Part shown: positions 1 through 64,000 of the stretch, in pieces
How positions within the stretch are numbered: position 1 is the stretch's first letter
How the letters are laid out: the number at the start of each line of letters is the position of its first letter
Source of the DNA: Acrocarpospora phusangensis
GTDB lineage: Bacteria > Actinomycetota > Actinomycetes > Streptosporangiales > Streptosporangiaceae
Reading direction: 5' to 3'
DNA length: 64,000 bases
NCBI RefSeq assembly: GCF_016862995.1
Contig: NZ_BOOA01000004.1
Coordinates: 1 to 64,000 of the forward strand
Notes under the pieces: generated by a model
Database searches by the model: none
What the model was told of the DNA's origin: nothing
Seen by the model: only the letters and a program-made list of their open reading frames with translations
Made by a program: the position numbers and the translations under genes

Positions 1-346
1 GACGAGAATCCCGCCGACTCGGCGGCGTTGGAGGAAGCGTGGCCGGTATCGACGCCCCGTGGCTGCGCTACAACCCCGTCACGGTCACCTGGCCGGGCGG
101 CGGGTCCGCGGGCGGCAGGCTTCCGGCCGATCACCCACAGCTCAGAGCGCTCAGCACAACTCGACGTCCTGCACGCCCTGCTTGACCGTCCAGACACGTG
201 CGCCCTCGAAGGACACGCACCGCTCCGGCTCGCGTGCCACGTCCGACGCCAGGGAAGAGCTCAGCCGATGGCGGCGAAAACCCGTTCATAATCCCAGCGG
301 CGGCGAGAACCGACCTTTCAGTCCATGGCGGGTGAGCAACCAGCTC
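1..346. other. left-edge stretch, no confident gene
   Basis: No convincing complete gene. A weak plus-strand reading frame runs from the window edge to a TGA at 183-185; from a GTG at 39, preceded by GGAGG at 30-34, it would encode about 48 residues. It could equally be the 3' end of a longer gene cut by the window. A 15-base string (CTCAGCCGATGGCGG) occurs near 262 and again at the nuoN 3' end near 347, so this stretch may carry a small duplicated piece of the nuoN tail. Confidence 0.3.
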
Positions 347-2041
347 TCAGCCGATGGCGGTGAGGACGAGTTGGGGCGCCACTGAGAAGGCGACTGTGAT
401 CAGTAGGGCTGCGCCGATGGCGAGGATGACGGGAGTGCGGCCCCGGTCCTCTCCCCCGGTACGGCTCTCGCCTGCCGAAGCCGAGCCCGCCGGAGCCGGT
501 ACGAACAGCCGAGCCGTCCACGCCAGGTAGTAGTAAAGCCCGATCACCGTATTGATCGCCATCACGACCGCCAGCCACCCCAGCCCACCCGAAACGATCT
601 CCCGGAACACCACGACCTTCGCGAACAGACCCGCGAGGCCCGGCGGCAGACCGGCCAGGCAGATGAGGGCGAACGCCAGCGAAAGCGCGGCTCCGGGGCT
701 TCGGAAGGCGAGGCCGCGGTAGTCGTCGAGTTGGTTGGATTTGTGGCGGCGGGCGATCAGCATGACGACGGCGAAGGCCAGGAGGTTCATGGCCGCGTAG
801 AGGACCAGGTAGGCGATGGAGGCGTTCACCGCGCCGGGCATGCCCACAGTCGCCGGCAGTTCGATGTCCTGCGATTTGGAGACGACGAACGCGCCTGAGT
901 CGCTCGCGAAGGTGTTCCCCGACTGGTTGAGGCCGGTGGCGTCCTGCGTGTGCATCGCGTTGAGGAAGGCCACGATGTCCATGTGCACCGCCAGCGGCGC
1001 CAGGATGTAGCCGGACTGCGCCACCGACGACCAGGCAAGCATCCGTACGGCATGCCGTTGCCGCAGGGCGAGCACGTTGCCCACCGTCATCGTGAGCGCG
1101 GCGATGATCGCGACAAGGGGTGTCCAGGTGGCCGCCTCGCTGAACAGGGCCTGGGTGAGCACGAGGAGCAGCCCGGCGAAACCGGCCGCTTTCGAGATCA
1201 CGGACAGGAGCGCGGCGACGGGCACCGGCGCGCCCTCGTAGACGTCGCCCGCCCAGAAGTGGAACGGCACGGCGGCGACCTTGAAGGCGAAGCCAGCGAC
1301 GACCAGTACGACGGCCACGGTCACCACGGCGGCGCCGTTGTGGAAGACGGCTCCGGTGAGTTCCTGGTGGGCCCCGCTCAGAGCCGAGCCAGAGGCGGTG
1401 GAACTGGCGGCGAGCGTGGGTTGCAGGGCCGCCGCCACGCGGTTGAGGTGCATGGAGCCGGTCGCGCCGTACAGGAGGGAGACGCCGAAGAGCATGACGG
1501 CGGTGGAGACGACGGAGACGACGAAGAGTTTGAGGGAGGCTTCGGAGGCGCGGCCGTCGTAGCGGCGCAGGGCGGTCAGCGCGAAGACCGGGAGGGACAC
1601 CAGTTCGAGGGCGACGACGAGCATGACCAGGTCACGGGCGGCGGGGAGCAGGACGGCGCCGGTCAGGGTCGCCAGCAGCAGGAAGTACCACTCCCCCACC
1701 GGGATGCGCCCGCCCGCGAGTTCCGCCAGGGACAGCAGGACGACGATGACTCCCGCCGCCAGGGTGAGCCCGGCGAAGATCCCGGTGAACCAGTCGAACA
1801 CGAACGAACACGACGAAGCATCCCCGGGCACGCAGAACGTGCGCAGTTCCTCCCCGCGTACGGCTTGCGCCACCACCACGCCGAGCGCCGCCAGCACTCC
1901 CGCCAGCGTGATGACCCCGAGGGCGGTACGCGCTGCGGCCACCCGCGCGGGCAGGAAGGCGTCCAGCACGAGCACCAGACCGGCGGTGAGCGCGAGGATC
2001 AGCGGCGCGGCGATCGCCCAGTAGTCGATGGACTGGATCAT
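347..2041 (-). CDS. nuoN: NADH-quinone oxidoreductase subunit N (antiporter-like)
   Basis: 564-residue polytopic membrane protein of the Mrp-antiporter-like family, the last gene of the nuoIJKLMN block. It should form a proton channel in the membrane arm of complex I. The conserved half-channel signature is visible around residue 255 (AAVPFHFWAGDVYEGAPVPV, with a Lys just before it), and the TM5 glutamate lies in ALELVSLPVFAL. A hydrophilic insert of about 45 residues (roughly 355-400) separates two helices. nuoM stops 14 bases upstream, so the two are probably cotranscribed. Length is slightly above the usual 480-520 residues because of the insert and a Ser/Gly-rich tail segment. Confidence 0.95.
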   Translation of the reverse strand: MIQSIDYWAIAAPLILALTAGLVLVLDAFLPARVAAARTALGVITLAGVLAALGVVVAQAVRGEELRTFCVPGDASSCSFVFDWFTGIFAGLTLAAGVIVVLLSLAELAGGRIPVGEWYFLLLATLTGAVLLPAARDLVMLVVALELVSLPVFALTALRRYDGRASEASLKLFVVSVVSTAVMLFGVSLLYGATGSMHLNRVAAALQPTLAASSTASGSALSGAHQELTGAVFHNGAAVVTVAVVLVVAGFAFKVAAVPFHFWAGDVYEGAPVPVAALLSVISKAAGFAGLLLVLTQALFSEAATWTPLVAIIAALTMTVGNVLALRQRHAVRMLAWSSVAQSGYILAPLAVHMDIVAFLNAMHTQDATGLNQSGNTFASDSGAFVVSKSQDIELPATVGMPGAVNASIAYLVLYAAMNLLAFAVVMLIARRHKSNQLDDYRGLAFRSPGAALSLAFALICLAGLPPGLAGLFAKVVVFREIVSGGLGWLAVVMAINTVIGLYYYLAWTARLFVPAPAGSASAGESRTGGEDRGRTPVILAIGAALLITVAFSVAPQLVLTAIG

Positions 2042-2054
2042 CGGCGGTCCGCGA

Positions 2055-3692
2055 TCATGGCGCCCCCAGGAGGGTTCTGACGACGGGGTCGGTGAGCCCG
2101 AGCAGCCCTGACGGCCAGAGGCCGAAGAGCACGGTCAGCGCGACCAGCGGAGTCCACGCCGCCAGTTCGGCGGGTCTGACGTCCTGGGAGGCCGTGCCCG
2201 CGCGCGTGAGCACGGGGGACTCGTGGGCGATCTCCGTCTCGGCGGCCACGGGTTCGATCAGGTCGGGGACCTCCTCCGCGGTCTCGGCCGGAGGGCCGGG
2301 CGGGGTGGTGACGGGCTCGCCGGGGAGGCCGTGGGTGACGCGGGAGAGCATGAGCAGGAAGTAGGCCGCGGTGAGGACCGCGCCGAGGCCGCCGATGGTC
2401 ATGAAGACCAGAAAGAGCGGCCGGGACAGGGCCTCCGCGGGGTCGAAGGCGCCCTGGAGGGCGAGCATCTCCCCCCAGAATCCGGCCAGTCCGGGCAGCC
2501 CGAGGGAGGCGACGCAGGCGAAGGTGAGCAGCGACCCCACGTACGGGAAGCGGCCGAGCATGCCGCCGCCCAGGCGGGTCATGTCGGCGGTGCCGTAGCG
2601 TTCCTTGATCGCGCCGGCGATGAAGAACAGCAGGCCGGTGATCAGACCGTGGGCGACATTTCCGAAAAGGGCGGCGTTGATGCCGACGGGGGTGAGGGTG
2701 GCGAACCCGAGCAGGACGAAGCCCATGTGCCCGACCGACGAGTACGCGATCATCCGTTTGAGGTCCTGCTGCGCCAGGCAGGCGAGCGCGCCGTACACGA
2801 TGCCGACGACCGCGAAGGCGCCCAGCCAGGGCGCGACGGCCTCGGCTCCCTCCGGGAGGATCGGGATGGCGATCCGGGCGAAGCCGTACGTGCCCATTTT
2901 GAGGAGGACGCCGGCCAGGAGGACCGAACCCACCGTGGGGGCCTCGGTGTGGGCGTCGGGGAGCCAGGTGTGCAGCGGCCACATCGGGGTCTTGACGGCG
3001 AGGCCGATGCCGATGGCGACGAACGCGATGATCTGCGTCGAGCGCGCCATCGGGTGGGACTGCGCGAGCACGACCATGTCGAGGGTGCCGGTCTGGGTCC
3101 AGATGACCAGCAGGCCCAGCAGCAGCACGGCCGAGCCGAGCAGCGTGTAGAGGATGAACTTGATCGCCGCCGCGCGCCGCCGGGCGCCGCCCCAGATGGC
3201 GATCACGAAGTACATCGGGATCAGCACGACCTCGAAGAACACGAAGAACAGCAGCAGGTCGAGCGCGATGAACGTGCCGATCATCCCGAATTCGAGGACC
3301 AGCAGGGTGAAGACCAGCGCCCTCGGGCGCAGCTCACCCAGCCGGGACGCGTCCTGCCCGGGACCGGAGGGCCGGCCCGCGAGATACCCGAAACAGAGGA
3401 AGGTGAGCAGGGCCGTCAGCACCACCAGGGGCAGCGAGACGCCGTCGACGCCCAGGTGGAAGCGGAGGTCCAGGCCCGGGATCCAGGGCAGGTCGGTCTC
3501 GAACTGCATGCGCTCCGGCGCGGCGTAGTCGAACGCCGCCAGCACCGCGACCGCCGCGGCCAGCGTCACCCCGGAGACGGCCAGGCCGTAACCGCGGGGC
3601 ACGCGTCCGGCGAAGGCGGGCGCGAGCAGTCCGGCGGCCCCGGCCAGCGGCAACGCGGCCAGCAGGATCAGCAGCCACCCGGACCCGGTCAT
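2055..3692 (-). CDS. nuoM: NADH-quinone oxidoreductase subunit M (antiporter-like)
   Basis: 545-residue proton-translocating membrane subunit. Hallmarks are FFEVVLIPMYFVIAIWGG, which carries the TM5 glutamate, and TPMWPLHTWLPDAHTEAPT, the central channel motif. I start it at the ATG at 3692, which overlaps the nuoL stop as ATGA, so nuoL and nuoM are translationally coupled; the frame stays open further upstream but only as an off-frame reading of nuoL. Between the last two helices there is an acidic, proline-rich insert of about 60 residues (roughly 445-505) that I do not expect in standard NuoM. Confidence 0.95.
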   Translation of the reverse strand: MTGSGWLLILLAALPLAGAAGLLAPAFAGRVPRGYGLAVSGVTLAAAVAVLAAFDYAAPERMQFETDLPWIPGLDLRFHLGVDGVSLPLVVLTALLTFLCFGYLAGRPSGPGQDASRLGELRPRALVFTLLVLEFGMIGTFIALDLLLFFVFFEVVLIPMYFVIAIWGGARRRAAAIKFILYTLLGSAVLLLGLLVIWTQTGTLDMVVLAQSHPMARSTQIIAFVAIGIGLAVKTPMWPLHTWLPDAHTEAPTVGSVLLAGVLLKMGTYGFARIAIPILPEGAEAVAPWLGAFAVVGIVYGALACLAQQDLKRMIAYSSVGHMGFVLLGFATLTPVGINAALFGNVAHGLITGLLFFIAGAIKERYGTADMTRLGGGMLGRFPYVGSLLTFACVASLGLPGLAGFWGEMLALQGAFDPAEALSRPLFLVFMTIGGLGAVLTAAYFLLMLSRVTHGLPGEPVTTPPGPPAETAEEVPDLIEPVAAETEIAHESPVLTRAGTASQDVRPAELAAWTPLVALTVLFGLWPSGLLGLTDPVVRTLLGAP

Positions 3693-5575
3693 CCCCACAC
3701 CACCGCCCCGACCGCGATCAGCAGGATTCCGGCCAGCAGCCCGGTCACGTACAGCTGGGCGTTGCCGTTCTGGGCGAGTCTGGCGAAGGCGGACAGGCGC
3801 ATGGTCATGCGGCCGGAGCCGCGCACCGCGCCGTCCACGACGTGGGTGTCGGTCCTGACGACGCCGCGGGCGAGGGCCAGGATCGGGCGGGCGACCAGTG
3901 CAGCGTACGCCCGGTCCACGTAGAACGCCTGCTCGCAGGGCGCCCGGAAGGGCCCGAGGAGGCGGGCGGGGTCGCTCTGCGGGGCGCCGCGCCAGCTCGC
4001 GTAGACGATCGCGGCGCCGAGCAGGACGACGGCCAGGCTGGTCGCGGCCGACAGCCAGTCCATGTCGGCGAGGCCGAGGAACCCGAGCAGCAGGGCGGGG
4101 ACCGCGAGCAGGCCGATCGGCCACACCATCGTGCGGGGCGCCTCCCTGCCGTCGAAGACGTGCGCGGTGCCGGGCTCGGGTTCGGGGAGCGCCTGCACGT
4201 GCGGCTCGCCGAAGAACGTGCGCAGCCAGGCGCGCACCGCGTACGCCCCCGTGACGCCGACGGTGATCAGGGCGGAGCCGTACAGGAGGAGGCGGATCGG
4301 GCTGGTGGAGTGTTCGAGGGCCAGGATGACGGCGTCCTTGCTGAAGAAGCCGCTGGTGGGGGGCAGGCCCATGAGGGCGGCGAAGCCGACGGTCATGGTC
4401 CAGAAGGTGATCGGCATGGCCCGGCGCAGGCCGCCCATGTGGCTCAGCAGGTTGGAGCCGACGTGGTGGATGACGGCGCCGGCGCACAGGAACAGCAGCG
4501 CCTTGAACGCGCCGTGGCTGACCAGGTGGAAGATGGCCGCGTCGGGCGAGCCCGCGGCCAGCGCGGCCGCCATGTAGGCCAGCTGGCTGATGGTGGAGTA
4601 CGCCAGGATTCGTTTGAGATCGTCCTGCGCGAACGCGGCGAGGGCGGCGCCGAGCATGCCGATGGCGGCCAGCACGCCGAGCACGTCGAGGGTGGGCTGC
4701 GGGAAGACGGGGAAGAGCCGGGCCACGATGAAGATGCCGGCGGCGACCATGGTGGCGGCGTGGATGAGGGCGCTGATCGGGGTCGGGCCCGCCATCGCGT
4801 CGGGCAGCCAGGTCTGCAGCGGCACCTGGGCGCTCTTCCCGGCGACACCGCCGAGCAGCAGCATCGTCGCCAGGACCAGCGTTCCCGCCGGGAGGTCGGC
4901 GGCGATCACGTCGTCGATCCGGAAGCTCCCGGCGGCGAAGCCGAGCGTGAAGATCCCGAACAGGAAGGCCACGTCGCCCAGCCGGGTGACCAGGAACGCC
5001 TTGACCGCGGCCCGCGAGTTCGCCCGGTCCTCCCACCAGTGCCCGATCAGCAGGTACGAGCACAGGCCCATGATCTCCCAGCCGACGTAGAGCACCAGGA
5101 GGTCGGCGGCGAACACCACGAGCAGCATCGCGCTGGTGAACAGGCTGATGAACGCACTGTACGAAGGGAACCGCGAATCCCCCCGGAGGTATCCCACCGA
5201 GTAGACCTGCACCGCCAGCGCGACCACGGTGACGAGGATGGCAGTGAGCACCGACAGTCCGTCGACCTGGAGCCCCACCGAGATCGGCAGCCCGCCCGTC
5301 TCGATCACGGTCAGCGTGCCCTCAGCCGAACCGGGCAGCAGTTCCCCCCAGAAGAACTCTCCCGAACCATCCGATCCCGCCGCCTGCACGGCCAGCCAGA
5401 CCGTCGCGGCCAGCGCGCCCGCCGCGGACGACACCGCGATCCAGGCCGCCCGCCGATTGGCCCGGAGATCATTCTCCTCGGTACGGCTCCCGCCCCGCGG
5501 CCACCGCGATCCCAGCAGCCCCGCCACCGCCCCCGCGAAGGGCAGCAGCACGATGAGCGCGGCGACGGCGATCAC
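3689..5575 (-). CDS. nuoL: NADH-quinone oxidoreductase subunit L (antiporter-like)
   Basis: 628-residue distal membrane-arm subunit. Typical NuoL motifs are [16 protein letters not shown] and [20 protein letters not shown] followed by [15 protein letters not shown]. The C-terminal third has the long amphipathic region and final helix expected of the NuoL lateral arm. It overlaps the nuoK stop region at its 5' end (5572-5575) and the nuoM start at its 3' end, consistent with one polycistronic message. Length is normal for the family. Confidence 0.96.
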
Positions 5576-5931
5576 CCTTCGCCACCCCCGGCCGTGACCT
5601 TCTCAACGGCAGGAGCGTCTCCAGACGGTTCGGACAGCTCACGCAGCCGGTCCAGGTCGATGCTCTGGCGGTTCCTGAAGACGGCCAGGACGATGGCCAG
5701 CCCGATGCCCACCTCGGCGGCGGCGATGACGATCACGAACAGGGTCAGCACCTGGCCGCCGTTGAGCTGGTCGCGCAGCCAGACGTCGAAGGCGACCAGG
5801 TTGAGGTTGACCGCGTTCAGCATCAGCTCGACCGACATCAGCACGAGGATGGTGTTGCGGCGGGCGAGCACGCCGTACACGCCGGTGGAGAACAGGAGGC
5901 AGGACACGACGGCCGGATAGACGACGTGCAT
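5572..5931 (-). CDS. nuoK: NADH-quinone oxidoreductase subunit K
   Basis: 119-residue protein with three membrane helices. The membrane glutamate expected of NuoK/MrpC proteins is seen in [18 protein letters not shown]. NuoK connects the antiporter modules to the quinone-proximal part of complex I. The C-terminal tail is rich in Glu, Ala and Gly and slightly longer than in E. coli. It starts 34 bases after the nuoJ stop and overlaps nuoL by 4 bases (ATGA). Confidence 0.95.
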
Positions 5932-5965
5932 GGTCAGCCCACCGCCTCGGGCTCGGGGGCCGGCG

Positions 5966-6496
5966 TCATTCGCGGCCCTTGATGTCGGTGCGGGAGATCA
6001 CGATGGCCCCGATCAGCGCGGCCAGCAGGAGCACGGACAGGGCTTCGAACGGGAGCACCCAGGTCCGGAAGATGCTGCCGCCGAGCGTTTTGGCCGAGCC
6101 CGTTCCCGGCTCCAGCGGCGCGTACGCCGTGCGGAAACCGTCCACGACCACCGTCACCAGGACGGCGGCGGTGGCGAGGGCGACGATCGCGGCGAGGACG
6201 CGGTTACCGGAGTCCAGGTCGGCGGTACGGCCGATGGGAGCCCGGGTGAGCATGATCCCGAACAGCATCAGGACGACCACCGCGCCGACGTAGATGAGCA
6301 CCTGGACCCAGGCCACGAACTCGGCGGTCAGCACCAGGTAGCAGCCGGCCAGCGCGCCGAAGCAGGCGACCAGCCAGAGGGCGGCGTGCACGAGCTGGCG
6401 GGTGGTGACGACCAGCAGCGCGGAGCCGACCGCGACCACGCCGAGCAGCAGGAACACGATCTCCTGCGCCGTCGGTGGCCAGAGGGCGGGCGTCAC
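5966..6496 (-). CDS. nuoJ: NADH-quinone oxidoreductase subunit J
   Basis: 176-residue membrane subunit with about five helices. I start it at the GTG at 6496, overlapping the nuoI stop as GTGA, because the sequence turns into NuoJ-like hydrophobic segments right after it ([19 protein letters not shown], then [20 protein letters not shown]). The conserved [20 protein letters not shown] stretch, the third helix with the pi-bulge region, is clear. Longer versions of this frame upstream are just the wrong frame of nuoI. Confidence 0.94.
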
Positions 6497-7062
6497 GCAT
6501 CCCCCTCGGTTCCGGGGCGTTTCGGGAGCGCGCCGGGCGGGCGGATGGATCTCGCGGACGGGCGGGGAGCGGACTCCGCGGCGAGTTCCTTGGGCGGGTC
6601 GGCGTTGGGTTCGTGGGCGGGCGGGGGCGGGACCTTGGCGGCCCAGGTGGCCAGCTTGTCCTTCTCGTGAAGCAGGTCCCGGATGTCGTGTTCGGCGTAC
6701 TCGAAGTCGGGGGCCCAGAAGAGGGCGTCGAAGGGGCAGGCCTCGATGCAGATGCCGCAGTACATGCAGAGCGAGAAGTCGATCGCGAAGCGGTCGAGCA
6801 CGTTGCGCTGCCGAGGGCGGCCGCCTTCGGGGGCCGGGATCGTCTCCTTGTGGGAGTCGATGTAGATGCACCAGTCGGGGCATTCCCGCGCGCAGAGCAT
6901 GCACGAGGTGCAGTTCTCCTCGACCAGCGCGATGACGCCGCGACTGCGCGGGGGCAGCACGGGCTGCACCTGCGGATACTGCTGCGTCACGGATCTGCGC
7001 AGCATGTGCCGCAAGGTGACGGCCAGCCCTTTGGCCAGCCCGCTCCCTGGTATTCGCGCCAC
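6493..7062 (-). CDS. nuoI: NADH-quinone oxidoreductase subunit I (2x[4Fe-4S])
   Basis: 189-residue peripheral subunit carrying clusters N6a and N6b. Both ferredoxin motifs are intact: [12 protein letters not shown] near residue 51 and [12 protein letters not shown] near residue 98. It passes electrons toward NuoB/N2. The start is a GTG at 7062 without an obvious Shine-Dalgarno. The first gene of the nuoIJKLMN block, it is divergent from the membrane HhH gene, so its promoter must lie in 7063-7163. The C-terminal 45 residues are Pro/Ala-rich and likely disordered. In standard operons nuoI directly follows nuoH; here about 2.5 kb of opposite-strand genes separate them. Confidence 0.95.
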
Positions 7063-7151
7063 GATTCAACATCATGACGCACGATCGCCACGCCGGGAAG
7101 TTAGGGGGGACAGGCTTGACCGAGCCGAGGGGTTCTGGAGAGTTTCCCGCG

Positions 7152-7157
7152 TATTGT
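7152..7157 (+). promoter_or_regulatory. -10 box of a leaderless promoter
   Basis: TATTGT ends exactly 6 bases before the ATG at 7164, the TANNNT-N6-start geometry typical of leaderless actinobacterial transcripts. There is no Shine-Dalgarno in this gap and no good -35 at normal spacing. Confidence 0.55.
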
Positions 7158-7163
7158 TCGCAT

Positions 7164-7820
7164 ATGAACCACCCGCCGCGCTCAGCCGCCGGCAGCTTCC
7201 TGTGGGCGTTCGCGCCCTTGGTCACGGTCGGGTTCGCCACTCCCTTCACCATGGGCTTCGCGGCCGCGAAAAAGCGGAGCTGGCCGCTCGGGGTGGCGGC
7301 GGCGGGCTACGCGGCGGGCATGGTGGCCTGGCTGGGCATCGCGAACTCCTACGAGGGCCAGGTGCCCGGAATCCCTGCCGTGATCATGGTGGTCGGGCTG
7401 TTCGGCAGCTGGATGGGGGGAACGATCCACAGCCTGCTGATCCGCGCGTCGGTCTTCGAGACCCGGCCCGTACGGCTCACTCCGAACGAGCAAGCGCTTG
7501 AGCAGGCACGGTACCGCCGACAGCTCCGGAAGGAGGCGCGTGAGCTGGTCAGACGTGATCCCGCCCTGGCGAAGGAACTCCGCGTCGGACGCCCCGATCT
7601 GCCCCGCCAGTACGACGACGGCGGCCTGATCGACTTCAACCACGCCCCGGCGCGCGTGATCGGGACCGTTCCCGGCATGACCCCCGACCTCGTGGACCGC
7701 GTGCTGCACGCGCGGCGCGAAACAGGCCTGTTCGCCTCGGCCGAGGAACTGTCGATAACACTCGACCTGCCGGTGGACCTCAATGACGAACTAGGCGAAT
7801 ACAGCGTCTACCTGCCATAA
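7164..7820 (+). CDS. membrane-anchored helix-hairpin-helix protein
   Basis: 218 residues. The N-terminal half has about three membrane helices (PLVTVGFATPFTMGFAAAKK, then VAAAGYAAGMVAWLGIA, then IMVVGLFGSWMGGTIHSLLI). A charged linker follows, then a C-terminal ComEA/topoisomerase-like helix-hairpin-helix region (INHAPARVIGTVPGMTPDLV-type, ending GLFASAEELSITLDLPVDL). HhH domains usually bind DNA or protein; the role here is unknown. I choose the ATG at 7164 over one at 7074 because a leaderless -10 box sits just ahead and the homologous kinase gene has the same short N-terminus. It lies inside the nuo locus on the opposite strand. Confidence 0.8.
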   Translation: MNHPPRSAAGSFLWAFAPLVTVGFATPFTMGFAAAKKRSWPLGVAAAGYAAGMVAWLGIANSYEGQVPGIPAVIMVVGLFGSWMGGTIHSLLIRASVFETRPVRLTPNEQALEQARYRRQLRKEARELVRRDPALAKELRVGRPDLPRQYDDGGLIDFNHAPARVIGTVPGMTPDLVDRVLHARRETGLFASAEELSITLDLPVDLNDELGEYSVYLP

Positions 7821-7851
7821 CCAAATACCGAAATATCCGGATAATTTTGGT

Positions 7852-8172
7852 GCGGTACGGCGGCTGCCTGGCAAACTCCGCCAGGAGTCCCGCGAGCTGG
7901 CCCAGCGTGACCCGGCGCTGGCCCGGGAGCTGGGGATCGGCCGCCCGGACGTCTCCCGGGACTACGACGACGGCGGCCTGGTCGACATCAATCACGCCTC
8001 GGCGCGGGCGATCGGCGGGATTCCGGGTTTCACGCCGGATCTGGCCGACCGTATCGTCGCCGCGCGGGCCGCCACAGGGCTGTTCACCTCGGCGAACGAA
8101 CTCTCGGTCCTGCTCGATCTGCCGGTGGACCTCAATGATGAACTGGCGGAATACACTATCTACCTCCCCTAA
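7852..8172 (+). pseudogene. 5'-truncated copy of the HhH domain
   Basis: An open frame ending at the TAA at 8170-8172 encodes about 100 residues closely matching the C-terminal half of the upstream gene: QRDPALARELGIGRPDV, DYDDGGLVDINHASARAIGG, TGLFTSANELSVLLDLPVDL and a YTIYLP end. The membrane half is missing and I find no in-frame ATG, GTG or ribosome site ahead of it, so it looks like a duplication remnant. The frame itself has no internal stops or shifts, so expression by a non-standard route cannot be excluded. Confidence 0.7.
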
Positions 8173-8187
8173 TAGCTGAGAAGTCCG

Positions 8188-8193
8188 TATTCT
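8188..8193 (+). promoter_or_regulatory. -10 box of a leaderless promoter
   Basis: TATTCT ends 6 bases before the GTG at 8200, the same arrangement as at 7152-7163. No Shine-Dalgarno is present. Confidence 0.55.
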
Positions 8194-8199
8194 CGCGCT

Positions 8200-9609
8200 G
8201 TGCACCCCTACTGGCAGCAGCAACAGCCCAGGCCATCCGAGGGCTTAACCGTATTGTGGGCTCTGGTCCCGCTGTTTACCTGTGGGTTTGGTACGCCCTT
8301 CATCATTGGGTACGCGGCCTATCGGCGGCGCAGCCCGTGGCTGGTCGTCTCAACCGGCGGATACGTCCTGAGTGTCGTCATCTTCCTCATCGGGGTCTTC
8401 TCCTACGACGATCTGGACCTGCTGCCCACCTGGCTCGACGTGACGATGACCGTCGGGCTGTTCGTGAACTGGCTCGGCGGGCTGACGCAGGCGCTGATCA
8501 TCCGTACCAAGGTGTTCTACGGGCAGCCACAGCACGTCCAGCACGGGCAGGCGCAGCAGATGAACCAGCCGTACCCGCCGCCGATGCCGGTGCGTCCGCC
8601 GATGCCGCAGGGGCCGGTGTTCCCCCCGCCGCCGCCCCGGCCGGTCGGGCACGTCACCGGGCCGCGTCCGCCGATGGCCCCGCGTCCGGGGCCGCCGATG
8701 CCGCCGCCGAACCCCATGCCGAATCCCATGCCGAATCCCATGCCGAACCCGATGCCGCATTCGACCGGTCCCCGGTCGCCGTGGCGGAACGCGCCCACCC
8801 GGCCGGGCTCCTCCGGGCCCGCCGATCCGTCGAACCGGCCGGAGCAGCTCGGGCACTACCGGGTGATCGGCAACCTGGGGAAGGGCGGGCAGGGCTCGGT
8901 CTACCTCGGCGTGGACCCGCAGGGCCGCAAGGTCGCCATCAAGGTGCTGCACGCGCACATCGCGGGCGACGAGGCCGCCCAGGCCAGGTTCCTGCGCGAG
9001 GTGGAGGCGGCCCGCCGGGTGGCGCCGTTCTCGACCGCGCGGGTGCTGGACGTGAGCGTCACCGCCGAGCTGGCGTACGTGGTGAGCGAGTTCGTGGACG
9101 GCCAGTCCCTGGACCAGCTGGTCAGGGACAAGGGCCCCCGGCCGGAGGACGGCCTGATCCGGCTGGCGCTGGCCACGTCCGGGGCGCTGGCCGCCATCCA
9201 CAAGGCGGGCATCGTGCACCGCGACTTCAAGCCGAGCAACGTCCTGATCGGCGCGGACGGCCCGCGTGTGATCGACTTCGGCATCGCCAAGGCGCTCGAC
9301 CAGGTGACCGCGACGGCCAGCCAGATCATGGGGACGCCGGCGTACATGTCGCCCGAGCAGCTCGCCGGGGAGGTGGTCGGGCCGAAGACGGACGTGTTCA
9401 GCTGGGCCGCCACGATGATCTTCGCGGCCACCGGCAGGACCGCGTTCGGGGACGACACCATCCCGGCCATCCTGAACCGGGTGATCAACCATCAGCCGGA
9501 CCTGAGCGCGCTGCCGGCCTCGCTCCGCGGTCTCGCCCGCTCCTGCCTGGACAAACGCCCGGAGAACCGCCCGACCGCCTCCGACGTGATGCTGAGGATC
9601 GTGCAGTAA
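8200..9609 (+). CDS. membrane-anchored Ser/Thr protein kinase with N-terminal membrane module
   Basis: 469 residues. Residues about 15-105 form a membrane module clearly related to that of the gene at 7164 (LWALVPLFTCGFGTPFIIGY, then VTMTVGLFVNWLGGLTQALI). A Pro/Met-rich linker (about 115-200, with PNPM repeats) leads to a Hanks-type kinase domain: glycine loop LGKGGQGSVYLG, VAIKVLHAH (ATP lysine), IVHRDFKPSNVLI (catalytic loop), VIDFGIAK (DFG) and SPEQ. All catalytic residues are present. The order membrane-then-kinase is reversed from PknB-type kinases and there is no PASTA sensor. Codon at 8245-8247 is a rare TTA. Converges on nuoH with a 4-base gap. Confidence 0.92.
   Translation: MHPYWQQQQPRPSEGLTVLWALVPLFTCGFGTPFIIGYAAYRRRSPWLVVSTGGYVLSVVIFLIGVFSYDDLDLLPTWLDVTMTVGLFVNWLGGLTQALIIRTKVFYGQPQHVQHGQAQQMNQPYPPPMPVRPPMPQGPVFPPPPPRPVGHVTGPRPPMAPRPGPPMPPPNPMPNPMPNPMPNPMPHSTGPRSPWRNAPTRPGSSGPADPSNRPEQLGHYRVIGNLGKGGQGSVYLGVDPQGRKVAIKVLHAHIAGDEAAQARFLREVEAARRVAPFSTARVLDVSVTAELAYVVSEFVDGQSLDQLVRDKGPRPEDGLIRLALATSGALAAIHKAGIVHRDFKPSNVLIGADGPRVIDFGIAKALDQVTATASQIMGTPAYMSPEQLAGEVVGPKTDVFSWAATMIFAATGRTAFGDDTIPAILNRVINHQPDLSALPASLRGLARSCLDKRPENRPTASDVMLRIVQ
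8710..8757 (+). repeat. 12-bp tandem repeat, 4 copies (Pro-Asn-Pro-Met)
   Basis: Four copies of AAYCCSATGCCG lie within the kinase linker and encode NPMP units. The copies differ only at wobble positions. Such repeats can change length by slippage and would alter the distance between membrane module and kinase in 4-residue steps. Confidence 0.85.
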
Positions 9610-9613
9610 CGGG

Positions 9614-10561
9614 TTAGAGCACCTTCACGACGCCGGTCAGGGCCAGCTGGACCAGGGCGAGGGGGACCAGGCCCACCCAGGCGAGCTTCTGGAGCTGGTC
9701 CTCCCGCATCCGGGGGTAGCTGACGCGCACCCAGATGACCACGAAGGCCAGGGCGAAGATCTTGATGAGGGTCCAGACCGCGCCGGGGAGCCAGGGGCCC
9801 TGCCAGCCGCCCAGGAAGAGCACGGTGGTCAGCGCGGAGAGCACCACGATGCCGGCGTACTCGGCGAGCATGAAGAGGGCGAAGCGGATGCCCGTGTACT
9901 CGGTCATCGGGCCCATGATGATCTCGGACTCGGCGATCGGCATGTCGAAGGGCGGGCGGCGCAGTTCGGCCAGGCCGGCCACGAAGAACACGACCGCGCC
10001 GATGCCCTGCCAGGGCAGCCACCACCACTGCCACGCCTCCACGATGCCGCTCAGCGAGAGCGTGCCCGCGGCCATCGCCACGCTGGAGGCGGCCAGCACC
10101 AGCGGCAGCTCGTACGACATCAGCTGCGCGGCCGACCGCATCCCGCCGAGCACCGAGTACTTGTTGGCCGACGACCACCCGGCCATGATCGACCCGAGCA
10201 CCCCGATGCCCATGACGGCCAGCACGAAGAACAGCCCGGCGTCCAGGTCCACGCCGTACCAGCCGGGTGCCACGGGAATGACGATCATCACGACCAGGTA
10301 CGGCACCAGCCCCACGGCCGGCGCGATGCGGAAGACGGTCCGGTCGGCGGCGGCCGGGATGACGTCCTCCTTCTGGACGAACTTCACCCCGTCCGCGATC
10401 AGCTGGGCCCAGCCGTGGAACCCCCCGGCGTACATGGGGCCGAGGCGGGACTGCATGTGCGCCATCGCCTTGTGCTCCAGCTGCCCGACGATGAGCGGCA
10501 GCAGCAGGAAGGCGCCGATGATCACGACGAGCCGGATGGCGACGTCAAGCACCTCAGGCAT
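9614..10561 (-). CDS. nuoH: NADH-quinone oxidoreductase subunit H
   Basis: 315-residue membrane subunit that forms the entry to the quinone chamber with NuoB and NuoD. Typical NuoH segments: LGPMYAGGFHGWAQLIADGVK, the E-rich loop LRRPPFDMPIAESEIIMGPM, and TEYTGIRFALFMLAEYA. I use the ATG at 10561, which overlaps the nuoC stop by 8 bases and begins the first helix; the frame is open further upstream but only inside nuoC. Slightly short for the family. In a complete operon NuoD, E, F and G would lie between NuoC and NuoH; here nuoH follows nuoC directly. Confidence 0.94.
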   Translation of the reverse strand: MPEVLDVAIRLVVIIGAFLLLPLIVGQLEHKAMAHMQSRLGPMYAGGFHGWAQLIADGVKFVQKEDVIPAAADRTVFRIAPAVGLVPYLVVMIVIPVAPGWYGVDLDAGLFFVLAVMGIGVLGSIMAGWSSANKYSVLGGMRSAAQLMSYELPLVLAASSVAMAAGTLSLSGIVEAWQWWWLPWQGIGAVVFFVAGLAELRRPPFDMPIAESEIIMGPMTEYTGIRFALFMLAEYAGIVVLSALTTVLFLGGWQGPWLPGAVWTLIKIFALAFVVIWVRVSYPRMREDQLQKLAWVGLVPLALVQLALTGVVKVL

Positions 10562-11072
10562 CCTTGCCCCAATCAGCCGGGACCCCCGGCGGAGCCATCT
10601 TGCGACGGCTTGGCGCGCCATGGCCGGATTCGCCCGGTTCCTTGGCTCCCGGCCAGACCTTCGCCACGCGGGCGGCGAGCACGAAATCCTTGCGCAGCGG
10701 GTGGCCCTCGAACCCGTCCGGCAGCAGCAGCGGGCGCAGGTCCGGATGGCCCTCGAAGATCACCCCGAACATCTCGTACGTCTCGCGCTCGTGCCAGTTG
10801 GCCCCCCGGTAGACCTCCACCGCGGAGGGGAGCCGGGGGTCGGCGCGCGGCACCCGGGTCCTGATCAGCAGGTGGGCGAAGGACTCCGGGTCGAACACGT
10901 GGGCCACCACGCCGAAGGAGTCCGGGGGCTCGTCCACGCCGGTCAGCCAGTCGAAGAAGTGGTAGCCCTGGTCGCGGGCGTGGCGCAGGGCGTCGGCCCA
11001 GCCGGCCGGATCGACGTCCACCGTGGTCTCGCCGAAGGTCTCGGAGACCGTGCCGCCAGGAATGCCGATCAT
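10554..11072 (-). CDS. nuoC: NADH-quinone oxidoreductase subunit C (30 kDa)
   Basis: 172 residues. The family signature is near the middle: [20 protein letters not shown], followed shortly by GHPLRKDF. NuoC is a peripheral-arm subunit that stabilises NuoD and has no cofactor. It is not fused to NuoD. The ATG at 11072 overlaps the nuoB stop (ATGA), and its 3' end overlaps nuoH. The C-terminal 25 residues are Lys/Pro/Gly-rich. It is notable that it is present without its usual partner NuoD in the same locus. Confidence 0.92.
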
Positions 11073-11611
11073 GTGATCACCGGGTTGCCGGGCTGGTCCT
11101 TGGCCCAGACGTAGCGGTCGCTGAGGTTCTCCGTGGCGATCATCTCCTGGAGCTTCACGATGCCGTGGAGCAGGGCCTCGGGCCGCGGCGGGCAGCCGGG
11201 CACGTACACGTCCACGGGGATGATCTGGTCGACGCCCTTGGTCACGCAGTAGGAGTCCCAGTACGGCCCGCCGGAGTTGGAGCAGGCCCCGAACGAGATC
11301 ACGTACTTGGGGTCGGGCATCTGCTCGTAGAGGCGTTTCACGGCGGGGGCCATCTTGTCGGTCACCGTGCCGGAGACGATCATCAGGTCGGCCTGGCGGG
11401 GGCCGTTGGCGAAGGGGATGACGCCGAACCTGATGAAGTCGTGGCGGCTCATCGAGGTGGCGATGAACTCGATGGCGCAGCAGGCCAGGCCGAAGTTGAA
11501 CACCCAGAGGGAGTACTTGCGGCCCCAGTTGAGGACGAACTTCATCGGTTTGGGGGCGAGCCGCGAGACCGGGCCCACGGTCGGCATCGGAAGATCGGCC
11601 ATGCGTGGCAT
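11069..11611 (-). CDS. nuoB: NADH-quinone oxidoreductase subunit B (cluster N2)
   Basis: 180-residue subunit binding the terminal [4Fe-4S] cluster N2 that reduces quinone. Ligands are present: the tandem Cys in [10 protein letters not shown], the Cys in [12 protein letters not shown] and the Cys in [21 protein letters not shown] ribosome site lies 5 bases ahead of the ATG at 11611. Some positions normally invariant differ (for example [14 protein letters not shown] in place of the commoner GxCASSGGxF), fitting a divergent second-type NuoB. Translationally coupled to nuoC. Confidence 0.94.
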
Positions 11612-11624
11612 TGTCCTCCTCCTC

Positions 11625-11678
11625 TCAGGTCCAGGCGAGATCTCAGGTCCAGGTGCGTTGTCAGGTCCAGGCGAGCAC
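11625..11678. repeat. 18-bp tandem repeat, 3 copies, across the nuoA stop codon
   Basis: Three units beginning TCAGGTCCAGGYG start at 11625, 11643 and 11661, exactly 18 bases apart. The last is the 3' end of nuoA itself (encoding VLAWT-stop on the minus strand), so the nuoA tail has been copied twice into the nuoA-nuoB gap, each copy bringing a TGA. Confidence 0.85.
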
Positions 11679-12032
11679 GCGTTTCCGCCAGGCGTACAGG
11701 ATGCCGAGGGCGATGAAGGCCAGGAAGACGAACATCTCGACGAGTGTGGTGAGGCCGAAGCCGGGGGCGGCGAAGACGGTCGCCCAGGGGAAGAGGAAGA
11801 CGGCGTCCACGGCGAAGACGACGTAGAGGTAGGTGAAGACGTAGTACCGGATCTGCGACTGGGCCCAGCCGTCGCCGACCGGGTCGACGCCGCACTCGTA
11901 GGTGGTGAGCTTCTCGGCGGTGGGGCGGTCGGGCCGGAGCAGCCGGTTGATCAGCAGCCCGCCGGCGAAGATCGCCACTCCGATCCCGAGCAGCACGGCC
12001 ACAACCACGTATGACCCGAAATATCCGGTCAT
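11661..12032 (-). CDS. nuoA: NADH-quinone oxidoreductase subunit A
   Basis: 123 residues with three membrane helices. The conserved loop [20 protein letters not shown] and the acidic second helix [17 protein letters not shown] are diagnostic. NuoA sits near the quinone cavity, and its conserved Cys (C47 here) lies in the conformationally switching loop. A GAGGAG ribosome site is just ahead of the ATG at 12032. First gene of the nuoABCH block, with its promoter in 12033-12210, shared with the divergent deacetylase gene. Confidence 0.95.
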
Positions 12033-12197
12033 CAGCTCTCCTCGCGTCTGGACTTGAGCGTACCTGCCGACCGGGTGATCGTCCCGTCCCCGAGGCCCCG
12101 AAGATCCCTTGAGGGTGCTCTGGACCGGTTAACCCCCGGCATATCCATGAAAGCCTCAAACCATGACAAAGCCGGGCGGTTGATGTCTAAATCCCCA

Positions 12198-12203
12198 TAA
12201 CGT
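12198..12203 (+). promoter_or_regulatory. -10 box of a leaderless promoter
   Basis: TAACGT ends 7 bases before the ATG at 12211; the gap has no Shine-Dalgarno. Confidence 0.45.
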
Positions 12204-12210
12204 TGCACTT

Positions 12211-13713
12211 ATGCCCTCACTTCGACTGGCTGGAGGAATCGCGCTCTGCGTCACGCTCAGCGCGGGTTGCGCGATGGCCTCCCACCACGGTGACGGCAGC
12301 ACGGACGACGACGCCCCCATAGCATCAGAGCCCACGATGCTGACCTACGTCGATCCGGCCTCGGTCGAGGGACTGATCCCGCAGAGCATCTCCGGCGAGA
12401 CCCGCGAACCCCACCTGCACGTCAGCTTCCCCACCCTGGAGGACACCCCCGCCCTCAACCGGCGTCTCACGAACGACCTGGGCAAGGCCGTGCAGTCCTA
12501 CACCATCCGCACCAAGACGGCCGACCGGTTCCCCGCCCCCGAATACAACGTGGACTGGCAGCTCACCGCCGCCTCCCCCGACGTGGTCGGCGTACGGCTG
12601 CGCACCGGCGAGTTCGGCGGCGTGCGCTGGGCCAACTCCACCAGAACCCTCTGGTACGACCGTCCGGCCGACCACGTGCTCGGCTCCGCCGATCTGGTGA
12701 ACAACCTGGATCTGCTGTCCGCCCTGGTCAAGCAGCACCTGGACCGCGACCCCGCGGTGGACTCCGACGTGGTGCGCCCCGACCCCCGGCTGTTCGACTC
12801 GCTGGACTTCAACTCGCGCGGCGACCTGGTGGCGGAGTTCGACGACTACCAGGTGGCCCCCGGCTCGGTGGGGCGGATCGCGGTCGCCATCCCCCGCAAG
12901 GACGCCGACGCGCTGCTCACCCCGTTCGGCCGCCGCGCCAGGATCGCGGTGGAGCAGGCGAAGCCGGCCTCGCTGCCGGAGATCGTCACGATGAGGGGCG
13001 GCGGCGGCCATTCGGTGCCGAACATCGTCCCCCGGCCGCGCGGCGTGCCCAGCGAGCCCGAGCACCGGGCGGACTGCGCGGTGCTCAAATGTGTCGCCCT
13101 CACCTTCGACGACGGTCCCGGGCCCAACACCGAGAAGGTGCTGAACGCGCTCGGCGACGAGCGGGCCACCTTCTTCGCCGTCGGCGTCAACGCCGCGGTC
13201 GAGCCGCGGGAGCTGGCCAGGATCCGGGAGCGCGGGCACCTGGTGGCCAACCACACGTGGTCGCACCGGGATCTCACCACGATGCCGGAGAACCGGGTGT
13301 ACGAGCAGCTCAGCCGTACCCAGAGTCTGATCGAGGGGGCCACCGGGGAGGCGCCGGCGCTGGTGCGGGCGCCGTACGGGGCGATCGACCCGAAGGTGAG
13401 CGAGGTCGCCAGGGAGCTCGGCCTGAGCCTGGTGCAGTGGAACGTGGACCCGAAGGACTGGCGGGACGAGAACGCCGGCGCGATCGCCTCGCGCACCCTG
13501 GCCGAGGCCCGGCGCAACTCGATCGTCCTCCTGCACGACACCAATCCCGCCACCGCCGACGCGATCCCGGAGATCGTGGACGGCCTCGCCGCGCGCGGGT
13601 TCACACTCGTCACCGTGCCCGAGTTGTACGGCTCGGCGAGCATGACCCCCGGCCACACCTACGATGCAGGTGGGCGGGCCTCCGTCTCGCGTCGTGGGCA
13701 ACCGCTGCCGTGA
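12211..13713 (+). CDS. polysaccharide deacetylase lipoprotein (DUF3298-like plus NodB domain)
   Basis: 500 residues. An N-terminal export signal ends in a lipobox-like LSAGC at residue 20. Residues about 50-260 resemble the DUF3298/RsiV-type extracytoplasmic domain. Residues about 290-480 are a NodB deacetylase with all five motifs: TFDDGP, HTWSH, RAPYG, DPKDW and LLHD, so the metal and catalytic residues look intact. It probably N-deacetylates peptidoglycan or another amino-sugar polymer outside the membrane. Divergent from nuoA; no evidence that it is functionally linked to complex I. Confidence 0.9.
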   Translation: MPSLRLAGGIALCVTLSAGCAMASHHGDGSTDDDAPIASEPTMLTYVDPASVEGLIPQSISGETREPHLHVSFPTLEDTPALNRRLTNDLGKAVQSYTIRTKTADRFPAPEYNVDWQLTAASPDVVGVRLRTGEFGGVRWANSTRTLWYDRPADHVLGSADLVNNLDLLSALVKQHLDRDPAVDSDVVRPDPRLFDSLDFNSRGDLVAEFDDYQVAPGSVGRIAVAIPRKDADALLTPFGRRARIAVEQAKPASLPEIVTMRGGGGHSVPNIVPRPRGVPSEPEHRADCAVLKCVALTFDDGPGPNTEKVLNALGDERATFFAVGVNAAVEPRELARIRERGHLVANHTWSHRDLTTMPENRVYEQLSRTQSLIEGATGEAPALVRAPYGAIDPKVSEVARELGLSLVQWNVDPKDWRDENAGAIASRTLAEARRNSIVLLHDTNPATADAIPEIVDGLAARGFTLVTVPELYGSASMTPGHTYDAGGRASVSRRGQPLP

Positions 13714-13719
13714 CAGCGG
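13702..13719 (+). terminator. possible hairpin at the deacetylase 3' end
   Basis: CCGCTG, loop CCGTGA, CAGCGG forms a 6-bp GC-rich stem overlapping the stop codon. No T-tract follows, so terminator function is uncertain. Confidence 0.35.
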
Positions 13720-13727
13720 CGGGGACA

Positions 13728-13733
13728 TATAGT
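13728..13733 (+). promoter_or_regulatory. -10 box before the korA leader peptide
   Basis: TATAGT lies 8 bases ahead of the GTG of the small leader ORF at 13742, placing the transcript start close to that GTG. Confidence 0.45.
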
Positions 13734-13741
13734 TAGACAGC

Positions 13742-13822
13742 GTGACCCGAAACATCCTCTTCACGCGCCGACACGTAGACCTGTGCCGGCTCGCGTCGGG
13801 GCTGTGTCGCCGGGCGACCTGA
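13742..13822 (+). CDS. 26-residue Cys-containing leader peptide upstream of korA
   Basis: A GTG-initiated ORF of 26 codons ends at the TGA 13820-13822, 178 bases before korA. It contains RRHVDLCRLASGLCRR, a pattern I recognise from short leader peptides that in actinobacteria precede sulfur- and cysteine-related genes. The two Cys codons (TGC, TGT) sit in the second half. It starts almost at the predicted transcript start. A likely role is attenuation: ribosome progress over Cys codons reports Cys-tRNA supply and controls korAB, whose product needs Fe-S clusters. The family match is from memory and the mechanism is inference. Confidence 0.7.
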   Translation: MTRNILFTRRHVDLCRLASGLCRRAT

Positions 13823-13824
13823 CA

Positions 13825-13864
13825 ACAGTGACGTTCCCCCCTGATGGCCCCGCAGGATCACTGT
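13825..13864 (+). promoter_or_regulatory. inverted repeat after the leader peptide
   Basis: ACAGTGA (13825-13831) and TCACTGT (13858-13864) are perfect 7-base complements starting 2 bases after the leader stop codon, with a 26-base loop. It could be one arm of an attenuator or anti-attenuator governing korAB. No T-tract follows. Confidence 0.4.
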
Positions 13865-14000
13865 CCGACCGCCCCGCGTAAGTCACACCCTTCGGCGAAG
13901 AGCAAACCACGACAAATCATCGTGGCTCCAGGGATCTAGCATGGAAACAAGAACGCGACGAGCTCGTGTGCTCGGACGCGTCAAGGAGGATTGAGCAGCT

Positions 14001-15845
14001 GTGACCAAACAGGTTCAGCAACTCGACCGCGTGATCATCCGGTTCGCGGGTGACTCCGGCGACGGCATGCAGCTGACCGGAGACCGCTTCACCGCGGAAA
14101 CCGCCGAGTTCGGCAACGACCTCTCCACTCTCCCCAACTTCCCGGCCGAGATCCGCGCCCCCGCGGGCACCCTGCCGGGCGTGTCGAGCTTCCAGCTCCA
14201 CTTCGCCGACCACGACATCCTGACCCCCGGGGACGCGCCCAACGTCCTGGTCGCGATGAACCCGGCCGCGCTCAAGGCGAACCTGTCCGACCTCCCGCGC
14301 GGGGCCGACATCATCGCGAACTCCGACGAGTTCACCAAGCGCAACCTGGCCAAGGTCGGCTACGCGGAGAGCCCCCTGGAGGACGAGTCGCTGAGCGAGT
14401 GGCGCGTGCACTCGGTGCCGCTGACCTCGCTGACCGTCAAGGCGCTGGAAGAGTTCGAGATCTCGAAGAAGGACGCGGAGCGCGCGAAGAACATGTTCGC
14501 GCTGGGGCTGCTGTCCTGGCTCTACCACCGCCCGGTCGAGGCGACCATCAAGTTCATCGAGTCCAAGTTCGCCAAGAAGCCGGACATCGCCAAGTCGAAC
14601 GTGGCGGCGTTCAACGCGGGCTGGAACTACGGGGAGACCACCGAGGCCTTCTCCGTCTCGTACGAGATCAAGCCGGCCAAGCTGGCCCCCGGGGTGTACC
14701 GCAACATCTCCGGCAACCAGGCCCTGGCGTACGGGTTGATCGCCGCGTCCGTGCAGTCGGGGCTGCCGCTGTTCCTGGGGTCGTACCCGATCACGCCGGC
14801 CTCCGACATCCTGCACGAGCTGTCCAAGCACAAGCGGTTCGGCATCCGGACCTTCCAGGCCGAGGACGAGATCGCGGGCGTCGGCGCGGCGCTGGGCGCG
14901 GCGTTCGGCGGCGCGCTCGGGGTGACCACGACCTCGGGGCCCGGCGTGGCGCTGAAGGCCGAGACCGTGGGCCTGGCCGTGACGACCGAGCTGCCGCTCA
15001 TCGTCGTGGACGTGCAGCGGGCCGGTCCCTCCACCGGCATGCCCACCAAGACCGAGCAGACCGACCTCCTCATGGCCCTGTACGGCCGCAACGGCGAGTC
15101 CCCCGTCCCGGTCGTGGCCCCCTCGACCCCGTCGGACTGTTTCGACATCGCCGTCGAGGCGGCGCGCATCGCCCTGAAGTACCGCACCCCGGTCATGCTG
15201 CTGTCGGACGGGTATCTCGCCAACGGCTCCGAGCCCTGGAAGCTGCCGGAGATCGAGGACCTGCCGGACATCTCCGTGGAGTTCACCACCGAGCCCAACG
15301 GTGAGGACGGCACGTACCTGCCGTTCAAGCGGGACACCGAGACCCTCGCCCGCCCCTGGGCGGTTCCCGGCACGCCGGGCCTGGAGCACCGGATCGGCGG
15401 CATCGAGAAGGCCGACGGAACCGGCAACATCTCCTACGACCCGAACAACCACGACCTCATGGTCCGGCTCCGCCAGGCCAAGATCGACGGTATCGACGTG
15501 CCCGACCTGGAGGTGGACGACCCGTCCGGCTCCGCCCGGGTGCTCGTGCTCGGGTGGGGCTCCACGTACGGCCCGATCGCGGCGGCCATCCGCCGGGTGC
15601 GCCGGTCGGGCAGCGAGGTCGCCCAGGCGCATCTGCGGCATCTCAACCCGTTCCCCAAGAACATCGGCGAGGTGCTCAAGTCGTACGACAAGGTGCTGCT
15701 GCCGGAGATCAACCTCGGCCAGCTCGCCCTGCTGCTGCGGGCCAGATTCCTGGTCGACATCATCAGCTACAACCGGGTGCGCGGGCTCCCGTTCAAGGCC
15801 GAGGAGCTGGCAGGCGTGATCCAGGACGTGATCGACAGTGAGTGA
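14001..15845 (+). CDS. korA: 2-oxoacid:ferredoxin oxidoreductase, alpha subunit
   Basis: 614 residues. Residues about 8-190 are the gamma-type domain (FAGDSGDGMQLTGDRF), and about 210-600 the alpha/pyrimidine-binding domain (LGSYPITPASDILHELSKHK, with TTTSGPGVALKAE). This gamma-alpha fusion is the two-subunit KorAB type that oxidises 2-oxoglutarate (or another 2-oxoacid) with CoA to acyl-CoA, CO2 and reduced ferredoxin. The start is a GTG at 14001, with AAGGAGGA at 13983-13990. It overlaps korB by 8 bases, so the subunits are made together. Substrate preference cannot be read from sequence. Confidence 0.93.
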   Translation: MTKQVQQLDRVIIRFAGDSGDGMQLTGDRFTAETAEFGNDLSTLPNFPAEIRAPAGTLPGVSSFQLHFADHDILTPGDAPNVLVAMNPAALKANLSDLPRGADIIANSDEFTKRNLAKVGYAESPLEDESLSEWRVHSVPLTSLTVKALEEFEISKKDAERAKNMFALGLLSWLYHRPVEATIKFIESKFAKKPDIAKSNVAAFNAGWNYGETTEAFSVSYEIKPAKLAPGVYRNISGNQALAYGLIAASVQSGLPLFLGSYPITPASDILHELSKHKRFGIRTFQAEDEIAGVGAALGAAFGGALGVTTTSGPGVALKAETVGLAVTTELPLIVVDVQRAGPSTGMPTKTEQTDLLMALYGRNGESPVPVVAPSTPSDCFDIAVEAARIALKYRTPVMLLSDGYLANGSEPWKLPEIEDLPDISVEFTTEPNGEDGTYLPFKRDTETLARPWAVPGTPGLEHRIGGIEKADGTGNISYDPNNHDLMVRLRQAKIDGIDVPDLEVDDPSGSARVLVLGWGSTYGPIAAAIRRVRRSGSEVAQAHLRHLNPFPKNIGEVLKSYDKVLLPEINLGQLALLLRARFLVDIISYNRVRGLPFKAEELAGVIQDVIDSE

Positions 15846-16884
15846 ATCGTTGAACGGCAAGGGCCTGGCCCTCATCCCCCGGGCCGAGGGCAAGCAGACG
15901 CTCAAGGACTTCAAGTCCGACCAGGAGGTCCGCTGGTGCCCGGGCTGCGGGGACTACGCGATCCTCGCGGCCGTGCAGTCCTTCATGCCGGAGCTCGGGA
16001 TCAAGCGCGAGAACACGGTGTTCGTGTCCGGCATCGGGTGCTCGTCGCGGTTCCCGTACTACATGAACACCTACGGCTTCCACTCGATCCACGGGCGGGC
16101 GCCGGCGATCGCGACCGGCCTGGCCGCCTCGCGGCCCGACCTGTCGGTGTGGGTGATCACCGGGGACGGCGACGCGCTCTCCATCGGCGGCAACCACCTG
16201 ATCCACGCGCTGCGCCGCAACGTCAACCTGAACATCCTGCTGTTCAACAACCGGATCTACGGGCTGACCAAGGGCCAGTACTCGCCCACCTCCGAGGTCG
16301 GCAAGATCACCAAGTCGACGCCGATGGGCTCGCTGGACCGGCCGTTCAACCCGATCTCGCTGGCCATCGGGGCCGAGGCCGGGTTCGTGGCGCGCACCCT
16401 GGACAGTGACCGCAAGCACCTGCATTCGGTGCTGCGCGAGGCCGCCGCGCACCGGGGCACCTCGCTGGTGGAGATCTACCAGAACTGCAACATCTTCAAC
16501 GACGGCGCCTTCGAGCGCATGAAGGACCCGGCCACCCGGGACGCGATCACGGTACGGCTGGAGCACGGCCAGCCCATCGTCTTCGCCGACCAGGCGGTCC
16601 GGCTCGCCCGCACCGGCGGCGTCGAGGTGGTGCCCCGGGAGTCGGTGCGCGAGGAGGAGATCCTGGTGCACGACGCGCACAACCCGGACCCGTCGCTGGC
16701 CTTCGCGCTCAGCCGGCTGGACGAGCCCGCCTTCACGCACGTGCCGATCGGCGTCTTCCGCTCGGTGGACCGGCCGTCGTACGACCAGCTGATGAGCGAG
16801 CAGCTGGAGGCGGCGACCGCGAAGAAGGGTCAGGGCAGCCTGTCCGACCTGCTGCACGGAGGAGACACCTGGCGGATCAGCTGA
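15838..16884 (+). CDS. korB: 2-oxoacid:ferredoxin oxidoreductase, beta subunit
   Basis: 348 residues carrying the thiamine diphosphate site (TGDGDALSIGGNHLIHALRR, then LLFNNRIYGLTKGQ) and Cys residues expected to hold one [4Fe-4S] cluster: WCPGCGDY, SGIGCSSRF and EIYQNCNIFN. It starts with GTG at 15838 inside the korA end. With KorA it would supply reduced ferredoxin; the nearby nuo locus without an NADH-input module is a candidate acceptor, though this link is inferred from position only. Confidence 0.93.
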   Translation: MSESLNGKGLALIPRAEGKQTLKDFKSDQEVRWCPGCGDYAILAAVQSFMPELGIKRENTVFVSGIGCSSRFPYYMNTYGFHSIHGRAPAIATGLAASRPDLSVWVITGDGDALSIGGNHLIHALRRNVNLNILLFNNRIYGLTKGQYSPTSEVGKITKSTPMGSLDRPFNPISLAIGAEAGFVARTLDSDRKHLHSVLREAAAHRGTSLVEIYQNCNIFNDGAFERMKDPATRDAITVRLEHGQPIVFADQAVRLARTGGVEVVPRESVREEEILVHDAHNPDPSLAFALSRLDEPAFTHVPIGVFRSVDRPSYDQLMSEQLEAATAKKGQGSLSDLLHGGDTWRIS

Positions 16885-16950
16885 CAAATGGATTAGGGCT
16901 GATTTACGGTGCGGTTCCGGATTAACTTGTAGATCGGGATATATACGGAT

Positions 16951-16983
16951 CTACCGCTGTCACAGAGCGTGTGACGGCGGTAG
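16951..16983 (+). promoter_or_regulatory. 13-bp inverted repeat upstream of the methyltransferase gene
   Basis: CTACCGCTGTCAC (16951-16963), loop AGAGCGT, GTGACGGCGGTAG (16971-16983): 12 of 13 positions pair. It lies just downstream of a TA-rich stretch (GATATATAC at 16939-16947) that could be a -10 region, and 37 bases ahead of the GTG at 17021. An operator or a 5'-UTR hairpin are both possible. Confidence 0.65.
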
Positions 16984-17020
16984 GTTCGTTGCACCGTTCC
17001 AGCCGATCCATGGAGGCGTA

Positions 17021-17737
17021 GTGACCGTTCTGCTGGAGACTGTCCCTTTTCTGGAAATCGCCGCCGAGGAAGTCGGCGGAGCATTCAGCGGTCTGCTGGC
17101 CGGTAATGTCCGCCGGTTCCGGCAGCGGGTCAGCCGCCTGCTCTTCGATCGCCGCTACGGTGTCGAGACCGCGGAGTTCGCCATGCTCGACCAGTTCGGG
17201 CTGGCGCACCACGAACGTGTCTACTACTCCCCCGCCAACTGGGGCACCCTGCGCCGCACCCTCCCGGCCGCCGAGGTCTGCGCCGACGACGTCTTCATCG
17301 ACCTCGGTTCCGGCAAGGCCAGGATGGTGCTGGAGGCCGCCGCGCGTTTCCCGTTCCGCCGGGTGATCGGCGTCGAGCTGTCGGCCGAGCTGACCGAGGT
17401 GGCCCGCGCCAACGTGCGCTCCACCCGGCTGCGCGTCCGCTCCGGCCAGGTCGACCTGGTCCAGTCCGACGTGCTCGACTACAAGATCCCTGACGACGTC
17501 AGCGTGGTCTTCCTGAACAACCCGTTCCGGGGCGAGATCTTCGCGGCCGCGATGCTGAACCTGCTGGCCTCCGTGGACCGCAACCCGCGCCCGGTCAAGG
17601 TCATCTACTTCAACCCGACGGAAGAGCCCTTCCTGCTCAGCACCGGCCGTTTCCAGCACCTCCGTACGGTCACCCGCGGCAGGGCCAAGGAGTCCGACGT
17701 CTTCGGCACCACGCGTATCTACGCCGTCACCCCGTAA
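17021..17737 (+). CDS. class I SAM-dependent methyltransferase
   Basis: 238 residues. The SAM-binding motif I is VFIDLGSGKARMVLEAAARF followed by an acidic VIGVEL strand, and NNPF in VVFLNNPFRGE corresponds to the catalytic-loop region seen in N-methyltransferases. GTG start at 17021 behind GGAGG. It opens the plus-strand arm of the polysaccharide locus, followed at 30 bases by a deacetylase. A role in methylating a sugar or lipid intermediate is likely but not shown. Confidence 0.8.
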   Translation: MTVLLETVPFLEIAAEEVGGAFSGLLAGNVRRFRQRVSRLLFDRRYGVETAEFAMLDQFGLAHHERVYYSPANWGTLRRTLPAAEVCADDVFIDLGSGKARMVLEAAARFPFRRVIGVELSAELTEVARANVRSTRLRVRSGQVDLVQSDVLDYKIPDDVSVVFLNNPFRGEIFAAAMLNLLASVDRNPRPVKVIYFNPTEEPFLLSTGRFQHLRTVTRGRAKESDVFGTTRIYAVTP

Positions 17738-17767
17738 CGACACGAATACGCATCCGGATAGAGAGGC

Positions 17768-18442
17768 ATGGCACGCGTGGGGAGGGTCATCAACCTGACG
17801 GTGCACGGAATCGGGCCGACCGAGCGGGAGCTCGATCCGGGCGAGGACGGCACCTGGGTGGACATCGGGCAGTTCGAGCGGGTGCTGGACGCCGTGGTCG
17901 GCCGTGACGACGTGCGCATCACCTTCGACGACGGCAACAGCTCGGACGTGGCGATCGCCCTGCCCCGGCTGCTCGACCGCGGGCTGACCGCCGAGTTCTT
18001 CGTGCTGGCGGGGCTGCTCGGGCAGCCGGGCCGGTTGACCGAGGACGACGTGCGCGGCCTGGTCAAGGCGGGCATGCGGGTCGGGTCGCACGGCTGGGCG
18101 CACCGGGACTGGCGGCGCATCGACGACCGGCAGGCCGAGCAGGAGCTGACCGAGTCGCATCGGGCGCTCAGTGAGCTGACCGGCCGGCCGGTGTCCCGGG
18201 TGGCCATCCCGTTCGGCTCGTACGACCGGCATGTGCTGCGGAAGCTTCGTCAGGCCGGCGTGACCAGGGCGTACACCAGCGACGGGGGGCAGGCGACGCC
18301 GGGCACGTGGTTACAGGCGCGCACCAGCCTGGTCCGCGACCTGGACGCGGACTGGACCCGCCGGGTGCTGGACGCCTCGCCGTCGCCGGTGTTCCGGGCC
18401 AGGAAGCTGGCCGGGCGTGTGGTGAAGCGGGTGCGCGGCTGA
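17768..18442 (+). CDS. polysaccharide deacetylase family protein
   Basis: 224 residues of NodB-type fold: ITFDDGNSSD (metal and catalytic Asp), SHGWAHRDW (metal His pair) and AIPFGSYDRH. No signal peptide, so it probably works on a cytoplasmic or lipid-linked sugar rather than on finished polymer. A rare TTA leucine codon lies at 18311-18313. The next gene starts one base after its stop, indicating coupling. C-terminus is basic. Confidence 0.88.
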   Translation: MARVGRVINLTVHGIGPTERELDPGEDGTWVDIGQFERVLDAVVGRDDVRITFDDGNSSDVAIALPRLLDRGLTAEFFVLAGLLGQPGRLTEDDVRGLVKAGMRVGSHGWAHRDWRRIDDRQAEQELTESHRALSELTGRPVSRVAIPFGSYDRHVLRKLRQAGVTRAYTSDGGQATPGTWLQARTSLVRDLDADWTRRVLDASPSPVFRARKLAGRVVKRVRG

Positions 18443-18443
18443 C

Positions 18444-19361
18444 ATGCGCGAGAACCCCAGAATCGCCGTCGTGATCGTCACCTACAACAGCGGGGACGTG
18501 CTGGCCGGCTGCCTCGCCTCGCTGCCGGAGGGCGCCAGGGGCGTCGAGCTGGCCGAGGTCGTGGTGGCCGACAACGCCTCCAGGGACGACTGCGTGGCCA
18601 TCGCCGCGGCGGCCGAGGTGCCGGTGAAGGTCGTGCAACTCGGCCGGAACGCCGGGTACGCGGCCGCGATCAACGCGGGCATCGCCGCGCTCGACCTGGA
18701 CGAGCTGGACGCGGTGTACGTGCTCAACCCGGACTGCCGCCTGCCGCCCAAGTCGATCACGCCGCTGGTCCGGGCGCTGGAGCGGCCGGGTGTGGGCGTG
18801 ACCGTGCCGAAGATGGTCAATCCCGACGGTTCGTTGCAGCCGTCGCTGCGCCGCATGCCGAGCCTCGGCCGGGCCGTGGTCGAGGCGGTCATCGGCGGCA
18901 GCCGGGCCGGCCGGATCGGCAGGCTGGGCGAGCTGATCACCGATCCGCGCGAGTACGAGAACGCGGGACCGGTGGTCTGGGCGACCGGGGCGGCGATGCT
19001 GATCTCGGTGCCGGCCATCCGCGCCGTCGGGCCGTGGGACGAGTCGTTCCTGCTGTACAGCGAGGAGACGGAGTTCGCGCTGCGGGCCGCCGACCTGGGC
19101 TGGACGCACTGGTACGAGCCGGAGGCCCTGATCGAGCACATCGGCGGCGACTCCGGGGTCAACCCGTCCCTGGCCGCGCTGCTGCTGGTCAACAAGGTGA
19201 CGCTGTTCCGCCGCCGCCGCGGGTGGCTGGCCGGGTCCGCCTACTACCTGGTCGTCCTGCTCGGCGAGTCGGTACGGGCACTGGCCGGCCGCGAGATCTC
19301 CAAGACCTCGGTGACGTGGCTGCTGCGGCCGTCCCGGCGCTGGAAGACGCTGCCCGGATAG
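18444..19361 (+). CDS. family 2 glycosyltransferase (rhamnosyltransferase-like)
   Basis: 305 residues, GT-A fold: AVVIVTYNSGDVLAGCL, VVVADNASRDDC, NAGYAAAINAGI and the nucleotide/metal-binding VLNPDCRLPP. The ATGAxLISxxAxRxVGPWDExFFLYxEE-type acceptor region (residues about 175-205) resembles WbbL-like rhamnosyltransferases. It probably adds a sugar to the lipid-linked repeat unit at the cytoplasmic face. Confidence 0.88.
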   Translation: MRENPRIAVVIVTYNSGDVLAGCLASLPEGARGVELAEVVVADNASRDDCVAIAAAAEVPVKVVQLGRNAGYAAAINAGIAALDLDELDAVYVLNPDCRLPPKSITPLVRALERPGVGVTVPKMVNPDGSLQPSLRRMPSLGRAVVEAVIGGSRAGRIGRLGELITDPREYENAGPVVWATGAAMLISVPAIRAVGPWDESFLLYSEETEFALRAADLGWTHWYEPEALIEHIGGDSGVNPSLAALLLVNKVTLFRRRRGWLAGSAYYLVVLLGESVRALAGREISKTSVTWLLRPSRRWKTLPG

Positions 19362-19385
19362 CCGGGCTTGCCCAGAAGGAGCCTG

Positions 19386-20312
19386 ATGGCACCCGCGAGA
19401 GTCCTGGTCACGGGAGCGGCCGGATTCATCGGCGCCCATCTGACCAGGCGGCTGCGTTCGCTCGGAACCGAGGTGCACGCGGTCGCGCGGGCCCCCCGGA
19501 CCTCCGCGCACGGCGAGGTCTGGCACGTCTGCGACCTGCGGGACGCCGACGCCGTGGGCCGGCTGTTCGCCGGCAGCCGGCCCGAGGTGGTCGTGCACCT
19601 GGCCAGCGACGTCAACGGCGCACGGGACCCGGGGGTGGTGCTGAGCACCCTGGAGTGCAACCTGGTGACCGCGGTCAACGTGCTCCTCGCCGCCCGCGAG
19701 GGCACCCGGGTGATCATGTGCGGGTCGAGCGAGGAACCCCGGCGGGGGAACGACTTCGCGCCGCCGCCCTCGCCGTACGCGATGGCCAAGGCGGCGGCGG
19801 CCGGGTACGCGCTGCAGTTCCACCGGCTGTGGGGGCTGCCGGTCACGATCCTGCGGCCCACCATGGTCTACGGGCCCGGGCAGTGGGACACCGGGAAGCT
19901 GGTGCCGTACCTGACGCTGGCGCTGCTGCGGGGGGAGGAGCCGCGGCTGACGAGCGGGGCCAAGCTGGTCGACTGGGTGTACGTGGACGACGTGGTGGAG
20001 GCGTTCGTGGCGGCCTGCCGGGAGCGGCCGGAGGGCATGGAGTTCGACGTCGGGACGGGCACGGCCAGGTCGGTGCGGGAGACCGTGGAGCTGCTCTTCA
20101 AGGTCGCCGGGAGCACGCGGGAGCCGAGGTTCGGCACCATTCCCGACCGGCCGCTTGACCTGCCCCAGATCGCCGATCTCAGCGGCGCTGACCTGCTGGG
20201 ATGGCGTCCGCAGGTGGGTCTGGAGGAGGGGTTGCGGCGGACTTTTGACTGGTATGCGGAACAACTTAGGTCTGGTAACGGAACGTTCCTAAATGCCGAT
20301 AATCTCCCGTGA
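19386..20312 (+). CDS. NAD-dependent epimerase/dehydratase
   Basis: 308 residues, extended SDR: Rossmann motif VTGAAGFIGAHL, then HLASDVNGA, and active-site pair S...SPYAMAKAAA. ATG at 19386 has AAGGAG 5 bases ahead; the frame is open upstream but without a ribosome site. Likely acts on an NDP-sugar. The 3' end overlaps the next gene as GTGA. Confidence 0.87.
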   Translation: MAPARVLVTGAAGFIGAHLTRRLRSLGTEVHAVARAPRTSAHGEVWHVCDLRDADAVGRLFAGSRPEVVVHLASDVNGARDPGVVLSTLECNLVTAVNVLLAAREGTRVIMCGSSEEPRRGNDFAPPPSPYAMAKAAAAGYALQFHRLWGLPVTILRPTMVYGPGQWDTGKLVPYLTLALLRGEEPRLTSGAKLVDWVYVDDVVEAFVAACRERPEGMEFDVGTGTARSVRETVELLFKVAGSTREPRFGTIPDRPLDLPQIADLSGADLLGWRPQVGLEEGLRRTFDWYAEQLRSGNGTFLNADNLP

Positions 20313-21190
20313 CAGTTACCTACTCGAACCCTCGCTTCGACGATGACGAGCGGCGCTCCCGGCTTTTTGACGGGCAGGTGCTCCTCTACCCGGCCCGTAC
20401 GGAATCGACGGCACTGATCGAGTTCGCCCAGGGGATGATCACAGAGGCTTTCGGCGAGCGGGACCCCGAGCTCGCCCAGCACGACCTGCCGGTGGAGGAG
20501 TTCGCCGGCATCCTGTCCGACCTGAAGCCCGCGTTCATCCATCACCCCCGGTCGAAGGAACTGCTCCAGGCGATGCTCGTCGCCTTCGGCTGCGACCCCG
20601 AGACGACCTACTTCGACGTGCCGCGCATGCGCTCGTCCACGTCCAACGACTACCTGACGACCGGTATCGCGTACGCCTTCCACCCGCACAGGGACACGTG
20701 GTACTCCGCGCCGCTCTCCCAGGTGAACTGGTGGATCCCCATCTTCGAGGTGGTCCCCGAGAACGTCATGACGTTCCACCCCCGGTACTGGAACAACGCC
20801 GTCAAGAACGGCTCGGCGAAGTACGACTACTACGAGTGGAACCGGACCAGCCGGTTCAACGCGGCCCAGCACATCGGGGTCGACACCCGCGAGCAGCCCA
20901 AACCGGAGGAGCCCATCGAGCTGGAGCCGAGGGTCACCCTCGTGCCCGAGCCCGGCGGCGTCATGATCTTCTCGGGCAACCAGCTGCACTCCTCGGTGCC
21001 GAACACCTCGGGGCGCACCCGGTTCAGCATCGACTTCCGCACGGTCAACATCGAGGACGTGATCAAGCGGCGGGAGGCGCCGAACGTGGACTGCGCCTGC
21101 ACCGGCACCACGCTCCGCGACTTCCTGCGGGTGTCCGATCTGGAGCGGATGCCGGAGGACGTGGCGCTGGCGTACGAGGGCAAGGCCTGA
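20309..21190 (+). CDS. Fe(II)/2-oxoglutarate-type oxygenase
   Basis: 293 residues. A metal triad is visible: HxD in FHPHRDTWYS near residue 128, and the distal His in IFSGNQLHSSVPNTSGRTRF with the Arg that would bind 2-oxoglutarate about 8 residues on. This is the double-stranded beta-helix layout of phytanoyl-CoA/PhyH-like dioxygenases. In a polysaccharide operon it could hydroxylate or oxidise a nucleotide sugar or an acyl decoration. Coupled to the epimerase by GTGA. Substrate unknown. Confidence 0.75.
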   Translation: MTVTYSNPRFDDDERRSRLFDGQVLLYPARTESTALIEFAQGMITEAFGERDPELAQHDLPVEEFAGILSDLKPAFIHHPRSKELLQAMLVAFGCDPETTYFDVPRMRSSTSNDYLTTGIAYAFHPHRDTWYSAPLSQVNWWIPIFEVVPENVMTFHPRYWNNAVKNGSAKYDYYEWNRTSRFNAAQHIGVDTREQPKPEEPIELEPRVTLVPEPGGVMIFSGNQLHSSVPNTSGRTRFSIDFRTVNIEDVIKRREAPNVDCACTGTTLRDFLRVSDLERMPEDVALAYEGKA

Positions 21191-21208
21191 CCATCCGCAC
21201 GTGACTCG

Positions 21209-21247
21209 TCGGCTCGGGCGCGCGGTTCTCCTGCGCGTACGAGCCGA
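21209..21247 (+). terminator. two-step hairpin after the oxygenase gene
   Basis: TCGGCTCG (21209-21216) pairs with CGAGCCGA (21240-21247); nested inside, CGCGC (21219-21223) pairs with GCGCG (21233-21237). It sits 19 bases after the stop codon and likely ends the 17021-21190 transcript. No T-run follows, as is common in high-GC genomes. Confidence 0.6.
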
Positions 21248-21739
21248 TGAAACGTGCACCAACGGCGTTCACCCCTGCACTGGGAGCAAATACGACATTT
21301 CTCGACAACGCTGGCTACGTCTCCAGAAATTGCCGCGCCCAGAGCCGATCCTCTGCGGATGAACTCTGCGTAAACCTTAAATTTGAAGGTAACGGCTGTA
21401 CCGCCACACACGATGACCTCGTTGTGATGTCTGTCCCCCGCCGGTATACCGCGGTCGCGCTGCGTGACCACCCTGTGCCGCCGGGCCGCCCGCCGTTCCT
21501 CCCCGGCCGCGCGGACGTCATCCGAACTCGCGCCCTTTTGTTCAGCCGTGGTTTCGGAACGGTCCAATCTCCGCTCAGATGCCTAATGTCCGTCGGGGGG
21601 CGGGCATTTCCCCGGGGCTTTCTGCTGCGAAGAGACTTTCGGCGTATCGGTACACTCTTCGGATCGATGACCGATCACCATTGGCACGACAAATCGCACT
21701 TCATTCCGCGGCGCGATGCGGTCATCTGGGAGGCCCACC
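21248..21739. other. long non-coding gap, lower GC
   Basis: About 490 bases with no frame that reads like protein. It is less GC-rich than its neighbours (for example around 21290-21410) and contains a perfect 10-base palindrome CGGTATACCG at 21442-21451. It presumably carries the promoter of the GNAT-UGDH-GT4 operon. I see no tRNA or riboswitch that I can name. Confidence 0.4.
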
Positions 21740-22843
21740 ATGAGCTGGTCCGTCGGCGAAACCCCCGCCGCCGTCCGTACGGCGAACGTACGGGTAGCCG
21801 GTTTCGACGCACTCTCCGCTGAGGAGATCGACGCCTGGCACACGCTCAGGGCCGCCAACCCGCTCCTGGACAGCCCCTACTTCCACCCCGGCTTCTCGGC
21901 CGCCGTCCACCAGGGCGCCCCGGTCGAGGTCGCCGTGGGCCGGGACGAGAGCGGGCGGGTCTCCGCGCTGCTGCCGTTCCACCGGGACGCCAGGGACCGC
22001 GCGCTGGCCCGGCCGGCGGGGTGGCCGGGAGCCGACTTCCAGGGACCGATCCTCGCGGCCGGATCGACGATCCAGCCGCTCCAGCTGCTCAGCGCGGGCG
22101 TGCGCGGGCTCGAGTTCGACCATCTGGTGGAGAGCTGCCCGGACTTCGGGCCGTGGGTGGAGTCGCGCCGGGTCTCGCCGTACCTGGACACCACCGGAGG
22201 GCTGGACGGCTACCTGGGCCGGGCGTCCAAGAGCGGCAAGGACAACATGGGGCAGGCCAGGCGGCGGCTGGCCAAGACCGAGCGCACCCACGGGAGCGTG
22301 CGGTTCGCCGCCGACACGGTGGACGCCGAGTCCCTGTCCCGGGTGATCGAGCTCAAGCGCGGGCAGTACGCGGCGACCGGCGTCGCCGACTACTTCGCCG
22401 ACCCGAGCCGCCGGGAGCTGATGACCCGGCTGCTGCACACCCGCGACCCCGAGTTCGGCGGCGTGCTGTCCACCCTGCACGCGGGACCGCACCTGGTCGC
22501 GGCGCACTTCGGGATCAGGTCGGGGAACGTCCTGCACTGGTGGTTCCCCGTCTACGACCCCGCGTTCTCGCAGCTGGCCCCCGGCTGGATGCTGCTGCGC
22601 GAGCTGGTGGCGGCCACCCCGGCGCTCGGCATCACCAGGATCGACCTCGGCCGGGGCGACGACGAGTACAAACGCCGCGCCAAGACCGGCGAAAGCGAGG
22701 TCTGCCAAGGACTCGTGACCAGGAGTTCGGCCCGGCTGGCCGTCCGGCGGGCCAGGAACTCCGTGATCACGGCGGCCAAGTCATCGGCTCTCGGGCCGGG
22801 GCTAAGAAAGATCGTGAGGAGACTCCGTGGCGGACACAGTTGA
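21740..22843 (+). CDS. GNAT-fold N-acyltransferase (BcsL/CelD-like)
   Basis: 367 residues. N-terminal DSPYFHPGFSAAV and a C-terminal GNAT half (FGIRSGNVLHWWFPVYDPAF, then LGRGDDEYKRRAKTGE) match the Acetyltransf_6 group found in cellulose and exopolysaccharide loci. It would transfer an acyl group to an amino sugar. GGGAGG at 21728-21733 sets the ATG at 21740. The DNA-coded tail is strongly basic. Confidence 0.82.
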   Translation: MSWSVGETPAAVRTANVRVAGFDALSAEEIDAWHTLRAANPLLDSPYFHPGFSAAVHQGAPVEVAVGRDESGRVSALLPFHRDARDRALARPAGWPGADFQGPILAAGSTIQPLQLLSAGVRGLEFDHLVESCPDFGPWVESRRVSPYLDTTGGLDGYLGRASKSGKDNMGQARRRLAKTERTHGSVRFAADTVDAESLSRVIELKRGQYAATGVADYFADPSRRELMTRLLHTRDPEFGGVLSTLHAGPHLVAAHFGIRSGNVLHWWFPVYDPAFSQLAPGWMLLRELVAATPALGITRIDLGRGDDEYKRRAKTGESEVCQGLVTRSSARLAVRRARNSVITAAKSSALGPGLRKIVRRLRGGHS

Positions 22844-22870
22844 TTTATTGATCGACGAGAGGCCGTATCC

Positions 22871-24187
22871 ATGAGAATCAGCGTTTTCGGGCTCGGCTAC
22901 GTCGGCTGCGTGACCGCGGCCTGCCTGGCCGCCCGGGGACACCAGGTCATCGGCGTCGATGTGAACCCCATCAAAGTGGATCTCATCAACCGCGGCCAGG
23001 CGTCCATCGTCGAGGAGCGCATCGGCGACCTGACCGCCGAGATGGTCGCCAGCGGCGCGCTCCGCGCCACCACCGACGTCGCCGAGGCCGTCGCGGCGAG
23101 CGAGATCTCGCTGGTCTGCGTGGGCACGCCGTCCGCGCCCAACGGCAGCCTCTCCACGACGTACCTGGAGCGGGTGGCCGAGGAGATCGGCGCCGCCCTG
23201 GCCGGCCAGGAGCGCAGGCACACGGTCGTCTTCCGCAGCACGATGCTCCCGCGCACCTGCACCGACCTGCTCATTCCGATTCTGGAACGTGCCTCTGGCC
23301 GGACCGCGGGCGCCGGCTTCGGGGTCGCGGTGAACCCGGAGTTCCTGCGCGAGGGCACCAGCGTCAAGGACTTCTTCGACCCGCCCAAGACCGTCATCGG
23401 CGAGTACGACCCGGCCAGCGGCGACCTGGTCGCCTCCCTCTACGAGGGGCTGCCCGGCGACGTCTTCCGGGTGCCCATCACGGCCGCCGAGATGTCGAAG
23501 TACGCGGAGAACTCCTTCCACGCGCTGAAGATCGCCTTCGCCAACGAGATCGGCGCGGTCTGCCGGGCCATGGGGCTGGACTCCTACCCGGTCATGGACA
23601 TGCTGGTGGCCGACCGCAAGCTCAACATCAGCCCCGCGTACCTGCGGCCGGGCTTCGCCTTCGGCGGGTCCTGCCTGCCCAAGGACCTGCGCGGCCTGGT
23701 CTACGCGGCCCGCCGCGCGGACGTGTCGGTCCCGCTCCTGTCGCACCTGCTGCCGTCCAACGAGGACCATCTGCGCCGCGCGTTCGAGCTGGTGGCCGCC
23801 ACCGGCAGCAAGCGCGTCGGCCTGTTCGGGCTGTCGTTCAAACCGGGTACGGACGATCTCCGCGAAAGCCCTCTTGTCGAACTAGCCGAACTTCTCCTCG
23901 GCAAGGGATATGACCTTCGCATCTACGACGAAACCGTTACGCTGTCGCACCTGATGGGCGCGAACCGTGAGTACATCGAGAGCCGGCTGCCGCATCTGGG
24001 AGACCTGCTCACCACCTCCGCCGACGACGTGCTCGCGCACGCCGAAGTCTGCGTGGTGGGCTGCACCACCCCCACCGTGCTGTCGGCGCTCGAAGCCGCG
24101 GGCGACCGCACCATCATCGATCTCGTCCGTCTCCCCGACGCCGCCGAGCGCCGGAATCTCCCTGGATATGTGGGCCTTGGCTGGTAA
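22871..24187 (+). CDS. nucleotide-sugar 6-dehydrogenase, AlgD-like
   Basis: 438 residues, UDPGDH/GMD family. NAD site VFGLGYVGCVTAACLA, catalytic Cys in FAFGGSCLPKDLRGL, and a late GANREYIESRLPHL segment. The SCLPKD form and the GANREYI segment look more like GDP-mannose 6-dehydrogenase (AlgD) than UDP-glucose dehydrogenase (usually SCFPKD). It would make a nucleotide-activated uronic acid in two NAD-dependent oxidations. The next gene starts within its last 20 bases. Confidence 0.85.
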   Translation: MRISVFGLGYVGCVTAACLAARGHQVIGVDVNPIKVDLINRGQASIVEERIGDLTAEMVASGALRATTDVAEAVAASEISLVCVGTPSAPNGSLSTTYLERVAEEIGAALAGQERRHTVVFRSTMLPRTCTDLLIPILERASGRTAGAGFGVAVNPEFLREGTSVKDFFDPPKTVIGEYDPASGDLVASLYEGLPGDVFRVPITAAEMSKYAENSFHALKIAFANEIGAVCRAMGLDSYPVMDMLVADRKLNISPAYLRPGFAFGGSCLPKDLRGLVYAARRADVSVPLLSHLLPSNEDHLRRAFELVAATGSKRVGLFGLSFKPGTDDLRESPLVELAELLLGKGYDLRIYDETVTLSHLMGANREYIESRLPHLGDLLTTSADDVLAHAEVCVVGCTTPTVLSALEAAGDRTIIDLVRLPDAAERRNLPGYVGLGW

Positions 24188-25364
24188 AGCGCTCATCCTC
24201 GTCGAAAACCTCTCCGTGCCGTTCGACCGCCGGGTCTGGCAGGAGAGTTGCACCCTCCGCGACGCCGGCTGGGAGGTGCACGTCATCTGCCCGAAGGGCG
24301 CCACGATCGACACCGAGTCGGAGGTGGTCATCGACGGCGTGCACATCCATCGATACCCGCTCAAGGCCGCGACCGGCGGGCCCCTCGGCTACCTGCGGGA
24401 GTACAGCTCAGCGCTGCTGCACACCTACCGGCTGGCCCGCAAGCTCGGCCCGGTCGACGTGGTGCACGCCTGCAACCCGCCCGACCTGCTGTTCCTGGTG
24501 GCCGGCCGGCTCAAGCGGCGGGGCGCCCGGTTCGTGTACGACCAGCACGACCTGGTGCCCGAGCTCTACCTGTCCCGGTTCGGCCGGGGCCAGGACTTCC
24601 TGTACCGGGCCGTACGGTGGCTGGAGCGGCGCACCTACCGCTCGGCCGACGTGGTCATCTCCACCAACGGCAGCTACCGCGACGTCGCGCTGAGCCGGGG
24701 GGGCAAGCAGCCGGACGAGGTCTTCGTGGTGCGCAGCGCGCCCTCGGTGGACCGGTTCTACCAGGTGGAGCCGGACGAGTCGATCAAGCGGGGCAAGCCG
24801 TACCTGCTGTGCTACCTGGGGGTCATGGGCCCGCAGGACGGGGTGGACTACGCGCTGCGGGCGCTGGCCAGCCTCCGCGACGACCTGGGCAGGGACGACT
24901 GGCACGCCGTGTTCTGCGGGGCCGGGGACACCTTCGAGGCCATGGTGGCGCTCTCCCGCGAGCTGGGGCTCGCCGACCGGGTGGAGTTCACCGGGCGCAT
25001 CCCCGACGAGGACCTGATGCGCTACCTGTCCACCGCCGACGTCTGCCTGGCGCCGGATCCGCTCAACCCGCTCAACGACGTGTCCACCATGAACAAGATC
25101 ATGGAGTACATGGCGATGGGCCGGCCGGTGGTCTCCTTCGACCTCCAGGAGGCCAAGGTCTCCGCCGGGGACGCCGCCGTGTACGCCCCCGCCAACGACG
25201 AGGCCGAGTTCGCCAAGCTCGTCGCCCGCCTGCTCGACGACCCCGAGGAGCGGCTCCGGATGGGCGAGATCGGCCGGGAGCGGGTCAGCGGCCCGCTGTC
25301 CTGGGAGCGCTCGAAGGCGGCGCTGCTGTCCGCGTACGAGGCCGTGCTCCTGCTGCTGGCCTGA
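24168..25364 (+). CDS. family 4 glycosyltransferase
   Basis: 398 residues, GT-B fold. N-terminal ALILVENLSVPFDRRVWQE, middle VYDQHDLVPELY, and the C-terminal donor-binding region with STMNKIMEYMAMGRPVVSFD, where EYMAMGxPVV is the EX7E-like site. I start at the ATG at 24168 because the family consensus begins right after it; a TTG at 24177 is an alternative. Overlaps the dehydrogenase gene, so it may use the uronic acid donor that enzyme makes. Confidence 0.87.
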   Translation: MWALAGKALILVENLSVPFDRRVWQESCTLRDAGWEVHVICPKGATIDTESEVVIDGVHIHRYPLKAATGGPLGYLREYSSALLHTYRLARKLGPVDVVHACNPPDLLFLVAGRLKRRGARFVYDQHDLVPELYLSRFGRGQDFLYRAVRWLERRTYRSADVVISTNGSYRDVALSRGGKQPDEVFVVRSAPSVDRFYQVEPDESIKRGKPYLLCYLGVMGPQDGVDYALRALASLRDDLGRDDWHAVFCGAGDTFEAMVALSRELGLADRVEFTGRIPDEDLMRYLSTADVCLAPDPLNPLNDVSTMNKIMEYMAMGRPVVSFDLQEAKVSAGDAAVYAPANDEAEFAKLVARLLDDPEERLRMGEIGRERVSGPLSWERSKAALLSAYEAVLLLLA

Positions 25365-25382
25365 GGAAAGGAAAGCCGACAC

Positions 25383-25931
25383 GTGAAGGTGGAACGCACC
25401 ACGCTCGATGGGGTGCTGCTGTTCGTGCCGGAGCCGTACCGGGATGAACGCGGGCTTTTCACCCGGACCTTCGACGCGATGATCGCGCAGAAGGCCGGGC
25501 TGGATCCCGCCGCGTTCATCCAGGACAGCCAGTCCCGCTCGCGGCAGGGCGTGGTGCGCGGCATGCACGGCCGGTCCGGCCGGGGCGAGGCCAAGCTGGT
25601 GCGCTGCGCCCGCGGCGCCGTGTTCGACGTGCTGGTGGACGCCCGGCCCGACTCGCCCACGTTCGGGCGGCAGACCTCGGTCCGGCTGGACGACGAGTCG
25701 TTCGTCACCCTCTACGTGCCGCCCGGCCTGCTGCACGGGTTCCAGGCGCTGACCGAGGTGACCGACGTCTGCTACCGCATCGACAGGGAGCACGACCCGA
25801 GCGAGGACCTGGCGGTCCGTTTCGACGATCCGGAGCTGGGTATCCCATGGCCGCTCCCCGCTGCCATGATCAGCGAACGCGACCGGACCGCGGGTTCGTG
25901 GGCCGAGTTGCGGGCTCGCCTGACCGGCTAG
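25383..25931 (+). CDS. RmlC-like sugar 3(,5)-epimerase, divergent
   Basis: 182-residue cupin of the dTDP-4-keto-6-deoxyhexose epimerase family. The catalytic His lies in VVRGMHGRSG, the Lys in AKLVRC and the Tyr in VCYRID. Six residues after that Tyr, where RmlC usually has an aromatic residue, there is a His, which may mean a different epimerisation outcome from canonical RmlC. A second, canonical copy is at 40590. GTG start with AAAGGAAAG upstream. Confidence 0.83.
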   Translation: MKVERTTLDGVLLFVPEPYRDERGLFTRTFDAMIAQKAGLDPAAFIQDSQSRSRQGVVRGMHGRSGRGEAKLVRCARGAVFDVLVDARPDSPTFGRQTSVRLDDESFVTLYVPPGLLHGFQALTEVTDVCYRIDREHDPSEDLAVRFDDPELGIPWPLPAAMISERDRTAGSWAELRARLTG

Positions 25932-25952
25932 AAGTCAACTAGAAGAGGCTGA

Positions 25953-26855
25953 ATGCGACGAATCCCCCTCCTCGCCTTCGTCTTCGTGCTGCTCGCGGCG
26001 TGCACCCCCGCGCCGCCGGTGGCCTCGCCCACGGACACGCCAGGACCGAGCACACCGACGGCCGAGCCGTCGCCGACCGTGACCCCGCCGTGCCCGAACC
26101 ACCCCACCCCGGCCTGTACGGGAGTCCCGCCCGGCACCAAACTCCGCAAGCTCAAGCTGAACGAGGACGGCGAGGCGTACCGGGTGCGCAAGCGCGGAAC
26201 CGTGCTCGACGGCGTGCACATCCCCGGCGTGCTGCTGATCCACGCCGAGGACGTGGTGGTGCGCAACAGCCGGATCGACGGGTACGTCTCCAACCTGGAC
26301 GGCGAGAAGTCCTTCAGGTTCAGCATCAGCGACTCCACCGTCGGCCCGGCCAAGGGCTGCATCACGATGCCCGCGGTCGGCTACGAGCGCTACACGGCGC
26401 TCCGCCTGCACGTGCGCGGCAACTCCGACGGCTTCCGGGCCTCCGGCGACGACATCGAGATCAGGGACTCCTACATCTACCTCTGCTCCAACCCGGACGA
26501 CCACTCCGACGGCGTGCAGGCGTACGACAGCGGCAAGGGCCTGATCTTCGACCACAACACGGTGGACCAGCGGTTCGCCAAGGACATCACCGCCCCGATC
26601 TTCCTCACCGACGGCCGCCAGCGGGACATCACGCTCACCAACAACCTGATCATGGGCGGCACGTTCAGCATCCAGGTGCGCGAGGCCGGCGGGAAGATGG
26701 TCGTCACGGGCAACCGGCTGGTGGACAAGTCCTGGGTGTACGGCCCGGTCGACTCCGAGTGCCCGCGCATCGACTGGCAGGACAACACTCTGGTCACCAT
26801 CGACGAGGACTACACGATCACCGGCACGGTGGGTCCGCTGGAGTGCGTGGGGTGA
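25953..26855 (+). CDS. secreted beta-helix lipoprotein
   Basis: 300 residues. Signal peptide with lipobox LLAAC (Cys17), a Pro/Thr-rich linker to about residue 48, then a right-handed parallel beta-helix-like domain with repeated short strands (GVHIPGVLLIHAEDVVVRNS, TLTNNLIMGGTFSIQV-type). The DHSDGVQAYD and VDQRFAKDITAPIFLTD segments look like an active-site face. The next gene carries a paralogous domain. A polysaccharide lyase, hydrolase or epimerase role is plausible in this locus; no catalytic triad can be assigned by eye. Confidence 0.75.
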   Translation: MRRIPLLAFVFVLLAACTPAPPVASPTDTPGPSTPTAEPSPTVTPPCPNHPTPACTGVPPGTKLRKLKLNEDGEAYRVRKRGTVLDGVHIPGVLLIHAEDVVVRNSRIDGYVSNLDGEKSFRFSISDSTVGPAKGCITMPAVGYERYTALRLHVRGNSDGFRASGDDIEIRDSYIYLCSNPDDHSDGVQAYDSGKGLIFDHNTVDQRFAKDITAPIFLTDGRQRDITLTNNLIMGGTFSIQVREAGGKMVVTGNRLVDKSWVYGPVDSECPRIDWQDNTLVTIDEDYTITGTVGPLECVG

Positions 26856-27050
26856 CGCATGTTACGACTGATATTCGGCGGTACCAGAGGGCATTTTGTG
26901 CCTCGCCGGATAGATGCGACTTCGTGATATTCCAGATGATTTTCTGCGAAAACGATGCGCGGTCGTTACCGAAGCCACCAGAATTGCCCCGGTAAGTCGA
27001 TCACATCGGGGCAGAGGGCACGGCGCCGAGCAGTGTGGAGGTCCGCAGAC

Positions 27051-28811
27051 ATGGCAGGTATGCACGCGCCACGTCACGGCAGACGGAGAAAGCCGAGGCC
27101 CACGCCGGACCGGGGACGCGCGCCCTGGACGCTGGTATCGGCCCTGGCCGGGACCCTGCTCGTGGTCGGCATCCCCGTCACCATGCTGGCCAGCCGCGGC
27201 GAGACGCCGCCGGCCGGCAATTCGGCGGTGAACGTGGCCGCCAGCAAGCCCGTGCTGGTCACCGAGGCCAAGGAGATCAGCCTCTGGTCGGTGGACACCG
27301 AGGTCAGCGCCCCCGTCCGCAAGGACGACGCCAAGGTCGAACTCGGCACCCGCTTCACGGCCGCGCAGAACGGCCTCGTCAGCGGCATGCGCTTCTACAA
27401 GGCGCGGGGAGAGCGCGGCAAGCACACCGGCAGCCTGTGGAGCTCGCGCGGCGAGCGGCTGGCCCAGGTGACGTTCACCGACGAGACCCGGTCCGGCTGG
27501 CAGGAGGCCGAGTTCGCCGCGCCCGTACGGGTGCGGGCGGGTGAGACGTACACGGTCTCCTACCACTCCGACAACGGCACGTACGTGGGCAACGCGGGCG
27601 CCCCCTCGATCACCTCCGGCCCGCTGTCCACCCCGGCCAAGCGCGCCGGCGTCTACAAGTACGGCCGCAGCGCGTTCCCGAACCAGGCCAACCCCAAGAA
27701 CTTCAACTACTGGGTGGACGTGGTCTTCCGCTGGAAGGAGTTCAGCTGGAAGACGCCCGCGCCGGTCCCCCCGGTCACGGAGAGCGGCAACCCGCCCGCG
27801 CCGGTGCCCTCCACCGAGCCGCCGGCGGTCCCGAGCCCCAGCCCCAGCGTGGTCGAGTCCGACCCGGTGGTGATCCCGGACGTCGGCACGCAGACCCCGA
27901 CGCCGACCGTCACGCCCACGGTGACGGCCACGCCGACGCCGACCGTGACGGCCACGGTGACGGCGACTCCCAAGCCCTCACCCACGCCGACGCCGACGCC
28001 CAGCCCCAAGCCGTCGCTGACGCTCGCGCCCGAGCAGCCGAACCCGCAGCCGGGCACCTGCGCCGACCACCCCACCCCGGCCTGCACCGGCGTGCCCGCC
28101 GGTACCAAGCTGACCAAGCTCGGCAACGGCTTCTACCAGGTGAAGACGGCGGGCACGGTCCTGGACGGCGTGCACATCCAGGGTGACCTGCTGATCACCG
28201 CCAACAACGTCACCATCAAGAACAGCCAGATCGACGGCGGCGTGGTCGGCGAGCAGGACAACAAGTTCTACTCCTTCACCATCACCGACTCCACGGTCGG
28301 CCCGGCCAGCGGCTGCATCACCGACCCCGGCATCGGCGACGCCACGTACACGGCCACCCGGGTGCACGTGCGCGGCCACAGCGACGGCTTCCGCGCCTCC
28401 GGCGACAAGATCGTCATCAAGGACTCGTACGTCAAGCTGTGCTCCAGCCCCGGCGACCACTCCGACGGCATCCAGTCGTACGTGACGGGCAAGGGCCTGG
28501 TCTTCGACCACAACACGGTCGACCAGCGCGACGCCCGCCACATCACCGCGCCCATCTTCCTGACCGATCCCCGCCAGGTCGACATCACCCTGACCAACAA
28601 CCTGATCATGGGCGGCACGTTCAGCATCCAGGTCAAGAACGCCAAGGGCGCCCTGATCGTCCGCAACAACAAGCTGGTGGACAGGTCCTGGGTGTACGGC
28701 CCGGTCGAGGCCGACTGCTCGCTCATCGACTGGCAGAACAACAGCCTCGTCACCATCGACGAGAACTACAAGGTCACACGTACGGTGGGTCCGCTGGACT
28801 GCCAGCTCTGA
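27051..28811 (+). CDS. secreted DUF4082 plus beta-helix protein
   Basis: 586 residues. Basic N-terminus, one membrane segment at about 25-45, a DUF4082 domain at about 75-230 (FTAAQNGLVSGMRFYKARGE, AGETYTVSYHSDNGTY), a Thr/Pro linker, then a domain at about 340-586 paralogous to the preceding lipoprotein (HPTPACTGVP, GTVLDGVHIQGDLLI, HSDGIQSY, TLTNNLIMGGTFSIQV). ATG at 27051 has GGAGG 9 bases ahead. DUF4082 is often attached to glycan-active proteins. The 3' end overlaps the polymerase gene on the other strand by 38 bases. Confidence 0.8.
   Translation: MAGMHAPRHGRRRKPRPTPDRGRAPWTLVSALAGTLLVVGIPVTMLASRGETPPAGNSAVNVAASKPVLVTEAKEISLWSVDTEVSAPVRKDDAKVELGTRFTAAQNGLVSGMRFYKARGERGKHTGSLWSSRGERLAQVTFTDETRSGWQEAEFAAPVRVRAGETYTVSYHSDNGTYVGNAGAPSITSGPLSTPAKRAGVYKYGRSAFPNQANPKNFNYWVDVVFRWKEFSWKTPAPVPPVTESGNPPAPVPSTEPPAVPSPSPSVVESDPVVIPDVGTQTPTPTVTPTVTATPTPTVTATVTATPKPSPTPTPTPSPKPSLTLAPEQPNPQPGTCADHPTPACTGVPAGTKLTKLGNGFYQVKTAGTVLDGVHIQGDLLITANNVTIKNSQIDGGVVGEQDNKFYSFTITDSTVGPASGCITDPGIGDATYTATRVHVRGHSDGFRASGDKIVIKDSYVKLCSSPGDHSDGIQSYVTGKGLVFDHNTVDQRDARHITAPIFLTDPRQVDITLTNNLIMGGTFSIQVKNAKGALIVRNNKLVDRSWVYGPVEADCSLIDWQNNSLVTIDENYKVTRTVGPLDCQL
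27895..28010 (+). repeat. degenerate Thr-Pro/Val coding repeat (linker)
   Basis: Irregular ACGCCGACC-like and ACGGTGACG-like units encode a TPTVTPTVTATPT-type linker between DUF4082 and the beta-helix domain. It is protein-level low complexity, not a CRISPR. Confidence 0.7.
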
Positions 28812-30105
28812 CGCTCCGCAGCAGCGACCCGGTCGCCCCGATCACCAGGAACGAGAGCCCGGTGATGGTGGCGAAGGACAGCAGGTCGAAGGTGGCCGCG
28901 CCGATCAGCGGCACCACCAGGCAGGCTGTCAGGGTGAGGCCGAGGTCACGGGTGGCCGGGTCCGTGCTGAGGAAGCGGGCCCGCAGCCCGGAGTACATGG
29001 CGACCAGGAACATGACCACGATCGTGGTCACCCCGATCACGCCGGCCTCCAGCGTGGACAGGATGTACTGGTTGTCGAAGACCTGATGCTTCGGCGCGTA
29101 CCAGGTGGAGACGCCGCGGCCGAGCCAGAAGTGCTTGGAGATCTCGTGCCCGGCGATGACGTAGTCGTGCAGCCGGTAGCGGATGCTGTCGTCGCTGCCG
29201 AAGTTGGCGAACAGCCCCCAGATGGCGCTGACCAGACCGGGCACGAGCAGCCGCATCAGGACCAGGAAGCCGAGGCTGACCAGGATCACCATCTTGCGGC
29301 GCTGGGCCGGCCAGCCGAAGAACAGGATCACGCCCACGCCGATGATGCCCAGCATGGCCGACCGGGAGACCGAGAACATCAGCCCGGCGCCGATCAGGGC
29401 CGCGCACGTCCACCAGCGCCACTGCGCCTCGCCGAGCATGCGGGCCCGGAAGCCGTAGTGCGCCGCCAGCGGCAGCAGCATGGCGCAGACCACGCCGAAC
29501 TCGATGGGATGCCCGGTGGTGGCCGCCACCCGCCGGAACTCCGCCCGTTCGAGCACGAAGGAGTCCTCGGAGGTGTACCGCAGGATCGGCAGTTCGAGCA
29601 GCCGGGTCGGGTCCCAGGCCAGGAGGAACTGGAAGGCGCCGATGACCGAGAGCGCGGCCCCCGCCACCACCAGCGTCTTGAGCAGCAGGTTGAGCCGGTC
29701 CACCCCGCGTACGCCGTCGTTGACGAACAGCGCGAGCCCGACGTTGGCCAGGATCAGCACCAGCGCGTGGTCGGTCAGGTTGAGCTCGTCGGCGGGCAGG
29801 TAGCCCCAGGTCGAGTAGCCGTACGTGCAGAGCATCGCGGTCAGGTAGACGAACAGCGCGGTGCGCACGGGGGCGCGGCCCTTGGCCATGCCCAGGCCGA
29901 CGCTCAGATGCGCCAGCAGCCAGATCAGGCCGAGCGTGAGCGCGATGAGGTTGGCCGGGGTGAGCGAGAGCGGCAGGCCCTTGAGCACCAGCCGGGCCGG
30001 GATGATCGTGAGGGCGATGACGAAGAACGCGGTGAGGGTCGCGCCGTCGGCCCGCTGCCGCGGTCCGGAGCCGGGGAGAGCGTCGGGGAGATCGGTAACG
30101 GTCAT
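28774..30105 (-). CDS. O-antigen ligase/polymerase-like membrane protein (Wzy)
   Basis: 443 residues with about 11-12 membrane helices and the large external loop typical of Wzy/O-antigen ligases: the Wzy_C-like segment with SRSAMLGIIGVGVIL followed by HEISKHFWLGRGVSTWYAP and FDNQYILSTLEAGVIGV. It should polymerise lipid-linked repeat units outside the membrane. It lies 15 bases after the Wzz-like gene; no clear Shine-Dalgarno precedes the ATG at 30105. Converges on the beta-helix gene with a 38-base overlap. Confidence 0.85.
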   Translation of the reverse strand: MTVTDLPDALPGSGPRQRADGATLTAFFVIALTIIPARLVLKGLPLSLTPANLIALTLGLIWLLAHLSVGLGMAKGRAPVRTALFVYLTAMLCTYGYSTWGYLPADELNLTDHALVLILANVGLALFVNDGVRGVDRLNLLLKTLVVAGAALSVIGAFQFLLAWDPTRLLELPILRYTSEDSFVLERAEFRRVAATTGHPIEFGVVCAMLLPLAAHYGFRARMLGEAQWRWWTCAALIGAGLMFSVSRSAMLGIIGVGVILFFGWPAQRRKMVILVSLGFLVLMRLLVPGLVSAIWGLFANFGSDDSIRYRLHDYVIAGHEISKHFWLGRGVSTWYAPKHQVFDNQYILSTLEAGVIGVTTIVVMFLVAMYSGLRARFLSTDPATRDLGLTLTACLVVPLIGAATFDLLSFATITGLSFLVIGATGSLLRSVRAGSPADPPYV

Positions 30106-30120
30106 GGGGGTGTCAGCGCC

Positions 30121-30861
30121 TCATCGCCTCATCGCCGGTTCGTCGGCTCGCCGCGGGGGTGTGGGCACGCCGAGCACGGGTTCGGCGGCGGCGGCCTGCC
30201 GGCTGGCCCGGCGGCGGCGCAGCGCGGCGGCCATGCTGTCCACGGCGAACGCGGCGCACAGGCTGGCGATGGAGCCGACCGCGACCGCGACCAGGACGGC
30301 CCGGAGCTTGCGTCCCCGCTGTGCCTCGGGCATGGTCGGCGGCACGGCCTCGTACGTGGTGATGTAGGTGGCCTTGGGGGCCCGCAGGCCCTGCTGCCGC
30401 TCGATCAGCTCGGCGTTGGCCTTGTCGATGAGCCGGCGCACGATGTCCTTGGCGCCCTCCGGCGTCAGGCTCTCGCCGGCGATGAACACCAGCGGCCCGG
30501 TGGCCAGCGACTCCAGGTTGTTCTCGCCGTTGCTGACCTCGTAGTCGGTGTCCGACCCCTCCAGCACGCCGAGTTCCCTGGCGGTGTCGGAGCTGTTCAA
30601 CGCGGCGATGATGATGGAGGCCGACACGCTCAGCCCGTGGTCGAAGTTGAGCAGCGGGTTGGTGAGCGGGTTCGGCGAGTCCGCGTGGGTCGGAAGGCTG
30701 CCGCCCGAGGGCGGCAGGGTGAGCGCGAGCACCGCGCTGGAGACGTAGTACGTCGGCACCGTGGAGTAGACGCCGAACGCGGCGGCGATGGTGGCCCCGA
30801 AGACGGGTAACACGACATACCAGCGCCGGAACACCGTGAGGACTGTCCCCCAGAAGTCCAT
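30121..30861 (-). CDS. Wzz/YveK-like chain-length protein (copy 2)
   Basis: 246 residues: MDFWGTVLTVFRRWYVVLPV first membrane helix, an extracytoplasmic region with LTNPLLNFDHGLSVSASIII, and a second helix at about 188-208 ending in a basic tail. No tyrosine-kinase domain. Paralogous to the gene at 30937. Probably sets polymer length with the adjacent Wzy. Codon 18 is a rare TTA (30808-30810). Confidence 0.78.
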   Translation of the reverse strand: MDFWGTVLTVFRRWYVVLPVFGATIAAAFGVYSTVPTYYVSSAVLALTLPPSGGSLPTHADSPNPLTNPLLNFDHGLSVSASIIIAALNSSDTARELGVLEGSDTDYEVSNGENNLESLATGPLVFIAGESLTPEGAKDIVRRLIDKANAELIERQQGLRAPKATYITTYEAVPPTMPEAQRGRKLRAVLVAVAVGSIASLCAAFAVDSMAAALRRRRASRQAAAAEPVLGVPTPPRRADEPAMRR

Positions 30862-30936
30862 GCGCTTCCTTCCGGACGATGAGTGGGCATACGGGGATCA
30901 GACCCCCACGAAATGATCCCGCTGTTCTGTTGCGGA

Positions 30937-31869
30937 TCAGTTGGCGGCGCGGTCGGAGAGTCCGCCGTTGACTCGCAGGGCCGGCTCGTCCTCGACCGAG
31001 ACGACCTTGAAAGTCTGGGTGTCCTCGGCGGGCGCGCCGTCCGAGTCGTCCGCGTTGCTGTAGACGACCACGACAAGGTCGTCGTTGTCCAGAGAGTCAC
31101 CGGCTTTGGTCCGCCACTTGCTGTCGCTGCCGTTGACCGGCTTGATCGGCGTGGCGGGCGCGATGGCCGGCCGGAACGCGGGACGGTACGCGGGCTTGAT
31201 CGGCTCAGGGTACCTGCGCCGGGTGGCCCGCAGCTGCGTCACCACGTAGACCAGGCCGAAGCCCAGCACGAGCGTGCCGCCCAGCGCGCCGCCGACCGCC
31301 ATGATCTTGGAGGTCAGCAGGATCTCGGGGGTGGAGGCCGGCACCACATCCACGATCCAGATATAGGTGGACTTGGGTGCCCGCAGCGCCTGCTGCCGCT
31401 TGGTCAGCTCGTCGCGGATGTACTGCTGGGCCCGCTTGGTGGTGTCCAGCACCCGCGCCGGAGTGTCGCTCTCGACCTCCAGGTAGATGAAGGGACCGCT
31501 GGTGCTGATGCCCATCAGGTCGGGGTTGGACCGGCCGTCGTCCACGATCATCTCGGTCGGGCCGCCCTTGACCACGCCGACCTGGGTCCGCACGTCCAGG
31601 CCGTTCATGGCCAGGATCAGGATGCCGGCCGTGGTGCGCAGGCCGTCGTTGAACTGGAGCAGCGGGTTGGTCAGGCCCTGCGGCTTGGAGGGGTCCGATG
31701 GGAGCGTTCCACCGGCCGCAGGCGTGGCGAGGACCATGGACGCCGTCGACATGTAACGTGCGGGAACCAGGAACCACGCCGTGACCGCGGCGGCCACGGC
31801 CAGCACGATGAGCGGCGGCCCGATGGACTTTCTTCGAACGAGCCGAAGAAGCGTCCTCCAGAAATCCAT
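30937..31869 (-). CDS. Wzz/YveK-like chain-length protein (copy 1)
   Basis: 310 residues. MDFWRTLLRLVRRKSIGPPL start, LTNPLLQFNDGLRTTAGILI and RAPKSTYIWIVDVVPAST mark homology to the 30121 gene. Two membrane helices (about 17-37 and 190-212), then a long cytoplasmic tail that is basic at first and acidic at the end (LDNDDLVVVVYSNADDSDG), not shared with copy 2. No Walker motifs. The 163-base gap upstream (31870-32032) is less GC-rich and may hold a promoter. Confidence 0.78.
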   Translation of the reverse strand: MDFWRTLLRLVRRKSIGPPLIVLAVAAAVTAWFLVPARYMSTASMVLATPAAGGTLPSDPSKPQGLTNPLLQFNDGLRTTAGILILAMNGLDVRTQVGVVKGGPTEMIVDDGRSNPDLMGISTSGPFIYLEVESDTPARVLDTTKRAQQYIRDELTKRQQALRAPKSTYIWIVDVVPASTPEILLTSKIMAVGGALGGTLVLGFGLVYVVTQLRATRRRYPEPIKPAYRPAFRPAIAPATPIKPVNGSDSKWRTKAGDSLDNDDLVVVVYSNADDSDGAPAEDTQTFKVVSVEDEPALRVNGGLSDRAAN

Positions 31870-32032
31870 GTTCCCCGCCCTCTATGCAGAACCGGGGTTT
31901 GTCAACCCCGGAATCGTGTCGATACCAATCGCACCTAACAGACATGTCATTACAGAACCCACCCTCTTTCGGATGGTACGTGGGGCATTCTGTCGGACAC
32001 TAGTCCCGTTGGTGCGCCAAAGCCGTAACGGA

Positions 32033-32902
32033 TCATCTGCCGACCGCCATCCGGACCAGGCGGCGGCCCCGCCGCGCGGCCACGCGTCGCTGGCGGCGCA
32101 GGTACATGCGGTAGACGGCGGCGCGGGCCCGGCGCTGCTGCTCGGGCGTGAGCCCGGCGTGCTCGGTGGCCCACTGCAACGTCTCCCGGCACTGCAGGGC
32201 GGTCGCGAAGCGGGCCCGCCACGGCGCGACGTCCAGGCGGCGGGCGATGTCGGTCATCGGCTCGGCCCGCCAGTGCCGGTGGGCGAGGACCTCGGGCACG
32301 TGTCCCCAGGGACCGGCCAGGGCGAGCTTGGTGGCGAACACCTCGTCCTCGCGGAGCATGTTGCGGCGCGGGATGGCGGCCACCGGCGCGCGGCGCATCA
32401 TCGCGTACAGGGGGTCGATCTGGAGGTAGCTCTCGTTGAGCAGGCGCAGCATCTCGGCGAAGCGCTCGACCGGGTCGTCGGATCTCAGTCCGGTGCCCCG
32501 GTACTCGCCGACCTGGGTGCTGCCGTCCGCCACCTCGTACGACAGTTGTGTGGTCACCAGGATGAGCCGCTCGTCGGCGGCGAACTCCTGGAGCGTGCGG
32601 GACACGAAGTGGGGCTCCAGCCGGTCGTCGTCGCCGATCCAGCGGAAGAACGTGCCCTGGGCGTGCTCGATGACGTGGATGAAGTTGTTGAGCAGGCCGA
32701 TGTTCTCCGGCTGCCGGTGGTAGTCGATCCGGCTGTCGGCGCGGGCCAGTTCCCGGGCGACCTCCTCGGTGCCGTCCGTGGAGGCGTTGTCGGAGATCAC
32801 CAGCTGGAGCTCCTGGTGGTCCTGGGCGAGGACCGACCGCACGACGTCTGCCAGCCGGTCCTCGGCGTTCCGCACCGGAAGCCCGATGGAGACGAGAGAC
32901 AT
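32033..32902 (-). CDS. family 2 glycosyltransferase
   Basis: 289 residues, GT-A fold: SIGLPVRNAEDRLADVVRSV, LVISDNASTDGTEEV and the DxD-like FFRWIGDDDRLEP. C-terminal 60 residues are strongly basic, suggesting membrane association. AAAGGAG lies 5 bases before the ATG. Downstream of the flippase gene with a 28-base gap. Confidence 0.87.
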   Translation of the reverse strand: MSLVSIGLPVRNAEDRLADVVRSVLAQDHQELQLVISDNASTDGTEEVARELARADSRIDYHRQPENIGLLNNFIHVIEHAQGTFFRWIGDDDRLEPHFVSRTLQEFAADERLILVTTQLSYEVADGSTQVGEYRGTGLRSDDPVERFAEMLRLLNESYLQIDPLYAMMRRAPVAAIPRRNMLREDEVFATKLALAGPWGHVPEVLAHRHWRAEPMTDIARRLDVAPWRARFATALQCRETLQWATEHAGLTPEQQRRARAAVYRMYLRRQRRVAARRGRRLVRMAVGR

Positions 32903-32930
32903 GTCACTCCTTTTCCGGATATTTCGTTGC

Positions 32931-34436
32931 TTAGCGGGATCTGCCGGGGATGAGGTCGCCCACTTTGCCGCCCAGATCCTTCAGGACGGCCCCGGGAACC
33001 ACGATCAGCACATAAATCAGGATTCCGGCTCCGCCCGCCACGATCAACTCGACCAGCGGCCCATGGTCCACCAGGTACGACACGAGCACGGTCACCGCGC
33101 AGGAGACGACGCCGCCCACCAGCGGCCGTACCAGCGCGGGGAAGATCGGACCGAGCCGGACGCCGGCGCGGCGCAGCGCCAGGGCGGCGAGCGGCAGGCC
33201 GACCAGCGTGGCCGCCGTCAGGTGCCCGATGGCCGCGCCGCGGATGCCGTCCAGCTGGGTGCCGGCGTAGACGGCGGGCACCAGCGCGATACCGGTGCCC
33301 AGGTTCATCCACATGGTGGCCTTGGCCGCGCCCTGCCCGGTGAGGATGTCGAACGCGAACATGGTGACCATGCGGACGATCATCAGCACGCCCAGGAAGC
33401 GCAGCACGCCCGCGGCCTGGTCCCAGCGCGGCTCGTAGAGGAACGCGATCAGCGGGTGCGCCAGCGCGGCCATCACCACCGAGATCGGCAGGATCGCGGA
33501 GACCAGCAGCGGCACCGAGCGCTGCACCCCGAGGGAGAGCGAGTCGGCGTCGTTCTCCGCCAGCCGGGAGAAACTGGGAATCGAGACGTACCGGATGGCG
33601 GTCCCGATCAGGCCCGGCACCCAGCTGGACACGTTGAACGCGAGCAGGTAGTACCCGTTGGCCTCCTCCCCGTGGACGGCGCCCACGATGACGAAGCCGA
33701 CGTTGAGCAGCAGCGCCTCCAGGCCGGTCCCGGCCGCGGACGGCAGGCCGAACCGGAGCAGCTGGGCCCCGATCGCCCGGTCGTAGCCGAGCTTCAGCGG
33801 CACGTTGGCGGAGACGAAGATGATGACGCCGGTCACCACGGCGGCCGACAGCTGGCCCCAGGCGAAGCTGTAGGCGCCCGCGCCGTTGACGGCCAGCGTG
33901 ATCGCCACCGCCGCGTTGACCACGAACCCGGACAGGATGGCCTTGGTCAGCTTGTCCTGCTCGAACCGGCGCAACAGCGCGGCGGCCCGTACGGCGGTGA
34001 CGGCCTCGACCAGGATGACCGCGGTGAGGATGCGCACCACCGGGGTCGCGTGCGAACTGCCGGCCAGTTCCGAGAACATCGGCGCGCCCACGTAGAACAG
34101 CCCGTAGAGCAACACCGCCGAGAAGAACGACAGCACGGTGGCCGTCGGCGCCATGTCCTCCAGCTTGCCGCGCCACTGCACGGTCGCGGCGATGATCCCG
34201 ATGTCCTTGATGGTCATCACGAACTGGGTGGCCGCCAGCGCGACGGCGTAGATGCCGAAGTCGTCGGGATCGATGAGGCGGACCAGGATGAGTCCCATCA
34301 CGAAGGACCCGCCGCGTAACACCATGTTGCCGAGCAGGCTCCAGCGCAGCCCCCGGCTGGCCTTGCGACCGATTACCCCCACATGCTCGGCCGCCTCGCC
34401 CTCCTCCACCAGCTCTGTGTCCTGGTTTCTGTCCAT
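32931..34436 (-). CDS. polysaccharide flippase (Wzx-like, MOP superfamily)
   Basis: 501 residues with about 14 membrane helices. N-terminal GLRWSLLGNMVLRGGSFVMG and LIDPDDFGIYAVALAATQFV match the polysaccharide_synt/oligosaccharide flippase group. It would move lipid-linked units across the membrane for Wzy. Codon 40 is a TTA (34317-34319). Starts 9 bases after the twin-Cys gene, so in the same transcript. Confidence 0.88.
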   Translation of the reverse strand: MDRNQDTELVEEGEAAEHVGVIGRKASRGLRWSLLGNMVLRGGSFVMGLILVRLIDPDDFGIYAVALAATQFVMTIKDIGIIAATVQWRGKLEDMAPTATVLSFFSAVLLYGLFYVGAPMFSELAGSSHATPVVRILTAVILVEAVTAVRAAALLRRFEQDKLTKAILSGFVVNAAVAITLAVNGAGAYSFAWGQLSAAVVTGVIIFVSANVPLKLGYDRAIGAQLLRFGLPSAAGTGLEALLLNVGFVIVGAVHGEEANGYYLLAFNVSSWVPGLIGTAIRYVSIPSFSRLAENDADSLSLGVQRSVPLLVSAILPISVVMAALAHPLIAFLYEPRWDQAAGVLRFLGVLMIVRMVTMFAFDILTGQGAAKATMWMNLGTGIALVPAVYAGTQLDGIRGAAIGHLTAATLVGLPLAALALRRAGVRLGPIFPALVRPLVGGVVSCAVTVLVSYLVDHGPLVELIVAGGAGILIYVLIVVPGAVLKDLGGKVGDLIPGRSR

Positions 34437-34445
34437 GACGCTCGC

Positions 34446-35471
34446 CTAACTCACGGGGAGATCCTCAACGCGCTCCAGCCAGATCTCACGCCAGAACGGC
34501 ACGAACTCGCGGGGGCAGTTGAGGTTGTAGACACCACTACACACGATCCCGTCCAGGACGATGCAGGGATTCTTCATTTGCAGCATTCGGCCCGTGGGCT
34601 CGTCGATGCACTGGTCCACCCGCGCGACCACCCGCGCGGTCTGCCCGCAGAAGCGGGCCATCTCCTCCTCGAATCCCATCCCCCGGTTGAGCTGGTCTTT
34701 GTTGAGGGTACGCAGGATCTCGGCCTTCGGTTTGATGCGCACCAGCTCGCCCGGCTGGAGGTCCAGCACCTCGGTCGGGGTGGCGCCTTCGGCGAAGCCC
34801 CGCACGAAGCCCCAGCGCAGCCCGCCCTTGATCCACAGCCAGCGCGGCAGGAAGCGCCGGCTCAGCTTCTGGTAGCGGTTGAAGGCGCCGACCAGCATGC
34901 CGCGCAGGGTGGCGACGACGCCGGCGTTGCCGCTGCGCACGTCCACCACGTACTGCTTCATGTCGGTGAAGGGCACGCAGGTGGGCGCGGCGCGCAGCAG
35001 TTCGGTGGACTGGCAGGAGAAGCGTTCCTCACCCTCGGGTCCCGGCTCCTTGCGGGTGTTGACCTCCAGCAGCGGCAGCATGCGGTCGGGGCGGGGCGTG
35101 GGAGTGGTCGGCGTGGTGGGCGGAGTGCCGGGCTCGACCCGCTTGAGCCAGGCCTCCTTCCAGTACAGGGTGCACGCGGTCTGGCAGCCGCCGTGCGCGC
35201 TGCCGTCGCAGCGGGTGCCGGTCAGGTGAACGGCACGTTCCATTTTGCGCAGGCCGGTCCGGCTGATGGTGTCGCACAGCTTGTGCGCGACCTTGTGCAC
35301 GGTCAGCCGCTGCCCGACGAACTGCAACATCTCCGGCATGAAGGGCAGGCTGTCCAGTTCGCCCTTCTCGTCCAGCGTCGCCAGGATCTCGGCCTCGCTG
35401 CGCACCTCGACCAGGTCCCCGACCTTGAGATGGAGTACCTCGGCTGGATCGGCGGTCCCTAACCGCGTCAT
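34446..35471 (-). CDS. twin Cys-motif protein of unknown function
   Basis: 341 residues containing two related domains: residues about 12-112 and 233-335. Each starts EVL(H/D)L...G(D/E)LV.(V/I)...AEIL.TL and ends F/YW(K/R)E.WL(K/E)RV. Cys positions match in order: C66/C288, C88/C311, C96/C319, with 8-residue spacing between the last two in both. Extra Cys at 100, 153, 165, 275 and 303. The pattern suggests a metal or cluster site in each half, or a redox protein. No signal peptide. Codon 4 is a TTA. The ATG overlaps the DUF4910 stop (ATGA). I do not recognise a named family. Confidence 0.75.
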   Translation of the reverse strand: MTRLGTADPAEVLHLKVGDLVEVRSEAEILATLDEKGELDSLPFMPEMLQFVGQRLTVHKVAHKLCDTISRTGLRKMERAVHLTGTRCDGSAHGGCQTACTLYWKEAWLKRVEPGTPPTTPTTPTPRPDRMLPLLEVNTRKEPGPEGEERFSCQSTELLRAAPTCVPFTDMKQYVVDVRSGNAGVVATLRGMLVGAFNRYQKLSRRFLPRWLWIKGGLRWGFVRGFAEGATPTEVLDLQPGELVRIKPKAEILRTLNKDQLNRGMGFEEEMARFCGQTARVVARVDQCIDEPTGRMLQMKNPCIVLDGIVCSGVYNLNCPREFVPFWREIWLERVEDLPVS

Positions 35472-36724
35472 GCCACTTGCTCCTTCAGTAGTCCCGCGTC
35501 GTGGAGTGCGCGCGCCGCCTCCGACAGCACCGCGAAGGGCTGCCCGGCGCGCTCGGCGATGTCCAGCAGGGTGTGCTCTCCGTCGGAGAGGTTCAGCACC
35601 CAGAGCATGGCCATCTGGAGTTCTTTGGTGTCGCTCCGGCCGCCCAGCGAGGCGTACAGGCCGCGCCTGCCGAGCTGGGGCTCGCCGTACGGGCTGAGGT
35701 TGAGGTAGCGGCGGTTGTTGTCCAGGACCTGGACGATGTCCCAGCAGGTGTCCAGGGTGTCGGCCATCGCCTCGGCGGAGACGAAGTCCAGGTTGTCGCC
35801 GGAGGTGTGGTACTCCGGGTACCCGGCGTACGTGGTCCTGGTGAGGGAGCCGACGCCGAGGTTGAAGCCCGGCGAGCAGAACTGGCGCTCGTCGTAGCCG
35901 TACGGGGTGAAGTCCAGGATGGTGTGCTCGCGGTCCTTCAGCACGTGCGCGGCCACCTGGTCGATCTCCGAGCCCCGGCGGCTGCGCTTGTACGTGAGCG
36001 GGCCCCGGTCCCCGGCGCAGGCGAGCGTGAAGCCGTGCCTGACCCGCTCCACCCGGTTGCGGGCCAGCCAGGTGATCGCGCCGATGGTGCCGGGCGCGAA
36101 CAGGAACCGGTAGGTGTACCAGGGCTCGGTCCCGGCCAGGCGTTTGGCCAGCTCGACCGCCACCGCGATGCCGGCCAGGTTGTCGTTGGCCAGCGAGGGG
36201 TGGCAGGTGTGGCAGGAGATGATCACTTCGTCCGACACCCGGCCGGGCACCACGTGCTCGGCGTAGGTGAGGTGGCCGTCCTCGAGCGTGGAGTCGATCA
36301 GCACCTCGTACGGGCCCTCCCCGAACCCGTCGAGGGTCTCCTGGGCCAGGCAGAAGCCCCAGGTCTCCCCGTAGTAGCTGGTCCGGTACGGCACCAGCGA
36401 CGGCTGCTCGGGCAGCGTGTGCAGACGCGGCCGCAGCTCCGCCAGCGACATCGTCCCCGACACGGGCACGCTGTAGCCGAGCACGTGCAGGTTGGAGGCG
36501 CCGAAGTCGACGACCCGGTTCCCGTCCGCGTCCTGTATATAGGCGTCCCGGATGTTCCACTCTTTGGGGATCGTCCAGTCGAGCACCTGGGTGCCGGTCG
36601 GCACCTCGTGCACCTGGAGCGGGATGGACTCGCCGACGATCTCCAGCGTGCGCCGAACGCCGTCGCCGGTGATGCTCCGGCAGATCGGGTAGAGCCGTTC
36701 CACCAGAGCGAACAGGTCGCTCAT
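35468..36724 (-). CDS. DUF4910 aminopeptidase-like protein with winged-helix tail
   Basis: 418 residues. Start LYPICRSITGDGVRRTLEIV, PKEWNIRDAYIQDADGNRVVD and the metal-binding run IISCHTCHPSLANDNLAGIA are typical of DUF4910, related to M28 zinc peptidases; later candidate ligands are YGYDERQFCS and GYPEYHTSGDN. Residues about 345-418 look like a winged helix. Despite the fold it recurs in surface-sugar loci, so it may act on a glycan-linked amide instead of a peptide. ATG at 36724 overlaps the epimerase stop. Confidence 0.82.
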   Translation of the reverse strand: MSDLFALVERLYPICRSITGDGVRRTLEIVGESIPLQVHEVPTGTQVLDWTIPKEWNIRDAYIQDADGNRVVDFGASNLHVLGYSVPVSGTMSLAELRPRLHTLPEQPSLVPYRTSYYGETWGFCLAQETLDGFGEGPYEVLIDSTLEDGHLTYAEHVVPGRVSDEVIISCHTCHPSLANDNLAGIAVAVELAKRLAGTEPWYTYRFLFAPGTIGAITWLARNRVERVRHGFTLACAGDRGPLTYKRSRRGSEIDQVAAHVLKDREHTILDFTPYGYDERQFCSPGFNLGVGSLTRTTYAGYPEYHTSGDNLDFVSAEAMADTLDTCWDIVQVLDNNRRYLNLSPYGEPQLGRRGLYASLGGRSDTKELQMAMLWVLNLSDGEHTLLDIAERAGQPFAVLSEAARALHDAGLLKEQVA

Positions 36725-37746
36725 GACACCGGCCTGAGGGTGCCGTCGACGGTGCCGGCGCCCTGCCGGTCCGCCAGCCGGGCCAGCCGGGTGAAGCGCC
36801 GGGCGAAGTCGTGCGCGGTGAGCCCGAACTTCTCGTACGCGTCGACCAGCTCGTGCGCCCCCGCCTTGACGGTCCAGCGGGCCTGGTAGTCCGGCAGCGC
36901 CGCGCGGATGCGGGCGAAGTCCACCCGGTAGGAGCGCGGGTCGGCCCCGGCCTCGCCGGTGATCACCAGCTTGGAGCCGGGCACGGCCGCCACGACCTCC
37001 TCGGCGATCTGGGCGACGGTGAGGTTGTTCTGCTCGGTGCCCACGTTGAACGCCTTCAGGTGCACGGCCTCGATGGGCGCGGCCAGCACGGCGGCGAACG
37101 CCTCGGCGATGTCCTGCGCGTGCACCAGCGGCCGCCACGGCGTGCCGTCGGACAGCACCCTGACCTCGCCGCTGAGCACGGCGTGGCCGACCAGGTTGTT
37201 GAGCACGATGTCGGCGCGCAGCCGGGGCGAGAAGCCGAACGCGGTGGCGTTGCGCAGGAACACCGGCGTGAAGCCGGAGTCGGCCAGCGCGACCAGGTCG
37301 TCCTCCACCCGCACCTTCGACTCCGCGTACGGCGTGACCGGCCGCAGCGGGGCGTCCTCGCCGACCAGGCCGTCGCCGCCGGAGGCACCGTAGACCGAGC
37401 AGGTGGAGGCGTACAGGAAGCGCTTGACGCCGGCGTCCTTGGCGAGGCGCGCCAGCCGTACGGAGGCGTGGTGGTTGATGTCGTAGGTGAGTTCGGGGGC
37501 GAGCGAGCCCATCGGGTCGTTGGACAGGGCGGCCAGGTGGATCACCGCGTCCACGCCGGTGAACACGTCGGCGCCGACGTCGCGCAGGTCCACGGGCGGG
37601 CCCGGCGGGTCGGCGGGGGCGGGGCCGAGAACGCAGTCGGCGAACAGGCCCGAGTCCAGGCCCACGACGTCGTATCCGGCCGCGGTGAGCACCGGAGCCA
37701 TCACCGTGCCCAGGTAGCCCTGATGGCCGGTCAACAGCACGCGCAT
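36721..37746 (-). CDS. NAD-dependent sugar epimerase/reductase
   Basis: 341 residues, extended SDR: VLLTGHQGYLGTVMAP, HLAALSNDPMG, active-site S/Y in ASTCSVYGASGG and VTPYAESKVRVE. Position in the cassette suggests it works on the nucleotide sugar made by the RfbF-like enzyme. GTG-free start at ATG 37746; the PIG-L gene ends 3 bases upstream. Confidence 0.88.
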   Translation of the reverse strand: MRVLLTGHQGYLGTVMAPVLTAAGYDVVGLDSGLFADCVLGPAPADPPGPPVDLRDVGADVFTGVDAVIHLAALSNDPMGSLAPELTYDINHHASVRLARLAKDAGVKRFLYASTCSVYGASGGDGLVGEDAPLRPVTPYAESKVRVEDDLVALADSGFTPVFLRNATAFGFSPRLRADIVLNNLVGHAVLSGEVRVLSDGTPWRPLVHAQDIAEAFAAVLAAPIEAVHLKAFNVGTEQNNLTVAQIAEEVVAAVPGSKLVITGEAGADPRSYRVDFARIRAALPDYQARWTVKAGAHELVDAYEKFGLTAHDFARRFTRLARLADRQGAGTVDGTLRPVS

Positions 37747-37748
37747 GC

Positions 37749-38396
37749 CTAGCTTCCTCCAGTGAGATCAACGGTCAGTTTGGCCACGTGGAAGGCCTCC
37801 GCGTAGCGGGCGTTGCATTCGATGCCGCGGATCCGGGCCAGGCCGAGGAAGGCCTCCCGGTCGTACCACGGCCGGTGCCGCTGCGAGCCGTAGTGGCGTT
37901 GCAGCAGGTCGACTTTGGCTTCGGCGAGTTCGGGGGTGAGCGGCTGGTAGACCGAGGGGCGGCCCAGGTCGCCGTCCCACTTGACGATCTCGTAGCCGAA
38001 GGTGTGGTGAGCCCGGAACGCCGTCGGGACGAGCTTGGCCAGGCCGCGGTGGTCCTGGTGGGCGTCGCCCGGGTGCGGGGCGAAGATCAGGTCGGGGTCG
38101 GTCTGGGCGCGCAGCTCCTCGACCGCCTCCTTGGCCTCGTCCCAGTGCGCGGGCAGCCGGCCGTCGGGCATCTTGTGCACGGTGATTCGCAGGTCCGCGC
38201 CGGGGCAGAAGGCGGCCAAGGCGGCGCGCTCCTCATCCTCCCGGGGCGTGCCGCCGCCGGACAGGACGAGCGCGTCCACCCGTACGCCGGGGCGCGCGGA
38301 GCAGATCGCCAGCAGCGTGCCGCCGGCGCCGATGGCGATGTCGTCGCAGTGCGCGGCGAGCGCGGCGATCCGCTGGGGACCGCTGTGCCTGATCAT
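37749..38396 (-). CDS. PIG-L/LmbE family deacetylase
   Basis: 215 residues. Zinc-site motifs AAHCDDIAIGAGGTL (AHxDD) and APHPGDAHQDHRGLA (HxDHR). Members remove N-acetyl groups from GlcNAc-type substrates. ATG at 38396 overlaps the nucleotidylyltransferase stop (ATGA). This would create a free amino group on a sugar intermediate. Confidence 0.88.
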   Translation of the reverse strand: MIRHSGPQRIAALAAHCDDIAIGAGGTLLAICSARPGVRVDALVLSGGGTPREDEERAALAAFCPGADLRITVHKMPDGRLPAHWDEAKEAVEELRAQTDPDLIFAPHPGDAHQDHRGLAKLVPTAFRAHHTFGYEIVKWDGDLGRPSVYQPLTPELAEAKVDLLQRHYGSQRHRPWYDREAFLGLARIRGIECNARYAEAFHVAKLTVDLTGGS

Positions 38397-39172
38397 GCGC
38401 CGCGCTCCCACAGGGCCCATGGCCGTTCACCGCGTGAGTAGGCCTCGTCCAGGGCGATCCGCTCCTTGACCGTGTCGGTGGGCTTCCAGTAGCCGCGGTG
38501 CCGGTAGGCCATCAACCGGCCGCGCTTGGCCAGTTCGGCGCAACCGTCCGCGACGAGGTCACCATTCTCCGGGATGTGGTCGAAGACCTCCTGCCGAAGT
38601 ACGAAATATCCTCCGTTTGCCCATAAAGGCATCTCGGAGATGGGCGTGATGCCCTCCACCTCGCCGCTGTCGCTCACCTCGATGGCGTGGAAGGTCGCCG
38701 GCGGCGGGACCACCAGCATCGACGCGCCCGCGTCACTCGCCGCGAACCGGTCGATGATCTCCGGCAGCGGCGCGTCGGTGAGCACGTCGGCGTAGTTGGC
38801 CAGGAACATCTCGTCGCCGTCCAGGTAGTCGCGCACCCGGCGCAGCCGCTCCCCGATCGGGGAGTCGATGCCGGTCTGCACGAACGTGATGGACCAGTCC
38901 GAGATGTCGGTGGACAGCAGCTCCACCCGGCCCGACCTGAGCACGAAGTCGTTGGACGTGGTCTCCCGGTAGTCCAGGAAGAAGTCCTTGATGTGCTGCG
39001 CGCCGTACCCGAGGCAGAGCACGAACTCGGTGTGGCCGAAGTGCGCGTAGTACCGCATCACATGCCAGATCAGCGGGCGCGGGCCGACGAGCTGCATGGG
39101 CTTGGGGACGTCTCCGGGGGTGCCGCTGCGCATCCGCGTGCCGTACCCGCCGCAGAAGAGGACGACCTTCAC
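38393..39172 (-). CDS. glucose-1-phosphate cytidylyltransferase-like (RfbF type)
   Basis: 259 residues, right length for RfbF. Begins KVVLFCGGYGTRM, then GDVPKPMQLVGPRPLIWHVM, with the EFVLCLGYGAQHIKDFF and NDFVLRSG segments of that subgroup. It activates a hexose-1-phosphate with a nucleotide. The usual partner CDP-glucose 4,6-dehydratase is not in the window, so the product may be used differently. GTG at 39172 overlaps the methyltransferase stop. Confidence 0.88.
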   Translation of the reverse strand: MKVVLFCGGYGTRMRSGTPGDVPKPMQLVGPRPLIWHVMRYYAHFGHTEFVLCLGYGAQHIKDFFLDYRETTSNDFVLRSGRVELLSTDISDWSITFVQTGIDSPIGERLRRVRDYLDGDEMFLANYADVLTDAPLPEIIDRFAASDAGASMLVVPPPATFHAIEVSDSGEVEGITPISEMPLWANGGYFVLRQEVFDHIPENGDLVADGCAELAKRGRLMAYRHRGYWKPTDTVKERIALDEAYSRGERPWALWERGA

Positions 39173-40374
39173 ACGATCTCCAGGGTCGGGATGGGGAAGA
39201 CCAGCCGGCCGCCCCACTCGTGGACGTAGGACAACTGCTCCGACAGCTCCGTACGCAGGTTCCACGGCAGCACCAGCACGTAGTCCGGCCGGTCGGCGGC
39301 GATCTGCTCGGGGGCGTGGATGGGGATCCGGGTGCCGGGCGTGAACCTGCCGTGCTTGTACGGATTGCGGTCCACCGTGTAGGCGAGCAGGTCGGGGCGT
39401 ACGCCGCAGTGGTTGAGGAGGGTGTTGCCCTTGCCGGGCGCGCCGTACCCGACGACGGTCTTGCCCTCGGCGGCGGCGTCGATGAGGAAACGGAGCAGGT
39501 CGCGGCGGACGCGGGCGACGCGGGCGGCGAACTCGGCGTAGCCGGAGAGCTCGTGCAGCCCGGCGGCCTTCTCCCGGGCCAGGATCTCCTGGACGCGCGG
39601 CCCCGGCTGGCCGGACGGGCGGGCCCAGAGCCGGATCGAACCGCCGTGGGTGGGCACCAGCTCCACGTCCGCCAGCACCAGGCCGCCGCTGGCCAGCGCG
39701 TTCTGCGCGGAGGCGACCGTGTAGTACTGGAAGTGCTCGTGGTAGACGGTGTCGTACTGGTTGAGCTCCATCAGGGTGAGCAGGTGCTGGACCTCGATGG
39801 AGACCCAGCCGTCGTCGGCGACCAGGGCGCGCAGGCCCTTCGTGAAGCCGATCACGTCGGGGATGTGGGCGTACACGTTGTTGGCGACGACCAGGTCGGC
39901 CGGGCCGTGCTCGGCCCGCACGGCCGCCCCGGTCTCGGGCCCGAGGAACTCGGTGACCGTGGGCACGCCCTTGTCGCGGGCGGCCTGGCCGACGTTGGCG
40001 GACGGCTCGACGCCCAGGCAGCGGATGCCCTTGGCGACCACGTGCTGGAGCAGGTAGCCGTCGTTGCTGGCCACCTCGACGACGAAGGAGGGGTCGATGC
40101 GGTCCACCGCGGCGTCCACGAAGGAGCGGGCGTGCTCGACCCAGGAGGTGGAGTAGGAGGAGAAGTAGGCGTACTCGGTGAACGTCTCTTCCGGAGTGAT
40201 CAGGGCCGGGATCTGGGCCAGCCAGCAGTCGGTGCAGACCCGCAGATGCAGCGGGTAGGTGACTTCGGGCTCCGCGAGCTGCTCGGCGGTGAGGAACCGC
40301 TCGCACGGCGGCGTGGCCCCGAGATCCACCACGCTCACCAGGCTCGCGGAACCGCACAGTCGACAGGCTGTCAT
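39169..40374 (-). CDS. NDP-sugar C-methyltransferase family protein
   Basis: 401 residues. N-terminal zinc-ribbon-like Cys pairs (CRLCGS, then LRVCTDCWLAQ), central SAM site FVVEVASNDGYLLQHV with VEPSANVG, and the C-terminal domain with VGYGAPGKGNTLLNHCGV. This three-part layout is that of TylC3/EvaC-type C-methyltransferases acting on keto-sugars. I prefer the ATG at 40374, 7 bases after AAGGAG, over a GTG at 40380. First gene of the coupled cassette running to 28774. Confidence 0.88.
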   Translation of the reverse strand: MTACRLCGSASLVSVVDLGATPPCERFLTAEQLAEPEVTYPLHLRVCTDCWLAQIPALITPEETFTEYAYFSSYSTSWVEHARSFVDAAVDRIDPSFVVEVASNDGYLLQHVVAKGIRCLGVEPSANVGQAARDKGVPTVTEFLGPETGAAVRAEHGPADLVVANNVYAHIPDVIGFTKGLRALVADDGWVSIEVQHLLTLMELNQYDTVYHEHFQYYTVASAQNALASGGLVLADVELVPTHGGSIRLWARPSGQPGPRVQEILAREKAAGLHELSGYAEFAARVARVRRDLLRFLIDAAAEGKTVVGYGAPGKGNTLLNHCGVRPDLLAYTVDRNPYKHGRFTPGTRIPIHAPEQIAADRPDYVLVLPWNLRTELSEQLSYVHEWGGRLVFPIPTLEIV

Positions 40375-40380
40375 CGCCAC

Positions 40381-40589
40381 ACTCCTTGCCGCACACCATC
40401 ACGCGATTGGTGCGTCGCATGTTTTTCGGACGTATCAATGACGCGGCTGGGATTGGAGTGGTTGGCAGACAATCTGGACTCCCCCCAATGAATCAGAGCC
40501 TGCTACCTAAGATTCGGGCAAGGACCCACATTCGTTACATCTAGCCTGGTCAGCCCGGTTACCGCCTCTTTTGTGGCATGCTGCGCGGC
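40381..40589. promoter_or_regulatory. divergent intergenic region
   Basis: 209 bases between the C-methyltransferase and rmlC starts, less GC-rich than the genes. It must hold promoters for both the minus-strand cassette and the plus-strand rmlC-GT2 pair. No clear paired -35/-10 or operator stands out to me. Confidence 0.4.
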
Positions 40590-41183
40590 ATGGAACCTCT
40601 CAGCATCGACGGAGCCTGGTGCTACACCCCCCGTGTCCACCGCGATTCCCGGGGTGACTTCCTGGAGTCTTACCGCGCCGGTGAGCTGGAGTCCGCCACC
40701 GGGCGTCCGATGGACCTCGCGCAGGTGAACTTCTCGGTCTCGCGCAAGGGCGTCCTGCGCGGGGTGCACTTCTCCGACGTGCCACCTGGCCAGGCCAAAT
40801 ACGTCACCTGCGTGGCCGGTTCCGTGCTGGACGTGGTGGTGGACATCCGGGTGGGCTCGCCCACGTTCGGGAAATGGGAGACCGTCCTGCTGGACGATGT
40901 CAGCCGCAGAAGCGTCTATTTATCCGAGGGGCTCGGGCACGGGTTCCTCGCGCTGAGCGATCAGGCGGCGGTCTCGTATCTGTGCTCCACGCCGTACGCG
41001 CCGGGGCGGGAGCACGGGGTGCATCCGCTGGACCCGGCGCTGGGCATCGACTGGCCGCTGGACGGCGAAGCCGTGCTGTCGGACAAGGACAGGGACGCGC
41101 CGACGCTGCAGGAGGCGCTGGAGGCCGGGCTGCTGCCCGACTACGCGACCTGCGTGGAGTTCACGAAGGGGAACCTGGCATGA
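40590..41183 (+). CDS. rmlC: dTDP-4-dehydrorhamnose 3,5-epimerase
   Basis: 197-residue cupin with canonical RmlC residues: catalytic His in VLRGVHFSDV, Lys in GQAKYVTC, Tyr in VSYLCSTPYAP with the second aromatic six residues later. YLSEGLGHGFLALSD is typical. With rmlA, rmlB and rmlD in the same locus it completes dTDP-L-rhamnose synthesis. I choose ATG 40590 (an ATG at 40578 is possible). A rare TTA lies at 40920-40922. Confidence 0.9.
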   Translation: MEPLSIDGAWCYTPRVHRDSRGDFLESYRAGELESATGRPMDLAQVNFSVSRKGVLRGVHFSDVPPGQAKYVTCVAGSVLDVVVDIRVGSPTFGKWETVLLDDVSRRSVYLSEGLGHGFLALSDQAAVSYLCSTPYAPGREHGVHPLDPALGIDWPLDGEAVLSDKDRDAPTLQEALEAGLLPDYATCVEFTKGNLA

Positions 41184-42028
41184 CCGTCAGCATCGTGATC
41201 CCGGCGCACAACGAGGAGCGGGTGCTCGGCCGGCTGCTCGCCGGACTCCAGGCCGAACCGGGCGAGTTCGACATCGTGGTGGTGGCCAACGGCTGCACCG
41301 ACGGCACCGAGCGGGTCGCCGAGTCCCACGGCGTACGGGTGGTGTCCACGCCCGTGCCGTCCAAGCGGGAGGCGCTGCGCCTCGGCGACGAGGCCGCCGC
41401 GGGCTTCCCCCGCATGTACGTGGACGCCGACGTCGAACTGGGGGCCGCCGACGTGCGCGCCCTGGCGGCGGCGCTGGACGCGGGCTCGCTGGCGGCGGCG
41501 CCGGAGCGGGAGCTGCCCATGACCGGCCGCCCGTGGGTGGTGCGCCGCTACTACGCGCTCTGGTCGCGCCTGCCGCACGTGCGGGACGGGCTGTTCGGGC
41601 GCGGGGTCATCGCGGTCAGCGAGGAGGGCAACCGGCGGCTGCGGGAGCTCCCCCAGGTGATGGCCGACGACCTGGCCGCCTCGCACGCGTTCAGCGCGGC
41701 GGAGCGCACCGTGGTCCGGCACGCCTTCGCCCGCATCCAGCCGCCGCGCACGGTCGCCGACCTGCTGAAGCGCCGGGTCCGCGCGGCCACCGGCGTCGGC
41801 GAGTGGGAGCGGAACTCCACCGTCACCGTACGGACCAGTCCGCGCGACATCCTGGCCATCGTGGCCCGCGAGCCCCTGCTGGCCGACGCCGCCGCCGTGT
41901 TCCTGGCGGTGACCGTGCTGGCCAGGCGGCGCGCCAACCGGGCGATCAGATCCGGCGACTACACCACCTGGCTCCGCGACGAGAGCAGCCGGGCTCAGGA
42001 CCTGCCGGGCTCGAACAGCCAGGCGTAG
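41180..42028 (+). CDS. family 2 glycosyltransferase
   Basis: 282 residues: SIVIPAHNEERVLGRLLAGL, VVVANGCTDGTERVA and the DxD in YVDADVEL. ATG overlaps the rmlC stop (ATGA). The remaining part lacks a second domain; the C-terminal helix-rich segment with VAREPLLADAAAVFLAVTVL may associate with the membrane. Its 3' end overlaps the convergent WecG-fusion gene by 34 bases. Confidence 0.87.
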   Translation: MTVSIVIPAHNEERVLGRLLAGLQAEPGEFDIVVVANGCTDGTERVAESHGVRVVSTPVPSKREALRLGDEAAAGFPRMYVDADVELGAADVRALAAALDAGSLAAAPERELPMTGRPWVVRRYYALWSRLPHVRDGLFGRGVIAVSEEGNRRLRELPQVMADDLAASHAFSAAERTVVRHAFARIQPPRTVADLLKRRVRAATGVGEWERNSTVTVRTSPRDILAIVAREPLLADAAAVFLAVTVLARRRANRAIRSGDYTTWLRDESSRAQDLPGSNSQA

Positions 42029-43956
42029 AGCAGCCAGCCCAGCTCGTACGGCCGGCACTCCCGATCGATGGTCACCGGCGGGTAGAGCCGGTCGAGCGTG
42101 GCGAGCCGCGCCCCCGAACTGGCCCGGGTGGCCACCGCGCGCAGCCCGCGTACGATCTTCTTCGGGTCGGCCCTGGCCGCCTTCCGCCAGGTCAGCGCCA
42201 GCTCGTTGTCGATCAGCGACTCGGCGGACTCGGGCCGCTCGGTCATCCACGACAGCCCCTTGGCGATCTCCGCCACGTACGGCGTGCCGCCCGCGTCCGC
42301 CAGGTCCAGCAGCGCCATCGGCGCCATCGCCAGCTGGTGCACGCTGTAGACCGGATACCCCTCCACCACCGACCCCGTACGGGCGTCGTAGTGCCACCAC
42401 CACTGCCCCTGCTCGCCCTGGGCCGTGCAGATGCCGGCGGCGACGCGCTCGGCGGCGGCCAGCGCCTCGGGGTCGCCGACGGCGGCGTGCAGCCGGGCCA
42501 GCGCCTGGAGCGGGTAGACCTGGTCGGCGAAGCAGCCGACGTGCGCCCGGTACCAGGGCACCAGCGTGCCGGACGCCTCGCCGAGCACGTGCCGGTAGAG
42601 CCGGTCGGAGGTGAGCCCGGCCAGCAGCCGCTCGCGCGACCTGGCCAGCCGCTCGTCCCGTACGCCGGCGGCGACGTAGCCGGCCAGCGCCCAGGCGGCC
42701 TCGACGGTGTAGACCTGCGGCGCGGCGCTGTGCTCGGCGTCGCGGTCGGTGAGCGCCTGCACGGCGACGTCCAGCCGGTCGTGCCCGGTCTCGGCGGCGG
42801 CCCAGCAGATGAGGGCGGCGTCGCCGAGCCCGCGCACCTCGGGCAGGCCGTCGATGAGGTGGCCGGCCAGGTCGCGGGCGGTCTCGCCGTTGAGCGCCTC
42901 GCGCTGCTTGTCCTCCGGCAGGGTGGCCACGCCGAGGGCGACGATGGCCGAGTAGCGCACGCTGCGCCCTTCCGGCACGGCGCTCCAGCGGCCGTCGGGG
43001 AGCTGCACTCCGCGCCGGGTGAAGACGAACTCGCCGTCCGCGTATCCGGGGGGCAGCCCGCGGATGGCCAGGCTCACCATGCCCGGCAGGAGGTCAGCGC
43101 CGGACCCCATGAGGGCGATGCGGCGATGCGGTGTCACGTCGTATTCCTCCGTTAACAGAACAGGGGTTCGTTCCTGGATGGGAGCACGGTTCCGGCGCAG
43201 CAGCTCGCCGGCGACCATGAGGATGAACCTGCCGTTGGTCTTGAAGTAGCGCGGCGCCAGCCGGGTGGGCTCCTGGAGCGTGCGGTACAGCCACTCCAGG
43301 CCCAGGCGCTGCCAGGATTCGGGCGCGCGGCGCGTCCAGCCGGCCAGCACGTCGAAGGAGCCGCCGACGCCGTGGATGACCTTCGCCCGGGTGCGCGCCC
43401 CGAACTCGCGGATGAAGATCTCTTTCTTGGGTGAGGTGATGCCGAGGAAGAGCATGTCCGCGCCGGATTCGGCGATCTCGGCGGCCACCTCGCCGGAGTC
43501 CTCGATGGCGAAGTAGCCGTCCCGCGCGCCCGCGATGGGCAGGGCGGGGAAACGCCGCCGGATCTCGGCGAGCATGGCCTGGAGCACCTCGGGCTTGGCC
43601 CCGAGGAAGTAGGCCCGGAATCCGCGCCGCTCGCCTTCGGCCATCAGCCGGACGAACAGGTCGATGCCGGCGACCCGTTCGGGGATGGGGCTGCCGAGCA
43701 CCCGGGAGGCCCAGACGACCGACTGGCCGTCGGCCAGCACCAGGTCGGATTCGACCACCGAGCTGGCCAGCGCCGGGTCGGTGCGCATATTGACGATCTT
43801 GGCCGCGTTCACGACGCCGATGGAGAGGGGCTGCTCCTGGTCGATGGCGGCGACGCAGCGTTCGAGGACTTCTTCCATGGTCAGCGCGTCGAGCGGGGTG
43901 CCGAGCATATATAAACGTCGCGGCTCGGGCATTATCCGCCCGGCAAACGGCATCAT
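41995..43956 (-). CDS. WecG/TagA-type glycosyltransferase fused to alpha-toroid-like domain
   Basis: 653 residues. Residues about 12-250 are a GT26 (WecG/TagA/CpsF) transferase: SIGVVNAAKIVNMRTDPALA, LVLADGQSVVWASRVLG, ADMLFLGITSPKKEIFI and HGVGGSFDVLAGWTRRAPES. Residues about 275-653 are a helical, alpha/alpha-toroid-like domain (QVYTVEAAWALAGYVAAGV, GQWWWHYDARTGSVVEGYPV, VYSVHQLAMAPMALLDLADA) of unknown role. At the junction lies GGAGG (43146-43150) exactly 8 bases ahead of an in-frame GTG at 43137, so the second domain may also be made separately (380 residues). Two TTA codons: 43912-43914 and 43153-43155. Confidence 0.85.
   Translation of the reverse strand: MMPFAGRIMPEPRRLYMLGTPLDALTMEEVLERCVAAIDQEQPLSIGVVNAAKIVNMRTDPALASSVVESDLVLADGQSVVWASRVLGSPIPERVAGIDLFVRLMAEGERRGFRAYFLGAKPEVLQAMLAEIRRRFPALPIAGARDGYFAIEDSGEVAAEIAESGADMLFLGITSPKKEIFIREFGARTRAKVIHGVGGSFDVLAGWTRRAPESWQRLGLEWLYRTLQEPTRLAPRYFKTNGRFILMVAGELLRRNRAPIQERTPVLLTEEYDVTPHRRIALMGSGADLLPGMVSLAIRGLPPGYADGEFVFTRRGVQLPDGRWSAVPEGRSVRYSAIVALGVATLPEDKQREALNGETARDLAGHLIDGLPEVRGLGDAALICWAAAETGHDRLDVAVQALTDRDAEHSAAPQVYTVEAAWALAGYVAAGVRDERLARSRERLLAGLTSDRLYRHVLGEASGTLVPWYRAHVGCFADQVYPLQALARLHAAVGDPEALAAAERVAAGICTAQGEQGQWWWHYDARTGSVVEGYPVYSVHQLAMAPMALLDLADAGGTPYVAEIAKGLSWMTERPESAESLIDNELALTWRKAARADPKKIVRGLRAVATRASSGARLATLDRLYPPVTIDRECRPYELGWLLYAWLFEPGRS
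43135..43150 (-). promoter_or_regulatory. internal Shine-Dalgarno and GTG inside the fused ORF
   Basis: On the minus strand GGAGG, an 8-base spacer and GTG occur in frame at the domain boundary of the WecG fusion. This is a better ribosome site than most real starts in the window, and suggests either two ancestral genes whose stop codon was lost or a second translation product. Confidence 0.6.
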
Positions 43957-44056
43957 GGGACTCCACCAGCCTTCCGTTTCGTCAGCATGCCATCCGAGCG
44001 ATGCCGGAGTCCCCGAAGCACGATATGTCGGTTCATGGAGAGTTTCAGTGGATCGT

Positions 44057-44917
44057 TCATGAGACGGCCTTGGTCAGGGTCGGCCAAGCCGCGTGCAGTG
44101 CCTCCCGCCAGTCGCGCATGGGCTCCAGGCCCGCCGCTACCCAGCCGTCGTGGCCGAGAACGCCGAACGCGGGACGCGGCGCGGGACGGGGATACTCCGC
44201 GCTGGTCACCGGCCTGACCCGGCCCGGGTCCGCGCCCAGCAGGCCGAAGATCTCGCGGGCGTAGCCGTACCAGGTGACCTGGCCGGCGTTGGTGCCGTGG
44301 TAGATCCCGGGGGGCGCGCTGGGCGCGGTGGCCAGCGCGGTCAGCCTGGCGGCCAGGTCGCTGGTCCAGGTGGGCTGGCCGAGCTGGTCGTCCACCACCG
44401 AGACCTCGCCTCCCCCGGCCGCAAGCCTGATCATGGTGTGCGCGAAGTTGGGGCCGTGCGCGCCGTACAGCCAGGCCGTGCGCACGACCGTGCCGCCGTG
44501 GGCGAGCGCCGCCCGCTCCCCGGCCAGCTTGGTCCGGCCGTACGCGTTGACCGGGTTGACCGGATGATCCTCCGGATAGGGCTTGGCGCCCGTGCCGTCG
44601 AAGACGTAGTCGGTGGAGACGTGGATGAGCCGGACGCCCGCGGCGGCGCAGGCCGAGGCCAGGATCTCCACCGCGCGGCCGTTGACGCGCAGGGCCTCGG
44701 GCTCGGCGGTCTCGGCGGCGTCCACGGCGGTCCAGGCCGCGCAGTTGACCACCACGCCCGACCCCAGCTCGCCCACCGCCGCCCGGACCGCCGCCTCGTC
44801 GCACAGGTCGAGGTCGCCCCGGGCCAGGCCAGTCACGGCCTCGCCGCGCTCGCGCAGCAGCGCCACCAGGTCGGTGCCCAGCATGCCGCCGGCGCCGGTG
44901 ACCAGCCAGCGGGTCAC
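44057..44917 (-). CDS. rmlD: dTDP-4-dehydrorhamnose reductase
   Basis: 286 residues, SDR: LVTGAGGMLGTDLVALL, NCAAWTAVDAAE, STDYVFDGTG, YGRTKLAGERA and RTAWLYGAHG are RmlD hallmarks. Last step of dTDP-L-rhamnose synthesis. GTG at 44917 overlaps the rmlB stop (GTGA). A 100-base gap follows before the WecG fusion gene. Confidence 0.93.
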   Translation of the reverse strand: MTRWLVTGAGGMLGTDLVALLRERGEAVTGLARGDLDLCDEAAVRAAVGELGSGVVVNCAAWTAVDAAETAEPEALRVNGRAVEILASACAAAGVRLIHVSTDYVFDGTGAKPYPEDHPVNPVNAYGRTKLAGERAALAHGGTVVRTAWLYGAHGPNFAHTMIRLAAGGGEVSVVDDQLGQPTWTSDLAARLTALATAPSAPPGIYHGTNAGQVTWYGYAREIFGLLGADPGRVRPVTSAEYPRPAPRPAFGVLGHDGWVAAGLEPMRDWREALHAAWPTLTKAVS

Positions 44918-45873
44918 GGAATCGGCTCCCACCAGGACTGGTTGTCCGCGTACCACTTGACCGTGGCCGCCAGCCCCGCGTCGAAGGAGACCTCCGGCGC
45001 GTACCCGAGGGCGCGCAGCCGGCTGTCGTCCAGCGAGTAACGCCGGTCGTGGCCCTTACGGTCGGGCACCCGGCGGATCATGTCCTCGGTGGCGCCCAGG
45101 ATGTCCAGCAGCCGGGCGGTCAGCTCCAGGTTGGTCAGCTCCGCCGTGCCGGCGATGTGGTAGACCTCGCCGGGCTCGCCGACCTCGGCCACCAGCTGGA
45201 TGCCCGCGCAGTGGTCGTCCACGTGGATCCAGTCCCGGATGTTCCCGCCGTCGCCGTACAGCGGCACGGTCAGACCGCGCAGCAGGTTGGTGATGAACAG
45301 CGGGATGACCTTCTCCGGATGCTGGTACGGCCCGTAGTTGTTGCCGCACCGCGTGATCGACACCGGCAGCCCGTGCGTCACCGCGTACGCCCGGGCGATC
45401 ATGTCACCGCCCGCCTTCGCCGCCGAGTACGGCGACCGGGGCGCCAGCGGCGCGCTCTCGTCCCACGAGCCGCTCTCGATCGAGCCGTAGACCTCATCCG
45501 TGGAGACCTGCACCACGCGCCCGACCTCGGCCGCCAGGCACGCCTCCATCAGCGTCTGCGTCCCCAGCACGTTGGTACGGACGAAGTCCGCCGCGCCGTC
45601 GATCGACCGGTCCACGTGCGACTCGGCCGCGAAGTGCACCACGACGTCGTGCCCCGGCACCACCTCGGCCAGCAGCTTGGCGTCGCACACGTCACCGTGG
45701 ACGAAGTCGTACCGCCCCTGGACGGAGGCGAGGTTGGCCAGGTTCCCGGCGTACGTCAGCCGGTCGAGCACCGTCACGGCGGCCCCGGCGAAAGCCGGAT
45801 ACCGGCCGGAGAGCACCTGCCGTACGTAGTTGGATCCAATGAACCCGGCACCGCCGGTGATGAGAAGCCTCAC
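44914..45873 (-). CDS. rmlB: dTDP-glucose 4,6-dehydratase
   Basis: 319 residues: LLITGGAGFIGSNYVRQVL, HFAAESHVDRSI, STDEVYGSIE (the T-D-E dehydratase triad), YSAAKAGGDMIARAY and GPYQHPEKVIPLFI. Makes dTDP-4-keto-6-deoxyglucose. GTG start at 45873. The 76-base gap to rmlA contains GATATATC (45914-45921), which may be part of an internal promoter. Confidence 0.94.
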   Translation of the reverse strand: MRLLITGGAGFIGSNYVRQVLSGRYPAFAGAAVTVLDRLTYAGNLANLASVQGRYDFVHGDVCDAKLLAEVVPGHDVVVHFAAESHVDRSIDGAADFVRTNVLGTQTLMEACLAAEVGRVVQVSTDEVYGSIESGSWDESAPLAPRSPYSAAKAGGDMIARAYAVTHGLPVSITRCGNNYGPYQHPEKVIPLFITNLLRGLTVPLYGDGGNIRDWIHVDDHCAGIQLVAEVGEPGEVYHIAGTAELTNLELTARLLDILGATEDMIRRVPDRKGHDRRYSLDDSRLRALGYAPEVSFDAGLAATVKWYADNQSWWEPIP

Positions 45874-45949
45874 GTTGATATCCGCACCCTTTGGTCAGTG
45901 CACTTCCCCAACGGATATATCGACTCCCCAGCCGGCGCAACGGTTGTCA

Positions 45950-47017
45950 TCAGGTGCTGATCTGCACCTTGCTGTGATCCCCGAGCACGAGACGGTGCGC
46001 CTTCGGCTTGTCGGGCGCGGGCGTGACCTCCACGTCGTGGCCGATCAGGGAGGCCTCGATGCGGTGCACGCCGGAGATGGAGGAGCGCGGCAGCACGATC
46101 GAGTACTCGATCTCGCTGCCGTCCACCACGCAGTCGGCCGCGATCGACGTGAACGGGCCGACGTAGCTGTCCAGCACGCGCGCGCCGGGCCCGATGATAG
46201 CCGGGCCGAGGATGCGGGAGCGTTCGACGACGGCGCCCGCCTCCACCACGACGCGGCCGATCAGCTCGCTGGCGTCGTCCACCGAGCCGGCCACCCGGGG
46301 CTCCACCGACTCCAGCACGAGCCGGTTGACCTCCAGCATGTCCTCGACGTTCCCGGTGTCCTTCCAGTACCCGGAGATGACCGAGGACTCCACCCGGCGG
46401 CCGTCGTCGATCAGCCACTGGATCGCGTCGGTGATCTCCAGCTCGCCCCGCCAGGACGGCTTGAGCTCGGCCACCGCCTGGTGGATGGCCGGGGTGAACA
46501 GGTAGACGCCGACCAGGGCGAGGTCGCTCTTGGGCTCGCGCGGCTTCTCCTCCAGGCCGACCACGCGGCCGTCGCCGTCCAGCTCGGCCACGCCGAACTG
46601 GCGCGGGTCGGCGACCTGGGTGAGCATGATCTGCGCGGCCGGGCGGTCCTGGGTGAACCGCCCGGTGATCTCGTTGATGCCGCCGACGATGAAGTTGTCG
46701 CCGAGGTACATGACGAAGTCGTCCTCGCCGAGGAAGTCGCGGGCGATCAGCACCGCGTGGGCGAGGCCGAGCGGCGCCTCCTGGCGCAGGTAGGTCACCT
46801 CGACGCCGAACCGGGAGCCGTCGCCGACGGCCGCCTCGATCTCGGCGTGGGTGCCGCCGACCACGATGCCGATCTCCCGTACGCCGGCCGCCGCGATGGC
46901 CTCGAGCCCGTAGAACAGGACGGGCTTGTTGGCCACGGGGACCAGCTGTTTGGCGGAGGTGTGGGTGATCGGCCGGAGCCTGGTGCCGGATCCTCCGGCG
47001 AGCACGAGCGCTTTCAC
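45950..47017 (-). CDS. rmlA: glucose-1-phosphate thymidylyltransferase, long form
   Basis: 355 residues: ALVLAGGSGTRLRPITHTSA, KQLVPVANKPVLFYGLE, MYLGDNFIVGG and PREPKSDLALVGVYLF. Compared with the common 290-residue RmlA it has a C-terminal left-handed beta-helix tail (LIGRVVVEAGAVVERSRILG), like the StrD/long-form enzymes in actinomycete sugar clusters. GTG start at 47017, 2 bases after the phosphoglycosyltransferase stop. Confidence 0.93.
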   Translation of the reverse strand: MKALVLAGGSGTRLRPITHTSAKQLVPVANKPVLFYGLEAIAAAGVREIGIVVGGTHAEIEAAVGDGSRFGVEVTYLRQEAPLGLAHAVLIARDFLGEDDFVMYLGDNFIVGGINEITGRFTQDRPAAQIMLTQVADPRQFGVAELDGDGRVVGLEEKPREPKSDLALVGVYLFTPAIHQAVAELKPSWRGELEITDAIQWLIDDGRRVESSVISGYWKDTGNVEDMLEVNRLVLESVEPRVAGSVDDASELIGRVVVEAGAVVERSRILGPAIIGPGARVLDSYVGPFTSIAADCVVDGSEIEYSIVLPRSSISGVHRIEASLIGHDVEVTPAPDKPKAHRLVLGDHSKVQIST

Positions 47018-47019
47018 CG

Positions 47020-48471
47020 CTAGTAGGCTCCGTTTCCGTTCTTCACGACCGACCAGGTCTTCCAGAGAATCTGCAGGTCCAGGATGAGCGACCAGTTCTC
47101 CACGTACCGCAGGTCCAGGCGGACCGACTCCTCCCAGGTCAGGTCGGAGCGCCCGGAGACCTGCCAGAGGCCGGTCATGCCGGGCTTGACGACCAGCCGG
47201 CGGCGCACGTCCTGACCGTACTGGGCGACCTCCTCGGGGAGGGGCGGGCGGGGGCCGACCAGCGACATCTCGCCGCGCAGCACGTTCAGGAGCTGGGGCA
47301 ACTCGTCCAGCGAGAAGCGCCGGAGCACACCGCCGACCCTGGTCACACGTGGATCGTTCCGCATCTTGAAGAGCACGCCGTCGAACTCGTTGTCGTCGTA
47401 GAGCTGCTGTTTGAGGTGTTCGGCGTTCTGCACCATGGTGCGGAACTTGAACACCCGGAACTCCTCGCCGCCGCGCCCGACCCGCGCCTGGCGGAACAGC
47501 GCGGGGCCCTGGCTGGTGCTCCGGATCAGCGCGGCGATGACCAGCATGGGGATGGCCAGCACCAGCAGCACGCCGGAGGCCAGAACCTTGTCGAACAGGT
47601 TCTTCATGATGTGCTTGGTGCCCTCGAACTCCGGATGTTCGACGTGCAGCAGCGGCATGCCGGCCACCGGGCGGATGCTGATCCGCGGTCCGGCCACGTC
47701 CATCAGGGCGGGGGCCACGAACAGGTCGGTCCGCGCCGCCTCCAGGCTCCACGCCATCCGCCGCAGCGCGGAGCCGTCCAGCTCCGGGCAGGCCAGGATG
47801 GCGACCGAGTCGGCGTCGGTCTTGAGCACGACCTCGTCCACGTTGGTGAAGTCGCCCAGCACCGGCACGCCGTCCACGTCCAGGGTGCTCTCGGCGGGCA
47901 GGCAGGCCGCCACGATGCGCATGCCGTGGTGCGGCTGCCGCCGGAACTGCATGACCAGGTCGAGTACGGCCTCGCGGTGCCCGACCGCGACGACATTACG
48001 GACATAATGGCCGTCACCGCGGCGGCGGTGCAGATGCTTGCGCATGCGATACCGGAAATACAACGTCAGGAAGAGGGCCAGCGGGAACATCGCCATGACG
48101 AAACTGCGCGCGATGGTGGTCTGGGTGGCATAGGCGCCGATGGCGACCGAAGCCGTGAGTCCCATACCCCCCGTGAAGACAGACCGAAATTCCTCGGTCC
48201 CTTCCCCGTGCACCCGTTTTCTGTACGCCCCCGCGATCGCCATGGCGACCGGCCACGCCAGGGCCAGGGATAAGCCCAGGAACGCCTCGAATTTCGGAAT
48301 CCACGCGCCGAGCCACAACCGCACACCGATGACGGTCTCGCACGCGATCATCGCGCAGGCCAGGTCACCGGCCACCAGGACACGCGCGTAGGTGCGCGTC
48401 CAGATACTGGGAGCCGTACGGATCTTCTGATCAGGAACGCCCGTAGCGGACGTCTGAAGCCCCACCCTCAT
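47020..48471 (-). CDS. polyprenyl-phosphate sugar phosphotransferase (initiating enzyme)
   Basis: 483 residues. About four membrane helices in residues 30-135, a Rossmann-like middle part (NVVAVGHREAVLDLV), and the C-terminal bacterial sugar transferase domain: FDKVLASGVLLVLAIPMLVI, KFRTMVQNAE, FSLDELPQLLNVLRGEMSLV, GPRPPLPEEV and KPGMTGLWQVSGRSDLTW. It loads the first sugar-1-phosphate onto undecaprenyl phosphate and so starts repeat-unit assembly. First gene of the minus-strand operon to 41995. Confidence 0.93.
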   Translation of the reverse strand: MRVGLQTSATGVPDQKIRTAPSIWTRTYARVLVAGDLACAMIACETVIGVRLWLGAWIPKFEAFLGLSLALAWPVAMAIAGAYRKRVHGEGTEEFRSVFTGGMGLTASVAIGAYATQTTIARSFVMAMFPLALFLTLYFRYRMRKHLHRRRGDGHYVRNVVAVGHREAVLDLVMQFRRQPHHGMRIVAACLPAESTLDVDGVPVLGDFTNVDEVVLKTDADSVAILACPELDGSALRRMAWSLEAARTDLFVAPALMDVAGPRISIRPVAGMPLLHVEHPEFEGTKHIMKNLFDKVLASGVLLVLAIPMLVIAALIRSTSQGPALFRQARVGRGGEEFRVFKFRTMVQNAEHLKQQLYDDNEFDGVLFKMRNDPRVTRVGGVLRRFSLDELPQLLNVLRGEMSLVGPRPPLPEEVAQYGQDVRRRLVVKPGMTGLWQVSGRSDLTWEESVRLDLRYVENWSLILDLQILWKTWSVVKNGNGAY

Positions 48472-48710
48472 GACACTCCACCTGCTGCCTCGTTGTTCGC
48501 AATGAACAAGACGCGCACCCCGTCCGGTTGGTTGACCTTAATCTCTGTTGCACCAGGAGAGGTGGGTACCCAGCTAAATGTTAAAGATCAAAAGCTTACC
48601 CAAGCAATGATCAGGTCGTGTCCACAATCGGCCGAAACTAGGGCACGTACTCGCTTGACGGAACGATCCAAAGATGTACAGAGAACTTCGGCCAAACTAG
48701 GTTCATAGGC
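48472..48710. promoter_or_regulatory. divergent intergenic region, lower GC
   Basis: 239 bases between the initiating transferase and the crotonase gene. It should hold the main promoter of the rml operon on the minus strand. A TTGACG (48655-48660) is seen on the plus strand but lacks a well-spaced -10; the crotonase more likely uses the box at 48698. Confidence 0.4.
48698..48703 (+). promoter_or_regulatory. -10 box of a leaderless promoter
   Basis: TAGGTT ends 7 bases before the GTG at 48711, without a Shine-Dalgarno. Confidence 0.45.
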
Positions 48711-49454
48711 GTGACGACCACGACAGTGCGCTCTGAGCGGCGCGGATCCGTGACGACCGTGATTCTCGACCGCCCCGAGGTCCGCAACGCGGTGGACGGC
48801 CCGACGGCGGCGGCCCTCGCTCAGGCGTTTCGGACTTTCGATACCGACGACGACGCGTCGGTCGCGGTGCTGTGGGGCGCGGGCGGCACCTTCTGCTCGG
48901 GCGCGGACCTGCACGCGATGGGCACCGAGCGCGGCAACCACGTGAGCGAGGACGGCGACGGCCCGATGGGCCCGACCCGGATGCGCCTGTCCAAGCCGGT
49001 GATCGCCGCCGTGGAGGGGTACGCGGTGGCCGGCGGCCTGGAACTCGCGCTCTGGTGCGATCTGCGGGTGGCCGCCGAGGACGCCACGTTCGGCGTGTTC
49101 TGCCGCCGCTGGGGCGTGCCCCTCATCGACGGCGGCACCGTACGGCTGCCGCGCCTGATCGGCACCGGCCGCGCCCTCGACCTGATCCTGACCGGCCGGG
49201 CGGTCGCGGCCCAGGAGGCCCTGGACATCGGCCTGGCCTCCCGGGTGGTGCCCAGCGGTACCGCCCGCGAGCAGGCCGAGGCCCTGGCCGCCGAACTGGC
49301 CGCCCTCCCCCAGGTGTGCATGCGCAACGACCGCCTGTCGGCCCTGGAGTCCGAGTCGCTGGCCGCCGAGTTCGCGTACGGCGTGGACTCGCTCCGGGCC
49401 GGTCTCGAGGGCGTCGAGCGGTTCCGTTCGGGAGCGGGACGGCACGGCGGTTAG
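48711..49454 (+). CDS. enoyl-CoA hydratase/isomerase family protein
   Basis: 247-residue crotonase. Oxyanion-hole motifs GAGGTFCSGADLHAMG and VEGYAVAGGLELALWCDLRV are intact; RLIGTGRALDLILTGRAV follows as usual. The exact acyl-CoA substrate is not readable. It marks the right border of the polysaccharide locus. Confidence 0.88.
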   Translation: MTTTTVRSERRGSVTTVILDRPEVRNAVDGPTAAALAQAFRTFDTDDDASVAVLWGAGGTFCSGADLHAMGTERGNHVSEDGDGPMGPTRMRLSKPVIAAVEGYAVAGGLELALWCDLRVAAEDATFGVFCRRWGVPLIDGGTVRLPRLIGTGRALDLILTGRAVAAQEALDIGLASRVVPSGTAREQAEALAAELAALPQVCMRNDRLSALESESLAAEFAYGVDSLRAGLEGVERFRSGAGRHGG

Positions 49455-49467
49455 TCGTATTCGGCGG

Positions 49468-49845
49468 TTAGTCGTATTCCAGATCCGGCAGCGGCGACGG
49501 CGGCTCCGGGCTCCGCCATACGACGACATATCCGGAGTGGGCGGTCTCGACCGCGGAGCTCAGCCGGTCGAGATCGAAATCCGGCAGATAGCGCAGCCGC
49601 GCCAGGAAGGTGGCGTCCGTCGCCGACCGGGGCACGACGCAGCCCTCGCCCTCCCGATCGAGCAGGACGATCAGGACATCCGTGTCGTCGGCTCCGCCGA
49701 CCCGGACCTCCACCACGTCCTCCCAGGCGAGCGCTTCCACGCTGCCGTCGGAGTAATGGCGCGTCACACCCTCTTCGGTGACATATACGTATGAATCCGG
49801 CACGCGCGAATCCGTGCCCGGCTCTGGCACTGAATTGCCGTGCAT
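49468..49845 (-). CDS. hypothetical protein
   Basis: 125 residues, no signal or membrane segment. It begins with a strand-rich part (SYVYVTEEGVTRHYSDGSVE, VVEVRVGGADDTDVLIVLLD), reminiscent of PH-like or YokE-type small domains, and ends acidic. Coding bias is normal. No named family recognised. Confidence 0.6.
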   Translation of the reverse strand: MHGNSVPEPGTDSRVPDSYVYVTEEGVTRHYSDGSVEALAWEDVVEVRVGGADDTDVLIVLLDREGEGCVVPRSATDATFLARLRYLPDFDLDRLSSAVETAHSGYVVVWRSPEPPSPLPDLEYD

Positions 49846-49912
49846 GGCCGCGATTCTGACGACTCCCGGGCGTTCCCGGCAAGAGACGGACCCAACACGG
49901 GGCTATATAGGG

Positions 49913-50521
49913 TCAACTGCGCCATTCCAGGTGCTCCCGTACCGCGCGCCGGGCCGCCTCGGCCGGTCCGCGTTCGATCGCGGCCAGCAGGTCACGGTGC
50001 TCGGCGACCAGTTCGGCGCGTTCGTGGTAGAACTCGCGGAGCCGTACCAGGCCGAGGCGGGTCTCGGCGGCGAGGGTGGCGTAGAGGCGCTCCAGGCGGG
50101 GGCTGCCGACCGCGACGATCAGCGCCAGGTGGAAGGCCATGTGCTCGGCCACCACGCCGGCCCACGGTTCCTCGGCGGGGAGCGCCTCCAGCCGGGCCAG
50201 CGCGGCCTCGGCCTCGGGGATGACGTAGCCGGCCAGGGCCTCGGCCATCAGCTCCTCAAGGGGGGCGCGGACGTACATCAGGTCGGCCAGGTCCGCGGCG
50301 GTGATCTCCGGGACGTACGCGCTGCGGTTGCGCTCGCGGCGGAGCAGGCCCTCGTGCACGAGCACGGCGAGGGCCTCGCGGACCGTGGGCCTGGCCACCC
50401 CGTAGGTGTCCGAGATCTCCTGCTCGGGGAAGGGCGTGCCGGGCGGGATGTCGCCGGACAGCACCCGCGTGCGCAGGGCGTCGGCGAGAGCCTGGACGGT
50501 GGAGACTGGGCGCAGCTTCAC
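49913..50521 (-). CDS. GntR-family regulator (FCD subgroup)
   Basis: 202 residues. N-terminal winged helix with VLSGDIPPGTPFPEQEISDT and YGVARPTVREALAVLVHEGL; C-terminal helical FCD domain (ERLYATLAAETRLGLVRLRE) with His residues that could bind metal or a small acid. GTG at 50521 overlaps the EamA stop (GTGA), so it is cotranscribed with the exporter and probably controls it through the palindrome at 51362-51386. Confidence 0.87.
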   Translation of the reverse strand: MKLRPVSTVQALADALRTRVLSGDIPPGTPFPEQEISDTYGVARPTVREALAVLVHEGLLRRERNRSAYVPEITAADLADLMYVRAPLEELMAEALAGYVIPEAEAALARLEALPAEEPWAGVVAEHMAFHLALIVAVGSPRLERLYATLAAETRLGLVRLREFYHERAELVAEHRDLLAAIERGPAEAARRAVREHLEWRS

Positions 50522-51357
50522 GCTGCCGAGCCTAGGGGGACGCGGCGTTCCGGGAGCGCCGCCACGATCAGGCCGGCCGCCAGCAGGGCCAGCCCGGCCC
50601 AGGAGAGCGGGGCCAGACGCTCGCTCAGCACGGCCACGCCCAGCAGGGCGGCGACCGCCGGTTCGGCCAGGGCCAGGGTGGCGGCGGTGGCGACGGGGGT
50701 GGTGCGCAGGCCCCGGCCGTACAGGACGTAGGCGAGGGCGGTGGTGGCGGCGCCCAGGTAGAGAGCGGTGAGCAGGCCGGACGGCGTGGCCAGGAAATCC
50801 GCGCCGGACAGCAGCAGTACGGGGAGCATCAGGACGGCCGCGCCGCCGAACATGGTGCCCATCACGGTGTCGGAGCCGACGCCGCGGTCGATGGCGCGGG
50901 CGGCGGTCACCGCGTACGTGGCGTAGAGCAGGCCGCCGAGCAGGGCCAGCGCGACGCCGCCGGGCTCGGCGCCCCCGTCCCCGCCGCCGAGCACCAGCAC
51001 CGCGCAGCCGGCCACGGCCGCCACGGTGGCGGCCAGCCAGCGGCCGGACGGCGCGGTCCGGTCCAGCGTCCAGGAGAGCAGCCCGGTGAAGATCGGGCCG
51101 CTGCCGATGGCCACCACGGTGCCGATGGCCACGCCGGTCCGGTCCACGGCCGCGAAGAAGCAGAGCTGGTAGGCCGCGACGCACGCGGCGCCGAACAGCA
51201 GGTCCCGGCTGAGGGCACGGGTACGCACGAAGAGCAGGGCGAGGACGGCCCCGCCGATCACGAGGCGGGCGGCGGCCAGCGAGACGGATCCGGCGGCCGC
51301 GAAGGTTCCGGCGGTTCCCGCGGTCCCCCAGAGGACGGCGGCGGCGACGATACGCAT
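50518..51357 (-). CDS. EamA/DMT-family transporter
   Basis: 279 residues with ten predicted helices in two repeated EamA halves (AAAVLWGTAGTAGTFAAAGS; LALLGGLLYATYAVTAARAI). Likely exports a metabolite. Coupled to the GntR gene and preceded by its probable operator. Confidence 0.87.
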   Translation of the reverse strand: MRIVAAAVLWGTAGTAGTFAAAGSVSLAAARLVIGGAVLALLFVRTRALSRDLLFGAACVAAYQLCFFAAVDRTGVAIGTVVAIGSGPIFTGLLSWTLDRTAPSGRWLAATVAAVAGCAVLVLGGGDGGAEPGGVALALLGGLLYATYAVTAARAIDRGVGSDTVMGTMFGGAAVLMLPVLLLSGADFLATPSGLLTALYLGAATTALAYVLYGRGLRTTPVATAATLALAEPAVAALLGVAVLSERLAPLSWAGLALLAAGLIVAALPERRVPLGSAA

Positions 51358-51361
51358 GAAC

Positions 51362-51386
51362 TGATTGTCTTACAATCTGACAATCA
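51362..51386. promoter_or_regulatory. GntR-type operator
   Basis: TGATTGTC, 9-base centre, GACAATCA is a perfect 8-bp inverted repeat 4 bases ahead of the EamA start. Within it, ATTGT-CTT-ACAAT (51364-51376) is a smaller perfect palindrome of the form many FCD-type GntR proteins bind. Confidence 0.65.
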
Positions 51387-51507
51387 ATGCACCTCCTACT
51401 GCGATTAGGAGTCGTATCGTTAAGAAAGCCACCTAGTGGCACAGCACACTCATTGCTAGTGTTTCGTCACTATTAACGCAATGTGACACCCCTCTTACGA
51501 GGTTCGT

Positions 51508-53538
51508 ATGGCTGGCCGCAAACGTTCCGTCCGCGTCAAGATCTTCGCCATCCTGCTTCTCCCGGTCAGCGCCTTGACCGTCATCTGGGGTTTCGCCGCC
51601 GCCCTGAGCGTGCAGACCGGGCTGGAGTACGTCCAGATCGGCCGGGTCTACGAGCACGTGGTGGCCCCCGCCCGGATCGTGCTGACCGAGCTGCAGAACG
51701 AACGCCTGCGGTCGCTCTCCTACCTGGGCTCCACCAACAGCTTCCACGCCGACATGGACAGCCAGCACGAGCAGACCGACACCGCCGCGGAGGCGCTGGA
51801 GGCGCACGCGGCCATGGCGGAGGACGACACCCCGCCGGCCATGCGGGAGCGCGTGCAGGAGCTGTTACGCCAGCTCGGCCGGCTGGACGCGGTCCGGGCG
51901 CAGGTACGGAACCGGGAGATCTCCCGGCTGGACGCGCTGGAGGAGTACAGCTCCATCGCCGAGGTCGGCTTCCAGGTCTACGACCGGCTGATGATCTCCC
52001 CCGACCTCGACCTGGTCGGGCAGACCAAGGCGATCATCCTGGTCGGGCGGGCGCGCGAGATCGTCAGTCAGCAGTCCGCGCTGCTGGCGGGGACCATCGG
52101 CGCCGGCAAGATGTCGGAGAACGAGCGGGCCTCCTTCGCCGAGATGGTGGGCCAGCGGCGGCTCCTCTACCAGCTGGGCACCAGCCAGCTCGACAACGAA
52201 CTGCGCCAGCCGTACGTGGTGCTGAACGCCTCGCCGGTCTACGCCGACTACCTGGCCCTGGAGAAGGGGGTCACCGAGGTGGTCCGGCCGGGCAAGGTGC
52301 TGCCGATCGAGGCCGCCCGCTGGCAGGCCACGGCGGAGACCGTCTCGGTGACGCTGGACCGGCTCGGCGGCGAGATCGCCGCAAGGATCACCGCGCGGGC
52401 GGCGCCGCTGGCCGAGGGCGTGCTCTGGCGGGTCGCGCTGCTGACCGTGCTCGGCCTGGTCGCCGTCGTGGTCACCGTGTTCTTCTCGTTCCGGTTCGCC
52501 CGCAGGCTGGCCGCCGAACTGGCCGGGCTGCGGCACGCCGCGCTCGACCTGGCCCACCGGCGGCTGCCCGACGTGGTCCGGCGGCTCAGGAACGGCGAGG
52601 ACGTCGACGTGGCCGCCGAGACGCCGCCGCTGGCGGTGGTGCGCAACACCACCGAGGTGGACGACGTCACCGAGGCGTTCGCCTCCGTGCAGCGCACCGC
52701 CGTCGAGGCCGCCGTCAGCCAGGCCCAGCTGCGCAAGGGCGTCGGCATGGTCTTCCTCAACCTGGCCCGCCGCAGCCAGTCGCTGCTGCACCGGCAGCTG
52801 GACCAGCTCGACACGCTGGAACGGCAGGTCAGCGACCCGGCCGTGGTGGAGCAGCTGTTCGGCATCGACCACCTCACCACCCGCATGCGACGGCACGCGG
52901 AGGGCCTGATCATCCTGTCCGGGGCCGTGCCCGGACGCGGCTGGCGCGACCCCGTCTCCCTCTACGACGTGGCCCGCGCCGCCGTCGAGGAGGTCGAGGA
53001 CTACCTGCGGGTGCTGGTCTCGGTGCCGCAGGAGGCCGCGCTGCTCGGCCCCGCCGTCACCGACGTCATCCACCTGGTGGCCGAGCTGGTGGAGAACGCC
53101 ACCATCTTCTCCCCGCCCAACACCCAGGTCTTCGTCCGGGGCGAGGTCGTGGCCCGCGGGTTCGTGATCGAGGTGGAGGACCGGGGGCTCGGCATCGGCG
53201 CCGAGGAGCTGGCCCACCTCAACGAACGGCTGGCCAACCCGCCCGAGTTCGACCTGGCCGACAGCGACCGGCTCGGCCTGTTCGTGGTCGGCCGCCTCGC
53301 CCAGCGCCACGGCATCCGCGTCTCGCTCCGCCCCTCCCCGTACGGCGGCACCACCGCGATCGCCCTGCTGCCGATGGAGCTCGTGGTCGAGAACACCCCC
53401 GAGGCGTACTCGGTCGAGCGGCTCATCCCGCAGCAGCCCGCCCTCACCCCCGTGCCCGGCTCCGGTCCCACCGACAACCTGCCCCGCCGCGTACGGCAGG
53501 CCAGCCTGGCTCCCCAGCTGCGCGGGGAGAAGCCGTGA
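51508..53538 (+). CDS. cvnA: conservon sensor-like protein CvnA (NIT-HAMP-HATPase)
   Basis: 676 residues. Membrane helix at about 10-32, an extracytoplasmic NIT-type helical sensor (about 40-305), second helix at about 310-332, HAMP, and a C-terminal HATPase_c domain (LVAELVENATIFSPPNTQVF, EVEDRGLGIGAEEL, GLFVVGRLAQRHGI). No obvious H-box, as in conservon kinase-like proteins, which pair with roadblock, DUF742 and GTPase partners. A TTA codon lies at 51865-51867. GTGA overlap with the DUF742 gene. Confidence 0.88.
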   Translation: MAGRKRSVRVKIFAILLLPVSALTVIWGFAAALSVQTGLEYVQIGRVYEHVVAPARIVLTELQNERLRSLSYLGSTNSFHADMDSQHEQTDTAAEALEAHAAMAEDDTPPAMRERVQELLRQLGRLDAVRAQVRNREISRLDALEEYSSIAEVGFQVYDRLMISPDLDLVGQTKAIILVGRAREIVSQQSALLAGTIGAGKMSENERASFAEMVGQRRLLYQLGTSQLDNELRQPYVVLNASPVYADYLALEKGVTEVVRPGKVLPIEAARWQATAETVSVTLDRLGGEIAARITARAAPLAEGVLWRVALLTVLGLVAVVVTVFFSFRFARRLAAELAGLRHAALDLAHRRLPDVVRRLRNGEDVDVAAETPPLAVVRNTTEVDDVTEAFASVQRTAVEAAVSQAQLRKGVGMVFLNLARRSQSLLHRQLDQLDTLERQVSDPAVVEQLFGIDHLTTRMRRHAEGLIILSGAVPGRGWRDPVSLYDVARAAVEEVEDYLRVLVSVPQEAALLGPAVTDVIHLVAELVENATIFSPPNTQVFVRGEVVARGFVIEVEDRGLGIGAEELAHLNERLANPPEFDLADSDRLGLFVVGRLAQRHGIRVSLRPSPYGGTTAIALLPMELVVENTPEAYSVERLIPQQPALTPVPGSGPTDNLPRRVRQASLAPQLRGEKP

Positions 53539-53876
53539 CCGAGGAACGCCCGCTGCTGCGGCCCTACACGCTCACCCGGGGCCGGGCCCGCCCCGCCGGG
53601 CCCGACTTCGACCTGGTGACGATCATCAGAGCGCTGCCCTCGGGCCCGGTCACCGGGCTGCCGCCGGAGCAGCTGCGCATCCTGCGGGCCTGCCAGACGC
53701 CGGCCTCGGTGGCGGACATCGCCTCCGACGTGGGCCTGTCCCTGAACGTCGTACGGGTGCTGCTCGGGGATCTGCGCGAGCAGCGCCTGATCGCGGCCAG
53801 ACCGCCCGCCACGGTGGCGCACATGCCGGAGGAACGCATCCTGCGCGAGGTCATTCAGGGGCTGCACGCGCTCTGA
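53535..53876 (+). CDS. cvnC: DUF742 conservon protein CvnC
   Basis: 113 residues: LLRPYTLTRGRARPAGPDFD, PEQLRILRACQTPASVADIA and SLNVVRVLLGDLREQRLI, the winged-helix-like DUF742. A roadblock/LC7 gene (cvnB) normally sits between cvnA and cvnC and a GTPase gene (cvnD) follows; both are missing here. Its 3' end overlaps the convergent gene by 22 bases. Confidence 0.87.
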   Translation: MTEERPLLRPYTLTRGRARPAGPDFDLVTIIRALPSGPVTGLPPEQLRILRACQTPASVADIASDVGLSLNVVRVLLGDLREQRLIAARPPATVAHMPEERILREVIQGLHAL

Positions 53877-54229
53877 ACGGCCTGGTCCAGGTGCCAGCGG
53901 GCGGGCTGGAGCAGATCGTCCGCGTACCGCTCCAGGAGGCCGGCCGGTTCGGCGGTCTCGGCCTCCGGGAGCTGTAACAGGCTGTCGTCCTCCAGGGTGA
54001 TCCCGCCGCCGATCGTCCACGTCCCGTCGCGGTCCGGCCGGAGGATCACCTCGAAGACCATCTCCCGCCCGTCGGGGAGGGTGAACCACATGCCGAGCCG
54101 TACCTTGCCGACCAGGTCGGTGATCGGGTGCCAGGCGCGCAGGTTCGGCAGGAAGTCCAGGTAGAGCTCCCGCCCGGCGATGCTGAAACGTTCGGCGGCG
54201 GACATCAGCGCGGGCAGGAGGTCGGTCAT
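53855..54229 (-). CDS. hypothetical protein
   Basis: 124 residues, no membrane segment. Contains ELYLDFLPNLRAWHPITDLV and MVFEVILRPDRDGTWTIGGG, an alpha/beta pattern with no named family I know. ATG at 54229 overlaps the DUF574 methyltransferase stop (ATGA), so the two are coupled. Confidence 0.6.
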   Translation of the reverse strand: MTDLLPALMSAAERFSIAGRELYLDFLPNLRAWHPITDLVGKVRLGMWFTLPDGREMVFEVILRPDRDGTWTIGGGITLEDDSLLQLPEAETAEPAGLLERYADDLLQPARWHLDQAVQSACSP

Positions 54230-55041
54230 GCCTTGCGGGCCAGCCCGCCGACGTAGGTGTGGTAGGTGATCCCGGAGAAGATGTACGCGTCCGGCTCCGC
54301 CCGCCATTCGGCCAGCGGCACGAGGCCGGGTTCGAGCACCTCCATGTCGCCGAAGTAGGCCAGGATCTCCTCCTTGGTGCGCCAGCGGCCGGTGCCCAGG
54401 TTCTCGTTGAAGAGGATCTCGGCGTTGGCGGCGTGCGCGGCGGCCTCCGGATGGGCGTCGCCGGGGTTCTGGAAGTGCGAGATGGCCATGAAGCTGCCCG
54501 GCGCGAGGACGTCGCGGAACTGGGCGGCCAGGCCCTCCGGGTCCTCGTCGTCGTTGATGTGGTGCAGGATCGAGAAGAGCAGCAGGCCCACGGGCCGGCT
54601 GAAGTCGATCAGGCGCTTGGTGTCCGGGTGGTCCAGGATCGAGCGCGGGTCCCGGATGTCGGCCTCGATCACCGTGGTGGTGTCGTTGGTGGCCAGCAGC
54701 GCGCGGCCGTGGGCCAGCACGATCGGGTCGTGGTCCACGTAGACCACCCGGGCCTCCGGGTCCACCGCCTGGGCCACCTCGTGCACGTTGCCCTGGGTGG
54801 GCAGCCCCGAGCCGATGTCCAGGAACTGGCGCACCCCCGCCTCCGCCGTCAGGTGGTGGATCACGCGGCGCAGGAAGCCCCGGTTGGCGAACGCGGCATC
54901 GGGCGCGTCGGGCGCGATTTTCAGGACCATCTGCGCGACCTGGCGATCGATCGCGAAGTTGTCCTTGCCACCCAGCAGAAAGTCATACACACGGGACACG
55001 CTGGGGCGGGTGGTGTCGATGCCGTTCGATTCTTCGGCCAT
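54226..55041 (-). CDS. DUF574-family SAM-dependent methyltransferase
   Basis: 271 residues: TTRPSVSRVYDFLLGGKDNF, AFANRGFLRRVIHHLTAEAG, FLDIGSGLPTQGNVHEVAQA (SAM site) and VVYVDHDPIVLAHGRALL are the signature of this large actinomycete family, often found near conservons. Substrate unknown. Confidence 0.9.
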   Translation of the reverse strand: MAEESNGIDTTRPSVSRVYDFLLGGKDNFAIDRQVAQMVLKIAPDAPDAAFANRGFLRRVIHHLTAEAGVRQFLDIGSGLPTQGNVHEVAQAVDPEARVVYVDHDPIVLAHGRALLATNDTTTVIEADIRDPRSILDHPDTKRLIDFSRPVGLLLFSILHHINDDEDPEGLAAQFRDVLAPGSFMAISHFQNPGDAHPEAAAHAANAEILFNENLGTGRWRTKEEILAYFGDMEVLEPGLVPLAEWRAEPDAYIFSGITYHTYVGGLARKA

Positions 55042-55219
55042 AAGAGCGTCATTTCTCGGTCAGGGAGTCAACACCACACAGGGTAACCATGAGTCGGCCC
55101 CTTGACGACCATGTGCCGCCTAAGTTAAATCAAGGATCGAAATAAGGTGTTGATTTACGGCATGTCGTAAGTCTGCGTCTGTTGGACCTTCACCCCCCGC
55201 TTCCGCAGTGGAGACACGC

Positions 55220-57787
55220 ATGAGAGGTCTGTCCCGAAGAATCGCCGCATTATTCACCGCGTCCGCGGTGGTGGCGGCGCTCATCAACCTCACCCCCACC
55301 GCCGCCTACGCCGACACCCTGATCTCCCAGGGCAAACCCGCCACCTCCTCCTCCGTGGAAGGCGCCTTCGTCGCCGGAAACGCGGTCGACGGGGTCGCGG
55401 GCTCCCGCTGGTCCAGCCTGGCCACCAATGACCAGTGGCTCCAGGTGGACCTGGGCAGCACCGTCACCCTGACCCGCGCGGTGCTCACCTGGGAGGCCGC
55501 GTACGGCAGCGCGTACAAGATCCAGGGTGCGGCCGCCCCCGGCGGTCCCTGGACCGACCTGGCCTCGGTCACCGGCGGCGACGGCGGGGTCGACAACGTG
55601 ACCCTCACCGGCAGCGCCCGGTACGTCCGCATGCTCGGCATCACCCGCGCCACCCCCTGGGGCTACTCCCTCTTCGAGTTCCAGGTGTACGGCGAGGTGG
55701 GCGGCAACCCCGGTGACCCCTGCCCGGCCACCAACGCCGCGCTGAACAAGCCCGCCGCCGCCTCCTCCCTCCAGGGCGCGGGCTTCCCCGCCTCCGCCGC
55801 GGTGGACGGCAACACCGGCACCCGCTGGTCCAGCCTCGCCGCCGACCCGCAGTGGATCAGGGTCGACCTCGGCTCCACGCAGACCGTCTGCTCCATCGAC
55901 CTGCGGTGGGAGGCCGCCTACGCCAGCGCCTTCCAGCTCCAGGTCTCCGGCGGCCCCGACGGCCCGTGGACCACGCTGAAGACCGTCACCGGCGCGACCG
56001 GCGGCGTGCAGACCCACGCGGTCAGCGGCTCCGGCCGCTACGTCCGCGTGTACGGCACCGCCCGCGGCACCGGCTACGGCTACTCCCTCTGGGAGTTCGC
56101 GGTGCGCACCACCACCGGGCCCCCCGACCCGAACATCCCCGGCGGCGGCGACCTCGGCCCCAACGTGCACGTGATCGACCCCTCGATGTCCAGCGCGAGC
56201 ATCCAGGCCGCCCTCGACACCGTCTTCACCCAGCAGGAGTCCGCGCAGTTCGGCACCGGACGGCACGCGTTCCTGTTCAAGCCCGGCAGCTACAACGTCA
56301 ACGCCAAGGTCGGCTTCTACACCTCCATCGTCGGCCTCGGCCAGAACCCCGGCGACGTCGTCATCAACGGCGGCGTGACCGTGGACGCCGGCTGGTTCAA
56401 CGGCAACGCCACCCAGAACTTCTGGCGCTCCACCGAGAACCTGGCCGTGCAGCCCACCGGCGGCGAGAACCGCTGGGCCGTCTCCCAGGCCGCGCCCTTC
56501 CGCCGCATGCACATCCGCGGCAACCTCAACCTCGCCCCCACCGGGTACGGCTGGGCCAGCGGCGGCTACATCGCGGACAGCAAGATCGACGGCTCGGTCG
56601 GCCCGTACTCCCAGCAGCAGTGGTACACCCGTGAGAGCACCATCGGCGGCTGGGTCAACGGCGTCTGGAACATGGTCTTCTCCGGCGTCGTCGGCGCCCC
56701 GGCCAACTCCTTCCCCGAGCCGGTGTACACCACGCTGCAGAACACCCCGATCGCCCGGGAGAAGCCGTACCTGTACGTGGACGGCGGCGGCAACTACCGC
56801 GTCTTCGTCCCGGCCCTGCGGACCAACGCGCGCGGCCACAGCTGGGCCAACGGTCCCACGGCCGGCAGTTCGCTCCCGCTGACGGACTTCTACGTGGCCA
56901 AGCCCACGGACACCGCGGCCACCATCAACGCGGCGCTCGCCCAGGGCCTCAACCTGCTCCTCACCCCGGGCATCTACCGCATCAACGCCCCGATCAACAT
57001 CAACCGGGCGAACACCATCGTGCTCGGCCTCGGCCTGGCGACGATCATCCCCGAGAACGCGGCCACCGCGATCAAGGTCGCCGACGTGGACGGCGTCAAG
57101 CTGGCCGGCTTCCTCATCGACGCGGGCCCGCAGAAGTCCGACGTGCTGATCGAGGTCGGGCCCGCCAGCTCCAGCGCCGACCACGCGGCCAACCCGACCA
57201 CCCTGCAGGACGTGTTCGTCCGCATCGGCGGCGCCTTCGCCGGCAACGCCACCACCAGCGTCGTGATCAACAGCGATGACGTGATCATCGACCACACCTG
57301 GCTCTGGCGCGGCGACCACGGCGAGGGCATCGGCTGGAACGTCAACACCGCCGAGACCGGCCTCATCGTCAACGGCGACGACGTCCTGGCCACCGGCCTG
57401 TTCGTCGAGCACTACCGCAAGTACGACGTCGAGTGGTACGGCGAGCGTGGCCGCACCATCTTCTTCCAGAACGAGAAGGCCTACGACCCGCCCAACCAGG
57501 CGTCCTACATGAACGGCACGGTCAAGGGCTGGGCGGCCTACAAGGTCGGCCCGAACGTGAACGTGCACGAGGGCTGGGGCATGGGCTCCTACTGCTACTT
57601 CAACGTCGACCCGACCATCGAGGTGGACCGCGTCTTCGAGGTCCCGATCAAGCCGAACGTGAAGTTCCACAGCCTGCTCGCGGTCTCCCTGGGCGGCAAC
57701 GGCCGCATCAACCGCGTCATCAACGACACCGGCGCGCCGGCCTTCGGCACCGCCACCATCCCGTCCAAGGTCGTCTCCTACCCCTGA
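55220..57787 (+). CDS. secreted CBM32-CBM32-beta-helix protein
   Basis: 855 residues. Signal peptide to about residue 31 (cut near AAYA-D). Two F5/8-type C (CBM32) domains at about 33-160 and 170-295, both with G.RWSSLA....W..VDLGS. Then a large parallel beta-helix region (about 320-855) with HAFLFKPGSYNVNAKVGFYT and EWYGERGRTIFFQNEKAYDP, resembling GH55-like proteins that are sometimes mislabelled adenylyl cyclase. Likely binds and degrades an extracellular glycan. ATG at 55220 has GTGGAG 6-7 bases ahead. A TTA codon lies in the signal peptide (55250-55252). Confidence 0.83.
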   Translation: MRGLSRRIAALFTASAVVAALINLTPTAAYADTLISQGKPATSSSVEGAFVAGNAVDGVAGSRWSSLATNDQWLQVDLGSTVTLTRAVLTWEAAYGSAYKIQGAAAPGGPWTDLASVTGGDGGVDNVTLTGSARYVRMLGITRATPWGYSLFEFQVYGEVGGNPGDPCPATNAALNKPAAASSLQGAGFPASAAVDGNTGTRWSSLAADPQWIRVDLGSTQTVCSIDLRWEAAYASAFQLQVSGGPDGPWTTLKTVTGATGGVQTHAVSGSGRYVRVYGTARGTGYGYSLWEFAVRTTTGPPDPNIPGGGDLGPNVHVIDPSMSSASIQAALDTVFTQQESAQFGTGRHAFLFKPGSYNVNAKVGFYTSIVGLGQNPGDVVINGGVTVDAGWFNGNATQNFWRSTENLAVQPTGGENRWAVSQAAPFRRMHIRGNLNLAPTGYGWASGGYIADSKIDGSVGPYSQQQWYTRESTIGGWVNGVWNMVFSGVVGAPANSFPEPVYTTLQNTPIAREKPYLYVDGGGNYRVFVPALRTNARGHSWANGPTAGSSLPLTDFYVAKPTDTAATINAALAQGLNLLLTPGIYRINAPININRANTIVLGLGLATIIPENAATAIKVADVDGVKLAGFLIDAGPQKSDVLIEVGPASSSADHAANPTTLQDVFVRIGGAFAGNATTSVVINSDDVIIDHTWLWRGDHGEGIGWNVNTAETGLIVNGDDVLATGLFVEHYRKYDVEWYGERGRTIFFQNEKAYDPPNQASYMNGTVKGWAAYKVGPNVNVHEGWGMGSYCYFNVDPTIEVDRVFEVPIKPNVKFHSLLAVSLGGNGRINRVINDTGAPAFGTATIPSKVVSYP

Positions 57788-57816
57788 CTCCTGACCCCTG
57801 ACCCCTGACTCCTGAA
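57782..57816 (+). repeat. 7-bp tandem repeat, 5 copies, at a stop codon
   Basis: YCCTGAC units at 57782, 57789, 57796, 57803 and 57810 (last copy ends A). The first contains the gene's own TGA; because 7 is not a multiple of 3, the copies put TGA in all three frames. Confidence 0.85.
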
Positions 57817-57822
57817 CTCCCC

Positions 57823-57858
57823 GGGCCGTGGGCTCTCCCGAGTCCACGGCCCTTCTTT
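57823..57858 (+). terminator. intrinsic terminator
   Basis: GGGCCGTGGGCTC, loop TCCC, GAGTCCACGGCCC forms a 13-bp stem with one G-U pair, followed by TTCTTT. The best terminator in the window. Confidence 0.85.
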
Positions 57859-58118
57859 CCCCCCACCCACCCGCCCCGAAGAAGCTCAGCCCGGTCCGCC
57901 AGGCCATGGCGTGATCGCGGGTCCCGCCGACAGCTTGGGGCTCGTGACCAGGTCGGGTTGCGCCATCCCCCGCAATCCGCTTCATCTCGGCGTCAGATAC
58001 CTGCGCCGTCCTCTCCCATGGGGCCAGACAGGCCCCATACGATGGCGAAACCGCCCTTGGCGCCAGATTTTTGCGGTAAGCAACCCGGTGACATGGCCGT
58101 TTATCGGAAGGACTTGAT
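57859..58118. other. intergenic region with a perfect hairpin
   Basis: Non-coding by codon pattern. ATGGGGCC (58018-58025), loop AGACA, GGCCCCAT (58031-58038) forms a perfect 8-bp stem about 80 bases ahead of the next gene. It could be an operator or a second terminator. Confidence 0.5.
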
Positions 58119-58958
58119 TTGTCCGCTCCGCCCCGCCTCTATGTTCTGGTCGCGATCCACGCCCCGACAGCGTTGATCATTCGCCGAGGTCCGAGCAACT
58201 GGTGGCACCTGCTCCGGTGGGACCTGCAGACGAGAACAATCGAGCCGGGCGCGTGGTTCGGCGGGACGTTGTATCCCCGCCGCTGCGATATATCCCCCGA
58301 CGGCCGATATTTCGGTTATTTCGCGCTTGGTACCGGCGAGCCGCCGTGGCGGACGTACTTCGCCGTCTCGCGGTTGCCGTGGCTCACCGCCCTGGTCGCC
58401 TGGCAGACGTACGGCACGTACACCATCGGCTGCCGTTTCGCCCGGGACGGCAATCTCACCATCAGCGGGGCGATGAACGACCAGCCGTTCCACGGCCGCT
58501 ACCCCAACAAGGCCTCCATCGAGGTCATGCACACCAACTGGATCCGCCGGGACATCCAGAACGAGCTCAAACGCGGCTGGCGGCCCCTCCGCGAGGCCCT
58601 GGAGATCCCCCTGGACCCGGACGAGCGCGATTCGGCAGTACTGATCCAGCGGACCAGTCCGACCGGTCACGGGACGTCCCTCATCCTCGCCCACACCGGG
58701 GTCGACTTCCAGCGTCACGGCATCGAGGGCGTACAGACGCGATATTTCCGGAAGGACCGTGACGGGCAGATCACCCCACTCGCCGACGCGACCTGGGCCG
58801 ACTGGGACCACAACGGCCATCTGCTCATGGCCACCCGCCAGGGCGCCGTCACCGTCCACGAACAACGCCGGCGAGTCTGGACGGAAACGTGGACCCACGA
58901 CCTGGCCGACCTCACCCCCAACCCAGCCGAGGCACCCGTCTGGGCTGAGGGCTGGTGA
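58119..58958 (+). CDS. hypothetical protein
   Basis: 279 residues, strand-rich, with no signal peptide. Contains WWHLLRWDLQTRTIEPGAWF and RRCDISPDGRYFGYFALG, a segment reminiscent of beta-propeller (WD40-like) blades, and WADWDHNGHLLMATRQGAV near the end. Starts at TTG 58119 behind GGAAGG; no ATG or GTG fits. Function unknown. Confidence 0.7.
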   Translation: MSAPPRLYVLVAIHAPTALIIRRGPSNWWHLLRWDLQTRTIEPGAWFGGTLYPRRCDISPDGRYFGYFALGTGEPPWRTYFAVSRLPWLTALVAWQTYGTYTIGCRFARDGNLTISGAMNDQPFHGRYPNKASIEVMHTNWIRRDIQNELKRGWRPLREALEIPLDPDERDSAVLIQRTSPTGHGTSLILAHTGVDFQRHGIEGVQTRYFRKDRDGQITPLADATWADWDHNGHLLMATRQGAVTVHEQRRRVWTETWTHDLADLTPNPAEAPVWAEGW

Positions 58959-58970
58959 CTCCGGATCCGG

Positions 58971-59363
58971 CTATTCACCCAGTTCTTCGAACAAGGTGAG
59001 CTGCAAGCCCGCCTCTCCCTCCAGCCGCGCGTTCAGCGAGTCCCACGGCGTACGCGTGGGCGCCGCGATCACCTGCGCCCCCGCCTCGGCCAGCTCCGCG
59101 GTGACCCGCATCGTGTCGTCCACCTCGAAGGCCACCCGGATGTGCCCGGCCACCCGCCTGCCGACCTCGACCCGATCGATGAACGCGGCCTGCCTGGCGT
59201 CGATCAGTTCCAGGGTCGCCCGGCCCGCGTCCAGCAGCCGTACCTTTCCCTCCTCGGAGGAGAAGTCGGCCAGCTCCGGCAAGCCCAGAACGTCCCGATA
59301 GAACCGCAGCGCCCGCTCGTAGTCATCCGCGGTCACGACCAGCCGAAGCTCGTGTACTCCCAT
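58971..59363 (-). CDS. VOC/glyoxalase-fold protein
   Basis: 130 residues: ELRLVVTADDYERALRFYRD, VLGLPELADFS and FEVDDTMRVTAELAEAGAQV are the beta-alpha-beta-beta-beta units of the vicinal oxygen chelate fold. I use the ATG at 59363 because TACGAT lies 6 bases ahead (leaderless pattern); a TTG at 59387 is an alternative. Confidence 0.82.
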   Translation of the reverse strand: MGVHELRLVVTADDYERALRFYRDVLGLPELADFSSEEGKVRLLDAGRATLELIDARQAAFIDRVEVGRRVAGHIRVAFEVDDTMRVTAELAEAGAQVIAAPTRTPWDSLNARLEGEAGLQLTLFEELGE

Positions 59364-59369
59364 GGACGG

Positions 59370-59375
59370 ATCGTA
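59370..59375 (-). promoter_or_regulatory. -10 box of a leaderless promoter
   Basis: On the minus strand TACGAT ends 6 bases before the ATG at 59363, again without a Shine-Dalgarno. Confidence 0.4.
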
Positions 59376-59396
59376 GTCAGCGGACAATTCACCACA

Positions 59397-59939
59397 TCAC
59401 CGCTGCCATTGCCGGGCCATGCCGTTCTGGGTGGCGCCCACGGGCATGGGCGCGGGCCGGGTGGGCACCTGCTTGGGTCGTTTCATCCCGGCCGGTTTGC
59501 GGGCGTTGAGGCGGTTGAGGCTGTACGCGAGGGTCGCGCCGTACGCGATGTGGCACGCGGCCATGACGACCTGGCGGCCCGGCTGGTGCTCCCGGGAGAC
59601 CGGCGGGAGGATGCCGAGTCTGGGCACCCAGCCTTCGTAGCTGGCGAGCCAGATCGCCAGGCCGTAGGCCGTACCCACCGAGGGTGGGGTCTGGTGGCCG
59701 CGGGCGAGCATGGCGTACGCGGCTCCGGCGGCGGTGCCGAAGCCGAAGTGGCCCAGCGTGGCGAACAGGTTCTCGCCGGGTTTGGGGCGGTGCCGGGAGC
59801 CGGGCAGCAGGGCGCGGGTAATAAGTTTTGGCGGTTGATCCCGCATCAGGCCCATCTGGCGGCCGGCCATCATGACGGCACTGTGGGCCATGGTGGCCAT
59901 CACCCCGCAGAGCATGCCCTTGCGCAGTTCCCGGAACAT
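59397..59939 (-). CDS. small membrane protein (YagU/DUF1440-like)
   Basis: 180 residues with about four hydrophobic segments (KGMLCGVMATMAHSAVMMAG, FGFGTAAGAAYAMLARG, GTAYGLAIWLASY, ACHIAYGATLAYSLNRL). The layout resembles DUF1440/DUF6789 membrane proteins. C-terminus is basic and Pro-rich. Function unknown. Confidence 0.7.
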   Translation of the reverse strand: MFRELRKGMLCGVMATMAHSAVMMAGRQMGLMRDQPPKLITRALLPGSRHRPKPGENLFATLGHFGFGTAAGAAYAMLARGHQTPPSVGTAYGLAIWLASYEGWVPRLGILPPVSREHQPGRQVVMAACHIAYGATLAYSLNRLNARKPAGMKRPKQVPTRPAPMPVGATQNGMARQWQR

Positions 59940-60016
59940 GTGATCACTCCTATGTGTCGTTCACCCATGAGACGTCGCAATAGGCGCATACCCATGTTGA
60001 CCTGCGCAGATACGAG

Positions 60017-60601
60017 CTACTCTTCCGTTTCCGGGATGAGGCGGGCGACCGCCAGCTCCACCAGCTCTTGCAGCTGGGTTTCGGTGAAGACATCCGGCAG
60101 GGTGAGCTGTTCGACGATCAGCCAGCTCATGGCCAGGTAGAGCAGCAGGACCGCCGAGGCGTCGCCGGGCAGGCCCGACTCCAGGTGGTAGGCGACGTTC
60201 TCGTCGATGTTCGCCTTGATCTGCTCGGTGAGGACGGCGCGCAGGCCGGGGCGGCGGGTGGCCTCCAGGCGGAGCTCCAGCAGGGCGAGGTAGCCGGTGC
60301 GGTAGCCGGCGATGCGACCGACCAGGTCGTGCATGAGTCCGGCCACCCGTTTGCGGTCGCGCGGCCCGGTGAGACTCGCGGCCATGGTCGGCGCGTCGGG
60401 TGTCAGGTGTTCGTAGATGCGCGCTCCGGCCTGCGTGAGCAGGCCGTCCCGGTTCGCGAAGTAGTTGGAGGTCGTGCCGCCGGGGACGGCCGCCTGGGCG
60501 TCCACGGCCCGGAAGGTGAGGCCACGCGCCCCTTCCCGTGCCAGCACCTCGATGGCGGCGTCGAGCAGCGCCGCGCGCCGCGCCGGGTTCTGCCGAATCA
60601 C
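60017..60601 (-). CDS. TetR-family regulator
   Basis: 194 residues. N-terminal helix-turn-helix: LLDAAIEVLAREGARGLTFR, AVPGGTTSNYFANRDGLL; C-terminal ligand domain is all helical. GTG start at 60601, divergent from the DHFR-like gene with 72 bases between, where the repeated AGTACT motif sits. It probably represses both genes. Confidence 0.88.
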   Translation of the reverse strand: MIRQNPARRAALLDAAIEVLAREGARGLTFRAVDAQAAVPGGTTSNYFANRDGLLTQAGARIYEHLTPDAPTMAASLTGPRDRKRVAGLMHDLVGRIAGYRTGYLALLELRLEATRRPGLRAVLTEQIKANIDENVAYHLESGLPGDASAVLLLYLAMSWLIVEQLTLPDVFTETQLQELVELAVARLIPETEE

Positions 60602-60619
60602 GTTGACACCACTCCAGAT

Positions 60620-60662
60620 GTAGTACTACGTTCAAATCACTACAGACAGAGTACTTCATTCA
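60620..60662. promoter_or_regulatory. repeated operator-like motif, TetR/DHFR divergent region
   Basis: AGTACTACGTTCA (60622-60634) and AGTACTTCATTCA (60650-60662) are direct repeats 28 bases apart. The first overlaps a perfect palindrome GTAGTACTAC (60620-60629). Confidence 0.5.
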
Positions 60663-60673
60663 GGATGGTCAGC

Positions 60674-61252
60674 ATGCGAAATCTGGTCTACTACGTCGGC
60701 GTCAGCATCGACGGCTACATCGCCGGACCTCGCGGCGAGTTCGACTTCTATCCCGACATAACGTCGTGGATAACTGCGGAGTATCCCGAAACCGTCCCCA
60801 CCCACATGCGATCCCAGCTCGGGATCGACGCGCCGAACCGGCATTTCGACACGGTCGTGATGGGCAAGGGCACCTACCAGCCGGCTCTGGACCTCGGCGT
60901 CACAAGCCCGTACCAGCACTTGAGGCAGTACATCGTCTCGACCTCGCTCCCCGAGATCGACGACCCGCGGGTCGAGGTGGTCCGGGCCGACCCGGGCGGG
61001 CTCGTCCAGGAACTCAAGAAGGAGGACGGCCCGGACATCTGGCTGTGCGGCGGCGGCATGCTCGCCGGGGCGCTCCTCCCCCACATCGACGAACTGATCG
61101 TCAAGCACTATCCGGTGATCGCCGGTGACGGCGTCTCCGCGTTCACGGGAGCCTTCCAGCCCACCCTCTTCACCCCCACCCGCTCCCAGTCCTTCGGCAA
61201 CGGCACCACCGTCTCCTGGTACGCCAGGACCGGCTCTCGTACTTTGGGCTGA
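60674..61252 (+). CDS. dihydrofolate reductase-like (RibD C-terminal) protein
   Basis: 192 residues: RNLVYYVGVSIDGYIAGPRG start, FDTVVMGKGTYQPALDLG, then DIWLCGGGMLAGALLPHIDE and the NADPH-site glycine run. Typical of the RibD-C/DHFR-like group near TetR genes. ATG 60674 is favoured by spacing from AGGATGG; an ATG at 60665 is possible. Substrate unknown. Confidence 0.85.
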   Translation: MRNLVYYVGVSIDGYIAGPRGEFDFYPDITSWITAEYPETVPTHMRSQLGIDAPNRHFDTVVMGKGTYQPALDLGVTSPYQHLRQYIVSTSLPEIDDPRVEVVRADPGGLVQELKKEDGPDIWLCGGGMLAGALLPHIDELIVKHYPVIAGDGVSAFTGAFQPTLFTPTRSQSFGNGTTVSWYARTGSRTLG

Positions 61253-61274
61253 TACGGAGTGATGCGGGCTCTCG

Positions 61275-61280
61275 TACCAT
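61275..61280 (+). promoter_or_regulatory. -10 box of a leaderless promoter
   Basis: TACCAT ends 6 bases before the GTG at 61287, no Shine-Dalgarno. Confidence 0.5.
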
Positions 61281-61286
61281 GATTTG

Positions 61287-62420
61287 GTGCTCGGCCTGAT
61301 TCGCTCTTTATGGGACGAGCCTCGTCCGCTCAGCCCGCCGCCGCGGGTCTGGCGGGACTGGGCGCTCGTGGGCGTGCTCGTGCCGGTCGCCGTCCTCGAA
61401 GGGTTCCTGCGCAGGGACCTTCCGTGGCCGGCGGTCTCCGTGCTCCTCACCGCAGGGCTGACGGTCACCCTGCTGTGGCGCAGGACCATGCCGCTCCTCA
61501 TGATCGTGATCGCGTTCGGCGTCAACGGCGTGGCCCACCTGATCGTGGGCGGCAACGCGCTGGAGACGCACACCATGGTCTTCCTGCTCATCCTGGTGCA
61601 CGCGCTGGTGCGCTGGGGGGCCGGCCGCGAGGTGGTGATCGGGCTCACCATCGTCGTGGCCGCGGCCGTGTGGACGATGGCCGCCAATTTCACGGTCTGG
61701 GCCGACGTGATCGGCGGGAGCGCCGTCCTGGCCGTGTCCGTCGCCCTCGGGGTGGCGTTCCGCTACCGGTCCGGGGCGAGGATGCGCGAACTCGACAGGG
61801 TCAAGCTGCTCGAACGCGAACAGCTGGCCCGCGACCTGCACGACACCGTCGCCCACCACGTCTCGGCGATGGCGATCCGCGCCCAGGCGGGCCTGGCCAC
61901 CGCGGCGCTGCGCCCGGACGCCGCGACCGACGCGCTCCGGGTGATCGAGGAGGAGGCCTCGCGCGCGCTCGCGGAGATGCAGACCATGGTCCGCGCCCTG
62001 CGCCGGGACCAGCCGGCCGACCTGACGCCCGCGCGGCGCATCGCCGACCTGAACGACCTCGCCCGCCACGGCCGCTCCGGCCCGCCCGTCGAGGTGGAGA
62101 TCTCGGGCGACGTCGGCGACCTCCCGCCGTCGATCCAGGCCGCGATCTACCGCCTGGCCCAGGAGTCGGTCACCAACGCCCGGCGGCACGCCCGGCACGC
62201 CACCCGCATCGAGGTCCGCGTCACCGCCGACGACACGTCCGTACGCCTGCGGGTCAGCGACGACGGTGAGAGCAGCGCCATGCGCCCGGCCGCCTCGCCC
62301 GGCTACGGCCTCATCGGCATGATCGAACGTGCCGACCTGCTCGGCGGCACCTGCGTGGCCGGGCCCGACGCCGATCGCGGCTGGACCGTCACCGCCGTGC
62401 TGCCGCGGACGGCGGCATGA
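61287..62420 (+). CDS. NarL-type sensor histidine kinase
   Basis: 377 residues. Four to five membrane helices (about 25-165), then HisKA_3 with LARDLHDTVAHHVSAMAIRA (phospho-acceptor His in DLHDTVAHH) and HATPase_c (LAQESVTNARRHARHATRIE, GYGLIGMIERADLLGG). GTG at 61287 chosen by the leaderless box; TTG 61284 is one codon upstream. Overlaps the response regulator start (ATGA). Confidence 0.9.
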   Translation: MLGLIRSLWDEPRPLSPPPRVWRDWALVGVLVPVAVLEGFLRRDLPWPAVSVLLTAGLTVTLLWRRTMPLLMIVIAFGVNGVAHLIVGGNALETHTMVFLLILVHALVRWGAGREVVIGLTIVVAAAVWTMAANFTVWADVIGGSAVLAVSVALGVAFRYRSGARMRELDRVKLLEREQLARDLHDTVAHHVSAMAIRAQAGLATAALRPDAATDALRVIEEEASRALAEMQTMVRALRRDQPADLTPARRIADLNDLARHGRSGPPVEVEISGDVGDLPPSIQAAIYRLAQESVTNARRHARHATRIEVRVTADDTSVRLRVSDDGESSAMRPAASPGYGLIGMIERADLLGGTCVAGPDADRGWTVTAVLPRTAA

Positions 62421-63073
62421 ACATCCGGGTGATCGTGGCCGACGACCAGGAGATCGTCCGGACCGGGCTGGTGATGATCCTGGACGCCCAGCCGGGCATC
62501 GAGGTGGTCGGGGCGGCCGACGACGGCAGGCGGGCCGTGGAGTTGGCGCGGCGGCTGCGGCCCGACGTGTGCCTGTTCGACATCCGCATGCCCGGCATGG
62601 ACGGCATCGAGGCCACCCGCGCCCTCGCCGGCCCGACCGTCGAGGACCCGCTCGCCGTCGTCGTCATCACCACGTTCGACCTCGACGAGTACGTCTACGC
62701 CGCCCTGCGCGCCGGCGCCCGGGGCTTCCTGCTCAAGAACGCGGGGGCGGACCTGCTGGCCCAGGCCGTCCGGGCCGCCGCCGGCGGCGACGCGCTGATC
62801 GCGCCGAGCATCACCGCCCGCCTGCTCGGCGCCTTCGCCCGCGCCGGCCCTCCCCCGTCCTCGGCGCGGCCGATCGAGGCGCTCACGGACCGCGAGGAGC
62901 AGATTCTGGTCGCCGTGGCGCGGGGCCGTACGAACGGGGAGATCGCCGACGAGCTGTACATCTCGCTCAGCACGGTCAAGACGCACATCGCCAGCCTCAT
63001 GGCGAAGCTCGGGGCCCGCAATCGGGTCGAGATCGCCATGTGGGCGTACGAGACGAACCGGGTCAGGACCTGA
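62417..63073 (+). CDS. NarL/LuxR-family response regulator
   Basis: 218 residues. Receiver: VIVADDQEIVRTGLVMIL, phospho-acceptor Asp in VCLFDIRMPGMDG, Lys in RGFLLKNAG. C-terminal LuxR helix-turn-helix: LTDREEQILVAVARGRTNGE, YISLSTVKTHIASLMAKLGA. Partner of the adjacent kinase. Its 3' end overlaps the convergent gene by 11 bases. Confidence 0.92.
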   Translation: MNIRVIVADDQEIVRTGLVMILDAQPGIEVVGAADDGRRAVELARRLRPDVCLFDIRMPGMDGIEATRALAGPTVEDPLAVVVITTFDLDEYVYAALRAGARGFLLKNAGADLLAQAVRAAAGGDALIAPSITARLLGAFARAGPPPSSARPIEALTDREEQILVAVARGRTNGEIADELYISLSTVKTHIASLMAKLGARNRVEIAMWAYETNRVRT

Positions 63074-63707
63074 CGCGGGTGCGCGGCCTTCTGATGATCC
63101 ATTCCGCGACCGCCAGGTTGATCACCCAGGCGGCGGCCAGGAGGAGCGCCCGGGTGGTCTCGATGGGCGCGCCGGCGAGCAGGATCAGCGGGAGCTGGGT
63201 CACGGCCTGTGTGCCCGCGCCCTGGCCGATCGCGTAGCCGCGGATCATCCAGGCGCGGTGGCGGGTGATGTCCCGCCGCCGGATCGCGGCCAGGCCGAGG
63301 AGGATGCACGCCACCATGGCCGTCCCGAACAGCAGCCGGAACGCGGCGAGGAGATCGCCGTCACCCGGCGGGCGGGGATAGAACAGCGTCATCCACAGCC
63401 CTGATAACGCGGCGATGAGCCCGCACGGGATCAGCAGCCGTCCGGCGGCGCGGTGCCAGCCGGATCTGCGGCGGCGGAATCCGGGGACGAACTGGAAAGC
63501 GCCCAGCACGCAGTAGAGGGTGGCGCCGACGATGTGCAACGCCACCGGAATCGGCGACGCGAAGAATCGCGCGTTCTCCGCCGTGACGGCCGCGCCCCCG
63601 GTCAACTGGGTGAGGCGGAACGCCCCGGCCGCCACCGGTACGGCACTGAGCACGAGCAGTCCCGCCGGCGCGAGCCATTCCCGCCTTTTCTTCGTCGTTT
63701 TCGTCAT
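63063..63707 (-). CDS. DUF2306 membrane protein
   Basis: 214 residues with about six helices; HIVGATLYCVLGAFQFVPGF, GWHRAAGRLLIPCGL and RHRAWMIRGYAIGQGAGTQA carry the conserved His residues of DUF2306, possibly heme or metal ligands. ATG at 63707; an ATG at 63743 would add 12 residues and neither has a strong ribosome site. Confidence 0.82.
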   Translation of the reverse strand: MTKTTKKRREWLAPAGLLVLSAVPVAAGAFRLTQLTGGAAVTAENARFFASPIPVALHIVGATLYCVLGAFQFVPGFRRRRSGWHRAAGRLLIPCGLIAALSGLWMTLFYPRPPGDGDLLAAFRLLFGTAMVACILLGLAAIRRRDITRHRAWMIRGYAIGQGAGTQAVTQLPLILLAGAPIETTRALLLAAAWVINLAVAEWIIRRPRTRVRS

Positions 63708-63876
63708 GCGCCGATCGTGACGGCCGGGGACCTCCCGGTTCATCGATAAACCGGCCCCTCCTGAGCTGGCCGATCATCCAGCAAACGGGCGTACTTTCGG
63801 CTGATGAGCCCTTCGCGATGGCTTCTTACGCTGATTTCGCGGGCCTCGATCGCCCGCAGTCGACAAGGAGAATCTG

Positions 63877-64000
63877 ATGAAGGCGTTCGTTCTGCGCTCG
63901 TACGGCCCGCCCGAGGTCCTGCGTCTCACCGATATCGCCACGCCGGTGCCCGGAGACGACGAAGTACTGATTCGGGTGGTCGCCACCTCGGTCAATCCGT
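63877..64000 (+). CDS. NADPH:quinone reductase-like protein (5' end only)
   Basis: The first 41 residues (MKAFVLRSYGPPEVLRLTDI, then PGDDEVLIRVVATSVNP) match the GroES-like N-terminus of zinc-type alcohol dehydrogenase/quinone oxidoreductases. AAGGAG at 63865-63870 fits the ATG at 63877. Cut by the window edge. Confidence 0.85.
   Translation, partial: MKAFVLRSYGPPEVLRLTDIATPVPGDDEVLIRVVATSVNP

Follow-up and report, generated by a model that had tools for sequence, protein, structure and literature searches.

A stop-start coupled gene cassette of Acrocarpospora phusangensis with a four-gene core, predicted to supply a C-methyl amino sugar for an exopolysaccharide

What does a run of tightly coupled sugar-modification genes make when the dehydratase that usually accompanies one of them is missing? 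The question is raised by a window of 64,000 nucleotides from Acrocarpospora phusangensis (contig NZ_BOOA01000004.1, positions 1 to 64,000), in which six genes follow one another on the minus strand. In order these encode a TylC3/TcaB9-like C-methyltransferase (MT; 39169..40380, 403 residues from a GTG at 40380 or 401 from an ATG at 40374), an RfbF-derived type-A sugar nucleotidylyltransferase (NT-A; 38393..39172, 259 residues), a PIG-L/LmbE de-N-acetylase (37749..38396, 215 residues), an NAD(P)-dependent extended SDR with a Pfam Epimerase domain, hence its label 'epimerase' or EPI (36721..37746, 341 residues), a DUF4910-DUF2172-HTH_47 protein of the CA_C2195/Cj1295 family (35468..36724, 418 residues) and a putative tandem SH3-like protein, TWC (34446..35471, 341 residues). 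Four junctions (MT/NT, NT/PIG-L, SDR/DUF4910 and DUF4910/TWC) are 4-base overlaps, usual in actinobacterial operons, and the PIG-L/SDR junction is a 2-base gap. The six genes are thus real and stop-start coupled in the order given by the earlier note, and their content agrees with its description of a sugar-modification cassette.

The genes on either side also bear on the question. A Wzx-like flippase (32931..34436, minus strand; function assigned by eye) lies 9 bases past TWC, and a glycosyltransferase (32033..32902, minus strand; family assigned by eye) lies 28 bases past the flippase. Since both follow TWC in the same direction, the likely transcription unit extends beyond the six genes, and synteny places a flippase homologue downstream of the cassette in loci of the family. 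Divergent from MT is an RmlC-like 3,5-epimerase (40578..41183, plus strand; labelled by eye), which here adjoins RmlA-, RmlB- and RmlD-like genes and elsewhere, as in a Nostoc locus (L040), lies within the cassette.

The cassette recurs, but not as an indivisible set of six. NT-A is carried by 28 of 121 genomes of the same order, and in all 28 the core of MT, NT-A, PIG-L and SDR is complete; TWC (26 genomes) and DUF4910 (24 genomes) are both nested inside these 28, the co-occurrence that a search with DUF4910 and TWC had been proposed to reveal. NT-A is present in 26/26 genomes with TWC versus 2/95 without it (Fisher p = 2e-24, kinship ignored). Loci with the core and neither DUF4910 nor TWC exist, so these two genes are dispensable. 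The six-gene system of the earlier note is therefore coupled and recurring as claimed, but divides into a four-gene core and two nested add-ons. Its distribution within genera is patchy: one genus (g2) has five genomes with the cassette and at least two, G003 and G016, without it, and in another (g4) G007 has it and G015 does not. TWC genes in the vicinity of type-A genes also occur in alphaproteobacteria, in Nitrospira and in a cyanobacterium, in keeping with the earlier impression of recurrence in surface-sugar loci of unrelated bacteria.

Among 23 NT-A lineages, which we grouped ourselves from 31 loci selected on NT-A (with names such as Mycobacteriales for family f6 guessed), NT-A and PIG-L occur together in 23/23, SDR in 19, MT in 18 and an RmlC-like gene in 16. 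Several contigs in this sample end early, so that lineage absences are upper bounds; the ORF clustering behind the counts includes shadow ORFs of GC-rich DNA, and those for MT and SDR match tblastn. NT-A, PIG-L and SDR are found without detected MT in L165, L169, L170 and L207. The last two are unbiased TWC finds outside the order, with neither MT nor DUF4910 detected on the stretch, that of L170 ending near SDR. NT, PIG-L and MT correlate in their protein distances (rho 0.71-0.91 versus a permutation maximum of 0.32, n = 500; species tree ignored), which argues for a single product. SDR distances track the others weakly (rho 0.23-0.41, with SDR-NT and SDR-DUF4910 not above permutations), suggesting that this enzyme may be exchangeable. 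One set of relatives comprised the best 80 of 104.

The nucleotidylyltransferase belongs by Pfam to NTP_transferase, matches the glucose-1-phosphate cytidylyltransferase of PDB 1tzf (E 2.5e-47) and is best placed in NCBIfam at TIGR02623 for the same enzyme, with 195.5 bits, below the cut-off of 300.25. NT-A thus lies within the RfbF superfamily, like the enzyme that opens the CDP-3,6-dideoxyhexose entry pathway (RfbF/DdhA with RfbG/DdhB). It differs in the F-x-E-K motif (Glu178 and Lys179 by our count on the 1tzf chain), which in RfbF presumably serves in sugar binding and which is present in 30/30 type-B relatives and 0/40 type-A proteins. By sequence, type A forms its own clade apart from type B, the two parted by one tree branch with an SH-aLRT of 100. 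In 396 actinobacterial genomes NT identities likewise fall into two groups, ≥48% (13 genomes) and ≤42% (38 genomes), and PIG-L adjoins NT in all 13 genomes of the former.

Gene neighbourhoods divide in the same way. PIG-L is present in 33/33 type-A loci, 25 of which came via DUF4910 or a family search and were chosen with PIG-L known, versus 0/22 loci of unselected relatives. In two sets of loci fetched for NT alone PIG-L was found in 7/7 and 4/4, and in the synteny sets none of the loci with NT of ≥42% identity is without it; one type-B locus, L144, has PIG-L. The 22 type-B loci come from 38 genomes, mostly the higher-scoring, and two of them (L187, L201) are contigs of less than 5 kb. RfbG shows the reverse pattern, in 1/33 type-A loci (the exception being L060) versus 12/22 of the relatives' loci at 150 bits, a threshold that leaves out L189, L195 and L202 (143-148 bits). 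The whole source genome is without an RfbG match at E ≤ 1e-30, which confirms that the dehydratase is missing, and in a survey of 33 genomes, 14 of them MAG records or drafts, RfbG was above cut-off in 3/32 cassette genomes (2 of 24 with type A). Compared with the CDP-3,6-dideoxyhexose pathway, type A therefore lacks F-x-E-K and, save in one locus, RfbG, and has PIG-L instead.

The remaining core enzymes are recognisable members of their families. MT exceeds the Pfam cut-offs for Methyltransf_13 and Methyltransf_14 and has the zinc-binding N-domain, SAM domain and C-terminal domain. Its best PDB match is the D-mycarose 3-C-methyltransferase 4rv9 (E 1.5e-82), TcaB9 is also among the best matches, and the Y-H-E-H motif, which we take to be catalytic, is present in 34/34 relatives scored. 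In all these respects MT resembles the TylC3/TcaB9 3-C-methyltransferases of antibiotic deoxysugars, whose systems differ from the cassette in that the latter has no dedicated 4,6-dehydratase and stands in a surface-polymer setting. PIG-L scores 54.1 bits in Pfam (cut-off 28.2) and keeps the metal-site motifs D-x-H-x-D-H (40/40 proteins scored) and H-x-D-D (39/40). SDR (Pfam Epimerase, 148 bits; best PDB match 6vo6, E 4.1e-28) has Y-x-x-x-K and the motif A-S-T-C-S-V-Y-G (S-T-C-S-x-Y-G) and lacks the T-D-E pattern of 4,6-dehydratases; RmlB proteins from the same loci read T-D-E-V-Y-G.

The DUF4910 protein had been regarded as an unexplained newcomer, a view that the literature overturns. The structure of CA_C2195 was published by Das et al. 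(2014), who also reported epimerase, nucleotidyltransferase and methylase genes as its neighbours, actinobacteria included (PMC4000134). For the relative Cj1295, Hitchen et al. (2010) made a connection to the alteration of an N-acyl group on an amino sugar of the flagellum, the function of Cj1295 going with a pseudaminic acid that bears a di-O-methylglyceroyl-amino group (PMC3068675). The protein here has the same three domains (DUF4910, DUF2172 and HTH_47; 359, 124 and 104 bits in Pfam), matches PDB 3k9t (E 2e-142) with the single-zinc ligands His, Asp and His kept, and shares the published neighbourhood; PIG-L, a type-A NT or TWC are not singled out in the main-text passages of the two papers covered here (PMC4000134, PMC3068675).

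Two kinds of site emerge within this family. The zinc-site Asp is kept in 62/64 cassette-linked proteins. Among the 48 rows without cassette MT in a DUF4910 tree (90 of 112 sequences, with 22 near-copies dropped and L053 and L075 left out for a stop in the matched stretch), 27 belong to loci that also carry a gene resembling NeuB or AAC(3), identified by eye, and in 24 of those 27 Asn replaces this Asp. On the tree the cassette label changes five times with 21 'none seen' rows included and once without them. A NeuB-like cluster, again by eye, occurs in 19 loci, none with cassette MT, so the cassette does not have the make-up of a nonulosonate locus.

TWC contains an internal repeat (33% over 105 residues, E 4e-18), with C66, C88, C96 and C100 of repeat 1 invariant in nine aligned sequences. 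Pfam SH3_15 is matched at 25.9 bits (cut-off 24) by the window protein alone of four scanned, L064 and L066 giving no match and L035 falling below cut-off. Structural models (pLDDT 70 and 73) suggest an SH3-like repeat, since the top VIA-align rows for both repeats are the Mind bomb MIB/REP domain, with Z 7.0-7.6 (all below 8) and 2.1-2.6 Å over 69-74 residues; a further row, 4xi6, aligns at 13.8 Å over 127. TWC differs from MIB/REP in having a helical linker and the four invariant cysteines named above. Foldseek with the TWC models gave no match at E ≤ 0.001, the first for the whole model being nitrile hydratase beta (E 2.9e-3), and comparison with sequences of solved structures gave one match, at E 0.3. 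With TWC in 26/121 genomes of the order and 4/396 actinobacterial genomes, its occurrence follows the cassette and is not that of a housekeeping protein.

From these observations we propose that the gene set produces a single unusual sugar for a Wzx/Wzy-type exopolysaccharide and exports it, a reading to which we give a probability of about one half. The product would most likely be an activated C-methyl amino sugar. In the pathway that we infer, including its substrate, nucleotide and order of steps, NT-A would activate a non-glucose sugar 1-phosphate, most likely of an N-acetylated amino sugar, and PIG-L would strip the acetyl group. SDR would then carry out an oxidation or reduction at a ring carbon, the customary 4,6-dehydration being skipped, and MT would place a methyl branch beside the keto group, joined in many lineages by the RmlC-like epimerase. 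Where present, DUF4910 would alter or remove the sugar N-acyl group, and TWC, presumably non-enzymatic and with a possible Cys4 metal site, may serve either as a scaffold or as a factor for handover to the adjoining flippase and glycosyltransferase. Madurose, which is known as an O-methyl and not a C-methyl sugar, was dropped as a product, as was a defence role of the cassette; the two PADLOC matches are weak (E 9e-4 and 4e-3).

RmlB dTDP-glucose 4,6-dehydratase is encoded in the same locus (44914..45873, minus strand; TIGR01181, 417 bits at 44920-45870) and could supply a keto sugar, which counts against the proposed pathway; it is the sole match in the source genome at E ≤ 1e-60. In the same direction, strong GDP-mannose-dehydratase-family matches (450 and 408 bits) are present in the two Streptomyces genomes that have no RmlB match; dehydratase loci L173-L175, L181 and L184 were assigned by family scores, the motif being unreadable.

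It is somewhat unlikely, in our judgement, that MT, the RmlC-like enzyme and SDR instead act on a 4-keto-6-deoxy sugar from a housekeeping 4,6-dehydratase (RmlB or GDP-mannose dehydratase) to give a 3-C-methyl-6-deoxy sugar akin to kansosamine or vinelose, with NT-A and PIG-L making a second, separate sugar. RmlB is indeed present in 29/32 cassette genomes, the nearest matches of MT are 3-C-methyltransferases that act on 6-deoxy sugars, and the four loci without detected MT would suit two separate products. N-acyl kansosamine is itself an amino sugar that bears a 3-C-methyl branch and, on its nitrogen, an O-methylated acyl group. The Mycobacterium kansasii LOS locus thought to make it has a comparable gene set, with glucose-1-phosphate cytidyltransferase, epimerase/dehydratase (SDR), rhamnose epimerase and methyltransferase genes (PMC4403928), although the table of that locus, compared by annotation alone, lists no PIG-L, DUF4910 or TWC. 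Against two products stand the linked distances of NT, PIG-L and MT and the lack of a dehydratase family that goes with the cassette: RfbG is as rare as described above, and RmlB was not found at E ≤ 1e-60 in 3/32 genomes, of which two are rated 100% complete. An ordinary exopolysaccharide locus, in which the RfbF homologue and PIG-L adjoin without any functional tie, would account for enzyme families that are each common in surface-sugar loci and for overlaps of a usual kind, but is very improbable given PIG-L beside type A in every locus and lineage sampled and beside type B in 0/22.

The two add-ons allow other roles. DUF4910 might add an N-acyl group by amide transfer, or be a catalytically dead structural partner, for which the odds are appreciable though short of even. 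Das et al. noted the loss of the M28 catalytic residues and suggested transacylation (PMC4000134), and in cassette-linked proteins the catalytic Asp and Glu of M28 metallopeptidases are replaced by Ser (61/64) and Pro (64/64). The retained zinc ligands speak against this, as does the working hypothesis of Hitchen et al., who favour acetyl removal before re-acylation, though their data fit transfer too (PMC3068675). A true peptidase role was dropped. For TWC, a role in metal handling or in the envelope at large, with no more than a tendency to sit in exopolysaccharide loci, seems distinctly unlikely. G282 has two copies without a type-A NT (best 34%), beside CopC-like and heavy-metal-ATPase-like genes identified by eye, and in G034 and G060 TWC sits ~12 kb away from NT-A or on a different contig; yet NT-A accompanies TWC throughout the order, and the new TWC genomes G606 and G741, the single ones in two samples of other groups (142 and 117 genomes respectively), carry NT-A, PIG-L and SDR on the same 20-kb stretch.

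The cassette represents a fresh variation on an established type of pathway. The presence of DUF4910 in sugar loci has already been published (PMC4000134, PMC3068675). In the open-licence literature, as far as it was covered, we found no paper combining PIG-L (or LmbE) with glucose-1-phosphate cytidylyltransferase, or PIG-L with C-methyltransferase, cytidylyltransferase and polysaccharide, an in silico study of virenose being nearest by title; vinelose was not found there, whereas kansosamine occurs in one paper, DUF4910 in two and DUF2172 in three. More tentatively, type-A NT with PIG-L may be an undescribed, widespread route to nucleotide-activated branched amino sugars, in which an RfbF descendant whose sugar pocket has been remodelled passes an acetamido sugar to a dedicated deacetylase in place of RfbG dehydration, and TWC may be the first seen member of a family of Cys4 SH3-like factors for delivering these sugars to surface-polymer machinery.

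For the family, these results yield a sharp, testable prediction: proteins nearest to TIGR02623 with an adjoining PIG-L, seen in 23 lineages, probably do not make CDP-glucose. The two DUF4910 site types, found in different gene settings, narrow which reaction to seek, and TWC, a protein without clear family, becomes a candidate part of surface-sugar assembly.

The six genes picked out in the earlier note run along the minus strand of the window from 40380 to 34446, and their coupling is real: four of the five junctions are 4-base overlaps and the fifth is a 2-base gap. Family scans and PDB sequence matches bore out the domain identities of the encoded proteins, which in order are a C-methyltransferase (MT), an RfbF-derived nucleotidylyltransferase (NT-A), a PIG-L deacetylase, an SDR 'epimerase', a DUF4910 protein and TWC, a tandem SH3-like protein with invariant cysteines. 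A flippase gene begins 9 bases beyond the last of the six and a glycosyltransferase gene follows after a further 28 bases. The same locus includes RmlA-, RmlC- and RmlD-like genes (labelled by eye), RmlB (TIGR01181 match) and, from Pfam matches, a WecG-type transferase and a protein resembling O-antigen ligases; this gene content identifies it as an exopolysaccharide locus. A 653-residue WecG/TagA/CpsF glycosyltransferase frame (41995-43956, minus strand) matches Pfam at residues 70-237, with no Pfam family at E ≤ 1e-4 in its final ~400 residues; its homologues in Microbispora loci align over about 400 residues. Two neighbouring and similar Wzz-like chain-length proteins were recognised by eye at 30121-30861 and 30937-31869 (minus strand).

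The same 121 genomes of the order were searched three times, with NT-A, TWC and DUF4910, which were found in 28, 26 and 24 genomes, respectively. These sets are nested, every DUF4910 genome having TWC and every TWC genome NT-A. Among the loci fetched from 25 TWC genomes (the window's own genome excluded), 23 contain all six genes, 22 in the order seen in the window and one (L133) rearranged; in the other two genomes, G034 and G060, TWC lies apart from the core of MT, NT-A, PIG-L and SDR. Loci L208-L211, which carry the core in these two genomes and in the two NT-A genomes that lack TWC, each contain the four core genes, and the core is complete in 28/28 NT-A genomes of the order, the window included. 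The earlier impression that parts of the set recur in unrelated bacteria was borne out, with a recurrence stronger than that impression claimed.

When DUF4910 was used as bait (tblastn, best 80 of 104 loci retained), MT, NT, PIG-L and SDR were found adjoining it in most Nostoc-like loci, several Bacteroidota-type loci, Mesorhizobium, Kaistia, and one Gemmatimonadetes and one Eisenbacteria MAG; in Nitrospira MT, NT and PIG-L adjoin it and SDR was not found. Across 396 actinobacterial genomes the NT matches form two identity classes, at least 48% (13 genomes) versus at most 42% (38 genomes). PIG-L adjoins NT in all 13 type-A actinobacterial genomes, and DUF4910 is at the locus in seven, one of these being a fragment at a contig end. 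Counted over 23 lineages (31 loci selected for NT-A), PIG-L occurs in 23, SDR in 19, MT in 18, an RmlC-like gene in 16, a class-III aminotransferase in seven and TWC in five, with DUF4910 in 17, a figure inflated by its use as bait. Coupling is tightest between NT-A and PIG-L, with MT next and SDR last.

Other genes recur around the cassette. Three loci of one actinobacterial family, f6 (L163, L164 and L166), have the core, with DUF4910 and TWC not found in the stretch. Behind the core come, as judged by eye, an RmlC-like gene and another protein of Methyltransf_13 type, perhaps for a doubly branched sugar. A PhyH-like dioxygenase (16 ORFs in 15 loci, including L041, L053, L060, L064 and Streptosporangiales; the single ORF scanned fell under the Pfam cut-off) is found nearby. 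A class-III aminotransferase (Aminotran_3 by Pfam, one protein scanned) is present in 19 loci, such as L051, L053, L058, L060, L061, L144-L147 and L150, and is common to cassette loci, other DUF4910 loci and TWC loci L137, L139 and L142.

The available text of PMC4000134 describes a DUF4910 structure without the M28 catalytic residues, its sugar-gene neighbourhood and a proposed role in sugar (trans)acylation, and that of PMC3068675 associates the function of a relative, Cj1295, with a di-O-methylglyceroyl-amino group; no further biochemistry of this protein was found in the portions available of later papers. Cassette-linked DUF4910 proteins are separated from those of NeuB-like/AAC(3)-like loci by one change on the tree, or five if rows without either marker are included. 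The position aligned with the zinc-site Asp of 3k9t, the structure of CA_C2195, is Asp in 62/64 cassette-linked proteins, whereas it is Asn in 24/27 of the NeuB/AAC(3) group and 15/21 of the remainder. In NeuB-like/AAC(3)-like loci (e.g. L072-L110) this Asn mostly has a Glu alongside (HPSxANNELSGP). Neither the tree split nor the site difference was found in the available text of PMC4000134, PMC3068675 or the later papers. The split by gene setting is not absolute, since crystallised CA_C2195 aligns as NDN type despite a published locus that includes a sialic-acid-synthase gene, and two DUF4910 proteins from NeuB-like loci (L067 and L070) branch on the cassette side.

TWC is built from two units, each roughly 105 residues long, that share 33% identity (E 4e-18) and are separated by a helical linker, with four invariant cysteines in repeat 1 (alignment of nine sequences from three phyla). 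Confidence in its structure models is intermediate (pLDDT 70 and 73); Mind bomb repeats were the best VIA-align match for each predicted repeat, with Z below 8, and Foldseek gave no match at E ≤ 0.001, nitrile hydratase beta ranking first for the whole model short of that threshold. Outside the order, TWC turned up in 2/142 genomes from the class that includes Mesorhizobium (one of the two being the bait genome), 1/117 cyanobacteria and 3/395 other actinobacteria (one a weak match). The Streptomyces loci covered showed no TWC. In G606 and G741 it shares a 20-kb stretch with NT-A, PIG-L and SDR, on which MT and DUF4910 were not found; in G295, NT-A is 27 kb away. Genome G282 has TWC in a different setting, and type-A NT was not found in that genome. 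Its two TWC homologues (46-47%; L140 and L141) lie in regions that both have gene families C308 and C310, and are adjoined by CopC-like and heavy-metal-ATPase-like genes (by eye), neighbours suggesting that relatives of TWC may have a role connected with metals.

An F-x-E-K motif is present in 30/30 related nucleotidylyltransferases (type B) and 0/40 of type A, and a single branch separates the two (SH-aLRT 100; 66 rows). Type-A loci have PIG-L in 33/33 cases and the 4,6-dehydratase RfbG in 1/33 (L060), whereas for type-B loci unselected for context the counts are 0/22 and 12/22; DUF4910-linked type-B loci have PIG-L in 1/8 and RfbG in 1/8. PIG-L enzymes require an N-acyl group on the substrate and the core has no aminotransferase, so that the simplest route would begin with an N-acetylated sugar. 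MT requires a keto group, which, judging from the protein families, could be provided through oxidation by the SDR, in which a motif scan found no dehydratase pattern. The main rival, in which MT would act on a housekeeping 4-keto-6-deoxy sugar, may still hold. Against this, RfbG was above cut-off in 3/32 cassette genomes (2/24 with type A; L061 left out), with weaker matches in five more. From this and the locus counts, the cassette does not require RfbG; RmlB, found in 29/32, is probably not required either. Some other 4,6-dehydratase may serve the cassette. The six-gene system first proposed gives way to a four-gene core with two nested add-ons, and the cassette takes its place among the NDP-sugar cassettes for surface polymers.
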